Positions 1 through 45,747 of a DNA stretch of 45,747 nt are shown here, one piece after another. The DNA comes from Cellvibrio sp. UBA7671 (GTDB taxonomy: Bacteria; Pseudomonadota; Gammaproteobacteria; Pseudomonadales; Cellvibrionaceae), in the NCBI GenBank assembly GCA_002483145.1, contig DLHJ01000008.1:1-45747 (forward strand). The letters are read 5' to 3'. A program made the translations under genes and the position numbers. Within the stretch, counting starts at the first letter, position 1, and the number at the start of each line of letters is the position of its first letter. The notes beneath the pieces were generated by a model. The model worked only from the letters and a program-made list of their open reading frames with translations. It was not told where the DNA came from and searched no databases.

Positions 1-328
1 ATTACAATTGTCCACCGTGCATGTATACCTGACTTATCCCTTTGTGTTGAGTTGGAGTTTGCTGGAGGCGATGAGTGCAGGTTGTGCGATTGTGGCGAGT
101 GATACGGCGCCGGTGCGGGAAGTGATTAAGCATAATGAAACGGGTTTGTTGGTGGGTTTTTTTGATGTGAATGTAATTGCTGAGCAAGTGAGTTTCTTAT
201 TAACGAGTCAGCTAGAAAGACAACGATTAGGCGAAATTGCTAGAGGGCTTATTTTGCAACAGTATGACCTCAGCTCAATAAGTTTGCTGCGGCAGAAGTG
301 TTGGGTTAATTCTAATTTAATATTTTGA
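1..328 (+). CDS. Glycosyltransferase family 4, C-terminal fragment (5' end outside window)
   Basis: The reading frame is open from the left edge of the window to a TGA at 326-328, so only the last ~108 residues are present. They match the C-terminal GT-B half of GT4 enzymes: the stretch SWSLLEAMSAGCAIVASDTA is the nucleotide-sugar-binding loop, and it is followed by the usual REVI...NETGLLV segment. The first Glu of the family's EX7E motif is Phe here (PFVLSWSLLE), a variant I recall from other GT4 proteins. The acceptor and pathway cannot be told from this fragment. The next gene begins 77 bp downstream on the same strand. Any upstream start codon is off the window; the internal TTG at 8 is not a credible start because the family is about 350-400 residues long. 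Confidence 0.85.
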   Translation, partial: LQLSTVHVYLTYPFVLSWSLLEAMSAGCAIVASDTAPVREVIKHNETGLLVGFFDVNVIAEQVSFLLTSQLERQRLGEIARGLILQQYDLSSISLLRQKCWVNSNLIF

Positions 329-405
329 GTAGCAAAGTTCTGATATATGAATGTTATTCATGCATCCTACGTGATTTTATAAAAATTTAATTTAATGGTT
401 ATTTT

Positions 406-981
406 ATGCGTATATTTAAATTTCTATTCATTATTTTTGCATTTTTTTTGGCTTATGTTTTTTCTGATAATGTCAAAGGATATTTCAAGTTTAAGGAGTA
501 TTGCAAAAAAGAAGCTGGCTTTCATTTTTATAAGCCCATAGTTAAAAAGAGTGCTTGGTTTGTGCCTTCTAGAGCTGATGCTATGGAAATTTCAGCGCTT
601 AAGGATGTTTCATTCGCACGCTATAAAGATGGTGACGAATATTTTGATGTCAAATACAACTCGGGAAAGCCTTATGAACTCACTTCTTTTGAGGTGAGTC
701 CTTCAGATATGAGTATGAAGACAGCATATAAATTGGTGAATATCTCAAAAGCCATTCACGGAGAGCAGAGATTAAGTGTCTCTGGTAGAGAGGTTGTTGA
801 CGAGTCAGGAGGTAAAGTTCTCAGTTTTTATATGTTTTCATATGCAAATTTCGATAGGGATTACACCCCCTTAGATATGAATCCATATCTTTTGTGCGAC
901 TCACCAGTAGTTAGTGACAGGCTTACATATGATGATTATTGGGCTGCATTCAATTCAGCATTTATTCAACAGGAAGATTAA
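406..981 (+). CDS. Hypothetical membrane-anchored protein upstream of the RTX giant
   Basis: 191 residues, family not recognised. The N-terminus is a hydrophobic segment (residues ~4-20, FKFLFIIFAFFLAYVF) preceded by Arg and Lys. It reads as an uncleaved signal anchor or a signal peptide, which would place the polar remainder in the periplasm. The rest is rich in Lys, Tyr and Ser and shows no motif I know. The stop TAA at 979-981 overlaps the AAGGAG ribosome-binding site (980-985) of the RTX gene that starts at 996, so the two are very probably co-transcribed and perhaps translationally coupled. That tight link suggests a role tied to the RTX protein, such as protection from its lipase domain, folding or export, but this is inference from position only. 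Codon use is AT-rich, like the 5' part of the RTX gene. Confidence 0.75.
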   Translation: MRIFKFLFIIFAFFLAYVFSDNVKGYFKFKEYCKKEAGFHFYKPIVKKSAWFVPSRADAMEISALKDVSFARYKDGDEYFDVKYNSGKPYELTSFEVSPSDMSMKTAYKLVNISKAIHGEQRLSVSGREVVDESGGKVLSFYMFSYANFDRDYTPLDMNPYLLCDSPVVSDRLTYDDYWAAFNSAFIQQED

Positions 982-995
982 GGAGATTTTTGATC

Positions 996-3900
996 ATGTG
1001 GAATATTGAACTATTAATTAAATATATTTCTGCTGCACAGGCTTCATATGGCAATGTGTTGAGCGGTTCATTTGCTGGTTTAGTTGGCACTCAGGAAAGT
1101 GGTTTTACTGAAGTCCAGAAAATTGAGTTAGGGAATAAGTTTTCGCTGGTGCCAAAATCCGGCGTACATAATGAATCTGGATTTCAGGCTGTTCTACTTC
1201 AGCCATCGGATGGTGGAAATAAAATTCTTGCAATTCGCGGAAGCGAAGAGATATGGAATGATTTTGTAGACGCAGATTTAACGGACATTGGTCCTGAGGG
1301 ATTTGCTACAGACCAAGCGCTTGATTTGTATCGATATTGGAAAAGAATAACAACACCAGCAGGTGTCGATGTTAGCTATTCTTTGGCTGAAGTTAATGCA
1401 TTGTGGGGAATATATGAACTGGGTGATTCCTTTTGGGGATTGTTTGGGGATGTCGCTGCTTTTGCAGACATGCTTAGGTCCGACATTGGGCTAGGTGTGC
1501 TTGGTGTTAATGAAGTTGTAGATATCACTGGTCACAGTTTGGGTGGAAACCTGGCCTATGCTTTTGCCTCTATGTTTCCAAATAATGTGAATAGAGTTGT
1601 TACGATAAATGCTCCAGGTGTTGATAGGGTGTGGATCAATCCACTGGGAGATGGACAGGATGAATTAGTTGATTTGGGTTTTTCTATTGTTGATGGGTCT
1701 AAAGTTACATCAATAAATGCTGAGGGTGATCTTGTTCATCTTGTCAGTGGTGCGCAGCCTGGCACTATTGTTGATATCTCTCAGGAGGTTGGCACGATTC
1801 CACTTCTCGATGGGCTGAGTATTAATCACAGTGTTGTAAATAGCCTTGATTCTTTAAACTTAATGAAATTGTTTGCGACATTAGATCCGACTCAAAAGGC
1901 TGATCCATCTGGCATCTTGATGCGCATCATTCAACGATCATCTAACGAAGGGATAAACACCTTCGAGAATATGCTTGATGGACTGCGTAAGTTATTGATG
2001 GGTGAAAACATTCAGTTTACGCCTGTGGGGTCGAAAAGTGACTTGGAAAAGCGCGAAAAGCTATATGAAAATATAAAAGAGCTTAGTGAGAGCGGACATT
2101 TTGTTAATTTAAAGGGGCATGTAACTCTCATTGATTCGTCAACAAATTCTAATGCTGCTAAAACTAATTGGAGTCAATTTCTCTCTTTATATCATGGGTT
2201 GCCTTATGCGCTGGATGGAAGTGAGGCAATTCTATCTCAGCTAGATTTCACACTTTATTCAATGTGGAAGGCTGACTCTAATCTGACAATTGAGGAGCGT
2301 AAAAATGGAAAGGCCAATTTTTCCGATAGTTGGTATGAAGACAGAGCAAGATACTTGCAACTGTTGATAGAGCGCAATGAAGATAACACAGATTCTGATA
2401 ACAGCACTGATTGGTTTGGCAAAAATGGTGCTTATATCAGCATTGGTAACTCTTATAGTGATTCAGGAAAGATCTATTCGGGTTTTATCGATGGGGACGA
2501 TTTAAACGAGGAGCCTTATCCTCCTCGGTTCGTGTTTGGCACCAATGAAAGCAACACTCCAGCCAATACCGGCTCCGACGGTTTTGTCGGCGGCAATGGC
2601 AACGACCGCATTTATGGTTTAGGTGGTGATGACAAACTCAATGGATTAAAAGGTCACGATGTTCTTGATGGCGGTGCAGGCGTTGATGAATTGACTGGTG
2701 GCGAAGGCGCCGATGTATTAAAAGGTGGTCAAGGAAAGGATGTTTATGTTTTTGATGGCAACTTCGGCCGCGACATTGTTATCGATAGCGATGGCAGTGG
2801 AACTATTGTAATCGATGGAGTAACCCTGAGTTCAGTCAAACAAACGGTGAAAGATGGCATTGCGCATCGTGACTCAACCAATACCGTAGAAGTTATAAAG
2901 TTTGACGAAGGTGGAAGCACATCCTTATTGGTGACGTCCTTAACAAATCGCAACAACAGCATCCATATTAAAAATTGGAAGGAAGGCGAACTCGGCATTA
3001 ACCTTGCTGAATTTGAACCCGAAGAGGTAGCAAGCGTAAAACACGTTAGTGGAACTGGCGCAAACGATGCACTCTATGCAGAGCGTGGTAAATACCTAGA
3101 TGATCGTGGTATGGAACAGATCGGCAATTATGTAGCAAGTGAAATTCACGGAGGCGAAGGTAAAGATTACATTGCCGGCAGTTACGGTGCGGATCGTTTA
3201 TACGGTGATGGCGGTAATGATTGGATAACCGCCGAAAGTATTCATTTTATTATTCCAGAAGATCCATTACCGAGCACCAGAGGTGATGATTACATTGATG
3301 GCGGTGAAGGTGATGATGTCATTACTGGCCGTGCCTGGTCAGGTGCAGAATGGCATGGTGGCGATGGTAAAGATATGCTGCTTGCTAATGTACACATGAA
3401 TATTGGGGAAACCCAAGCGGACATTAATAATGATAACAAATCTGATGATATTGTTCGTTGGAGTGATTTGCTCAATCATCTAATTTCGGGTTTTAAAATA
3501 TACGAAGAGCTACAAGGCGATATAAATCTCTATACCATGTCTGCTTGGGCAGGTGTAGAGCCTGGAACCTACACGGGTAATTCGGCGCTGGGTAATGGAT
3601 GGACTTATGAATTTGTGTTCACTGATCCCGAACCATTACATGATCCCGCTGAGACAAAAGGCAGCGGCATCTCACTTTATTCATATATTAAAGCGTCCAA
3701 AAACAGCGAATTTAATTACAGTAATCCTAATGTAAATGACGGCGAAAAACTGTTTCTCCCATCTTCACTACAACTATTGCATGTCCCTTTGCCTCAAGGC
3801 GTCACAGCAGAAAGTATTGTCAATACAACCTACTCTTATTTATTTGGTGATAAGGGCGATGATTTGCTCGTAGGCTGGTATGGTCGTGATGAGCTGTATG

Positions 3901-6900
3901 GCGGTGAGGACAATGATGCACTCTATGGTGAGCAAGGTAATGATCTACTTGATGGTGGAATCGGAAACGACACACTAAGCGGCGGAGACGGTGCAGATAT
4001 ATTACTGGGCGGTGATGGCAACGACGTTTTGATTGAAGATCACATGAGCACTGGCGGTGGCAATGATCTGATGCTGGGTGGAAAGGGAGACGATAATCTT
4101 AATGGGTGGCAGGGCAATGATTACCTGGAAGGTGGAGCTGGGGCTGATACACTTCTCGGTGGTGACGGCGATGATATCCTTGTTGGCGATGTTGAAGATA
4201 GAGGCTGGGGAGGAGGCCAAGATAACGACATTTATATTATTGAAAATCTTGTCTTTACCAACAGCGAGCTGGAAGCTGCTGCTAATGCATCGCCAGTGCA
4301 AAATGCGAATATTTTACCTAACATCACTCCAACAGCTGCGCAAAATAACGAACCCGCGAACACCATCAGTCTGTTTGATGACAACGGCAACAACACCTTG
4401 GCAATTGCCGGTGCAACGCTGCTCGAACAAATTAGCCTTAATGCACAGGGGCAAGATTTAATCCTGCGTGTGGGCAATGGAGAAATAATTATCGTTAATG
4501 GCCTAAACGACACAATCAATCAGATAGTGTTTGGAGATTCAGCAGAAACTCTCATTAGTCAAGCACAAATCGGCAGTATAAACACCAACGCTGTTGCTAT
4601 GGATGATGTGATTGCCGCGCGCTTAACTAACGATATCGCACGCACAGCCCAAGCTGCGGGCAGCATGCTGGTGGGCGGTTTGGGTAATGACACCTTAACA
4701 GCACATGCCGGTGGCTCTACTTTCCTTGGCAGCAAAGGTAATGATGCACTTATCGGCAATGGCGGTGACGATGTTTATGTTATTCGCTCTAACGATGGGC
4801 AAGACACCATCACTGAAAGCGGTGGCAATAATAAAATTAAATTTGCAGAAGGTATTGCGCCTGAGCAAATAATTCTACGCCGTAGCAATGGAAATTTATT
4901 GGTACTGGTTGCCAGTGGAGAAAGCATCACCGTCAACGGTATGTTCAATACCATCACAGGTGAAGTGATTGACAGCAATGCGATTCAATCTATTGAATTC
5001 GCGAATAAAACCCAATGGGATTTAACACGGATTCTGCAAGAAGCGGAAAAAGGCAGCACCTTAACAGGCACTGATTATTTGGATGTGCTCACCGCCTACG
5101 AAAGTAATGACACGCTTATCGGTGGCAAGGGCAACGACAAATTGCAAGGCGATAAGGGCGATGACCATTATCACTTTGCCCTCAATCACGGTGCAGACAT
5201 CGTCACTGATCTAAATGGCCATGATCACATTCATTTAGCGGATGGTATTAGTGAAGCACACGTTAGCCTGCGCAAAGATACCAACAATAATCTCATCATT
5301 CGCATTAACAATACCGACAGTATTACCGTTACCGCCATGTTTGATGCGCAAGGTGCATTAACGACAGGTGCTATAGAAGAAATTCATTTTGGCAATACGG
5401 GCGTATGGAATGCGGAGCGTATTGCCTCGGAACTTGCACGCAATCAAGCCCATGTATTTATCGGCACAGATAGCAATGATGTGTTGATGGGCGATAACGC
5501 CAATCAAACGTTTATGGGGCATGAGGGTGACGACCAACTGAATGGCGGTGCGGCTAATGATACTTATCAATATGCATTAGGTGACGGCAAGGATGTTATT
5601 CAGGATGTAAATGGAATAGATCGTTTGCAATTAACCGGTATTGCGGAAAGTGGTGTTCTTGCACGTCGTGTGGGAGCGGATTTACAGTTAACTATTAATA
5701 CTAGCGACAGTATCACCATCAAAAATGCCTTTGACGTAAAAGCCGCCAATGTTGTCGCGCCTGGGATAGTCGGCATTATTGAGCAATTACAAAATCGTTG
5801 GTTATCACAAGCCGAGGCATTGATTGAAACCCATTATGGATTAACCGGTAGCGGTAACATGCTGCTTGAGTTTGAAATGGATGCCGTGGGTGGCCACGCC
5901 GCACATGTAGAGACAATCTACACCCAAGGTGTTAATACGAGTACAAGCGTCAAATTGGTGATTGATTTAGCTGATTTTACTGGCCTGCCAAATGGTGATG
6001 GTTATTTATATTACGACCGCATTATCGCGCATGAAATGGTGCATGCAGTGATGTCGCGTAACATGAATACTTCGGTGTTGCCTGGCTGGTTTAATGAAGG
6101 TGTTGCTGAATTTATTCATGGTGCGGATGAGCGTGTTGCGGCTGATCTTGGCATTATTGGTATCCAACATAATTTCAATGTATTGTTTAAAACCACTGTT
6201 GGCTCACCGGGCATCGGGGCTGGATATTCTGTCAGTTATATTGCGGTTAAATTGTTAGATAAAGAAATTCGCGACCAAGGTGGGCTTGGCATTAAAGAGG
6301 TGTTTGATCAACTAAAAGCGGGTAAAACATTAGATCAGGCACTTACCACTGTAAGTGCTGCACATGGTGGTATGTCGGGGGTGTGGAATAATCTTGCATC
6401 CTTCGAGTCCCATTTTTTAACAGTCGGTTTTTCGCTATACCCAACATTGCTTAATTTCTCTGATACCGATACCGGCTCAATTGCCGGGTCGGATTATGGC
6501 AATGCTTCTCTATCGGCTGAGTCTGTACTTCCTGAAATATCCACTGGTCCCACAAAAAATTTCTCGCTCGTTATACCTGAGCAATATATTTCCTCACCGG
6601 AAATGAACGGCGCATTGGAATCCATCGGGTTCGATTCGGGTGCGGAATGGGATCTTGCTCGCATTACACAAGAAGTGCTCAAACCCACGAGCGGCAATGA
6701 CACCATCCATGCTTTTGATACCAACGATATATTGAGCGGTGCGAAAGGCAATGATCAATTAATTGGTTATGCGGGCGATGACATTTATCGCTATGACTTA
6801 GGTGATGGCGCTGATGTCATTATTGATAGTGCTGGAACTGACATGATTGAATTGGGCCAAGATATTTTGGAGGCTGATGTCGGGCTGAAACGTGATGCTG

Positions 6901-9900
6901 AAAATAATTTAGTCATCACATCAAAAGATAACTCTACTATCACTGTAAATGGTGCATTCGATGCGACTGGTAATTTCTTAGCTGGTGCGGTTGAATCTAT
7001 TAAATTCCTGAGCGGCGGTATATGGGACTTTACCCGCATTATACAAGAGGTGCTCAAACCAACGAATGGCGATGACACTATTCATGCCTTTGACACTAAC
7101 GATATCTTGAGCGGCGCGAAAGGCAATGATCAATTGTTTGGTTACGCGGGTAATGATGTTTATCGTTATGCATTAGGTGATGGTAGTGATGTCATTGTTG
7201 ATAGCGCTGGTGCGGACCAGATTGAATTGGGTACAGATATTTTGGAGGCTGATGTCAGGCTGAAACGTGACGCTGAAAATAATTTACTCATCACATTAAA
7301 AGATAATTCCACTATCACTGTAAATGGTGCATTCGATGCGACAGGTAATTTCATGGCTGGTGCGGTCGAATCGATTAAATTCCTGAGCGGTGGCATATGG
7401 GATAGTGTAAAAATAAAAGCAGAAGTGGACAAGTCGGGTGAGTTCATTTTAACCGGCACGGTTTCCAATGATACGTTAGTTGGCACGAGCTCGAAAGATG
7501 TCCTTATTGGAGGGCGTGGTGACGACCTTTTAATTGCAGGTGCAGGTGATGATGTTTACCAATATGGATTAGGTGACGGCAATGACACTATTGAAGATTC
7601 AATGGGAATTGACCGCGTTGAATTAGGTCAAGGCATTTCATCGGGTGACATCACCATTTGGCGAATTAATAATGATTTGATAATTTCTCTGGCAGATGGT
7701 GGTGGAATTACTGTACGCGATTCTTTCGATTTTGCTGGCAACTTTGTATCAGGTGCTATTGAAAAAATAATTTTCTTTGGCGGTGAAGAATGGGATTCTA
7801 CAAAAATTAAATCCAAACTTAGAAGGCTTAACGTTATTGATGGAACTAACGCGAATGATAATTTGCAAGGTACCAATGACGATGATTATATCAGTGGTTT
7901 CTCAGGGGCGGACGTACTTACAGCCGGTGCTGGTTTTGATACGTTAGATGGAGGTAGTGGTGATGACCAATTAATGGGGGGAATCGGTGCTACTGCTTAC
8001 GTGTTTTCTGTAGGTTATGGTTCCGACTCTATCAATAATGCATATCGTGACTGGGGGGCTCTTGGGTTGCATGCCGACACGATTCAATTTCATGAGTCGA
8101 TCACAGTCGAAAATATTTTGCTTACCCGTGCTGGTGAAGATTTGATGATTGCAGTGCAGGGGAGAGTGGATAGGCTTGTTGTGGAGAAATACTTTTCCGA
8201 GGACGTATTATCCAATTATGCGGTAGAAAACCTAAAATTCTTTGATGGAACAGTATGGGATATTAATTATGTGAAGCAGCAAGTTTTACTTGGTTCTTCA
8301 TCTAATGACGTAATTTATGGTTATGTGCAAGCGGAATCGCTGAATGGGTTTGCTGGCAATGATATGGTTGATGGAGCGGGGGGCAACGATACCCTGAGCG
8401 GTGGGCACGGGAAAGATAGCTTGGTTGGTGGTGTCGGGGACGATCTATTAGTCGGTGGTGCTGGTGATGACTTGCTTTATGGTGGGCAAGGTTCAGATAC
8501 CTACTTTTTTGAAATAGGCTTTGGACACGATAGAATCCTGAATGATGATATTGATCCTTTCGGAGTCAATGTCGATATCATTAAATTTGGCGAGGGAATA
8601 AACCCTAATGATTTATCCATATCCCAAGTATCACATGCAGGACAAATTTCTCTTTTACTATCCAGCAGTAATGGAGGTAGTTCTCTTTCTATTGATAGGT
8701 ATTTTGAAAATGACGCAAATAGTAATTACGCGGTTGAAAGAATAAAATTTTTCAACGGCGTGGAGTGGGATGTTGATTACATCAAGTCAAGTGTCCTGAG
8801 CTCTACTGGGGCAAATGATTTCCTTCATGGTTTCGCTACAGGCGATGTTGTCAAGGGTGGTGCGGGAAATGATGAAATATATACATATGGTGGAAATGAT
8901 TTTATAGAAGGTGAATCAGGTAGCGATCTATTGAGGGGCGGCACGGGCATTGACACGCTTAAAGGCGGCACAGGAAATGATAATCTGTCGGGAGACGATG
9001 GAGCTGATATCTATCAGTTTGATGTGGGTTCTGGGCAGGATACGATGCATTTTTATCAAAATGACACTTTAAGATTTGGTGCTGGAATATATTCCCATCA
9101 GATAGAATTTTTAAATATTAATAATAACTATATTGTGCTTAAGGTAAATAATCAGGGCGATTCAATTGTTATGTTCGATACCCCCTCGTTGGCGGAAATA
9201 CAATTTGATAATGGCCAAGTGTGGAATAGTCAATCTATAAGAGATCGCATATCCACTGCTTCTTTTGTAGAAGGGGGTATTGTAATTGGTACCGCAAGTG
9301 GAGACATTCTGAATGGTGGTTTCGGCGATGACACTGTGTCAGGTAGCGCAGGAAACGATACGATTGATGGCGGTTTTGGTAACGACTCTCTGGATGGGGG
9401 CATCGGAAATGACATTTATATTTTTGGAAAGGGATCTGGGCATGATGTCATTAATAGCAATGACAATACTGCAAACAAAATAGATACTATTAAGATTGAA
9501 GAGGGATTGTTACCTTCAGATATTTTGGCTCGACGTTCAGGCGCTGATTTGATTCTTATTGCTCATGATTCTATTGCCAGTTTGATGATAAAAAACTACT
9601 TCCGGAATGATGGGACATCTGGTTATAAAATAGAGAATATATCTTTTTCATCGGGAGATGTATGGGATATTGCTGCTGTTAAGTCGATGGTTTTGGTTCC
9701 TACTGAACGTGACGATACAATTTATGGTTATGCGGTGAATGAAGTCATATCGGCCGGTTTAGGTGCGGATAGTATTTATGCTGGCTCAGGTGACGATATT
9801 CTTGATGGTGGTGCGGGATCAGATGTTTTGGATGGAGGTGTTGGTGGCGACATCTTCAATTTTGGCCGAGGTTATGGCTCAGATACAATTGAAGGTGTTT

Positions 9901-12533
9901 GGGATAAAGTTGGCGTCAAACCAGATGTCTTGCAATTAGGTGATGGTATTGTCATTGATGATCTTTCATTCGTTCATTTTCGCGGTGAGGGATTGATAAT
10001 ATCGATTAAGGGAACGCAAGATAAAATTTCAATTTATAACTATTTTTCTGATGGTGTAATAACTAATCGCGTTGATTTGGTTAGGTTTTTCGATGGTACC
10101 ACATTAACTTTTGATCAAATAAGGTTGATGACAAATATTGGCACAAATGCAAACGATCTTCTTTACACCAATAGCGATACTTCGTTAATCGGTTTTGACG
10201 GTAATGATGATTTGTACTCAGAGGGTGGACTAAGTTCTTTGCTTGGAGGCGATGGTGACGATGCATTGCATACAAATGGAAATAATCTGTTGGATGGTGG
10301 TGCAGGTATAGATCTTCTTAAAAATGAGTACACCGATGGCATAGACAACAATATTCATATCGGGGGGCTTGGTGATGATGTAATTTCCGACCAGGGTGGG
10401 CATGATACATATCGTTTTAATCTAGGAGATGGATTTGATAAGGTTGTCGATAGTTCTGGAATAGATACTCTTGAATTTGGCATTGGAATTACTCAGGATG
10501 ACATCATTTTTACTAATGAGCATGGCGGGGTTGTAGTTACTTTTAAGCATTCACCTTATGATAAAATACAGTTTTCCGGATGGAATTTGGATAGTAGGGC
10601 GTCATATCTAGATGGAAAAATCGAAACAGTTAAATTTTTTGATGATACATCGATAAGTTTTGATGATGCGCCATTATTGGATGAAACTATTCCATGGGTT
10701 ACACCGCTTGAAATTAGAAGTGACGCCAGCTGGCTATATGTTGGTGGGCGTGCAGAACAAAGTGCCGCGGTATTTATTCATGATTCTGATGGCTTCCAAG
10801 TAGGTGCAGGCAATACCGATACCGTCCATGGATATTTTAATATAACTTTGGATAAAGTTTATTTAACGGGAGAAGATCTGTTTTTGTCTGTCCGTGATGC
10901 GGCAGGAAATACATCGGCTCCTCAAATTGTTAAAACTCCCGATAAAACGGCACCAACAGCACCGACCGCGAGTTTCGATGAGGTAGGCAAAGTTATTACC
11001 GGTGTAGCGGAGGCAGGCAGTACTGTCAGTGTTAAAAATGCAGGCGGCACCGTATTAAAAACGGCTACAGCAAACGCCACGACCGGTGCTTACACAATTA
11101 CGCTAACCACGGCCTTAATCAATAAGGAAGCAGTTAGTGTTACCGCAAAAGATGCTGCGGGAAATGTTTCTGCAGTGACACCATTGATTGCACCGGATAA
11201 AACCGCACCCTCTATACCAACAGCAAGTTTTGATGCCGCTGGCTTGATAATTAGTGGTGTAGCTGAAATGGGTAGCACGGTGATCGTTAAAAATGCGAGC
11301 GGAGTTGAATTAAAAACGGCTATCGCAAACGCAACAACAGGTGCTTATTCGATTACGCTGACCACAGCGTTAATTAATAAGGAAACCGTAAACGTTACCG
11401 CAAGAGATGCAGCAGGAAATATTTCGGCAATCAAAGCCATTAATGCCCCTGACAAAACAGCGCCAACAATTCCCACTGCGAGTTTCGATCCAACAGGAAA
11501 AATCATTACCGGTGTGGCTGAAGCAGGTAGTACAGTTAGCGTTAAAAATGCGGGTGGCACCGAATTGAAAACAGCCATAGCAAATGCAACCACCGGCGCT
11601 TACACGATTACGTTGACTACGGCCTTGATCAATAAAGAAACCGTTAACGTGACTGCAAAAGATTCAGCAGGCAATATCTCTGCCATCAGAGCCATTATTG
11701 CACCGGATAAAACAGCGCCAACAATTCCCACTGCGAGTTTCGATCCGACAGGAAAAATCATAACCGGCGTGGCTGAAGCAGGTAGTACAGTTAGTATTAA
11801 AAATGCAGCTGGTACTGAGTTAAAAACAGCTATTGCAAACGCAACAACTGGTGCTTACACGATTACGCTGACCACAGCGCTAATCAATAAAGAAACCGTT
11901 AACGTTACTGCCAAAGATGCAGCTGGAAATATTTCGGCAATAAAAGCTATCGTTGCACCGGATAAAACAGCGCCCTTAGCGCCGACAGCTAGTATTGATA
12001 CTTCCCGTAAAATCATTACGGGTACTGCGGAGCCGGGTAGTGTGGTTGAGGTAAAAAACACCGCGGGTACAAAGTTGGGTCAATTCACGGCTCACGCAAC
12101 AACTGGGGCCTACACCATCACTTTAGGGACCGCACTAGCCATCAATCAAACGGTAAATGTTACAGCGAAAGATGCAGCGGGTAATGTTTCTCCAATTAGA
12201 CCTGTGGTTGCTCCCGCCATGGCAAATAAAATGTTGGCTAGGCCCCAGTTTGCTAACAATCTTGGAATTCTCGAAACGGTCGCTGCTTACGCAAGTGAAA
12301 AGGCATCATTGGCTGCTTTTGGTAGTCATACAGAGACGGTTATTGCCAGTGCCACATCAGATTCCTTTGCTGCAACTCTGCCAGATAATAGAGATCGGTA
12401 CATATCGGGCAATGTTGATATTAATGCATTGATTCAGGCTATGGCGTCATTCGAGCCAGCCGTTGGAGTGGATATACGTAATCGCATAGCTTCTGTTGAT
12501 CAGCATCAGGTTATACTTGCTACTAGTAGTTAA
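996..12533 (+). CDS. Giant RTX protein: lipase-like domain, RTX modules, inserted metallopeptidase, Ig-like repeats
   Basis: 3845 residues from the ATG at 996, chosen because AAGGAG at 980-985 sits 10 nt upstream; an in-frame TTG at 939 lies inside the previous gene. Residues ~1-330 are an alpha/beta-hydrolase (lipase class 3-like) domain with the nucleophile elbow GHSLGG, giving a putative triad Ser181, Asp245, His278. From residue ~529 come many glycine/aspartate RTX nonapeptides (GGxGxDxL type) alternating with the ~125-residue haemolysin-type calcium-binding-related module. Residues ~1590-1870 interrupt one module with a peptidase-like domain (HEMVH at 1679-1683, NEGVAE at 1700-1705). Residues ~3316-3740 are five 85-residue Ig-like repeats. 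There is no N-terminal signal peptide, which fits type I secretion through a C-terminal signal, but no ABC/MFP/TolC exporter genes are in the window. Probable role: secreted or surface enzyme/adhesin that folds on calcium outside the cell. The substrate is unknown. Confidence 0.9.
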   Translation: MWNIELLIKYISAAQASYGNVLSGSFAGLVGTQESGFTEVQKIELGNKFSLVPKSGVHNESGFQAVLLQPSDGGNKILAIRGSEEIWNDFVDADLTDIGPEGFATDQALDLYRYWKRITTPAGVDVSYSLAEVNALWGIYELGDSFWGLFGDVAAFADMLRSDIGLGVLGVNEVVDITGHSLGGNLAYAFASMFPNNVNRVVTINAPGVDRVWINPLGDGQDELVDLGFSIVDGSKVTSINAEGDLVHLVSGAQPGTIVDISQEVGTIPLLDGLSINHSVVNSLDSLNLMKLFATLDPTQKADPSGILMRIIQRSSNEGINTFENMLDGLRKLLMGENIQFTPVGSKSDLEKREKLYENIKELSESGHFVNLKGHVTLIDSSTNSNAAKTNWSQFLSLYHGLPYALDGSEAILSQLDFTLYSMWKADSNLTIEERKNGKANFSDSWYEDRARYLQLLIERNEDNTDSDNSTDWFGKNGAYISIGNSYSDSGKIYSGFIDGDDLNEEPYPPRFVFGTNESNTPANTGSDGFVGGNGNDRIYGLGGDDKLNGLKGHDVLDGGAGVDELTGGEGADVLKGGQGKDVYVFDGNFGRDIVIDSDGSGTIVIDGVTLSSVKQTVKDGIAHRDSTNTVEVIKFDEGGSTSLLVTSLTNRNNSIHIKNWKEGELGINLAEFEPEEVASVKHVSGTGANDALYAERGKYLDDRGMEQIGNYVASEIHGGEGKDYIAGSYGADRLYGDGGNDWITAESIHFIIPEDPLPSTRGDDYIDGGEGDDVITGRAWSGAEWHGGDGKDMLLANVHMNIGETQADINNDNKSDDIVRWSDLLNHLISGFKIYEELQGDINLYTMSAWAGVEPGTYTGNSALGNGWTYEFVFTDPEPLHDPAETKGSGISLYSYIKASKNSEFNYSNPNVNDGEKLFLPSSLQLLHVPLPQGVTAESIVNTTYSYLFGDKGDDLLVGWYGRDELYGGEDNDALYGEQGNDLLDGGIGNDTLSGGDGADILLGGDGNDVLIEDHMSTGGGNDLMLGGKGDDNLNGWQGNDYLEGGAGADTLLGGDGDDILVGDVEDRGWGGGQDNDIYIIENLVFTNSELEAAANASPVQNANILPNITPTAAQNNEPANTISLFDDNGNNTLAIAGATLLEQISLNAQGQDLILRVGNGEIIIVNGLNDTINQIVFGDSAETLISQAQIGSINTNAVAMDDVIAARLTNDIARTAQAAGSMLVGGLGNDTLTAHAGGSTFLGSKGNDALIGNGGDDVYVIRSNDGQDTITESGGNNKIKFAEGIAPEQIILRRSNGNLLVLVASGESITVNGMFNTITGEVIDSNAIQSIEFANKTQWDLTRILQEAEKGSTLTGTDYLDVLTAYESNDTLIGGKGNDKLQGDKGDDHYHFALNHGADIVTDLNGHDHIHLADGISEAHVSLRKDTNNNLIIRINNTDSITVTAMFDAQGALTTGAIEEIHFGNTGVWNAERIASELARNQAHVFIGTDSNDVLMGDNANQTFMGHEGDDQLNGGAANDTYQYALGDGKDVIQDVNGIDRLQLTGIAESGVLARRVGADLQLTINTSDSITIKNAFDVKAANVVAPGIVGIIEQLQNRWLSQAEALIETHYGLTGSGNMLLEFEMDAVGGHAAHVETIYTQGVNTSTSVKLVIDLADFTGLPNGDGYLYYDRIIAHEMVHAVMSRNMNTSVLPGWFNEGVAEFIHGADERVAADLGIIGIQHNFNVLFKTTVGSPGIGAGYSVSYIAVKLLDKEIRDQGGLGIKEVFDQLKAGKTLDQALTTVSAAHGGMSGVWNNLASFESHFLTVGFSLYPTLLNFSDTDTGSIAGSDYGNASLSAESVLPEISTGPTKNFSLVIPEQYISSPEMNGALESIGFDSGAEWDLARITQEVLKPTSGNDTIHAFDTNDILSGAKGNDQLIGYAGDDIYRYDLGDGADVIIDSAGTDMIELGQDILEADVGLKRDAENNLVITSKDNSTITVNGAFDATGNFLAGAVESIKFLSGGIWDFTRIIQEVLKPTNGDDTIHAFDTNDILSGAKGNDQLFGYAGNDVYRYALGDGSDVIVDSAGADQIELGTDILEADVRLKRDAENNLLITLKDNSTITVNGAFDATGNFMAGAVESIKFLSGGIWDSVKIKAEVDKSGEFILTGTVSNDTLVGTSSKDVLIGGRGDDLLIAGAGDDVYQYGLGDGNDTIEDSMGIDRVELGQGISSGDITIWRINNDLIISLADGGGITVRDSFDFAGNFVSGAIEKIIFFGGEEWDSTKIKSKLRRLNVIDGTNANDNLQGTNDDDYISGFSGADVLTAGAGFDTLDGGSGDDQLMGGIGATAYVFSVGYGSDSINNAYRDWGALGLHADTIQFHESITVENILLTRAGEDLMIAVQGRVDRLVVEKYFSEDVLSNYAVENLKFFDGTVWDINYVKQQVLLGSSSNDVIYGYVQAESLNGFAGNDMVDGAGGNDTLSGGHGKDSLVGGVGDDLLVGGAGDDLLYGGQGSDTYFFEIGFGHDRILNDDIDPFGVNVDIIKFGEGINPNDLSISQVSHAGQISLLLSSSNGGSSLSIDRYFENDANSNYAVERIKFFNGVEWDVDYIKSSVLSSTGANDFLHGFATGDVVKGGAGNDEIYTYGGNDFIEGESGSDLLRGGTGIDTLKGGTGNDNLSGDDGADIYQFDVGSGQDTMHFYQNDTLRFGAGIYSHQIEFLNINNNYIVLKVNNQGDSIVMFDTPSLAEIQFDNGQVWNSQSIRDRISTASFVEGGIVIGTASGDILNGGFGDDTVSGSAGNDTIDGGFGNDSLDGGIGNDIYIFGKGSGHDVINSNDNTANKIDTIKIEEGLLPSDILARRSGADLILIAHDSIASLMIKNYFRNDGTSGYKIENISFSSGDVWDIAAVKSMVLVPTERDDTIYGYAVNEVISAGLGADSIYAGSGDDILDGGAGSDVLDGGVGGDIFNFGRGYGSDTIEGVWDKVGVKPDVLQLGDGIVIDDLSFVHFRGEGLIISIKGTQDKISIYNYFSDGVITNRVDLVRFFDGTTLTFDQIRLMTNIGTNANDLLYTNSDTSLIGFDGNDDLYSEGGLSSLLGGDGDDALHTNGNNLLDGGAGIDLLKNEYTDGIDNNIHIGGLGDDVISDQGGHDTYRFNLGDGFDKVVDSSGIDTLEFGIGITQDDIIFTNEHGGVVVTFKHSPYDKIQFSGWNLDSRASYLDGKIETVKFFDDTSISFDDAPLLDETIPWVTPLEIRSDASWLYVGGRAEQSAAVFIHDSDGFQVGAGNTDTVHGYFNITLDKVYLTGEDLFLSVRDAAGNTSAPQIVKTPDKTAPTAPTASFDEVGKVITGVAEAGSTVSVKNAGGTVLKTATANATTGAYTITLTTALINKEAVSVTAKDAAGNVSAVTPLIAPDKTAPSIPTASFDAAGLIISGVAEMGSTVIVKNASGVELKTAIANATTGAYSITLTTALINKETVNVTARDAAGNISAIKAINAPDKTAPTIPTASFDPTGKIITGVAEAGSTVSVKNAGGTELKTAIANATTGAYTITLTTALINKETVNVTAKDSAGNISAIRAIIAPDKTAPTIPTASFDPTGKIITGVAEAGSTVSIKNAAGTELKTAIANATTGAYTITLTTALINKETVNVTAKDAAGNISAIKAIVAPDKTAPLAPTASIDTSRKIITGTAEPGSVVEVKNTAGTKLGQFTAHATTGAYTITLGTALAINQTVNVTAKDAAGNVSPIRPVVAPAMANKMLARPQFANNLGILETVAAYASEKASLAAFGSHTETVIASATSDSFAATLPDNRDRYISGNVDINALIQAMASFEPAVGVDIRNRIASVDQHQVILATSS
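5777..6610 (+). other. Gluzincin-like metallopeptidase domain inserted in an RTX module
   Basis: This is a domain inside the RTX gene, about residues 1594-1872. The flanking sequence is a split repeat module: ITIKNAFD lies before the insert and GALESIGFDSGAEWDLARI after it. In the next two intact copies these two pieces are separated by only about a dozen residues. The insert contains HEMVH (1679-1683) and, 18 residues later, NEG with Glu1701. This matches the HExxH...E zinc-ligand pattern of MA-clan gluzincins, in which a W-F/L-x-E-G motif supplies the third ligand. The fold assignment rests on motifs only. Confidence 0.7.
6660..7409 (+). repeat. Two near-identical tandem 375-bp RTX modules
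   Basis: Two adjacent copies of a 125-residue unit. For example, GTGCTCAAACC starts at 6675 and again at 7050, and GATGCTGAAAATAATTTA recurs at the same spacing. Each unit holds an RTX turn (GAKGNDQL), a DxGDGxDV strand and the calcium-binding-related domain ending in FLSGGIWD. The copies differ mostly at third positions and a few residues, which suggests recent duplication inside the gene. Confidence 0.85.
10941..12215 (+). repeat. Five tandem 255-bp Ig-like domain repeats
   Basis: The phrase DKTAP begins at 10941, 11196, 11451, 11706 and 11961, an exact 255-bp (85-residue) period. Each unit contains ITGVAE(A/M)GSTV, ATTGAYTITL and NVTA(K/R)DAAGN, the pattern of the bacterial Ig-like domains common in large type I-secreted adhesins. 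Units three and four are the most alike, and unit five has diverged. They probably form a stiff stalk just before the C-terminal secretion region. Confidence 0.9.
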
Positions 12534-12757
12534 ATCTTGGTTATTATGTCCGGCGAAAATATCAATTATCGATATGAGTAGCCGGATGTAAGTTCTTATT
12601 TTTTAATGTAGTTTCTTCTCAAAAAAGCTTTCTATAGATTGCATCAGTACTATAGCGGTAAATATAAAAGAGTATTTTCAATCATCAACATTTATACTGC
12701 ATTGGCGCCGACTAATGCCGGTGGGCAGAATACTGTCAATTAATACTCACATTTATA
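12534..12757. other. Intergenic region with a weak stem-loop
   Basis: AT-rich spacer after the RTX gene. TCCGGC (12549-12554) can pair with GCCGGA (12581-12586), and inside it ATATC (12559-12563) with GATAT (12571-12575). A run of T follows only at about 12597-12605, so it is at best a weak terminator. The rest may hold the promoter of the next gene, but no convincing -35/-10 pair was found. Confidence 0.35.
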
Positions 12758-14398
12758 ATGAATAATTCCATGTCAGTTTCACGTTATTGCTCTGCAATTG
12801 TCAGTGTGTTTGCGTTACTGCTGGTGATCTTTACCTTGATTATCCCCAATCGCCTCACTGATATTCACTTTTCATCCCTCCTGGTTTTTCCACTTGAATT
12901 ATTGCTTGTCGGTCTATTGCTATTGCCGCCTGGTCGTATCGGCTTGGTTGTGCGTTGGGTGATGGCTGCTCTCCTGGCTTTGGGCGTCATTTTTAAATGT
13001 GCGGATATGGCGACTTTCAAGGTGTTTGCGCGACCGTTTAATCCGGTATTTGATGGCTATTTATTTGCTAACGGGATGAATTTGCTCAACGGGGCAATTG
13101 GTAAGGCTGGGGCATTGTTAGTGGCAGTGCTGCTGGCGTTGCTGGTGCTGGCAATTATCGCAGGTGCTTTCTGGGTGTTGGGGCGGGCACAAGGAGTGTT
13201 GTGTGTTTCAGTGCGCAAGTCTGCGACCTTGTTAGTGGGTGGGTTGGCTCTCTGGTCGGTATTATTTTTTGTTGAATCTCCGCGCGCATCAGTAGCGTTT
13301 TATCAACACTTGGCCGCGCATGCGCGCGATATTCTTGTTACTGCAGCGGATATCAAATCATTTAATGCGCAGTTGGCTAAGGTTGATGCGGTTGCCCCCA
13401 CTGATGCAAATTTATTTGCTCTCTTGCGCAGCAAAAATGTGCTGGTGATATTTGTTGAATCCTATGGCCGCACGGTGTTGGATAATCCTGAATTTGCGCC
13501 GCAGATCAGTCCCTTGCTGGAGCGCACCACGGGAGAATTAGCGGAGAAAGGTTTTACAGCGCGCAGCGGTTTTTTAACCTCGCCGACGGTGGGTGGGTTG
13601 AGTTGGCTTGCACATGGCACTGCTATGTCGGGCTTGTGGATTGATAACCAGATTCGCTACAACAGTTTAATGATCAGCGAGCGACCATCGCTCAACCGTC
13701 TATTTAACAAAGCGGGTTGGCGGACTGTAGCGGTAATGCCTGCAATTACCATGGATTGGCCAGAGGGAAATTATTACGGTTATGAGCATATTTATGATGC
13801 GTATAATCTTGGTTACCAGGGCAAACCTTTTAATTGGGTCACCATGCCCGATCAATTCACTCTCGCCGCGTTTCATGCGCGTGAGCTTGCCAAGCCCGCT
13901 ATTAAATTGGCGCATACACCGGTAATGGCAGAAATTGCGTTGATTTCATCCCATGCCCCCTGGACACCTGTTCCGCAATTAATCGATTGGCATTCTGTTG
14001 GCGATGGCTCTGTGTTTAATGAGCAAGCGATAAGTGGTGATAGCCCGGAAGAAGTTTGGAAAGATAGCGTGCGCATTCGTTTGCAATTTCGTTTATCCAT
14101 TGAATATGCGCTGCAAACCATTGCGTCTTATGTCATGAATTATGGCGATGATAATTTGGTGCTGCTGGTGTTGGGTGATCATCAGCCCGCGCCTATTGTG
14201 ACGGGTGATAGCGGTCACCTGACAAGCAGCGCGCGCGATGTACCAATCCATTTAATTGCGCGCGATCCGAAGGTGATAGACGCGGTAGCGCATTGGCAAT
14301 GGACGCCGGGAATGTTGCCCGCGGCCGATGCGCCTGTGTGGCGCATGGATGAGTTGCGCAATAGATTAATAGAGACTTTTTCACTGCCCGCGCATTAG
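12758..14398 (+). CDS. Membrane sulfatase / LtaS-like alkaline-phosphatase-superfamily protein
   Basis: 546 residues. The first ~190 hold about five hydrophobic segments (for instance LLLVIFTLII, LLVGLLLL, LLVAVLLALLVLAII), followed by a catalytic domain outside the membrane. This is the plan of LTA-synthase and phosphoethanolamine-transferase-like proteins. Family marks seen are VESYG at residue ~234 (metal-binding Glu), a PTVGGLSWLAHGT segment where the nucleophilic Thr or Ser would lie, and LGDHQP near the C-terminus, a typical metal-ligand Asp-His pair. It probably transfers or hydrolyses a phospho- or sulfo-group on an envelope glycan or lipid; the substrate is unknown. The stop codon overlaps that of the convergent methyltransferase gene by 4 nt. 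The start at 12758 was taken as the first ATG; a second ATG lies at 12770. Confidence 0.8.
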   Translation: MNNSMSVSRYCSAIVSVFALLLVIFTLIIPNRLTDIHFSSLLVFPLELLLVGLLLLPPGRIGLVVRWVMAALLALGVIFKCADMATFKVFARPFNPVFDGYLFANGMNLLNGAIGKAGALLVAVLLALLVLAIIAGAFWVLGRAQGVLCVSVRKSATLLVGGLALWSVLFFVESPRASVAFYQHLAAHARDILVTAADIKSFNAQLAKVDAVAPTDANLFALLRSKNVLVIFVESYGRTVLDNPEFAPQISPLLERTTGELAEKGFTARSGFLTSPTVGGLSWLAHGTAMSGLWIDNQIRYNSLMISERPSLNRLFNKAGWRTVAVMPAITMDWPEGNYYGYEHIYDAYNLGYQGKPFNWVTMPDQFTLAAFHARELAKPAIKLAHTPVMAEIALISSHAPWTPVPQLIDWHSVGDGSVFNEQAISGDSPEEVWKDSVRIRLQFRLSIEYALQTIASYVMNYGDDNLVLLVLGDHQPAPIVTGDSGHLTSSARDVPIHLIARDPKVIDAVAHWQWTPGMLPAADAPVWRMDELRNRLIETFSLPAH

Positions 14399-15198
14399 CG
14401 CGGCAGCGCCAATAAATCCCAATGTCCAATGGTGCAATTACCCTCTGCAATATTGGTAAGCCGAAATTTTTTCCAATCGTCCAGCTCGCTTTCTGTTAAA
14501 CCATAATGTTCATTGACTGCTGCGGTAATACCATTAATTAATTCGTTTAGCATAGGCTGGTCTTTTGCTCCCAATTGCCAAGGGCTGGGTTTAAGGCTGA
14601 CGTTATAGCCTTTGTTTTCCAGTGCTTTTTGCAAGTAGCCAGTGCACTCGGGGCCGAGTGCAGGCCCAAAACCTTTATCGCGGCGTTGGTCCTGATTAAA
14701 TGCGGCCAACACTTTTTCATCGAGCGGATGTGCCGGTGTCCATGTGGTGGTGCCATCATAATTCAGCGCTGCGTAGACGGCGGTTTTGCGTGCATCGAGT
14801 CGATCGATCAATGCATCAATAAATGCAGCTGATGCGAGATCAAATAAGGCCGAGGCAGAAACTATATGTGTACCTGTGAGTGGCAGTTCACCCACAATGT
14901 TCAAATCCGCCTGATAATCTTCAATTAAATATTGTTTGCCATGGCGGCGCAGGGCTTCATCCAATAATTTTCCATCCAGGTCCACCAGTCGCCACACAAT
15001 ATTGCTTGCGCCCAATTTATTCAGTGCACGCAAGCTGGAGCCAGTACCTGCACCCAGGTCAACAATAATGCGGTCGGGTGATACAGGGTCAGTTGCCTGG
15101 CCAAGCCATTCCAGCGCTTGTGTTGCCAGTGTTTTATCGCGCGCGGCAAAATCGGCGCCTTCACGTAAATCCAGCCATGCGATTGAAAAACTACTCAT
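14395..15198 (-). CDS. Class I SAM-dependent methyltransferase
   Basis: 267 residues. Motif I, DLGAGTG, is at residues 47-53, followed by an acidic residue in VDLDGKLLDE at the end of strand two. Both belong to the Rossmann-type SAM-binding fold. The target is not predictable from the sequence. The gene starts 3 bp after the stop of the glycosyltransferase upstream (15202-16254), so the two form a minus-strand operon. That operon diverges from the GTP cyclohydrolase II gene, which suggests that methylation and glycosylation finish the product of that pathway. Start ATG at 15198. Confidence 0.85.
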   Translation of the reverse strand: MSSFSIAWLDLREGADFAARDKTLATQALEWLGQATDPVSPDRIIVDLGAGTGSSLRALNKLGASNIVWRLVDLDGKLLDEALRRHGKQYLIEDYQADLNIVGELPLTGTHIVSASALFDLASAAFIDALIDRLDARKTAVYAALNYDGTTTWTPAHPLDEKVLAAFNQDQRRDKGFGPALGPECTGYLQKALENKGYNVSLKPSPWQLGAKDQPMLNELINGITAAVNEHYGLTESELDDWKKFRLTNIAEGNCTIGHWDLLALPR

Positions 15199-15201
15199 TG
15201 G

Positions 15202-16254
15202 TTACTCACTTTTTCTGTTCGTTTGATTAATCAGGTGTGCGACTACTGCCGCTGTATCTTTCCAGTTTGGGAGATGGTGTGCAGCAGCTTGTGCGCCGGT
15301 TTGGAATTGTTTGCGCAAGGATGTGTCGGCCAATAATTTATGCAGCGCATCTGTGAGCGCAATCAAATCATCTGGTGCAACTAAAATACCGGCGCTATCG
15401 GGCACAACCGCAGGTACCGCACCGGTGCGCGCGGCCACAATGGGTAAACCAAAGCTCAGCGCTTCCGCAAACGCCATCCCATAGCCTTCAAATAATGATG
15501 GCAGCACAAACAGATCGGCATTGGCATATTCGCTGGCTGAATCGGCCACATTGCCGACAAACAGGATGCGCTCTTTCAACCCGTAAGTGGCCACTTTATT
15601 TTTTAACAGTGCAACCCATGCAGGATCAAAATTCATTCCGCCAACAAAACGCGCGCTCCATTCGAGGTGTTTAATTCTGGCGAGTGCATCAATCAATAGA
15701 TCATGGGCTTTGCGGCGGGTCAGTGTTGCCAGAGTTAACAGTACCGGCGGATTGCCATTGCAGGGCGCAAATGTTTGTGGGTCAGTGCCTGGCAGTGCAA
15801 CAACAATTTTTGTGGCGGGAATCGCAAATTGTTCGATGAGAATTTTACCGGTCATATGGCTGGTGACTATCACCGCTTTTGCCGCATTAAGCGCGCGTTG
15901 CTCTGCTAAAAAAAGTTGCTGCATTTGCGCAGTCGATAAACCTGCTTCCAGCATCAGTGGGTGATGGCAGAGTGCAATAATATTCAAACGTGCTGCATGT
16001 TGTATAGCAATAGTGTCCATGACTCCGTAAGCGAGGCCATCAGCAATCACTATGGCTTGGTCGGGCAGGGCAGCAAATTGCGCGGCAGCATCGGCGAGCG
16101 CTTCTGCATCGGGTACCGGGAAGCGATTGGATAAGTGGAGATGTTCAATCTTGTGACCCAGTGCTTGCAACTCTGCGATCAATCGTCTGTCATAGGAATA
16201 ACCACCGGTCAAGGTGTTGATATCGCCAGGGATTGCAAAAAAAAGTTCAGCCAT
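15202..16254 (-). CDS. Glycosyltransferase family 4 (GT-B fold, retaining)
   Basis: 350 residues, normal for GT4. The N-terminal acceptor domain begins FFAIPGDINTLTGGYSYDRR, a Gly-rich loop typical of the family. The C-terminal donor-binding domain has the EX7E motif, Glu256 to Glu264 (EGYGMAFAE), followed by GLPIVAARTGAVPAVV. It would transfer a sugar from a nucleotide-sugar donor in the cytoplasm. Its position as the first gene of a two-gene operon with a methyltransferase, facing ribA-type genes across 262 bp, suggests that it decorates a small molecule rather than building a capsule. No other sugar-nucleotide or polysaccharide genes are beside it. The donor and acceptor are unknown. Confidence 0.88.
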   Translation of the reverse strand: MAELFFAIPGDINTLTGGYSYDRRLIAELQALGHKIEHLHLSNRFPVPDAEALADAAAQFAALPDQAIVIADGLAYGVMDTIAIQHAARLNIIALCHHPLMLEAGLSTAQMQQLFLAEQRALNAAKAVIVTSHMTGKILIEQFAIPATKIVVALPGTDPQTFAPCNGNPPVLLTLATLTRRKAHDLLIDALARIKHLEWSARFVGGMNFDPAWVALLKNKVATYGLKERILFVGNVADSASEYANADLFVLPSLFEGYGMAFAEALSFGLPIVAARTGAVPAVVPDSAGILVAPDDLIALTDALHKLLADTSLRKQFQTGAQAAAHHLPNWKDTAAVVAHLINQTNRKSE

Positions 16255-16516
16255 TACCGCAACGCTCGTTGAATTTTTTAGTTAAACAAAGCCGCACAAT
16301 TCTCTACCAGTGCCGGGTGTATTGCCAGTAAATTAACTGGCTGGATTTGGCCATTTATCAGCAAAAATATACACTTGCCTGTTGAATTATGAGCATAAAA
16401 AGCAGTGTTGTGCGCAGATCAATACTAATCGGGAACTTGCCTTGCCTATTGCGATACTGAGCCGTAAGATCGCGGCCTGCGTATAGATATTACCTTTCAC
16501 ATTGAAGATGTTGTGT
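16255..16516. promoter_or_regulatory. Divergent promoter region between glycosyltransferase and GTP cyclohydrolase II
   Basis: 262 bp shared by two outward-facing units, so promoters for both must lie here. I looked for the conserved core of an FMN riboswitch, which often precedes extra riboflavin genes, and did not see it. No clear palindrome was found. GAAG at 16504-16507 is the likely ribosome-binding site of the + strand gene. Confidence 0.5.
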
Positions 16517-17170
16517 ATGTCAAAACCATCTGTTACTCGCACTGCAGCCGCTCGAATTCCCACTCGGTACGGGGATTTCCAATTGTGTTACTACACCAAT
16601 ACCTCGGACAATAAAGAGCATCTGGCTTTTTATATGGGGGATCTGGCGCAGGCAGAGGCTGTGTTGGCTCGCGTCCATTCAGAATGTTTTACCGGTGATG
16701 TGCTGGGTTCATTGCGCTGTGACTGCGGTGAGCAATTGGATCGCGCATTGGCGTTGGTTGCAAGCGAAGGATTGGGCGTGGTGATTTACCTGCGTCAGGA
16801 AGGGCGCGGTATTGGCCTTGAGCAAAAGTTGCTGGCGTACAATTTACAAGACCAGGGTTACGATACAGTTGACGCCAACCTGATGTTGGGTCATGGTGCT
16901 GACGAGCGAAGCTACTCGCTAGCAGCTTGCATTCTCGACGATTTGGGTGTGCAATCAGTACGCTTGATGACCAATAATCCTGCCAAGATCAACGCCTTGC
17001 AGGCCGAAGGCATCAAGGTGGTTGCGCGTGTCCCGCTGGAGATTGCAGTTAACGCTGAAAATCAGGGGTATATGATCACCAAGGCCAAGCGTATGGATCA
17101 TCTTTTATTTAGCAAGCCGTTTGTTTCATCCCATCACAGTGATTTGCATGAACCTCAACCAACGAATTGA
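16517..17170 (+). CDS. ribA: GTP cyclohydrolase II (RibA-type), probably a second copy in a special pathway
   Basis: The enzyme opens the imidazole ring of GTP, releasing formate and pyrophosphate and giving 2,5-diamino-6-ribosylamino-4-pyrimidinone 5'-phosphate. Zinc ligands Cys57, Cys68 and Cys70 keep the spacing of E. coli RibA (11 then 2). RVHSECFTGDVLGS and YLRQEGRGIGL are classic active-site blocks, and the length (217 residues) is normal for a stand-alone RibA. The ATG at 16517 is preferred because GAAG lies 9 nt upstream; ATG at 16508 and TTG at 16502 are alternatives. It is followed, with a 23-nt overlap, by a RibD-type reductase. No ribB, ribE or ribH and no FMN riboswitch are present, which argues for a specialised route, as in toxoflavin-type pathways, rather than bulk riboflavin synthesis. 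Confidence 0.9.
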   Translation: MSKPSVTRTAAARIPTRYGDFQLCYYTNTSDNKEHLAFYMGDLAQAEAVLARVHSECFTGDVLGSLRCDCGEQLDRALALVASEGLGVVIYLRQEGRGIGLEQKLLAYNLQDQGYDTVDANLMLGHGADERSYSLAACILDDLGVQSVRLMTNNPAKINALQAEGIKVVARVPLEIAVNAENQGYMITKAKRMDHLLFSKPFVSSHHSDLHEPQPTN

Positions 17171-17861
17171 AGACTGGCTGTCCGATAATAAAAACGCTTT
17201 TCGTTCGCTCGACCGGCCCTTTGTTACCCTCAGCTATGCACAGAGCCTCGATGGCAGTATTGCGCTGCGCTGCGACGAACCGCTCGCATTGAGTGGTGAT
17301 GAGTCGCTGCGTTTAACGCACCAATTGCGCAGCATGCACGACGGCATTTTGGTCGGCATAGGCACCGTATTGAGTGACGATCCACAGCTCACCGTGCGCC
17401 ACTGGATTGGTCACAATCCACAACCAATTGTATTGGATAGCCAATTGCGCATTCCCGCAAAAGCACGTTTGTGTTGCTTGCCGGATAAACGCTGCTGGGT
17501 GTTAACCACCGTTGATGACCAGGGCACAGTGATTGAAGGTTTGGAAATTACTGCGCTGGAAGGCAATGCGGATGGTCAAGTATGTTTGCAGCGCGCGCTA
17601 AAATTATTGTGGAGCCGCGGTATTAAAAGTTTAATGGTGGAAGGTGGTGCAAGTGTTATCAGCGCTTTTTTAAAAGCCCGTCTGGTTGATGCACTGGTGC
17701 TCACCATCACCCCGCAATTTGTTGGCGGTTATAAAGCCGTGAATGATTTGGGTAAAGTATCGCGCTGCGCATTACCCAAACTAAAACCCTTTTTCTCCGA
17801 GCGTTTGGGTGATGACCTGATCGTGTGGGGTAATTTGGATTATGGTGATTACGCAGCATGA
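17148..17861 (+). CDS. RibD C-terminal-type pyrimidine reductase
   Basis: 237 residues from the ATG at 17148; the in-frame TTG at 17121 lies deeper in ribA. The protein has the dihydrofolate-reductase-like fold of the RibD reductase domain: RPFVTLSYAQSLDGSIA at the start, HDGILVGIGTVLSDDPQLT for NADPH and substrate binding, and LMVEGGASVISAFL near the C-terminus. The deaminase domain of bifunctional RibD is missing. In the riboflavin pathway this reaction turns the ribosyl side chain into a ribityl chain. Here it follows the GTP cyclohydrolase with overlapping reading frames and may act on the same pyrimidine or on a pterin made from it. The next gene overlaps its stop by 4 nt (ATGA), so translational coupling is likely. 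Confidence 0.88.
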   Translation: MNLNQRIEDWLSDNKNAFRSLDRPFVTLSYAQSLDGSIALRCDEPLALSGDESLRLTHQLRSMHDGILVGIGTVLSDDPQLTVRHWIGHNPQPIVLDSQLRIPAKARLCCLPDKRCWVLTTVDDQGTVIEGLEITALEGNADGQVCLQRALKLLWSRGIKSLMVEGGASVISAFLKARLVDALVLTITPQFVGGYKAVNDLGKVSRCALPKLKPFFSERLGDDLIVWGNLDYGDYAA

Positions 17862-18922
17862 CGAATACGCTTATCAAACAACACTCAGTGCATGCGCAAC
17901 AACTTTGGTTTACCGGCGTTGAACAAGTTGCCGTGCGCGAACACATTCTTGCTGCACTGTGTGCAGATGAATTACTGGTCGAAGTGGAATGCTCAGCGAT
18001 CAGCGCCGGGACTGAAATGCTGGTGTATCGCGGGCAAATCCCCAACGATATGGCACTCGATGCGACTATCACCGCGCTACAAGATCAACAGCAATATCCA
18101 CTGCAATACGGCTACGCCAGTGTCGGAATTGTGAAAACCATTGGCATCAATGTGGATGCCAAATGGCTCGGTCAGCGCGTATTTGCCTTTCAACCCCACG
18201 TCAGCCATTTCATCACCACACCTGCAAACCTTATCCCTGTTCCTGCCGATATAGCAGCGGAAGATGCCGTATTTTTGCCCAATATGGAAACCGCCGTGAA
18301 TTTGATTCAAGACGGCAGCCCTGCGCTGGGCGAACGTGTTGTGGTATTGGGGCAGGGTATAGTGGGTTTATTGCTTGCAAATTTATTGGCGCAATTCCCT
18401 CTGGCGCAATTACATGCGGTAGATGCGATGCCATTGCGCCGTGAACGCGCTTTGCAGCTCGGTGTAAACAATGTGTTCGATCCTTTTTCTTCTGCAGATA
18501 CCCGTGCGCTTAAGCAACAATTAACGGTTGCAGAAAATAACAAAGGCGCTGATCTTATTTATGAAGTCAGTGGCGCTCCTGATGCATTAAATCTTGCGAT
18601 TGGGTTAAGTGGTTTTGCCAGCCGGATTGTTATTGGCAGCTGGTATGGCAATAAAACGGCAGCGATTGCGTTGGGTGGTGAGGCGCATCGCAATCGGTTA
18701 AAAATTACTACCAGCCAGGTCAGCAGCATTGCGCCGGAATTAAGTGGTCGCTGGGATAAGACCCGCCGCTTTGATCTCAGTTGGCAAATGTTGCGCAATT
18801 TGCACCCCAGCCAATTAATCACTCATCGCTTCCCACTCAGTGATGCACCAGCGCTTTATCAACGTTTGCATCAATCGCCGGCAGAGATACTGCAGGCTAT
18901 TTTTTCTTATTCACATTCTTAA
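17858..18922 (+). CDS. Medium-chain dehydrogenase/reductase (zinc-type alcohol dehydrogenase-like)
   Basis: 354 residues. The N-terminal GroES-like domain carries CSAISAGTEMLVYRGQIP, where classical alcohol dehydrogenases have C-G-x-C-G-T-D, and the structural-zinc cysteine cluster is absent. This is the BchC-like subgroup of MDR enzymes. The NAD(P)-binding Rossmann motif is VVVLGQGIVGLLLANLL (GxGxxG). The start ATG at 17858 shares 4 nt with the stop of the reductase gene, so it belongs to the same operon. It probably oxidises or reduces a side-chain hydroxyl or carbonyl of the cluster's intermediate. The substrate cannot be predicted. A 40-bp gap leads to the PTPS-like gene. Confidence 0.85.
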   Translation: MTNTLIKQHSVHAQQLWFTGVEQVAVREHILAALCADELLVEVECSAISAGTEMLVYRGQIPNDMALDATITALQDQQQYPLQYGYASVGIVKTIGINVDAKWLGQRVFAFQPHVSHFITTPANLIPVPADIAAEDAVFLPNMETAVNLIQDGSPALGERVVVLGQGIVGLLLANLLAQFPLAQLHAVDAMPLRRERALQLGVNNVFDPFSSADTRALKQQLTVAENNKGADLIYEVSGAPDALNLAIGLSGFASRIVIGSWYGNKTAAIALGGEAHRNRLKITTSQVSSIAPELSGRWDKTRRFDLSWQMLRNLHPSQLITHRFPLSDAPALYQRLHQSPAEILQAIFSYSHS

Positions 18923-18962
18923 ATTTCTTCAGATTATCATTTTTTAGTAGGCAGGAATTGTT

Positions 18963-19340
18963 ATGTATACCGTTGCAGTTACCCGCGATTTTATCGCCAA
19001 CCATTTTCTGATCGGCGGCGATTGGGGCAGTGAAAATTTTCCGCACGCACATCACTATGTAGCGGAAGTCAGTATCGAAAGTAACCAGTTGGACAAACAC
19101 GGTTATTTAGTGGATATCGTAGAAATAGAAGCAGCGCTGGATAAAGTGGTCGGTTATTTTCGTGATAGCCTGCTAAACGATAAAGAAGAATTTGCCGGGT
19201 TAAATCCCAGCATTGAACATTTCAGCCGCATTATTAATGAAAAAATTATCACGCTGATTCATCCGCCCGGTACTGGCTCGCTCAATATTAAATTGTGGGA
19301 AAACGCTACTTGCTGGGCGGCGTATCGCAAACAATTTTAA
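18963..19340 (+). CDS. 6-pyruvoyltetrahydropterin synthase / QueD family enzyme with Glu in place of catalytic Cys
   Basis: 125 residues, normal for the family. Zinc-ligand histidines are His14 (ANHF), His28 and His30 (PHAHHY). The catalytic Cys, which normally lies four residues before the HxH pair, is replaced by Glu24 (GSENFPHAH). That change is known from the PTPS-III subgroup, which cleaves the side chain of dihydroneopterin derivatives instead of making pyruvoyl-pterin. AGGA at 18953-18956 is its ribosome-binding site. Last gene of the + strand operon ribA-reductase-MDR-PTPS. Its stop overlaps that of the convergent membrane-protein gene by 4 nt. The actual substrate is open, because the operon supplies a GTP cyclohydrolase II product rather than the FolE product this family usually uses. 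Confidence 0.85.
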   Translation: MYTVAVTRDFIANHFLIGGDWGSENFPHAHHYVAEVSIESNQLDKHGYLVDIVEIEAALDKVVGYFRDSLLNDKEEFAGLNPSIEHFSRIINEKIITLIHPPGTGSLNIKLWENATCWAAYRKQF

Positions 19341-20371
19341 CTTTCTCTTATCACTTTGGTTTGCGCGTTGGTGGAATTGCTAGCGCGCAAACAGGCAAGT
19401 CCAATTATCAATACGATCGCATCACGTACACGCATTAACGCAATTAAACCCAGTGCGGCGCTGGCAGGTAAATTCAACGCGTGAAATGACCAGAGTACAG
19501 ACGCCTCAATAGTGCCAACTCCACCGGGCATAGGTAACAAAAGCGCCATCCGCATCGCCACCAGAATAATAAGAAAACTATGCAGGTCTGCTTCAATTCC
19601 CACAAAGCGCAAAATCAAATACAGCTCGCCTAATAATACTGCCCAGCCGAGTAGTGATAATAGAATCGCAAGCAGAAAACGTGTTTTTTGTGTGCGCAAC
19701 GCAATACGTAAATCATCACCCAATGATTGCCAGTGTTGATTGATATTGTTCAAGCGATGATTGTGTTGCCAGCGCGCGGCTATGCGTTCAAGGCGATTGT
19801 TTATCCATTGCGGTTGTTTTATTAGCATCCATGCGAGCGAAAACATCAGGCCTAAAAAAATCAGTAGTGGCACCAGCGCAGTTTGCCAATCGCCGATTGT
19901 GCTAGTGGTATTGTTGTCGCCGCTATTGTCGCCAATACCGGTAAGTAGTAGCAGCACGGCCAATAGCAGCACTGAAAAATTAATCCACAACTCAAAAAAG
20001 CGATCCAAACCAAGCGACAAAAGTGCTTTGGGCAGCGGCAGGCCGTATTTATATAACCAATAGACTTGTAGTGGTTCGCCACCAAATTGTGGGCCAGGTG
20101 TAATAAAGCTCACTGCTTGCCCCGCTTGGCGAATCGCTAAAAGCCTTAGCAGTCCTATCGGTGCGCCTAGCGCGATATTTAGCAGTTGCCAGCGCAGGCC
20201 GAGCACTAGAATAATCATCCCATTCAACCCTAGCCAAAAAATCCATTGCATTGTGCTAAGTGAACTAATGCTGTTGGAGATTTCTGCAAGTGGTAGTTGT
20301 GCTAGTGTCCATGCACCCAAACTCAAAGCGACTAACCACAAGAGTAATGTAAATAATTTGGCGCGCTGCAT
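19337..20371 (-). CDS. Lysylphosphatidylglycerol-synthase-type transmembrane protein (UPF0104-like)
   Basis: 344 residues, almost wholly hydrophobic, with about eight predicted membrane helices. The middle region has GQAVSFITPGPQFGGEPLQV, close to the conserved P-G-x-x-G-(G/E)-P segment of this family. A second landmark is LLPMPGGVGTIEASVLW near the C-terminus. These are the flippase-like membrane domain of MprF, without the soluble aminoacyl-transferase domain. Such stand-alone proteins are often found beside lipid or glycolipid synthesis genes. Its ATG shares one base with the stop of the CDP-alcohol phosphatidyltransferase gene upstream (TGATG), so the two are translationally coupled. It may move a lipid-linked product across the inner membrane; this is inference. 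Confidence 0.8.
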   Translation of the reverse strand: MQRAKLFTLLLWLVALSLGAWTLAQLPLAEISNSISSLSTMQWIFWLGLNGMIILVLGLRWQLLNIALGAPIGLLRLLAIRQAGQAVSFITPGPQFGGEPLQVYWLYKYGLPLPKALLSLGLDRFFELWINFSVLLLAVLLLLTGIGDNSGDNNTTSTIGDWQTALVPLLIFLGLMFSLAWMLIKQPQWINNRLERIAARWQHNHRLNNINQHWQSLGDDLRIALRTQKTRFLLAILLSLLGWAVLLGELYLILRFVGIEADLHSFLIILVAMRMALLLPMPGGVGTIEASVLWSFHALNLPASAALGLIALMRVRDAIVLIIGLACLRASNSTNAQTKVIRES

Positions 20372-21486
20372 CAGGATTGCTCCTCGCCATCGCGGCGCTT
20401 AACCCAGCGGTCATCCCACTGCCACAAGCTGAAGCGGCCAGTGCCCAATAACATTAACCAAACGCTGCTAAAAATAATCACCGTGATGATGCCATCGATT
20501 TGTTTGTCGTCGTGCAAGAGTGTAATCAGTACTAACAGCGCGAGTGCGCATACGCGACCAACCAGCCCCACTAATGTTGCACCGGCAATGATCAGCAAAC
20601 CCGATGCCCATATGGATGAAAGAGAATTGCCGTTAAATATAAACAGCACTGTCGCGATGAGCACTGATGCGCGCAACAGCGGCTGAAAAATATTATGGCT
20701 AAATAGTGCGAGGTGATTGAATACCTGCTGAGTGGTAGCAGTAGCCGGAATTCTGCCGCTCACAATTAACCAATCCACGATAAAACCCAGCAGGATTGGC
20801 AGCATAAACGCAATGCCGATAATCATAGTCAGCGGGGCATGGAAACAGGGCAATAAAATAAAGGCGACAAAACCCATTTGGAAGCCCGCCAGCGTGCGGC
20901 GCAACATGCTGGGCATTAGTGGATAAACCGGTAAATGATGCATGCGCCGCCAATACAATCCCCATACAAAAACATAATAGGCTGCGCTCACCAATAAAAA
21001 ACTCCAGTGAAGTTTGCCATAACCTACAGCAAGTAGTGGCGCGACTAATAATCCCAATGCGTCGTATACGGTATCCAGCTCGTTGCCCAATAAACTGGTG
21101 TGTTTGCTACGCCGCGCGACATAGCCATCCATGCGGTCGAGAATGGCGGCGATGCAATAGAGCACACCGGGAATCCAGGCCATTAATCCTGTCGCTTGCG
21201 GCTGAAACAAAAAACCACCGGTCAATGCAATCAGTCCACCGCGCACTATACTTAAGTGATTGGCCAAGCCCAGTGTTGGATATAATGCATCTTGTGCGCT
21301 GACGCGGTTTAAATCGAGCCGTCTCCATAATTGCCACCCGACAAACATCCACAAGGCCATCGCAAACAAATACCACTGCCCTGCATTAAGGTGTGTGAAT
21401 TGATGGATGCCAATAGCGGCTACGATCAACAGTGCTATGCCGAGAATGCCAATTGCTTGAGTTTCACGTTTGATTGGTTGCAACAT
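20371..21486 (-). CDS. CDP-alcohol phosphatidyltransferase family membrane protein
   Basis: 371 residues with several membrane helices. The family signature D-G-x2-A-R-x8-G-x3-D-x3-D is complete: Asp120-Gly121, Ala124-Arg125, Gly134, Asp138 and Asp142. These enzymes join an alcohol to a CDP-activated lipid or polyol, releasing CMP. The protein is longer than the usual ~200 residues, with extra helices at the C-terminus. It is coupled to the flippase-like gene that follows and faces a PhyH dioxygenase gene across ~140 bp. Its presence beside glycosyltransferase and pterin-type genes suggests that the product of the cluster may be attached to a phospholipid, but the acceptor alcohol is unknown. 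Confidence 0.85.
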   Translation of the reverse strand: MLQPIKRETQAIGILGIALLIVAAIGIHQFTHLNAGQWYLFAMALWMFVGWQLWRRLDLNRVSAQDALYPTLGLANHLSIVRGGLIALTGGFLFQPQATGLMAWIPGVLYCIAAILDRMDGYVARRSKHTSLLGNELDTVYDALGLLVAPLLAVGYGKLHWSFLLVSAAYYVFVWGLYWRRMHHLPVYPLMPSMLRRTLAGFQMGFVAFILLPCFHAPLTMIIGIAFMLPILLGFIVDWLIVSGRIPATATTQQVFNHLALFSHNIFQPLLRASVLIATVLFIFNGNSLSSIWASGLLIIAGATLVGLVGRVCALALLVLITLLHDDKQIDGIITVIIFSSVWLMLLGTGRFSLWQWDDRWVKRRDGEEQS

Positions 21487-21625
21487 GGTTCGGGTATCTG
21501 AATAAAATCAAAGAAAGCTATCCTATACAGCCCATTTGGGTTTGGGGAGTAAAAACTGCTTTTCCCTCGGGCTTGTTCGTTGTTTAATTCGCGCCCTGAT
21601 GATTTCATCCAATTGAGTTTTGCTG

Positions 21626-22378
21626 ATGTTGACCCCTGCACAAATTCTTGAGTTCAGAAATAACGGCTATCTGGTATTGCCTGGATTTTCCACCGTACAA
21701 TTTTGCGATGCGGTAGTGGCTTTTGCGCGCAATGAATTACAACAGCATAAAATACCAATTGAATATGAGGCTGATGTCCAGTACCCCGGTGCTCCCGCTT
21801 CTCGAACTGCGGTGGGCGGTGGAACCGCACGGCGATTGTTGATGGCGTCGGCGCGCGCACCTATGTTGCGTGACTGGGCAACGGGTGATTCGCTTAAAGA
21901 AATTTTGCAGGAGTTGTTGGGGTCAACTGTTTTTTTATCCCAGGCGCATCACAATTGCATCATGACCAAACAGCCAGCATTTTCCAGTATGACAGGATGG
22001 CATCGCGATAGCCGCTACTGGCATTTTGCGCGCGCTGATTTAATATCGGCCTGGTTGGCTTTGGGGAACGAACAGGCCGAAAATGGTTGCCTGTGGGTCA
22101 TTCCCGGCTCGCATCGCCTGGAAATTGATGCAGATCAGCTGGATGAAAAACAATTTCTCAAAGCCGACTTGGTAAAGAACAGGCACTTGTTGCAGCAGGC
22201 GCTTGCAGTGCCGCTGCAACAGGGTGATTTACTCCTATTTCACAGCAATCTCTTTCACGCTGCTGGCCGCAACACCACTGAAAACCCCAAGTTTTCGATG
22301 GTGTTTACCTATCGTTCAGCCGACAATCCTCCCAATTCAGGCTCCCGCTCAACCTCACAGCCAGAAATACTCCTTTAG
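21626..22378 (+). CDS. Phytanoyl-CoA dioxygenase (PhyH) family Fe(II)/2-oxoglutarate oxygenase
   Basis: 250 residues from the ATG at 21626. The in-frame TTG at 21620 is less likely, because GAG at 21615-21617 is correctly spaced only for the ATG. The iron-binding facial triad is His126-x-Asp128 (GWHRD) and His211 (LFHAAGRN). Arg215 is in position to bind 2-oxoglutarate. VIPGSHRL is another PhyH family mark. It hydroxylates a small molecule in the cytoplasm. It diverges from the phosphatidyltransferase operon and may oxidise the product of the neighbouring cluster. Independent function is equally possible, because a different gene type (GH53) follows. Confidence 0.85.
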   Translation: MLTPAQILEFRNNGYLVLPGFSTVQFCDAVVAFARNELQQHKIPIEYEADVQYPGAPASRTAVGGGTARRLLMASARAPMLRDWATGDSLKEILQELLGSTVFLSQAHHNCIMTKQPAFSSMTGWHRDSRYWHFARADLISAWLALGNEQAENGCLWVIPGSHRLEIDADQLDEKQFLKADLVKNRHLLQQALAVPLQQGDLLLFHSNLFHAAGRNTTENPKFSMVFTYRSADNPPNSGSRSTSQPEILL

Positions 22379-22530
22379 TTGCCGCCAGCCGCCACAATGC
22401 CTTTTCCTGGAGTCTTGTTTTAAATTCTTATTTATCGTATAAATATGTCATGAGGCTGAGATGGCCTTATTAATGTCTATCTGGTTTAGTGGATGGATGA
22501 GAGAACTAAATAACAATAACGGTGAATAAT

Positions 22531-23538
22531 ATGAGACTTATCAAATGTGTTCTAACCGCTTCTATGGCGGCTGCTTTTATTCTTTCCTCCTATGCAAGCG
22601 TTGCCGCACCTATAAAAGGGGCCGATGTGAGTTGGATGTCGGAAATTGAGGCCAATGGCATTAGTTTTTACAACCGCAGTGGTGTGAAAAAAGATATTTT
22701 GGCGATTATGAAAGAGCAGGGTATGACCGCAGTCCGCTTGCGGGTATGGGTTAACCCTGCCGATGGTTGGTACAGCAGTACGCAAGACGTAGTCGCCAAA
22801 GCGAAACGCGCCAAAGCTGCTGGAATGAAAGTAATGATTGATTTCCACTACAGTGATAGCTGGGCTGACCCTGGTAAGCAAACCAAGCCGGCAGTTTGGA
22901 AAAATTATACATTCCAGCAACTGATGGATGCGGTCTGGAACTCAACCATTTATACGTTGCAAGCAGTGAAAGATGCGGGCGTCACAGTGGATTGGGTGCA
23001 AGTAGGTAATGAAACGAACAACGGTATGTTGTGGGATGACGGTAAAGCTTCCGTCAATATGAAAAATTATGCATGGCTTACGGCAACGGGTTACAACGCG
23101 GCAAAAAGTGTATTTGCTAGCACCAAAGTGGTTGTGCATTTAGCCAACTGTCATGACAACGCCAATTTCCGCTGGATTTTTGATGGGCTTAAGGCTAACG
23201 GCGGAAAGTTTGATGTAATTGCCGCATCTTCCTATCCCACCAACGCGGCGGGTTATACCTGGCAGGGGGCCAACACTGCTTGCTTAACTAATCTCAATGA
23301 TATGGTGTCCCGCTACGGTGTTCCGGTCATGATCGCTGAGATCGGAGTGCCCTGGGATCATGCACAAGCTAAAACTATTGTGGCCGATATGATTACCAAA
23401 GTCGGGCAGGTGAGTGGTAGTAAAGGTATTGCCATTTTTTACTGGGAGCCAGAAGCGCGCCCGGGTTGGAAAGGTTATACCTTGGGTGCGATGGATAACA
23501 ACGGAAAGGCCACCGCAGTGTGGGATGCATTTAAATAA
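22531..23538 (+). CDS. Secreted GH53 endo-beta-1,4-galactanase
   Basis: 335 residues from the ATG at 22531, chosen because GGTGA at 22521-22525 sits 5 nt upstream; a GTG at 22522 is the alternative. The N-terminal signal peptide runs to about VAA|PIKGADVSW. The remainder is a single GH53 (beta/alpha)8 domain with no binding module. Acid/base Glu161 lies in VGNETNNG and nucleophile Glu270 in MIAEIGVP, both standard for the family. It hydrolyses the beta-1,4-galactan side chains of pectin outside the cytoplasm. A strong terminator follows at 23572-23611. No transporter or beta-galactosidase is beside it, so it is a lone gene within the window. Similar GH53 enzymes are known from Cellvibrio japonicus. 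Confidence 0.93.
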   Translation: MRLIKCVLTASMAAAFILSSYASVAAPIKGADVSWMSEIEANGISFYNRSGVKKDILAIMKEQGMTAVRLRVWVNPADGWYSSTQDVVAKAKRAKAAGMKVMIDFHYSDSWADPGKQTKPAVWKNYTFQQLMDAVWNSTIYTLQAVKDAGVTVDWVQVGNETNNGMLWDDGKASVNMKNYAWLTATGYNAAKSVFASTKVVVHLANCHDNANFRWIFDGLKANGGKFDVIAASSYPTNAAGYTWQGANTACLTNLNDMVSRYGVPVMIAEIGVPWDHAQAKTIVADMITKVGQVSGSKGIAIFYWEPEARPGWKGYTLGAMDNNGKATAVWDAFK

Positions 23539-23571
23539 TGCTGTTGTTGAAGAATGAGTTGTTTGTAAAAA

Positions 23572-23611
23572 GCCGCGCAACAATTTTTTATTTGTTGCGC
23601 GGCATTTTTTT
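23572..23611 (+). terminator. Rho-independent terminator of the GH53 gene
   Basis: A perfect 12-bp stem, GCCGCGCAACAA (23572-23583) with TTGTTGCGCGGC (23592-23603), an 8-nt T-rich loop and a run of T from 23605. It starts 33 bp after the GH53 stop. Beyond it, up to 23835, I see no gene or other clear signal. Confidence 0.92.
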
Positions 23612-23835
23612 AGGGAATTTGTATGAAAAAAAAGAGTTTGTGCGGGTGTTGTCATGCTTGCAGCAATACCCATTACTTCATGTGATGGACCGCACAGTAA
23701 GAAATTACAATGGGAAACCTACTGCGAATGAGTGTATTTGCTGAAGTGGCGATGAAAATACAGCAGGTGTAGATCGGTATGAGGAGACTAATCACACACT
23801 CTGGAAAAAGTGGAGTATGTGACTAGCTTGACTAC

Positions 23836-24468
23836 TTATTGCGCCTTGCGCAGACGTACGCCGGCCAGGCTCAACAAGCCGCCCAATATCAATAAGAGGG
23901 TAGATGGTTCCGGCACGGTTGCCAAATTGCGGAAAGCATGGTTGTCGCTTTCAAACGCGAAGCTGGTGCTTGTCAATTTAACGGTATCAAATTTCGCGTT
24001 GCCGAAATCAAAATTAATGTAACGGTTGGAGCTGAAGTTCACTTGGTTACCATTAGCAAATTGACCTACCAAGTCAGAACCACTGTAAGTAGAGATCAAG
24101 CTGCCATCAAGATAGAAGCTGATGCTGTTGTAAGCGTCGATTGAACCCCAGTAAAGGCCAAAATAATCGGACTCTACATCAAGGGTAAAGGTAGCTGAGC
24201 CGCTTGATATCGGATTGGGTACAGTTAGGTATTCGGTATTGGTGCCAGCTGGTTGCGCATAGAGTCCGCTAGCTGAACCGAGGACGATTTGAAAGTCGCC
24301 GCTACAAGTTGCGTAACCGCAACCGCTGTTAAAGTCGATAGTAGTTGCACCAGCGACTGAAGTAGTCGTCTCGCCGAGGGCAGACAAGCTAACAATAGGT
24401 GCTGATTGTGCAGCTGCGGCTGCCAGAGCAAATGCGCCTGCGCCGGCCAGTTTGATCAATGTATTCAT
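23836..24468 (-). CDS. PEP-CTERM sorting domain protein
   Basis: 210 residues. An N-terminal signal peptide (MNTLIKLAGAGAFALAAAAA, cleaved near QSA) and a C-terminal tripartite sorting signal: VPEPSTL, a hydrophobic helix (LLILGGLLSLAGV) and a basic end (RLRKAQ). Such proteins are processed by an exosortase (EpsH/XrtA) and are linked to extracellular matrix. The middle part has one close cysteine pair (GCGYATC) and beta-rich sequence with no known enzyme motif. AAGGA lies about 8 nt before the ATG. No exosortase gene is in the window. The histidine kinase at 27856-29946 and the acyltransferase at 29915-30577 resemble families associated with exosortase systems, so a functional link is possible. 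Confidence 0.9.
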   Translation of the reverse strand: MNTLIKLAGAGAFALAAAAAQSAPIVSLSALGETTTSVAGATTIDFNSGCGYATCSGDFQIVLGSASGLYAQPAGTNTEYLTVPNPISSGSATFTLDVESDYFGLYWGSIDAYNSISFYLDGSLISTYSGSDLVGQFANGNQVNFSSNRYINFDFGNAKFDTVKLTSTSFAFESDNHAFRNLATVPEPSTLLLILGGLLSLAGVRLRKAQ

Positions 24469-24772
24469 GAAAAATCCTTGGAGTGAGTGTTTTGTCGCTC
24501 AAATGTTTATAAGCGTTAAATCTAACACGCAATTTTTATGCCTTATAAAAAATATATAGGCACATCAATCATTTATAAAGTGTGATGCAGTTATCTATTT
24601 TTTTGATGTGTAAGCTTTTTCGACGATTTTGGTGCCATTTTTATCCACTAATAGTTCGCATTAAACTCCTTAGCCTCTCGCTGCTTAAAAAATATTCACT
24701 ATCCTTGCTTGCAATTAGGTACTGTGTGTCGCATAGTATTTACTGTGTGTGGCACAGTAATGGTGAGGTTGT
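24469..24772. promoter_or_regulatory. Divergent intergenic region, PEP-CTERM gene and padR
   Basis: 304 bp, AT-rich, with promoters expected in both directions. The only clear signal is the double palindrome at 24720-24759, listed separately. GGTGAGG just before 24773 is the ribosome-binding site of the PadR-family gene. Confidence 0.5.
24720..24759. promoter_or_regulatory. Tandem palindromic operator, probably bound by the PadR regulator
   Basis: Two 19-bp boxes with the same layout. Box 1 is TACTGTG-TGTCG-CATAGTA (24720-24738), with one mismatch between the arms. Box 2 is TACTGTG-TGTGG-CACAGTA (24741-24759), a perfect inverted repeat. The boxes are 21 bp apart, two turns of the helix. They end 13 bp before the PadR start codon, where a repressor would block transcription. 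PadR proteins are winged-helix dimers that usually control their own operon. Confidence 0.75.
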
Positions 24773-25117
24773 ATGTCAGAAGAGCATTTGGAGAAGCTGC
24801 GGCAAGAGTTGCGCCGGGGAATTTTGGTGTTGGCAGTGCTGGGTTCGCTGCGTCAACCCCACTACGGTTACTCATTGCGCAAGCAGTTACAAGAAGCGGG
24901 TATCGATATAGATGAGGGCACGCTATATCCGCTGGTTCGACGGCTTGCCGATCAGGGGCTATTGAGTAGCGAATGGCAGCAAGGGGAAGGGCGCGAACGC
25001 CGCTATTACCAATTGTCTTCTGAAGGTGTTGTGCTGTTGGAAAGCCTTGGCGCCGAATGGCAGCAATTGAATAAACATGTGGGCAAGATCTTGGAGGTGG
25101 AAAATGGAAACAATTGA
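24773..25117 (+). CDS. PadR family transcriptional regulator
   Basis: 114 residues, normal for the short PadR (PadR-s1) class. The winged helix contains LGSLRQPHYGYSLRKQL, then GTLYPLVRRLADQGLL as recognition helix and wing, and GRERRYYQLSSEG, all hallmark PadR phrases. It probably represses its own two-gene operon through the double palindrome just upstream. The following gene starts 14 nt inside this one and encodes a membrane protein with the N-terminal domain usually paired with this PadR class. The inducer is unknown. Confidence 0.93.
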   Translation: MSEEHLEKLRQELRRGILVLAVLGSLRQPHYGYSLRKQLQEAGIDIDEGTLYPLVRRLADQGLLSSEWQQGEGRERRYYQLSSEGVVLLESLGAEWQQLNKHVGKILEVENGNN

Positions 25118-26054
25118 TCGTTACATGCATGCAGTTGCGCAAGCGTTGCCGGAGCGTCGTCGCGATGAAATTACCCGCGAACTACGCGCTAATATTCTGG
25201 ATAGCCTGGAGTCTATTCGCGAGCAGCAGGAGCGTGAACCCACGGCAGGAGAGGTTGCCGCAGTGTTGGTCGCCTTGGGGCATCCACAGCAGGTGGCAGC
25301 CAGTTTTCTGCCGCCGCAGCAATTGGTATCGGCCGACTTATTTCCTTTGTATAAGCAGTCGCTGCACTACGGTGTGATTCTGGTATTTATCCTGGGGTTG
25401 ATCCAGTTTGCAATAAGCTTTCTCAATTCGGGGAGTATGGATTTTATTGATTTGTTTCATGGCTTGGTGATGAAGGGATTAATTACCTTTGCGGTCATTA
25501 CGGGTCTTTTTTATGTGTTCAGCAATCCTCCCGGTGGTAAACCTTTGTTTAACCCTTATCAATGTTGGTCGCCAGAAAAGTTGCCACCTGTGAGCCGGTC
25601 TTGGCAGCGCATTAGCAGTGCTGAGCAGGGGGTGGATTTCGCGAGCGATTTGTTCTTTCTATTGTTGCTCAACTACAGTTTCTGGATGCCGTCGGAGCAT
25701 GTGTCCCGTTTGGCTGTGATGTTTGCCGATCCGGTCAGGGAATGGATTCCATTGTTATCGGGTGTAATGATTGTGTCCTTGCTCTTTGGATTGTGGAATA
25801 TGGTTTATCAGTATTGGACGATCCCCAAGTTGGTGATGGAGGCATTAATTAACTTGGGTGCGGCTGTTATCCTGCTCAAAGTAAGTCGCTTTGAGCAGAT
25901 TCTGGTCCATACCGATAATCCGTCAGTTGAACCGGTAGAAATACTGGAACTAGCTAACCATATATTTAGTGCTGGGGTTTTCTGGGTGGGGATGTGGTTA
26001 ATGTTTATGGCCGGATGGAATCTGTATCGTATTTGGCAGTTGTCCCGAACATAG
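25104..26054 (+). CDS. Membrane protein with PadR-partner (HAAS/permease-prefix-like) N-terminal domain
   Basis: 316 residues from the ATG at 25104, with GGAGGTGG at 25093-25100 as ribosome-binding site inside the end of the PadR gene. Residues 1-~75 form a charged helical domain (ETIDRYMHAVAQALPERRRD... LGHPQQVAASF), the kind of module commonly encoded right after PadR regulators. The rest has about six membrane helices. No enzyme motif is seen. Proteins with this layout are thought to sense or respond to envelope conditions together with PadR, but their molecular role is not established. The 14-nt overlap indicates translational coupling. Confidence 0.8.
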   Translation: METIDRYMHAVAQALPERRRDEITRELRANILDSLESIREQQEREPTAGEVAAVLVALGHPQQVAASFLPPQQLVSADLFPLYKQSLHYGVILVFILGLIQFAISFLNSGSMDFIDLFHGLVMKGLITFAVITGLFYVFSNPPGGKPLFNPYQCWSPEKLPPVSRSWQRISSAEQGVDFASDLFFLLLLNYSFWMPSEHVSRLAVMFADPVREWIPLLSGVMIVSLLFGLWNMVYQYWTIPKLVMEALINLGAAVILLKVSRFEQILVHTDNPSVEPVEILELANHIFSAGVFWVGMWLMFMAGWNLYRIWQLSRT

Positions 26055-26196
26055 CAAGTGGGTGCAGACTAGTGCAAAATGATTATGCTATGATCGGTAC
26101 AAGAGCAGCGTGCGCGGCCGGAAATGATTTTTTGCGCTCGCTGCAAGGATTCCCTCTCATTTCTACATGTGCCTAATGGCGTAAGGAGCGGCTTAA

Positions 26197-26640
26197 ATGA
26201 TTCAGCTACAACGCAACTACAATAATAGTAATAACGTGAATGATGGAGAATTCATTCAGCCATACACTCGTACGTACGAAGAGTACTTGTCGCTTGCACG
26301 AATCCCCCACTGCGATGGAGTGCCCGCCCGTGTTCTCAACGCGTTACATTTACGTGTAGGTCACACTGATCTATCGATAGAGCAGATTGCTTCTGATCTC
26401 AACTTGACCAAGCGTACACTGCAGCGTCGCTTACAAAGCCAAAATACCAACTTTGCCCAATTGCGCGATGACCTTCGGTTTCATTACGCCATAAAATATT
26501 TAATTGATGACAATCTCAGTGTTGATCTTGTTTCGCGCGCGCTGGATTTTTCTGATCGTACTAGCTTTACCAATGCATTCAAGCGTTGGACAGGTTTATC
26601 TCCAAGTACATTCCGCAAGCTATTCAGGGAATTTTCCTGA
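26197..26640 (+). CDS. Short AraC-type helix-turn-helix transcriptional regulator
   Basis: 147 residues; AAGGAG at 26183-26188 lies 8 nt before the ATG. Residues ~45-147 are a full AraC DNA-binding domain: LSIEQIASDLNLTKRTLQRRL is the first helix-turn-helix, and VSRALDFSDRTSFTNAFKRWTGLSPSTFRK the second with the family's consensus tail. The N-terminus is only ~45 polar residues rich in Asn and Gln, so there is no sensing domain. It must respond to a partner protein or act constitutively. It is convergent with the response regulator gene at 26681-27655 and lies 40 bp from it, so it may serve the neighbouring signalling operon. Confidence 0.88.
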   Translation: MIQLQRNYNNSNNVNDGEFIQPYTRTYEEYLSLARIPHCDGVPARVLNALHLRVGHTDLSIEQIASDLNLTKRTLQRRLQSQNTNFAQLRDDLRFHYAIKYLIDDNLSVDLVSRALDFSDRTSFTNAFKRWTGLSPSTFRKLFREFS

Positions 26641-26680
26641 GCCGATGGGAAATCAGTCAGAGAGGGATCTCTGCATGTTA

Positions 26681-27655
26681 TTAGTGCAGTACGCCCGTAG
26701 GTAATTTGATTGCTGGAACTTCTTTAGCGCCGGCATCTTCGATTATTGCGCAGTAGTAATTTACCGCTCCTGATATATGTACGGCAGGGTAAATGCTAGC
26801 TGAGGCATCTTTCATTCCAGGTTCATAAAAGCCATCTGCAGTTTGAAACAAGGGCACGAATTTGTGTGATTCTATTGCGCTATAAAGGGTTTTAGGTGCA
26901 CTTTCTTCCTGCAATATTTGTAAGTGTTCCGCAATATCCTCCTCGGTGTAAATAACGCAAGAAAAATTACTGCCCTCTCGTGTGCGCAATGCGAAACGTG
27001 AAGGGTTGGTTAGATAGTAATACTCAGTCACGCCCAATGATTCGCAGGCTTGTTGAAAGTAACGCGCTAGCTGTGGGTCTGCGAAAAAAGGTGTGCCACT
27101 ATCGATGGCCTCTGCCTTCAGGGTGCTTGACAGCTCATTGAAATAAGCATGTTGTAATTGGTTGATTGCTGTCTCCAGATCTTGGAGCATATTGGCATCA
27201 TTCTTTTTAAGATAATAATGAATGGTGTTGTTATTGAAGGCTCTTACCGCATCGGCTGGCGTTGCATAACCTGTCAGCAGGATTTTCTTAATAGATAAAT
27301 TATTAATTTTTTCACAAAATTCAATGCCATTCATGCTAGGCATGGAGTAGTCAACTACCAATACGGACACTTCTTTGATTCTCAGCTCATCAAAGCGTTT
27401 TACATTTTGATGTGTAAGCACTCGCTTTACCCAAGCATCTGAGTCACCTTGGAGTTTCGGTTTTTCATCATTCGCTACAAGCTCGGCTTCACGTTGATAT
27501 TCATTGATATATCGCAGGGCAGCATCCGTATTGTCAAATGTCTGCACATTAAACTGTTTGGAAAATGCCACTGATAGCGCATCTAAAAAGTCAGGGTTAT
27601 CATCGACAAATACAATTTGTGTCGGATAAAAACAAAGAGGAATTTTTGATTTCAC
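26681..27655 (-). CDS. Response regulator with inserted receiver domain and unknown output domain
   Basis: 324 residues from a GTG start. Receiver domain residues ~10-165: acidic pair Asp18-Asp19 (FVDDN), phospho-acceptor Asp102 (VVDYSMPSMNG), Thr128 (LLTGYA) and Lys150 are all present. About 40 extra residues lie between helix 2 and the strand carrying Asp102 (from QREAELV to ELRIKE). Residues ~165-324 match no DNA-binding, EAL, GGDEF or sigma-54 domain that I can recognise, and contain EYYYLTNPSRFALRTREG and a Tyr/Ser-rich C-terminal part. It is the last gene of the operon acyltransferase-kinase-regulator, ~200 bp after the kinase. It is the likely phosphorylation target of that kinase, perhaps acting through protein contact rather than on DNA. 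Confidence 0.85.
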   Translation of the reverse strand: MKSKIPLCFYPTQIVFVDDNPDFLDALSVAFSKQFNVQTFDNTDAALRYINEYQREAELVANDEKPKLQGDSDAWVKRVLTHQNVKRFDELRIKEVSVLVVDYSMPSMNGIEFCEKINNLSIKKILLTGYATPADAVRAFNNNTIHYYLKKNDANMLQDLETAINQLQHAYFNELSSTLKAEAIDSGTPFFADPQLARYFQQACESLGVTEYYYLTNPSRFALRTREGSNFSCVIYTEEDIAEHLQILQEESAPKTLYSAIESHKFVPLFQTADGFYEPGMKDASASIYPAVHISGAVNYYCAIIEDAGAKEVPAIKLPTGVLH

Positions 27656-27855
27656 GCTAGGAATCCCGAGTATGTGTAAAGGCCTTATGGCTCATCTGCG
27701 CACTATGCCGTCTCAAGCATGTGTTAGATATTGTAAGCCAATTTAGCGCAGAGAGGGTAACCAAAATGAAGGGGGTAGATGGCGCCACACTTGCTGTGGC
27801 GCCTAGTTTAGCTTAGTACTTGATCTATAGAATGTGTTGTCAATTAACACCTGAA
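27656..27855 (-). other. Spacer with a perfect hairpin between kinase and response regulator genes
   Basis: GGCGCCACA (27781-27789) and TGTGGCGCC (27795-27803) form a perfect 9-bp stem with a 5-nt loop. No T-run follows on either strand, so it is unlikely to be a simple terminator. It may adjust the relative amounts of kinase and regulator through mRNA processing or partial termination. The remaining bases show nothing clear. Confidence 0.5.
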
Positions 27856-29946
27856 TCATTGGATATTTCGCTTTTCTAGTTGATTCGCTGCCCGTCTTTC
27901 TGCCAATTCATCTTTGGTTTTGCCCTCGTCCTCGTTTTCATGGACTATTTGGGATGCAAAAAAACACAGTGTAAATTCTGAGCCTTTCGCTACCTCGCTT
28001 TTAACCGCTATGCGCGCATTGTGTTCATCGACTATGCGTTTAATGGCCTGCATACCAATACCATTACCGAATTTTTTTACACTAAAGCCCGGTTCCCATA
28101 AGCTGGCTAACTGCTTTTCCGTCATGCCGGTGCCATTGTCTGAAATGCAAAAGTATGCATTGCCATTTTCAACCCAAGACTTTATTTTAATGGTTAAGTC
28201 TTCATTATCGCGACGCGCCTCAGCGGCATTTTTAATTAAATTGATAAAGAGGATCTTAAGGTCTTCCGCATCGCCTTTGATATCGGGGATGCCGCCCAGC
28301 TCATATTCAACCTTGTCAAACGACTTTTCAAAAAGATAGAGGCAGTCCTGCACCAGTGACTCCAGAGCACAGGATTGGATACGTCGTTTGTGGTGACCAC
28401 CCAAAATACTGGCCATGGTGGCAATAAGTTTTGAACCGCGCTCCACTTGTGCCAGCACAATATCCCGCTGTTTGTCGCGGTCATAGATATCGTTCGACAA
28501 TATTCCGTCGATAATGGCAAAAGGTGCCTTTATATCGTGATGATAGTGGTTCATCAGGCTGAGCATGGACAGTGTTTTCTTAGCTTCACCTAATTGATCA
28601 TGCATGCTGTTCAGCCTAATAAGGCGATTAAGTACTTGCTCTAATTCGGTTTGTAACCATTCGAATATTTTCATATCGTCGTAGCGATAGTAGGAAAACT
28701 GGGTGGGCTCTCCGACCAGTACAATCGCTAATATCTCGTTTTCTGACAAAACTGGAAAACACAGGCCGGAATGATGCTTTTCCATTTCATTCCGAATAGT
28801 TTCCGGCATTTCGTCTGCCAAGAGTACTTGGTGTTGTCGCGTGCAATAATTGACTAAAGAGTTGTCTTCGTCGATTAAATCAAACGGGAGGCTGGTTGAT
28901 CGGGTGTTTGCATCATTACCTATTTGCTCTCTCTGTTGATTCACCATCAGGATTTTATAGTTGTTTAATTTGAGAATTTTTACAAACAGATAATCTAGCA
29001 CCTCAAACATCATAGAGAAGCTTATGGAGTTTCTGAGCGCGCTTTCCGTATCGGCTCTCACCTGATCGAATTCATAGCCGTGTTTTGCAAGAATTTTCTT
29101 GGCGTTCGGTAAAATCCATTTCAATAATCTTGGATAGGCTTCGAGAATTAGCGCGACAAAAAGCAATAGAATCAATACCCCACCAACGGATTCGGTATGG
29201 TCGCCAACTACAGATGTCACTACGAAATATAGCCAGATGAAAAAGCCCAGTAAGATAGCTTTCGATAAGCCCACACTCAAGGCCAATCTGAAGTCCATGA
29301 GGTTATGTTGAATTGTCGAGTAAAATAATAAAACAACAAAAACAATGTTGGTAATTGATCCTAAAAATCTTGACAGATAGAATTCACTTGGCATCGATGA
29401 AATGCCCAGAACACCGCCAATAAAACTAACGCAAAGTGTTATAAATAACCATTTTAAGCGCTGTTTTTCCCGGTTTGATGATGAATTATAGGAGGCAAAT
29501 ACTATTCCTATGGATCCTACGAAGCACCAAACAAAGGTAAGCAAAAACAAATAGAAAATGATATCTGTATTTGGCAAAAAACCCCCATCAACCTCTCTTA
29601 ATGTAGAAGGGAGGATGAATGTGTTAACCAAAGAGAGTAGCCCGCTCGCGATAAAGCTTGGGATAACAACTAAGTTTTTAAAGTTATGAGAGCGGCTGCC
29701 TATCAATCTCCACGTTAAGAACGCAAATGTCGATGGAATAAAAAACATACCCCAGCGAGTAATGTGGAAAAGAATGTTCAAAACATCAACATTCTTAACC
29801 ACTGTCAGTAAGTAAAGCTCTAGCGACCAAGCTCCTAAACTAAATACAGTGAGCGCAAGAGCTTTAGCAGCGGGATTGCCTTTTTTGGAAAAGGCAAGAA
29901 TCCCGACGACGATATCAATAACTGCCGTAATTAAGTACTGGATCAT
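27856..29946 (-). CDS. 7TM-sensor histidine kinase with GAF-like domain (PrsK-like architecture)
   Basis: 696 residues. Residues 1-~280 contain about eight to nine hydrophobic helices, resembling the 7TM sensor region of some histidine kinases. Residues ~310-450 are a GAF-like soluble domain. The phospho-accepting His470 is in HYHHDIKAP. The ATPase has an N-box (LFINLIKNAAEA), G1 (ISDNGTGM) and G2 (GNGIGMQAI), so it should be active. A charged tail follows. The 7TM-GAF-kinase plan and length resemble PrsK of exosortase systems, while the output gene here is not PrsR. The gene overlaps the end of the acyltransferase gene by 32 nt, so the two are strongly coupled. The membrane domain may sense the acyltransferase's product; this is inference. 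Confidence 0.88.
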   Translation of the reverse strand: MIQYLITAVIDIVVGILAFSKKGNPAAKALALTVFSLGAWSLELYLLTVVKNVDVLNILFHITRWGMFFIPSTFAFLTWRLIGSRSHNFKNLVVIPSFIASGLLSLVNTFILPSTLREVDGGFLPNTDIIFYLFLLTFVWCFVGSIGIVFASYNSSSNREKQRLKWLFITLCVSFIGGVLGISSMPSEFYLSRFLGSITNIVFVVLLFYSTIQHNLMDFRLALSVGLSKAILLGFFIWLYFVVTSVVGDHTESVGGVLILLLFVALILEAYPRLLKWILPNAKKILAKHGYEFDQVRADTESALRNSISFSMMFEVLDYLFVKILKLNNYKILMVNQQREQIGNDANTRSTSLPFDLIDEDNSLVNYCTRQHQVLLADEMPETIRNEMEKHHSGLCFPVLSENEILAIVLVGEPTQFSYYRYDDMKIFEWLQTELEQVLNRLIRLNSMHDQLGEAKKTLSMLSLMNHYHHDIKAPFAIIDGILSNDIYDRDKQRDIVLAQVERGSKLIATMASILGGHHKRRIQSCALESLVQDCLYLFEKSFDKVEYELGGIPDIKGDAEDLKILFINLIKNAAEARRDNEDLTIKIKSWVENGNAYFCISDNGTGMTEKQLASLWEPGFSVKKFGNGIGMQAIKRIVDEHNARIAVKSEVAKGSEFTLCFFASQIVHENEDEGKTKDELAERRAANQLEKRNIQ

Positions 29947-30577
29947 CGCATTTCTCTACTACATCGACTTTGCTTCTGATGAAATTTCTTGACCATTGAA
30001 TGTCTGTACATGCCATAAGCACAGTTTTAAAGGTTAAGTGTGGATACGATTTTGCCTCTGATATCTGGTTGCAACCCAACATTTTATAAAACCGCACGTG
30101 TGCTGGCCTTACTGCGATTACAATACTTGATGAACCTCTACGAATCGCTTCCTCTACAACCGTTCCAACAAGCAGCATTCGCGCTTCTACTCCACCTTTC
30201 CTTTGAAATGATGGGTCGATAACAAATTTATTGACCTCTACAAATGTACTATCGTAACCAATATTACTTCTGATCTCCTTGTCGAATACTTCCATAACTG
30301 GAACGCTCAATCGATCGTGGCTATCAAATACACAAGTACGCATAGATCCTACTGCCTTATTTTGATGATACAAAAGAAAACAAGTGCTGTTTGGTTTGTT
30401 GTCATACTCATCAATAAATTTTTGCGAAGAGTTTTCCGCTATGTACCCTTCAGCACTATAGCTTCTATAGCGCATTGAATACACCCTATCTAGCATCGGA
30501 CCTTTCGCTATGACGCTATAATAATCATTGTGTTGGATTTGTTGAGTTTGTTGGGTTTGAATAGCAGTAGTTAACAT
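29915..30577 (-). CDS. FeeM / LuxI-like GNAT-fold N-acyltransferase
   Basis: 220 residues from the ATG at 30577, preferred over a GTG at 30601 because GAGAGG lies 6-7 nt upstream. The N-terminal half shows VYSMRYRSYSAEGYI followed by an acidic FIDEYD, as in N-acyl amino acid synthases (FeeM) and autoinducer synthases. The second half has VEVNKFVIDPSFQRKGG, the acyl-donor-binding strand and loop, then VRPAHVRFYKMLGC. These enzymes transfer a fatty acyl group, often from acyl carrier protein, to an amino acid or related amine. Exosortase-linked acyltransferases belong to the same superfamily. It is the first gene of an operon with a membrane histidine kinase and a regulator, which fits a signal synthase. 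The product is unknown. Confidence 0.8.
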   Translation of the reverse strand: MLTTAIQTQQTQQIQHNDYYSVIAKGPMLDRVYSMRYRSYSAEGYIAENSSQKFIDEYDNKPNSTCFLLYHQNKAVGSMRTCVFDSHDRLSVPVMEVFDKEIRSNIGYDSTFVEVNKFVIDPSFQRKGGVEARMLLVGTVVEEAIRRGSSSIVIAVRPAHVRFYKMLGCNQISEAKSYPHLTFKTVLMACTDIQWSRNFIRSKVDVVEKCDDPVLNYGSY

Positions 30578-30940
30578 CGGATACCTCTCGTTTAAGTTCA
30601 CATTTGATTACGACAGTAAGAGCGCTGAAAAAATCAGTTACGATGTTTTATGCGCCAAATAGGTGTATTGACGACATGTCCGACTTGGACTTGGCGTCAA
30701 ACTCCATTATGCTCAAAATTTATGCGACCTAAAACAACACTTTAAAACTTCATAGCTAAGTGATTGAATGGTGCGATTGGGTTGGCATTCGTAAACCGTT
30801 TGGCGTGTCCCTTTGCGTTGACTTACTTGCCAGCCGTGTATTGATGTGACAATAAAGCTTGAATTTTTGCTGTTTGGTTTATAACAATGGAGAAAATAAT
30901 TTAAGGAAGTAGCTTTTAGTGAACCCAGGGTCAGCGAGTG
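30578..30940. promoter_or_regulatory. Divergent promoter region of the signalling block
   Basis: 363 bp between the acyltransferase operon (minus) and the response regulator gene at 30941 (plus). It contains the ribosome-binding site of the acyltransferase gene and the 31-bp imperfect palindrome at 30669-30699, listed separately. No open reading frame in it looks real. Confidence 0.55.
30669..30699. promoter_or_regulatory. 31-bp imperfect palindrome, candidate operator
   Basis: TGACGACATGTCC (30669-30681), a 5-nt centre GACTT, and GGACTTGGCGTCA (30687-30699). Eleven of the 13 arm positions are complementary. It lies ~92 bp upstream of the acyltransferase start and ~240 bp upstream of the divergent regulator gene. 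The size and symmetry are like sites of dimeric regulators. It is also able to form a hairpin in RNA. Confidence 0.6.
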
Positions 30941-31687
30941 ATGACAGATAAATCCAAAAACCACTATGAGTCGGACAGTGCTGAAACGCTATTTCATGAC
31001 ATAGCGACTCCATTATTAGTCGCCAAAATGAAAGCCGGGTTATTGGTATCCTATTTACCGCAATTAATTAAGTCACTGGCTGAATCGCCGGATCTTCAGC
31101 ATTTATTACCTGAAGATAAAAAAGTGATTGAGGCGCTGCTGAGTGCGCCAGAGATCATGGTGTCCAATCTGGATGTGGTGCAAAAGAAAATAAACCTACT
31201 GTCGGAATCTGTCCTGCACCAAGCGAATAATTTTAGCGCCTGCCCGCTTGGGGATAATGCGACTGCCAATATCCATAACGGAAGTATGGATGCGTCAACA
31301 AGTGCGGTCTTAAGAACGGTATCCATAAAAACAATTCTGCTTGTCGATGATGAAGTGGTTCACCGTGACATAGGGGGAAGTTTGTTATCGCCGCATTATC
31401 AGGTGGATTTTGCCGAAAATGGTTTGGAGGCCATTCGTAAGTGCGAGCAAAAGCATTACGACTTGATCTTGATGGATTTACATATGCCCAAGATGAATGG
31501 TGAGCAGGCAACCATGGCGCTGCGGGCATGTATCAGTAATGAAACGATTATTATTGGATTGACTAGCCTGCCATTGGGGGCTAATCAATCAGGATTACTT
31601 GCCAGAGGTTTTACGGATTTTCTCGAAAAACCGCTGACAATGAAGGGACTGCAAAATGTATTGCGAGCTTACGCCCGCCATGCGTGA
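30941..31687 (+). CDS. Receiver-domain protein with kinase-DHp-like N-terminus
   Basis: 248 residues from the ATG at 30941 (GTG at 30938 is possible). Residues ~130-248 are a complete receiver domain: Asp136-Asp137 (LLVDDE), phospho-acceptor Asp179 (LILMDLHMPKMNG), Thr208 and Lys230 (FLEKP). Residues ~15-95 are helical and begin LFHDIATPLLVAKMKAGLL. This resembles the H-box of histidine kinases (H-D-I-x-T-P-L) with His19, but no ATP-binding domain follows. It may be a phosphotransfer or kinase-docking helix pair. There is no DNA-binding domain. It diverges from the acyltransferase-kinase operon and may form part of its phosphorelay. A TonB receptor gene follows after 41 bp on the same strand. 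Confidence 0.85.
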   Translation: MTDKSKNHYESDSAETLFHDIATPLLVAKMKAGLLVSYLPQLIKSLAESPDLQHLLPEDKKVIEALLSAPEIMVSNLDVVQKKINLLSESVLHQANNFSACPLGDNATANIHNGSMDASTSAVLRTVSIKTILLVDDEVVHRDIGGSLLSPHYQVDFAENGLEAIRKCEQKHYDLILMDLHMPKMNGEQATMALRACISNETIIIGLTSLPLGANQSGLLARGFTDFLEKPLTMKGLQNVLRAYARHA

Positions 31688-31728
31688 TAACGACTATTTA
31701 CTAATCCCTTTCAAAGAGCCGGTTATTC

Positions 31729-33891
31729 ATGGGAATAATGAGTAAAAAAATACAGCCCCCCCATTTTTTTTGTTTGACCAGCTTGGTTGTCGGCGCTACT
31801 TATGGCTCGTTCGCTTGGTCGCAAAATGCCAAAAGCCCTGCGCTGGAAGAGGTGATTGTCACTGCGCAAATGCGCGACGAAAGTGTTCAGTCCATTCCTG
31901 TTGCCATTGGTGCCTATGACAAAAAATTTATCGATAAGGTAGGCGCCAGCTCATTAACCGACATGGAATCAGCGATTCCCAATATCAATTTCGGGCGCGG
32001 TGATAGGAATACCCGCGGTGAGATAGCGATCCGCGGTGTGGGCGATTACTCACGGAATATAGGCACCAATGCTCGCGTCGCTGTTTATATCGATGGTGTA
32101 TTGACCGGGCGTTCATCCAGTTTTGACCAAAGTTTGTTGGATGTTGCGCACCTTGAAGTGTTGCGCGGCCCGCAAGGCACTTTAGCTGGCACCAATGCCT
32201 TAGCGGGAGCCATTAATATTGTTACGCAAAAACCGGAGGATCATTTTAGCGCAGGGTTGCTCACTAATATCGGCAACTACAATTTACAGTCGCTGACCGG
32301 AAAAATTAATCTACCGCTCACAGCCGAATTATTTGCCAGCTTGTTAGTTGGTACCACCCAGCAAGATGGTTACATAGATAACATTGCGCTCCAACGTGAT
32401 CTTCAAGGCGTTAATAGAGATGTAGCAAAACTGAAGTTCCGCTATGTGGGTGTTGAAAATCTACTGTTGGATATTGGCTTTGATTATTTAAAGGATGATG
32501 ATAAATCCACTAATGCTGAAGCACTCGCCAATGGTGGATTCAACGGCTTTACTCTGGCTCCTGAGCCCTTTGTCGTTGCGCACAATGCCGATGAGTTTGA
32601 GCAGCGGGAATTAAAAGGCGCTACTGTAGAAGCGAGTTACGAAACTCCCGGCGCTTTTCGCTGGACATCAATTAGCGGCATTCGCTCCAATGAATTTACC
32701 GAACTAAGCGAAGAGGATTATTCCCCCTTTGATGTTGCCGTCAGTATTTTTGATGAAAAGAGCGATCAGGTCAGCCAGGAATTACGATTGGCATCACCCA
32801 AAGGTGAAAAGTTCGATTACGTTATTGGCGCCTATTTTTTAGAGCAGGATATTTCAACCCAGCGTAGTGCCATCACCGGCGCCCTGTTTCGCCCAGCGCC
32901 AAACGCATCAATACAGACACCCGCCTCGGCTGAAGTACAATCCACATCCTTATTTATGCATGGCAATTATCAGCTCGATTCCCGCTGGAGCCTGACGGGT
33001 GGCCTGCGCTATGTGCATGAAACCAAAAATATTGATTACTCCAGTGTGGATAACATAGGTTCATTTATCGATGTTGATCATCTGCGCGATCAAAAGACTT
33101 TTGACGAGCCGCTGCCCAAATTCGGTATTAATCTGCAGGTAACGCCGGATGTATTGTTTTATACCAGTGTTGGGCGCGGTTACAAGAGTGGGGGATGGAA
33201 TGCCGACTTCATAACCACCTTGGAGCATTTCCAATTTGAGCCTGAGTACGCCATTAATTATGAGTTGGGCGCTAAGTCGGCGTTTTTGGACAAACGCGTT
33301 ACTGCCAACTTCGCAGGTTTTATCACTAAATTTGACGATTTCCAGGTATTCCAATTCGTTCCCACACAGTCAGCTGGTGCAGTATTGTCATTGACGAATG
33401 TCGGAAAAGTCACCACCCAAGGTGTTGAGCTGGATATCACCGCATTAGTCACTGACAGCCTGAGTGTCAGCTTCAATACTGCGTTTACCCAGGCGCGTTT
33501 CGACGAGTTTAAAAACGGCGGCGGGCTAGGGGTGAATTACGATAACAACCATCTTCCTTACGCCCCTGAGCATACCTATTTTGTTGCCATCGACTACAGC
33601 CGGCCGCTGTTTCGGCAAGCAGAGGTCTACGGTCATATCGATTACGGCTATACCGGCGATTATTTTTCCAATCCAAATAACACGCAGGACAATGCCATCC
33701 CCAAATACTTTTCTGCCAATGCCCGTGTGGGTCTGAACATCGATTCACACTGGGATATTTCACTGTGGATGAAAAACATCACCGATGAAACAAATCTCCG
33801 GCAGCGCTCAGTGTCCTTTCTCGGAGTGCCCCGGGGGCTGTACAACCCTCCACGCAGCTATGGGCTGGCAATTAATTACACAATTGATTGA
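31729..33891 (+). CDS. TonB-dependent outer membrane receptor
   Basis: 720 residues, typical length. A signal peptide (to about SFAWSQ) is followed by a TonB-box-like segment (LEEVIVTAQ) and a plug domain with IRGVGDYSRN, VAVYIDGV and LEVLRGPQGTLAGTNALAGAINIVT, all family marks. The rest is beta-barrel, ending YGLAINYTID with a C-terminal strand. It imports a ligand too large for porins using TonB energy. No SusD-like gene is present, as expected for Proteobacteria. The location upstream of the GH16-GH128 enzyme suggests oligosaccharides of beta-1,3-glucan as the ligand, but sequence alone does not show substrate. The ATG at 31729 is used; ATG at 31738 is an alternative. Confidence 0.93.
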   Translation: MGIMSKKIQPPHFFCLTSLVVGATYGSFAWSQNAKSPALEEVIVTAQMRDESVQSIPVAIGAYDKKFIDKVGASSLTDMESAIPNINFGRGDRNTRGEIAIRGVGDYSRNIGTNARVAVYIDGVLTGRSSSFDQSLLDVAHLEVLRGPQGTLAGTNALAGAINIVTQKPEDHFSAGLLTNIGNYNLQSLTGKINLPLTAELFASLLVGTTQQDGYIDNIALQRDLQGVNRDVAKLKFRYVGVENLLLDIGFDYLKDDDKSTNAEALANGGFNGFTLAPEPFVVAHNADEFEQRELKGATVEASYETPGAFRWTSISGIRSNEFTELSEEDYSPFDVAVSIFDEKSDQVSQELRLASPKGEKFDYVIGAYFLEQDISTQRSAITGALFRPAPNASIQTPASAEVQSTSLFMHGNYQLDSRWSLTGGLRYVHETKNIDYSSVDNIGSFIDVDHLRDQKTFDEPLPKFGINLQVTPDVLFYTSVGRGYKSGGWNADFITTLEHFQFEPEYAINYELGAKSAFLDKRVTANFAGFITKFDDFQVFQFVPTQSAGAVLSLTNVGKVTTQGVELDITALVTDSLSVSFNTAFTQARFDEFKNGGGLGVNYDNNHLPYAPEHTYFVAIDYSRPLFRQAEVYGHIDYGYTGDYFSNPNNTQDNAIPKYFSANARVGLNIDSHWDISLWMKNITDETNLRQRSVSFLGVPRGLYNPPRSYGLAINYTID

Positions 33892-34223
33892 TATAGCGCT
33901 GGAGTTGCGGATGCAGGCAAATCCAGCGAACGATTATGAATAATCCAACCAAAACTTAAAGTGGGACGGATTCCGGAATAAGCGGAAAGCCTTGGTGTGC
34001 GCTGGTTCGCAACGTTCGGATAGCGCACACCAGCCAAACCAAAATATTTTTATCAGTGTTACCAAGCGAACGCATGCTTCGTTATTTCTGTGGAAACTAA
34101 CTCTGTCTTAATCGGCCACCGCGCCAGCGGGAATAAGACGAGAGAACCAGTAATCGACTAATAACAATAGTTAGTTGTGACCACAGAACGTAAATCAATA
34201 ACCATAACGATGCAGGTAACACC
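33892..34223. promoter_or_regulatory. Intergenic region before the GH16-GH128 gene, with an inverted repeat
   Basis: 332 bp. A perfect 10-bp inverted repeat, GGTGTGCGCT (33994-34003) and AGCGCACACC (34022-34031), has an 18-nt loop. No T-run follows at once, only ATTTTTAT ~15 bp later, so it could be a weak terminator of the receptor gene or a regulatory hairpin or operator. The promoter of the glucanase gene must lie in the remaining ~190 bp, but I cannot place it. Confidence 0.5.
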
Positions 34224-37200
34224 ATGAAAACTCGCTTGCGGTACATTACCCAAGGCGCTTTGGCGCTGGGTGTTGGTCTCACCATGACTGCCCCCGCTTT
34301 TGCGCAAACCACACCTATCTGGTCGGACGAATTCAACGGGACGCGAATCGACAATACCATTTGGTCCTACAAAGTTGGCGGCGACGGTAACGGCAATGGC
34401 GAATTGCAGTACTACACCGCCCGCAGTGAAAATGCCTATATAGAAGATGGCAAACTCGTCATCGAAGCCAAACGCGAAGCCTATGAGGGTAAACAATTCA
34501 CCTCGGCGCGTTTGCATACCAATGGCCGTATGTCATTCAAATACGGCACCCTTGAAGCGCGTATTAAATTGCCCCGCGTAGACAACGGCCTCTGGCCAGC
34601 CTTCTGGATGCTGGGCACCAACTTCGGTTTGGACGGTTGGCCTAAATCCGGCGAGTGGGACATCCTCGAAGCAGGTTACAAATCGGCATTGGCCGATGGC
34701 ACCGGCAACAAATCAGTCTCGGCAGCCCTGCACTGGTGGCATGAAACTGGAACCTGGAGCGATTGGTTGCAGGCAGATCACGCGGTATCTACCCAGTTGC
34801 CCACCAATTTTTATGAGGATTACCACACCTATAAACTTGACTGGACACCGACCAATATCACCATCAGCGTGGATGGCAATCCTTACTTCAACATGGATAT
34901 CACCGACCCGAACATGTCGGAATTCCGCGATAATCCCGCGTCAATCATTTTGAACCTCGCTGTCGGCGGTTGGAATTTTGTTGAGATTACTGATCCGGCA
35001 ATGATCACCGCACCTTTCCCCGGCAAAATGTATGTGGATTACGTGCGCCTCTACGCCAACCCAAGCACGCAAGTGCAGGTTGCCAATGCCGAATTACCAA
35101 GCGGTAATTTTGGTATCAGCACCGAAACGACTCCGGTATTGAACGAATTGAATTGGGGCGATCGCACCAGTTTGTATGTATGGAATAACATGACCAGCAT
35201 TGCGACTACGCCTTCTGAAGGTAGTGGCGCTTTGGCTTATTCGATTGCGCCCGGTAATTGGTGGGGCATGGGCTTGGTGCACAAAGACCAAAACCTGCGC
35301 AACTACAAACACGGCTACCTGCATTTGGATATCAAAACCAATTCCACCAGCAGTTTCAGTATTGGTCTCGCCAGTACCTCCGGTGGTGATGGAAAAGTTG
35401 ATTTCAATGACGGTGGCGATCAATACGGCCTCGTGCGCGATGGCGAATGGCATCACGTTGCTATTCCGTTAAGCAAATTCGGCAACCTCGATTTTGAAAC
35501 CATGAAAACCCTGTTCAGTGTGTTTGGCCCAGGCCCCGCTGCACCTATGGAAATTGCGTTCGACAATATTTATTTAACTGAAAGTATTGCGTTGCAAGCG
35601 CCGGAATTTGGCAGCTTTGGTATTTATACTGAAACGCCCGCACACAAAAATGCCGGTGAGTTTGCATTTGGTGTGAGCGGTGATTTATTCCTGTGGGATG
35701 AAACACTCACGCTGGAAACCGGCACCAATAAAGAAGGCAATTCGGCGCTGCATTTAAAATCAACCGGTAAAGGTTGGTATGGTATGGGCTTGACGGCGCG
35801 CGATGGTTTTAACCTGACGGCGTTTGAAAATGCCGATGCAAAATTGCATTTCTCCATGAAGACTTCGCACACTGGCGATTTCCAAATCGGTTTCAAAAGC
35901 GGCCCGCTCAATAACATTGGCCAGAAGTGGATTAATTTCAAAGCGGGTAATGATCCCTACGGTTTTGTACGCGATGGCCAATGGCATGACATCGTTATCC
36001 CGATGAGCGAAATTGCAAAAGATCTGGATTTATTTGATGTGCGCCAATTGTTGCAAGTGCTTGGCACCGGCGAAACCGCAGGTATCAGCATCGATGATGT
36101 TTATCTCTCTGGTGGCCAAGCGGCAAAAGATCCAGGTACCGATGGCACTGTCGTTAATCGTGCGCCTTTTGCGGCGATTAAAACCTCCATCATGGGCGGG
36201 ATTGCCCCAGCGATCATTACATTCGACGGTACCAAGTCTGTCGATGTAAATGGCGATGCGCTGACCTACACCTGGAATTTTGGTGATGGCACTACCGCTA
36301 CCGGTGCAACGGTAAATCACACTTACGTCAACGAAGGTTCGTATCACGTTTCACTCACCGTGAGCGATGGCGAACTCAACGCTATTGCAAAAACAGTCGT
36401 GTTTGTTGATAAAGATTTCAACAATGCAAAAAGTAAAAAACGCGGCCTGGGTTACGGTACCCATTCTGTTGATGATATGGCTGTAATGTCCAAAGGCATT
36501 AGCTGGTGGTACAACTGGAGTATCAAACCGGATCTGTCGATTCAAAATGTCTATCAGCAATACGGCGTAGAGTTTGTACCTATGGCGTGGAACGGCAATT
36601 TTAATGATGCAGAACTGCGCGCGTATATCGCATCACATCCCGATGTGAAATATATCCTCGCGTTTAACGAACCTAACTTTATTGACCAAGCGAACATGAC
36701 GCCATCACAAGCTGTTGCACAGTGGCCGCGTCTGGAAGCAATCGCCAATGAGTTTGGTTTGAAAATTGTCAGCGTGGCGATGAATTACTGCGGTAACTGC
36801 GTGACTGAAAACGGCACGACCTACTACAGCCCCTTCGATTATTTTGACGATTTCTTTGAGCTCTGCCCAACCTGTAAAGTGGATGCACTTTCTATCCACG
36901 CGTATATGCCCGATGTTAATGGCATTGAGTGGTACGTGAATGAATTCAAAAAATACGGCAAGCCAATCTGGATGACGGAATTCTCAGCCTGGGAAACCGT
37001 TAAGACTCTGGACGATCAAAAAAGCATGCTGATCCAAGTAGTCGATTCATTTGAAAACAATGCCGATATGCAGCGTTACGCCTGGTTCACGGGTCGTCGT
37101 AATGGCCATCCATTCAATGGTCTGTTCGACTATCGTCAATCCGGTGTTTTGTCGGAACTCGGTAATATTTATGTGAACATGCCGCTGCATGGCGATGCAA

Positions 37201-39077
37201 GTAAACACACACTGCCAAAATTGGTACAAGCCGAAAATTACGCAAGCCGTAACGGCCTGCGTGTGCAAGAAACCAAAGACGTTTCCGGTTTCCTTAACTT
37301 GAGCGATGTGGCTGCAGGTGCATGGGTGGAGTACAACGTAAACGGCGCTGCTAATGCTTACGATATTAATTTGCGCGTAGCGAGCGAAGCGGCAGGCACT
37401 ATTAATGTGTTAGTGGATGGTGTGCAACGTGCAACAATCAATGTGCCCTCAACCGGCGGTTTACAAAACTGGAGCAATGTTAATTCGCAATTGGCATTAA
37501 CTGCTGGCGCGCATAAATTGCGTTTGGTATTTAATCAGGCGATTAACCTGAACTGGATGAAGTTTTCTATCGCCGGTACTGGAAGCTCAAGCGTAGGTAG
37601 CTCATCGTCAAGAAGTTCAAGCGGTATTGCACTTTCATCTTCATCAGTAAGAAGTTCGAGCAGTGTTGCAACAACCTCGTCGATAGCACCGTCTTCATCA
37701 ATTGCACCCTCGTCTTCAAAATCTTCTGCATCAAGTGCAAGCAGTGTGGTTGTGAATCCAGTAGGCAATTTGGCATTGAATCGCCCTGCAGTTGCATCAA
37801 CAACAGAAGGCGAGGCATGGGCTGCAAACAATGCAGTAGATGCAAGCACAACAACTCGTTGGGCAAGTGCAGCAGTTGATCCAACCTGGATTATGGTGGA
37901 CTTGGGAGCTGTCTACAGTTTCAATCAGGTTGTTCTGCAATGGGAAGCTGCTTACGGCAAAAACTATGCAATCCAAACCTCTACCAATGGCATGAGCTGG
38001 ACAACTATTTATGAAACCACTAGCGGTGTTGGCGGTAAAGAAACGCTCGCCGTAAATGGCAATGGCCGCTATGTGCGCATGTATGGCACAGCGCGCGGTA
38101 CAGGTTATGGTTATTCACTGTTTGATTTCCAGGTGAATAATAATCCGGTTGCCTCTAGTTCAAGTCTTGGCAGCTCAAGTGTTGCGGTCATCTCTTCATC
38201 AAAAAGTTCTTCGAAGAGTTCATCCAGTAGTTCTGTGCCTAGCTCCGTAGCAAGTTCGAGCAGAAGTTCTGTTGCAAGCTCGATAGCAAGTTCAGTCGCT
38301 AGTTCGTCAGCGAATCTCGCCCTGAATCGTCCTGCCGTTGCATCCACCACGCAAGATGGTTTGCCAGTCGTAAATGCATTTGATGGCAACGCCAATACTC
38401 GCTGGGGCAGTGCGTGGAATAATGCCGAATGGATTTACGTTGATTTGGGTGCGAGCTACGACATTAACAAAGTAGTTTTAAGTTGGGAGGGCGCTTACGG
38501 TAAAAGTTATGAAATCCAAACTTCTGCCGATGCGATTACCTGGACAAAAATCTACGGCACAACTAACGGCAACGGCGGTGTAGAAACATTAAACATTGCG
38601 GGCACCGGTCGCTATGTACGTATGTTTGGCATAGAGCGCGGCACAGGTTACGGTTATTCATTGTATGAATTTGTTGTACAGGGCACTCCGGCAATTGTGG
38701 GCAATAAAGCGTTAAACAAACTTGCTGTTGCATCCACCAGTGAAGGTGCGGGCACCGCTGCCAATTTTGCAGTGGATGGCAACACCAACACCCGTTGGAG
38801 TAGTCAGTTCAGTGACGGTCAATGGATCTATGTGGATCTGGGCAGCACCATGAGCGTTAACGGTGTAACCCTGAAGTGGGAAGGAGCTTACGCTAAGGCT
38901 TACAATATCCAGGTCTCCAATGATGCAACTACCTGGACTACTGTAAAAGCCGAAACCAATAGCAACGGTGGATTTGATGATCACCTGTTGTCTACCAGTG
39001 GCCGTTATGTGCGTATCCTCAGCGTAACCCGCGCAACTGGCTACGGTATTTCCTTGTGGGATTTTGAAGTTTACTAA
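34224..39077 (+). CDS. Secreted bifunctional GH16-GH128 beta-1,3-glucanase with multiple binding modules
   Basis: 1617 residues. Order: signal peptide (to about AFAQ); GH16 (~30-283) with GEWDILE, nucleophile Glu144 and acid/base Glu149; two homologous ~170-residue galactose-binding-like modules (~284-456, ~460-633; GNFGISTET and GSFGIYTET); PKD domain (~646-730, WNFGDG); GH128 core (~735-985) with Glu816 in AFNEPN and Glu919 in WMTEFSAW; CBM6-like module (~997-1119); Ser-rich linker (~1120-1179); F5/8-type C (CBM32-like) module; second Ser linker (~1308-1363); two more F5/8-type modules to the end. Both catalytic families act on beta-1,3-glucans, GH128 exclusively so far as I know, which points to laminarin- or curdlan-like substrates. 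The protein is secreted and probably binds the polymer while cutting it. A strong terminator follows. Confidence 0.93.
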   Translation: MKTRLRYITQGALALGVGLTMTAPAFAQTTPIWSDEFNGTRIDNTIWSYKVGGDGNGNGELQYYTARSENAYIEDGKLVIEAKREAYEGKQFTSARLHTNGRMSFKYGTLEARIKLPRVDNGLWPAFWMLGTNFGLDGWPKSGEWDILEAGYKSALADGTGNKSVSAALHWWHETGTWSDWLQADHAVSTQLPTNFYEDYHTYKLDWTPTNITISVDGNPYFNMDITDPNMSEFRDNPASIILNLAVGGWNFVEITDPAMITAPFPGKMYVDYVRLYANPSTQVQVANAELPSGNFGISTETTPVLNELNWGDRTSLYVWNNMTSIATTPSEGSGALAYSIAPGNWWGMGLVHKDQNLRNYKHGYLHLDIKTNSTSSFSIGLASTSGGDGKVDFNDGGDQYGLVRDGEWHHVAIPLSKFGNLDFETMKTLFSVFGPGPAAPMEIAFDNIYLTESIALQAPEFGSFGIYTETPAHKNAGEFAFGVSGDLFLWDETLTLETGTNKEGNSALHLKSTGKGWYGMGLTARDGFNLTAFENADAKLHFSMKTSHTGDFQIGFKSGPLNNIGQKWINFKAGNDPYGFVRDGQWHDIVIPMSEIAKDLDLFDVRQLLQVLGTGETAGISIDDVYLSGGQAAKDPGTDGTVVNRAPFAAIKTSIMGGIAPAIITFDGTKSVDVNGDALTYTWNFGDGTTATGATVNHTYVNEGSYHVSLTVSDGELNAIAKTVVFVDKDFNNAKSKKRGLGYGTHSVDDMAVMSKGISWWYNWSIKPDLSIQNVYQQYGVEFVPMAWNGNFNDAELRAYIASHPDVKYILAFNEPNFIDQANMTPSQAVAQWPRLEAIANEFGLKIVSVAMNYCGNCVTENGTTYYSPFDYFDDFFELCPTCKVDALSIHAYMPDVNGIEWYVNEFKKYGKPIWMTEFSAWETVKTLDDQKSMLIQVVDSFENNADMQRYAWFTGRRNGHPFNGLFDYRQSGVLSELGNIYVNMPLHGDASKHTLPKLVQAENYASRNGLRVQETKDVSGFLNLSDVAAGAWVEYNVNGAANAYDINLRVASEAAGTINVLVDGVQRATINVPSTGGLQNWSNVNSQLALTAGAHKLRLVFNQAINLNWMKFSIAGTGSSSVGSSSSRSSSGIALSSSSVRSSSSVATTSSIAPSSSIAPSSSKSSASSASSVVVNPVGNLALNRPAVASTTEGEAWAANNAVDASTTTRWASAAVDPTWIMVDLGAVYSFNQVVLQWEAAYGKNYAIQTSTNGMSWTTIYETTSGVGGKETLAVNGNGRYVRMYGTARGTGYGYSLFDFQVNNNPVASSSSLGSSSVAVISSSKSSSKSSSSSSVPSSVASSSRSSVASSIASSVASSSANLALNRPAVASTTQDGLPVVNAFDGNANTRWGSAWNNAEWIYVDLGASYDINKVVLSWEGAYGKSYEIQTSADAITWTKIYGTTNGNGGVETLNIAGTGRYVRMFGIERGTGYGYSLYEFVVQGTPAIVGNKALNKLAVASTSEGAGTAANFAVDGNTNTRWSSQFSDGQWIYVDLGSTMSVNGVTLKWEGAYAKAYNIQVSNDATTWTTVKAETNSNGGFDDHLLSTSGRYVRILSVTRATGYGISLWDFEVY

Positions 39078-39104
39078 TACAAAAAAGCTCTAGAGAAACT
39101 TCAA

Positions 39105-39134
39105 CCGTGCGCAAGCAATTGCGCGCGGTTTTTT
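39105..39134 (+). terminator. Rho-independent terminator of the GH16-GH128 gene
   Basis: Ten-bp stem, CCGTGCGCAA (39105-39114) with TTGCGCGCGG (39119-39128) including one G-T pair, a GCAA tetraloop and six T. It starts 28 bp after the stop codon. Confidence 0.92.
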
Positions 39135-39194
39135 GTTATATTGCATCGTAATGATTTACGAATCTTAAATTATTAATTATCAGCGGAGAGTGGA

Positions 39195-39509
39195 ATGGAA
39201 GCGATTAACAAAATATCACCAGAGCAATGCATCAGTATGGCTGATATTCGCGATGAAATTGACCTATTGGACAGTACGATCATTCAACTTATCGGCAAGC
39301 GTTATCAATATGTGCAAGCTGCTGCCAAGTTTAAAACTTCTGAAACAGCAGTCCGTGCGCCTGAACGTTTCAAGGCAATGCTGTTGCGGCGTCGTGAATG
39401 GGCGCAGGAGCAGGGTCTAAATCCGGATGTGATTCAAAAATTGTATTCGGATTTGGTGAATTATTTTATTCGGGAGGAAATGGAGCGCTGGCAAGCGGAA
39501 AAAGCCTAG
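39195..39509 (+). CDS. AroQ-class chorismate mutase / isochorismate pyruvate lyase-like protein
   Basis: 104 residues, the size of PchB. GGAG at 39185-39188 precedes the ATG. The all-helical AroQ pattern is clear: IRDEIDLLDSTIIQLIGKR (first-helix Arg and catalytic region), YVQAAAKFK with the active-site Lys, APERFKAMLLRRREWAQEQGL, and LYSDLVNYFIREEMERW at the end. The VRAPERF phrase is closer to PchB-type lyases than to monofunctional mutases. It would act on chorismate (to prephenate) or isochorismate (to salicylate and pyruvate). No isochorismate synthase, siderophore or aromatic biosynthesis gene is beside it, so its role is open. Confidence 0.88.
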   Translation: MEAINKISPEQCISMADIRDEIDLLDSTIIQLIGKRYQYVQAAAKFKTSETAVRAPERFKAMLLRRREWAQEQGLNPDVIQKLYSDLVNYFIREEMERWQAEKA

Positions 39510-39563
39510 TTGTAAAAAAGCCAAAACCTATCCGCTCCCAAAAGCTAAATACCCAAAGTTGCT

Positions 39564-40037
39564 TTAATTTTTAACAATTGCAGGATTGGCTTCCATCATT
39601 ATTTTTACAATCTTTCCATCAGGTAGTTTATGAATTTTTGGCACTTTAAAGCTTTTGCCAGAATCAGTCACAAAAAAGTAGTCGATCCTAGAGGTTTCTC
39701 CGCCAATGGTACGGGAGGTCTCAATTCGTAGAATGCTGGCTAGTGGTAGTTGGTATCCTTCACTATTCGTTTTATATTCTACAACCTCATGGGTAATTTT
39801 AAATTCGTAAAAATTTGGATGGCGAAAATACCAAAACGCTATACCTTGCAGTATCAGAAAGACGATGGAAATCATCCCGCCAACCACGTACAAAGTAGCT
39901 GGCTCGTTTTGTTTCCCATAATGATTAATTAGTCCACCCACCAGCGCGAAGCTTAGTGGAATGACTATACCCAGCTTTAAAAACTCCCAGGCGATATCTT
40001 CACTTGTGATTTGATAGTCCAGATAGGTTTTTGCCAT
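39564..40037 (-). CDS. Small membrane protein with possible PH-like domain
   Basis: 157 residues, family not recognised with certainty. Two membrane helices (~22-41 and ~49-70) are followed by a ~80-residue beta-rich soluble domain (EFKITHEVVEYKTNSEG... IDYFFVTDSGKSFKVPKI) that resembles bacterial PH-like domains. The ATG directly follows the TAA of the AraC-type gene (0 nt gap), so translation is probably coupled. It may act with that membrane-bound regulator. No enzymatic residues are apparent. Confidence 0.72.
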   Translation of the reverse strand: MAKTYLDYQITSEDIAWEFLKLGIVIPLSFALVGGLINHYGKQNEPATLYVVGGMISIVFLILQGIAFWYFRHPNFYEFKITHEVVEYKTNSEGYQLPLASILRIETSRTIGGETSRIDYFFVTDSGKSFKVPKIHKLPDGKIVKIMMEANPAIVKN

Positions 40038-41204
40038 TTATTGACCCTGCAAATGTTCCTGCCGATATTCCGAAGGCGTTTGCCCCACGTGTTTCTTAAA
40101 GAAAGTGTTAAATACCGATTTGCTGTTAAAGCCCACATCCAGATAAATATGCGTGATGGTTTTGGATTTTTGTTTGGGGTCAGAGAGCATGGTTTTCGCT
40201 TCTTCGATACGATAGCGGTTGATGAATTCGTAGAAGTTGCTATCGAAGTGACGATTGAATACCAGCGATAAATCCCGCGACGGAATCCCCAATGTCTCTG
40301 CCAGCATATCCAGAGTAATATCAGGTTGTAGATAGGGTTTATGCTCGCGCATTGACGCGTCGATTTTCTCGGCAAAACCAGCATTGAGTAATTTTTCCTC
40401 TACGGGTTTCTTCTGCTGATCTTTTTGTTTGACGGCGACAAAACCAGAGAAGTATCGAATGCTGCTGAACACTAACGCGAGTACCAATACAAACACCACG
40501 TAGTATCCTGTTAACCCAATCACTTCAAACCAGTGCGGGTGGAAACCAATAAACAAGTGCAGCAATTTCGCGCAGGCGAGGGCGGCTTCAGTAACGGTGA
40601 TAATCAAGAAGCCAACTACCAACGAGATCAACCAGCGTATATCAATGCGCTCGATATTTGAGTGAGTGGTTTTTAATTGGTTGCGATATTTGGAAATTAA
40701 TAATAAGCAGGCGACGCAATAACCTATGCGAGTTGCTTTGCATAAAAAATCAACGATGAGATACATAGGGCTGTAGACATAAATATCGTCATCAATCAGC
40801 AGTACCCGCTCTTCCAACGTATGAGTATAAAAGGTCAAGCTTAAAAATAAGGCAAATAAGCCGAGCGGAATCAAGTGGAGACTATCGCGTTTATGCAGGC
40901 TGAAATCGTGATAGACCAGTGATTTCACGTAAAAGTACAGCAGTATTGCATCCAGATAATAGCCAAAGCCTATCCATAAAAATAAACGCGGATAATTATC
41001 CAGTGCGATCATTTTAAAATCAGCACCCCACAAAATCAGTTCGTGGATAGGGATAAATGCATGTGCGAGCAGAAATGCAGCAAGGAAATAGTTGCTTTTG
41101 TTGGTGGGTGGATTAGTCACCAATAGGAGTATTGCAAAACAGGCGCATTGCACGGCGGTCATCATAAGGACGAGGTCGTGAATATTGAAAATAGTTTCGT
41201 TCAT
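40038..41204 (-). CDS. Membrane-bound AraC family regulator (multi-TM sensor plus HTH)
   Basis: 388 residues from the ATG at 41204; a TTG at 41216 is possible but less likely. About seven hydrophobic helices occupy residues 1-~255 (LMMTAVQCACFAILLL, YFLAAFLLAHAF and so on). A soluble AraC domain follows (~285-388): ITLDMLAETLGIPSRDLSLVFN and the second helix-turn-helix ITHIYLDVGFNSKSVFNTFFKKHVGQTPSEYR with the family's C-terminal consensus. Such 7TM-AraC proteins sense a signal at the inner membrane and bind DNA directly. It diverges from the GH5 gene and lies between two glucanase genes, so control of beta-glucan utilisation is a reasonable guess. The downstream small membrane protein gene abuts its stop codon. 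Confidence 0.88.
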   Translation of the reverse strand: MNETIFNIHDLVLMMTAVQCACFAILLLVTNPPTNKSNYFLAAFLLAHAFIPIHELILWGADFKMIALDNYPRLFLWIGFGYYLDAILLYFYVKSLVYHDFSLHKRDSLHLIPLGLFALFLSLTFYTHTLEERVLLIDDDIYVYSPMYLIVDFLCKATRIGYCVACLLLISKYRNQLKTTHSNIERIDIRWLISLVVGFLIITVTEAALACAKLLHLFIGFHPHWFEVIGLTGYYVVFVLVLALVFSSIRYFSGFVAVKQKDQQKKPVEEKLLNAGFAEKIDASMREHKPYLQPDITLDMLAETLGIPSRDLSLVFNRHFDSNFYEFINRYRIEEAKTMLSDPKQKSKTITHIYLDVGFNSKSVFNTFFKKHVGQTPSEYRQEHLQGQ

Positions 41205-41550
41205 GGTGAGTGGCAATCGGGTTGGTTATCGTTATAGTTTAAATTTTGTACTTATCGTCCTTGCTGAGTATAGAGCAGCGATTCTCGTTCTTGTAAAAAA
41301 CCTATGCTAATTAGTGTACATACCTTGCCGATCTATCTTCAATGCAGACAATTCTTTACATCCATGATTGTGGCAAGGCGATGTGCCTAACTTGTTGTTT
41401 ATTCGTTTCTTTTTCTGGCTTGTTCCATATTTTGCTCCCAATGATTACAAAACTGGGATCTGGTGTCGTTCGTGATTACTTTACTCGAACGCCAATTTAC
41501 GGGATTGGATCTACATTATTGGAATAACAATCCTAACAGAGGTTTTTATT
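41205..41550. promoter_or_regulatory. Divergent promoter region between 7TM-AraC gene and GH5 gene
   Basis: 346 bp. The ribosome-binding site of the GH5 gene (AGAGG at 41538-41542) is clear. A short open frame at 41342-41527 has no ribosome-binding site and no recognisable protein features, so I do not call it. GGATTG and CAATCC flank ~20 bp just before 41534, a weak inverted repeat. No convincing promoter was placed. Confidence 0.45.
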
Positions 41551-43305
41551 GTGAATTGTGTGAAGTCTATTGCTAATTTATGCCTTTTACTGATAGTGGG
41601 TTTCGCTTGCGTCAATGCGCATTCCCAAAGTTTCTTGCGTGCTCAAGATCAATTTATTGTCAACGAGCAGGGCGAAAAAGTCTTGTTGCGCGGAATGGGG
41701 TTGGGCGGTTGGATGTTGCAAGAAGGTTACATGCTCAAGCTCGGCAACCTTGGCCAGCAACATGCGATGCGGGCAAAAATAGAAGAATTAATTGGCGCCG
41801 AAGCCACGCAAGAATTTTATAACGCCTGGCTCGCTAACCACACCACCAAAGCCGATATAGATGCGATGGCGAAATGGGGTTTCAACTCTGTGCGTCTGCC
41901 TATGCATTTCAATCTCTATACCTTACCGATTGAACAGGAACCGGTGAAAGGCCAAAACACTTGGCTGGAGCAAGGCTTTGCCATGACCGATGCGCTTATC
42001 GCCTGGGCTAAAGCCAATAATATGTACGTGATTCTGGATTTGCACGCGGCACCGGGCGGGCAGGGCAATGATTTTGCGATTTCTGATCGCAACCCCAACA
42101 CTCCATCGCTCTGGCAGAGTGAAGCCAACCAGCAAAAAATGATCGAGCTCTGGCGCAAACTGGCACAGCGTTATGCCAATGAACCAGCAGTGGGTGCTTA
42201 CGACATTATCAATGAACCCAACTGGGGTTTTGAAAATGCGGATGACAAAAATGGTTGCAAAGAAACCAAAAACGAGCCGTTGAAGAAATTGATGATGGAT
42301 GTCACCAAGGCGATTCGTTCGGTTGATACCAAACACATGATTATTATCGAAGGTAACTGCTGGGGTAATAATTACGCTGGCGTATTACCGCAGTGGGACA
42401 ACAACATGGTGTTGAGTTTCCATAAATATTGGAACAACAACACGGTAGGCGATATTAAAACCCATTTGGATTTGCGCGCAAAATACAACATGCCTATTTG
42501 GCTGGGTGAATCTGGCGAAAACTCCAACCTCTGGTTTACCGATGCGATTGCATTGGTAGAATCGCAAGGCATTGGTTGGGCCTGGTGGCCGCTGAAAAAA
42601 CTCGGTTTCAATAATCCCTTGGAAGTAAAACCCAACGCGGGCTATCTCGCACTGGTGGATTATTGGAATGGCAAAGGCGCAAAACCTTCTGCAAAAGACG
42701 CGAAAAAAGCGCTGCTGCAATTAGCTAATCATGATATCCGTTTTGAAAATACTCAATTCCATCCGGAAGTGATTGATGCCATGTTCCGCCAACCATACTC
42801 CAAACTGAATTTGCCGTTTAAAACCCACCGCATTAGTAAGTCTGGTGGCACCATTGCAGCGGTAGATTACGACATGGGGCGCAGCGGCATTGCTTATCAT
42901 GATAAAGACTCGGCGAATTATCACATCTCGGCCGGCAGCGAACGTATGCCCTGGAATCGCGGTACAACTTATCGCAATGAAGGTGTGGATATTGAATTTG
43001 ATCCAGCAAAAAAATCCCACTTCATAAATCACATAGAGGCAGGCGAGTGGACTGAATACACGCTGGAGGCCGATCAGGCTGGCGTATACGGATTATCGGC
43101 AGAAGCTAAGGCTACAGTAGCGACTGGCCGTCTTGGCGTGAGTGTAAATAATGAATTGCTCGCGGTAGACGCAGCGGTCGCCCAATCAGAAAAATGGCAG
43201 CAGGTGAAACTGGCAAATGTAAAATTATTGAAAGGTACCAATAAAATCCGTATCTACGCCAACGCTGGTGGCTACAATTTGGTATCACTACAGCTGAAAA
43301 ACTAA
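41551..43305 (+). CDS. Secreted GH5-family beta-glucanase with C-terminal CBM6-like domain
   Basis: 584 residues from a GTG start; AGAGG (41538-41542) is 8 nt upstream and no nearer ATG exists. A signal peptide ends near NAHSQ. The GH5 barrel (~30-390) opens with LLRGMGLGGWMLQEG. Acid/base Glu222 is in IINEPNW and nucleophile Glu320 in LGESGENS; the conserved RLP and LDLHAAPGG motifs are present. Residues ~410-584 form a beta-rich region containing EAGEWTEYTLEADQAGVYGL, a CBM6-like carbohydrate-binding module. The general layout is like GH5 exo- or endo-beta-glucanases that act on beta-1,3- or mixed-linkage glucans. Exact specificity cannot be told from sequence. Its neighbours suggest work on products of the GH16-GH128 enzyme. 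Confidence 0.9.
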   Translation: MNCVKSIANLCLLLIVGFACVNAHSQSFLRAQDQFIVNEQGEKVLLRGMGLGGWMLQEGYMLKLGNLGQQHAMRAKIEELIGAEATQEFYNAWLANHTTKADIDAMAKWGFNSVRLPMHFNLYTLPIEQEPVKGQNTWLEQGFAMTDALIAWAKANNMYVILDLHAAPGGQGNDFAISDRNPNTPSLWQSEANQQKMIELWRKLAQRYANEPAVGAYDIINEPNWGFENADDKNGCKETKNEPLKKLMMDVTKAIRSVDTKHMIIIEGNCWGNNYAGVLPQWDNNMVLSFHKYWNNNTVGDIKTHLDLRAKYNMPIWLGESGENSNLWFTDAIALVESQGIGWAWWPLKKLGFNNPLEVKPNAGYLALVDYWNGKGAKPSAKDAKKALLQLANHDIRFENTQFHPEVIDAMFRQPYSKLNLPFKTHRISKSGGTIAAVDYDMGRSGIAYHDKDSANYHISAGSERMPWNRGTTYRNEGVDIEFDPAKKSHFINHIEAGEWTEYTLEADQAGVYGLSAEAKATVATGRLGVSVNNELLAVDAAVAQSEKWQQVKLANVKLLKGTNKIRIYANAGGYNLVSLQLKN

Positions 43306-43352
43306 GCTCATCTTTCTCCAGCAAAATCGTTTATCGATTGAGCTATCCCCTT

Positions 43353-43376
43353 GGGAGCCTTTTGGCTCCCTTTTTT
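43353..43376 (+). terminator. Rho-independent terminator of the GH5 gene
   Basis: GGGAGCC (43353-43359), TTTT loop, GGCTCCC (43364-43370) and six T, 47 bp after the GH5 stop. It shows that the following gene cannot start as early as 43338. Confidence 0.9.
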
Positions 43377-43469
43377 GTGTTGGTATTTATCTCACCTGCA
43401 AAATCAGGATATTTGTTTTGCAGGTTTTTGGGTTACTCTATGATTTCCGAAAAAATGGACACCGTACGC

Positions 43470-43928
43470 ATGGAAACTCTCATGACTCGATTTATCATTA
43501 TCTTTATAATATTTACATCCAACAGCTGTTTTGCTGAAGAGCTGACAGCGGTCTTGGATTTGAAATTTATTAAAGATACCGGTTTTACGTCTGGTGTTAT
43601 GTGCTATGGAGATGAAGGCGAAGATTGTCATACATGGTCAACTTTTTATCTGTATGACGCCAAGGTCAGAAAAGTGATAAGTGGTGAGCTTAGCCAAAAG
43701 AAAATAACAGTGATTTATGGCCGCCATGCTTTACTGAAAAATAACCGGAAGAACGTTGTTGTTAGGCTAAAACAGCTGCGACCTGATGCTGAGGCTCAGT
43801 ATCAAATTATCGAGTTTGGCGTAGCAAAAGAAATTGTCTGCTTTGAGTCGGTTGATAGTCGGCAGTTTTCCGTTAAGTTAGAGGTTGCTGATGTGAAGTT
43901 CCAGTGTATGGAGAAACTTAAGGAATAG
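43470..43928 (+). CDS. Hypothetical secreted protein
   Basis: 152 residues from the ATG at 43470 (METLMTRFIIIF); another ATG at 43482 is equally possible. A longer frame reaches back to 43338 but crosses the GH5 terminator, so it is not used. The N-terminus is a signal peptide (RFIIIFIIFTSNSCFA|EEL). The mature part is ~130 residues, beta-rich, with four Cys (MCYGDEGEDC..., IVCFES, FQCMEK), probably forming disulfides. I do not recognise the family. Neighbours give no clear context. Confidence 0.65.
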   Translation: METLMTRFIIIFIIFTSNSCFAEELTAVLDLKFIKDTGFTSGVMCYGDEGEDCHTWSTFYLYDAKVRKVISGELSQKKITVIYGRHALLKNNRKNVVVRLKQLRPDAEAQYQIIEFGVAKEIVCFESVDSRQFSVKLEVADVKFQCMEKLKE

Positions 43929-43945
43929 CCTATGGTTCTCCTGAT

Positions 43946-44269
43946 GTGTCGAAGTTGACATTAGAACTCCCCCAAAAAAATCACCTTCTGACAGCTTTGA
44001 TTGTACCAACTAGAAGAATTGTTTTGAACATTACAAAAACTGAGCTACACGACATCCTTCTGCGTTGCCTGGCGACTACTTCCGGTCCATGGAAGTTTTA
44101 TGTGGAAGGGCCAGATCACACGGTGGGTTCAAGCTTTATCCAAACAGCTGGTAATGATATTGAGTTAACTGGCGCATCAATAAATGACCAGGATTTCATA
44201 GCGTCTGCCAATCAGGACATTCCTCGGTTAATCTCTGTTATCGCCAATCTGAAGGGATGGGTCCTGTGA
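43946..44269 (+). CDS. Hypothetical small protein, uncertain
   Basis: 107 residues from a GTG at 43946 with no good ribosome-binding site, 17 bp after the preceding gene. The frame is open upstream without another start, so it may be the remnant of a longer gene. The sequence looks protein-like (GPWKFYVEGPDHTVGSSF, IPRLISVIANLKGWVL) but matches no family I know, and has no signal peptide or membrane helix. Real gene, fragment and chance frame are all possible. Confidence 0.4.
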   Translation: MSKLTLELPQKNHLLTALIVPTRRIVLNITKTELHDILLRCLATTSGPWKFYVEGPDHTVGSSFIQTAGNDIELTGASINDQDFIASANQDIPRLISVIANLKGWVL

Positions 44270-44791
44270 TTTTCTGAGAATTGATATCACATGCTCTATT
44301 TTTAAATCATCAAACCAAAATAACACTGTGCCGATATGAGGAAGACACAACATGGCACATGTGCTGACTCACATTTCCCACCGATTGACGCATCGCTCAC
44401 CCTTCATCGATTCCTGCTGTAAAACTGTTACCCAAATCCGCAAATAAAGTGGATGGGTTAACAGATTGTGTAACCTTAATTAGCAATAAAGTAAAAAAAC
44501 CGTTTCAGGTTGATGCAAATAAAGTGGGAATCCTGTGGTGAGGGTAGGTGCGAGGTTCGACTTTTTTATTTGCTCGTCAAAAAAATAAACATTGCCTATT
44601 TGCGGCGGTTTTTGGCTCCTTTTCGCTGTTTGAGTTTTGATTGGTATTTTTTATACTCCCGCTCGTGCGACAACGGCAGTAACAAATAATAACAAGGGCA
44701 GTTGGCATTTTTCCGGTCTGGTCATTGGATACACGACACCTGCGTATCAATGTTTACTCTATTTCCATCCTTACACAAACGGAACCTAACG
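44270..44791. promoter_or_regulatory. Long leader region before the second GH16 gene
   Basis: 522 bp without a gene. It contains a 40-nt hairpin: CTGTTACCCA (44425-44434) pairs with TGGGTTAACAG (44454-44464), allowing one bulge, and inside it ATCC pairs with GGAT. The 13-bp sequence GCAAATAAAGTGG occurs at 44440-44452, inside the hairpin loop, and again at 44515-44527, with a shorter relative (GCAATAAAGTAA) between them. These may be protein-binding sites for control of the enzyme gene. A T-rich stretch follows. No promoter is called. Confidence 0.5.
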
Positions 44792-45747
44792 ATGAAGAAT
44801 AAAAAATCAGTTAGATGGACACTGCTATCGGCAATGTTATTTGCTTGTATTGGTGTTTCATCGGCAACCAATGCTGTCGTTTTTCAAGCAGAAAATTACA
44901 ACGCATTTTCCGATACTACCCCGGGCAACACCGGTGGTGTTTTTCGCGGTGATGCAGTTGATATAGAAGCAACTACCGATACCGGTGGCGGCTACAATGT
45001 CGGCTGGATTGAAGCCAATGAATGGCTCGCGTTTAATAATTTATCCATCCCTACTGCCGGCAGTTACACCATCCGTATGCGTGTGGCATCGGCTAATGGC
45101 GCTACAGCATCTGTCGATTTAAATGGCGGTTCGATTGTGCTGGGTGACTTTATTATTCCCGCAACCGGTGGTTGGCAAAACTGGACAACTGTAACCCGCA
45201 CTGTCAATTTAAATGCAGGCAATTACAGCCTGGGTGTATTTGCTAAAACCAACGGCTGGAATTTTAACTGGATTGAAGTTGTGGCTAACGGTTCTGGTAC
45301 TGCAAGGGCAACCGTTTACCAACACTGTCCGTTCACCGGTTGGGCTGCTGGCTTGGATGTTGGCTCGTACAATTTAGCGGCGCTGCAAGCGCGTGGCTTT
45401 GTTGACAACGATGCGTCATCCATTCGTGTGACTGCCGGTTATGAAGCAGTGCTTTATCAGGGCGATAATTTTACCGGTACTTCGCGTGTAGTAACGGCAG
45501 ATGATGATTGCCTGAACAATGAAGGCTTTAACGATAACGTTAGTTCAGTCATTGTGCGTGCAGCAGCTACCGGTCGCCCATTGGTATTTGCTGATGAGTT
45601 CAACAGCATCAACACCGCTAACTGGACGTTTGAAACCGGTGGTGGCGGATGGGGTAACAACGAGCGTCAATACTACACCGGCGGACAAAATGCCTTTATC
45701 CAAAACGACCCTGCTGCGGGCAGTAACGAAACTGTAGAAAAACGCGT
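44792..45747 (+). CDS. Secreted GH16 enzyme with CBM6 and crystallin-like modules (3' end outside window)
   Basis: Open for 318 codons from the ATG at 44792 to the window edge with no stop, so only the N-terminal part is seen. A signal peptide (LLSAMLFACIGVSSATNA) is followed by a CBM6 domain (residues ~33-168: FQAENYNAFSD, GWIEANEWLAFN, GWNFNWIEV). Next comes a ~85-residue module with two Cys (VYQHCPFTGW, LYQGDNFTGTSRVV, NDNVSSVIV) that resembles a beta/gamma-crystallin fold. From residue ~267 a GH16 catalytic domain begins (FADEFNSINTANW, NNERQYYTGG), as in laminarinases. The catalytic ExDxxE motif would lie beyond the window. Likely a second extracellular beta-1,3-glucanase of the same utilisation region. 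Confidence 0.88.
   Translation, partial: MKNKKSVRWTLLSAMLFACIGVSSATNAVVFQAENYNAFSDTTPGNTGGVFRGDAVDIEATTDTGGGYNVGWIEANEWLAFNNLSIPTAGSYTIRMRVASANGATASVDLNGGSIVLGDFIIPATGGWQNWTTVTRTVNLNAGNYSLGVFAKTNGWNFNWIEVVANGSGTARATVYQHCPFTGWAAGLDVGSYNLAALQARGFVDNDASSIRVTAGYEAVLYQGDNFTGTSRVVTADDDCLNNEGFNDNVSSVIVRAAATGRPLVFADEFNSINTANWTFETGGGGWGNNERQYYTGGQNAFIQNDPAAGSNETVEKR

Follow-up and report, generated by a model that had tools for sequence, protein, structure and literature searches.

A conserved set of about nine genes, among them a sulfatase-like gene, was recognized in the window analysed here, by which we mean the whole stretch of 45,747 nucleotides from Cellvibrio sp. UBA7671. We propose, at odds a little better than even (a probability of about 0.55), that these genes encode one pathway in which GTP is converted to a pterin that is then glycosylated, methylated and, in many lineages, phosphatidylated.

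Organization of the locus

Analysis of open reading frames and protein profiles in the window places the genes for GTP cyclohydrolase II (RibA), a RibD_C-type reductase (RedR), an MDR dehydrogenase and a PTPS homologue on the + strand, overlapping or abutting, with overlaps of 23 nt between ribA and RedR (17148-17170) and 4 nt between RedR and MDR (17858-17861), and a 40 nt gap before the PTPS gene (Table 1). On the - strand lie the GT4 and methyltransferase genes, 3 nt apart and divergent from ribA, and the genes of the flippase-like protein and the CDP-alcohol phosphatidyltransferase, which overlap by 1 nt. The coordinates bear out the initial annotation, which had described four packed + strand genes flanked by these two pairs. 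The PhyH oxygenase that it placed next door is present, but was rejected as a member of the set, since just one of 13 same-family loci has it next to the cluster (among the remaining 12, the contig of L044 stops short of its place). The sulfatase-like gene, immediately to the left of the span given there, does belong to the set. A search for upstream riboswitches gave no Rfam match in the window or in locus L039, and the predicted promoters and terminators were not more numerous than in shuffled sequence.

Table 1. Features in and around the cluster, in window positions.
Feature	Position	Strand	Basis
Sulfatase/alkaline-phosphatase-type membrane protein ('LTAS')	12758..14398	+	annotated homologue, recurrence in loci
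Class I SAM-dependent methyltransferase-like protein	14395..15198	-	DLGxGTGS motif, sub-threshold Pfam
GT4-family glycosyltransferase	15202..16254	-	PF00534, PF13692 above cut-off
Divergent intergenic region, GT4/ribA	16255..16501	.	Rfam: no match
GTP cyclohydrolase II (RibA)	16502..17170	+	PF00925, 225 bits
RibD_C-type reductase without deaminase domain (RedR)	17148..17861	+	PF01872 alone
Zinc-less MDR dehydrogenase, probably NAD-linked	17858..18922	+	PF00107, alignment to zinc MDRs
PTPS/QueD-family protein, ExxxHxH motif	18963..19340	+	PF01242
LPG_synthase_TM/flippase-like membrane protein	19337..20371	-	PF03706, 129 bits
CDP-alcohol phosphatidyltransferase	20371..21486	-	PF01066
PhyH dioxygenase, neighbour outside the conserved set	21620..22378	+	PF05721

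Conservation and separation from housekeeping genes

Relatives of the cluster occur in Gamma- and Alphaproteobacteria, Chloroflexota, Actinomycetota and, in part, haloarchaea, and MDR proteins of this kind are found in cultured strains (Methylomonas sp. LW13, Methylosinus trichosporium OB3b, Streptomyces fungicidicus and Haloarcula species). In same-family loci the reductase, MDR, PTPS, GT4 and CDP-alcohol enzyme are present in 13/13, the methyltransferase in 12/13, the flippase in 11/13 and the sulfatase-like gene in 10/13, the other three ending at contig ends. With the window-lineage MDR as query, 552 loci were confirmed from at least 593 stretches; the best 80 of these were scored with HMMs trained on earlier locus sets, with which several of the 80 share a genome. 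PTPS was found in 74 of these best 80, GT4 in 66, RedR in 63 (absent from 17), the flippase in 54, the methyltransferase in 52, ribA likewise in 52 (absent from 28), the CDP-alcohol enzyme in 46 and the sulfatase-like gene in 21; the absences are soft, because many of the loci end at contig ends. Further families sought in other loci were mostly lineage-specific neighbours and shadow ORFs.

The clustering is beyond chance. Of the 398 Pseudomonadota genomes sampled, 27 carry the MDR that marks the cluster; 20 of these supplied the held-out loci, leaving aside the window's own genome, two already sampled and four others. Found by MDR alone and scored with HMMs trained also on the 80-locus set, these loci, five of them same-order relatives of training genomes, had three to eight partners in 20/20 cases, whereas 20 controls, each centred on a different MDR gene, had none or one. 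PTPS accompanies MDR in all 20, as it does in 16 of the 17 stretches taken in a plasmid search from 40 match rows (some of the same record; one stretch without annotation). In locus L086 the MDR, CDP-alcohol enzyme and sulfatase-like gene are present and PTPS is absent. RedR and ribA are both absent from 14 of the 20 loci among the best 80 that are titled Chloroflexota or Anaerolineae, some with full 9 kb flanks, and RedR from all nine haloarchaeal loci; both genes may sit elsewhere in the genomes concerned.

The cluster also stands apart from the riboflavin and queuosine genes of its own genome. Contig C3 carries a complete riboflavin operon, with a RibD bearing the deaminase domain (PF00383 by Pfam), a lumazine-binding RibE, RibBA, RibH and a second RibA, and FolE, QueC and a PTPS-family protein of about 300 aa are likewise encoded elsewhere. 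Given that operon, FolE and the second PTPS protein outside it, the cluster is not the housekeeping set, and ribA was rejected as the sole GTP cyclohydrolase II. The initial annotation had named two findings that would tell against its pathway, namely genes not conserved together elsewhere and a ribA that simply supplies riboflavin as the only such enzyme; neither holds, because the families co-occur across phyla, in part across domains, and the riboflavin operon is separate.

That the cluster is a housekeeping duplicate, with PTPS acting as QueD or a folate enzyme and the rest feeding riboflavin, is very improbable. PTPS-type proteins are commonly QueD and the genome has QueC, but in six genomes of the same genus that lack the cluster QueC is accompanied by the PTPS protein of about 300 aa alone, five genomes with the cluster have both PTPS proteins, and the motif of the window PTPS is none of those published for QueD, PTPS-II or PTPS-III; the protein was accordingly rejected as the organism's QueD. 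Folate supply by the cluster in genomes of 1.0-1.1 Mb was dropped for the three examined, where PF01227 is absent but PF02649 present; in G401 neither profile was matched.

Proposed route from GTP to a pterin

The first enzyme has the features of a GTP cyclohydrolase II, with PF00925 above cut-off, the cysteines and the AYxLQD tyrosine, although its start is uncertain (TTG 16502, ATG 16508 or ATG 16517). A tyrosine in GTP cyclohydrolase II determines the product. In the Streptomyces coelicolor protein SCO6655, which we take to be a GTP cyclohydrolase II paralogue near SCO6650, a methionine reportedly replaces it and the reaction stops at the formamidopyrimidine, whereas the cluster RibA keeps the tyrosine in 50 of 52 ORFs (two unreadable) and in 14/14 of another set; we know of no role assigned to SCO6650 or SCO6655. 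RibA, or GTP cyclohydrolase III in some haloarchaea, would open GTP, yielding a formamido- or diamino-ribosylamino-pyrimidinone 5'-phosphate. In haloarchaea, GTP cyclohydrolase III stands directly upstream of MDR in four of nine loci (PF05165 matched in all four proteins by Pfam), and the PTPS gene follows in three of the four. Because a non-homologous enzyme occupies the same place, the GTP-derived start put forward in the initial annotation gains support; on the other side, haloarchaea employ GTP cyclohydrolase III in riboflavin synthesis in any case, the three Haloarcula loci are closely related and have a weak GT4 match (35-36 bits), and in the Natrarchaeobaculum locus the profile search found GTP cyclohydrolase III and MDR and no match to PTPS, GT4 or the methyltransferase. 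Fusions of ribA and RibD_C occur in loci L076, L077 and L168, and a creatininase-family protein, presumably of the archaeal FAPy deformylase type, in 10 loci (by a profile built from two of these 10).

The start of RedR that fits the alignment is ATG 17148, the ORF program's TTG 17121 lying upstream. Only PF01872 was matched by Pfam, and the N-terminal deaminase domain of bifunctional RibD is absent; the riboflavin pathway shares its first enzyme and reductase family with the cluster and differs in the deaminase. The best PDB chains, with scores close together, are 6p8c (named 2,5-diamino-6-ribosylamino-4(3H)-pyrimidinone 5'-phosphate reductase), RibD 2b3z and 2azn. Against TIGR01508 the protein scores 120.7 bits, below the 186.45 cut-off, and its stand-alone RibD_C domain is as in the archaeal-type diaminopyrimidine reductase. 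Since the deaminase domain is lacking, we propose that RedR would reduce the ribose to a ribityl chain with the 2-amino group retained, which the conservation of E113 in PTPS, discussed below, also supports.

The chemistry of every step, and above all from the MDR onward, is inferred. Aligned to zinc MDRs, the window protein lacks the catalytic cysteine and the histidine ligand of the GHE motif and is not of the zinc-dependent type; no cysteine is among the residues listed at position 50, and position 86 is tyrosine in 149 of 151 sequences, with two gaps. Its role may be to oxidize the ribityl chain, in the simplest case at C2', a position guessed from chemistry; the new ketone and the 5-amino group would then close the ring, and a pterin of the dihydroneopterin phosphate type would arise with no need of GTP cyclohydrolase I. 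No product of the cluster-marking MDR was found in the literature searched.

The PTPS homologue would bind this pterin and alter its side chain. It belongs to the same Pfam family as QueD and shares H14, H28 and H30 with it, but where QueD (PTPS-I) has a cysteine four residues before the first histidine of the pair, the window protein has a glutamate, its motif reading E24-N-F-P-H28-A-H30 (ExxxHxH). Against TIGR03367 it scores 41.5 bits, below the 89.25 cut-off, yet most annotated records retrieved name these proteins 6-carboxytetrahydropterin synthase. E113, which we take to be the glutamate by which proteins of this family hold the 2-amino group, is conserved in 138 of 143 PTPS sequences, the other five being gaps, whereas the Asp-His pair, presumably the catalytic pair of PTPS, is not kept among the cluster sequences. 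An FGPA class (43 of the 143) also lacks E24 and the third histidine, so the classes may differ in chemistry. One of five AlphaFold models of PTPS was confident. The best PDB chain for the window family is 3d7j (SCO6650; E 1.9e-12), for which the literature search returned only string matches to '3d7j' in unrelated texts.

Among the motifs that define published classes, neither CxxxHGH (PTPS-I) nor CxxxxxHGH (PTPS-II) nor ExxHGH (PTPS-III) occurs in the window protein, whose glutamate lies one position further away than in the last and whose HGH is HAH (motifs in the portion of PMC5041015 available). At the place of FGPAQ, the motif of PTPS-IV, it reads WGSEN. Neighbourhoods of PTPS-IV with PF00925 and PF01872 were noted in 2017, in a node of 561 sequences (PMC5445326, available in part), and a link of PTPS-IV to the F420 pathway is given as unpublished in the accessible part of PMC5041015. 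The FGPA-class loci found here look like that group, as far as the available text describes it, and the window PTPS has the neighbourhood in common with them but differs in motif and in its MDR, which falls in a separate clade. The MDR tree agrees with the PTPS motif classes (support 0.998 for the IV clade; short sequences dropped, 42 of 43 FGPA-class loci kept). The accessible text of PMC5445326 does not mention the MDR, GT4, methyltransferase, CDP-alcohol enzyme or flippase; beyond these two partly available sources nothing relevant to the exact gene combination was found, and the ExxxHxH sister lineage, to which the window belongs, was not found described in the literature searched. The initial view that no named pathway has this combination therefore stands for the pathway, but the association of PTPS-IV, PF00925 and RibD_C is already in print (PMC5445326, in the part available).

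A product other than a pterin, such as a flavin-, lumazine- or toxoflavin-like compound or a free ribityl-diaminopyrimidine derivative, is unlikely. Routes of that kind include RibA and RibD_C, and RedR scores well against bacterial RibD also; against this, RedR lacks the deaminase domain, PTPS keeps company with MDR (74 of the best 80 of 552, 20/20 and 16/17 loci) and retains E113, and among the recurrent families looked at no further riboflavin gene stood out. The toxoflavin cluster has a RibD with deaminase and WD-repeat and TRP2 proteins beside GTP cyclohydrolase II, features that Pfam found in none of the ten window proteins scanned.

Sugar, methyl and lipid genes

For the later steps of the proposed pathway, GT4 would add a sugar and the methyltransferase a methyl group; the CDP-alcohol phosphatidyltransferase would, in many lineages, join the product to a phospholipid, and the flippase-like protein would move it across the membrane. 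The tie of these genes to a pterin is one that we infer. GT4 matches Tll1590 first in the PDB and also chains of D-inositol 3-phosphate glycosyltransferase and phosphatidylinositol monomannoside mannosyltransferase. All Pfam methyltransferase matches of the methyltransferase-like protein are sub-threshold; its DLGxGTGS motif aligns. The CDP-alcohol enzyme has the motif D..DG..AR........G...D...D, with the residues invariant in 13 aligned sequences. The pairing of a CDP-alcohol phosphatidyltransferase with this GT4, whose matches include inositol-lipid and inositol-phosphate glycosyltransferases among others, resembles by analogy only the genes of phosphatidylinositol-type lipids; the window set differs in its GTP-opening enzymes, and no inositol genes were noticed.

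For the protein at the sulfatase-like locus, Pfam gave nothing up to E 5 and the PDB nothing at E 0.001; its homologue next to the cluster of Agrobacterium carries the annotation 'sulfatase' and has a sub-threshold Pfam Sulfatase match. We take the protein to be LtaS/OpgB-like; it is possibly a periplasmic phospho-group transferase and may add such a group outside.

The phospholipid link envisaged in the initial annotation is upheld in part, by the CDP-alcohol enzyme and flippase counts in the best 80 of 552, but not throughout, the CDP-alcohol enzyme being missing from 14 of 15 held-out loci of other proteobacterial classes. These 14, which have the first set without it, and the separate transcription units by strand in the window favour two modules, in which ribA-RedR-MDR-PTPS, perhaps with GT4 and the methyltransferase, would make a glycosylated pterin that is soluble, and a separate lipid would come from the CDP-alcohol enzyme, flippase and sulfatase-like protein. 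We consider this division rather doubtful, as the CDP-alcohol enzyme recurs in varied arrangements, sharing a strand with GTP cyclohydrolase III and MDR in Haloarcula, adjoining MDR in Streptomyces and Microbacterium, and ahead of the flippase and ribA in Chloroflexota (L153, L163 and L167).

Within the single pathway that we favour, a more specific version is put forward tentatively: GTP cyclohydrolase I would be bypassed, with reduction by RedR and oxidation by MDR replacing the internal sugar rearrangement and PTPS finishing the pterin, and the glycosylated, methylated pterin would head membrane phospholipids of a new class in bacteria and haloarchaea, perhaps serving as a membrane-bound redox carrier. 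If true, textbook metabolism would gain another way of making pterins and a class of lipids with a pterin head, and PTPS-IV and SCO6650-type proteins would acquire a function.

Genes for cytochrome b561 (by a profile built from three loci among those then counted) and YceI recur beside some clusters, which is why a redox carrier is considered. A PF04029 phosphatase lies about 1 kb downstream of MDR in six chloroflexotal loci, Pfam-confirmed for two.

Gene arrangement and conservation within the family

The gene set is a real, widely conserved and so far uncharacterised pathway. The window, contig C19 in a genome totalling 5.04 Mb, shows the set with overlaps of 23 and 4 nt (17148-17170 and 17858-17861), as first described. 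The dioxygenase gene PhyH, noted next to the cluster by the initial annotation, is a neighbour only, lying beside it in just 1 of 13 other same-family loci.

Gene layout of the cluster in the window
Feature	Position	Strand	Remark
Sulfatase-like membrane protein	12758-14398	+	
Methyltransferase	14395-15198	-	
GT4 glycosyltransferase	15202-16254	-	
GTP cyclohydrolase II (ribA)	16502-17170	+	
RibD_C-only reductase (RedR)	17148-17861	+	
MDR dehydrogenase	17858-18922	+	
PTPS homologue	18963-19340	+	
Flippase-like protein	19337-20371	-	
CDP-alcohol phosphatidyltransferase	20371-21486	-	
PhyH	21620-22378		Adjoining gene only, outside conserved set

The MDR, used to find the loci, is present at 55% identity or more in 14 of 144 same-family genomes (own genome included), 12 of which fall among the 21 genomes of the window's genus. 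It is broken into two frames in L052 (9844-10882) and L053 (2503-3358), through either decay or assembly error. Besides those tabulated below, one family locus has a short ribA tail: in L041 (8509-8595) only the final 29 codons, those that overlap RedR, are left, with the remaining cluster intact. GTP cyclohydrolase II matches number two in G018 and G027, which have no ribA at the locus, and three in G000 and G017, which do; the cluster ribA therefore appears to be a dedicated extra copy, replaceable by that of the riboflavin pathway. The possibility that it is the sole such enzyme and simply supplies riboflavin does not hold, since contig C3 carries a separate complete riboflavin operon encoding RibD with its deaminase domain, a lumazine-binding protein, a DHBP synthase-GTP cyclohydrolase II fusion, lumazine synthase and RibA. 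FolE is encoded on contig C11, QueC on C14 and a PTPS-family protein of about 300 aa on C9. The window PTPS is thus not required as QueD, since six cluster-less genomes of the same genus have QueC and only the ~300-aa PTPS-family protein.

Elsewhere in the window, 939-12533 is one 3864-aa open reading frame with, by eye, a lipase-like start, glycine-aspartate-rich calcium-binding-type repeats and several near-identical Ig-like repeats toward its end, probably a giant secreted RTX-type protein; 23836-24468 encodes a small secreted protein whose terminal tail (VPEPSTLLLILGGLLSLAGVRLRKAQ) is of the PEP-CTERM type.

Distribution beyond the family

Searching 369 genomes of the class with the MDR yielded 21 matches (E ≤ 1e-40), three of the loci coming from genomes of 1.0-1.1 Mb; at E 1e-45 the MDR was found in 27 of 398 Pseudomonadota genomes, 20 of these loci serving as a held-out test. 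Each held-out locus had 3 to 8 partner families; among 20 control regions around other MDR genes, 15 had no partner and five GT4-type matches only. The clustering is therefore not due to chance, and the families are conserved together elsewhere, as the initial annotation had asked.

Loci carrying each family (three of the 13 family loci are on short contigs or at the end of a contig; the class-wide loci also served in training the profile models that scored them; the contig scan used the window's MDR lineage only, and the best 80 of at least 552 confirmed stretches were analysed; the plasmid-record stretches were taken from MDR search matches and scored with the same models)
Family	Other family loci (13)	Class-wide, non-own (20)	Best 80 of at least 552	Held-out (20)	Plasmid records (17)
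MDR	13		80		17
PTPS	13	18	74	20	16
RedR	13	17	63	16	5
GT4	13	17	66	19	14
Methyltransferase	12	15	52	18	15
ribA	5 (full-length or nearly so)	8	52	9	2
CDP-alcohol enzyme	13	15	46	6	9
Flippase	11	12	54	5	3
Sulfatase-like	10	2	21	3	2
YceI		9	13	2	

Record titles among the best 80 include Gammaproteobacteria, Chloroflexota/Anaerolineae, Neomarinimicrobiota and others, although MAG titles can mislead. In the MAG SAT189 two contigs, L127 and L128, apparently hold the same cluster at identical coordinates, possibly through duplication in the assembly. Nine plasmid-record stretches are haloarchaeal (PTPS in 8, the CDP-alcohol enzyme in 5, RedR in none by profile scan). An Agrobacterium pAt plasmid has all nine window families, and the Streptomyces fungicidicus locus has the CDP-alcohol enzyme, MDR, PTPS, GT4, methyltransferase, creatininase family and ribA; other hosts are Microbacterium, Methylosinus trichosporium OB3b, Thiodictyon, Rhodobacteraceae and Neorhizobium, with one unannotated Arthrobacter stretch.

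The frequent company of GT4 and methyltransferase is the ground on which glycosylation and methylation of the product follow. Matches to both share a single open frame in L079 (9724-11658), L238 (6590-8548) and L240 (10397-12328), possibly as fusions. The phospholipid attachment first proposed probably holds for many lineages without being general: few of the 15 held-out loci from other classes of proteobacteria have lipid genes, and a single one has the CDP-alcohol enzyme. An MdoH-like membrane glycosyltransferase adjoins the MDR in seven of these (L224, L228, L229, L232-L235), the one domain-scanned being GT2-type; mdoH is also annotated in the Methylosinus (L246:7070-8872) and Neorhizobium (L259:6085-7998) loci.

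Two lineages and their literature

Gaps apart, all 151 MDR sequences share S49, E53, Y86, H114, E144 and the GxGxxG glycines, and alignment to zinc MDRs shows the zinc ligands to be missing; position 189 is acidic (Asp in 130, Glu in 21), pointing to NAD. Among 143 PTPS sequences, 88 carry ExxxHxH with H14, E24, H28 and H30 all present, 43 carry FGPA with A24 and the third histidine missing, and 12 are of other types (ten with Asn at 28). The MDR tree split matches these classes: all 42 FGPA-class loci included form one clade with one PTPS-less locus (support 0.998), the remaining loci, window included, forming the other (0.787). The best PDB match of the window PTPS is Streptomyces SCO6650 (3d7j).

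The neighbourhood has already been partly noticed in print, and the window's cluster appears to be an undescribed variant of it. PMC5445326 describes 561 sequences grouped in one node, which favour the PTPS-IV signature FGPAQ and have PF00925 and RibD_C among their neighbours; PMC5041015 lists PTPS motifs and refers to an F420 link of PTPS-IV as unpublished. Among the main texts of open-licence PMC papers, none was found that treats the lineage with ExxxHxH, this MDR, or the lipid genes in such a cluster.

A probable GTP start and pterin-type core

The GTP start and the pterin-type core are the best-supported parts of the pathway reading. GTP cyclohydrolase IIa/III belongs to a protein family different from RibA and likewise opens GTP. 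In four haloarchaea (Haloarcula pelagica, H. halophila, Haloarcula sp. GH36 and Natrarchaeobaculum sulfurireducens) the gene that immediately precedes and overlaps the MDR encodes such an enzyme (PF05165 in 4/4); since two unrelated GTP-opening enzymes accompany the same dehydrogenase, a GTP-derived pyrimidine is the likely start. The three Haloarcula loci are closely related, the Natrarchaeobaculum locus gave no PTPS match in the profile scan (the protein after its MDR is without Pfam match), the enzyme is absent from 5 of 9 haloarchaeal loci, and haloarchaea need it for riboflavin. Fusions of ribA and RibD_C (L076, L077, L168) support their acting as consecutive first steps. Against the proposed route counts the lack of both ribA and RedR nearby in 14 of 20 loci titled Chloroflexota or Anaerolineae. 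Creatininase-family proteins, to whose family the archaeal formamidopyrimidine deformylase belongs, occur in 10 loci (4/20 class-wide, 4/20 phylum-wide and 2/17 plasmid, the last two being the profile's seeds) and in none of the best 80 of at least 552, 13 family or 20 control loci.

By domain scan RedR is without a deaminase domain, and in PDB comparison stand-alone diaminopyrimidine reductases and RibD match it about equally well; the 2-amino group, the mark of pterins, should therefore survive this step. E113 of PTPS, the family's pterin-anchoring glutamate, is kept in 138 of 143 sequences (5 gaps). By textbook chemistry, the reduced intermediate, once oxidised at C2', could form the dihydropterin ring through its 5-amino group, giving dihydroneopterin phosphate; for archaeal PTPS-III, PMC5041015 names the monophosphate as a possible substrate. 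A gene for a PF04029-type phosphatase follows the MDR at a distance of about 1 kb in six chloroflexotal loci (Pfam-confirmed for L156 and L161), which would fit dephosphorylation near that stage. G401 (locus L080) has a full cluster in a genome of 3.6 Mb rated 100% complete; FolE (PF01227) and FolE2 (PF02649) were both looked for there without a match, and it is a candidate for pterin supplied by the cluster. In a bold reading, the set would represent a new pterin route and a new lipid class.

Genes for cytochrome b561 turn up repeatedly close to the cluster (L228:3841-4389, L247:12503-13060, L249:11975-12508 and others), in 4 of the best 80 of at least 552 loci, 7/20 and 2/17 plasmid stretches, three of these being profile seeds, and in 0/13 family loci, 0/20 and 0/20 controls. 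YceI genes likewise recur, in other lineages, and both neighbours are a possible membrane redox link.
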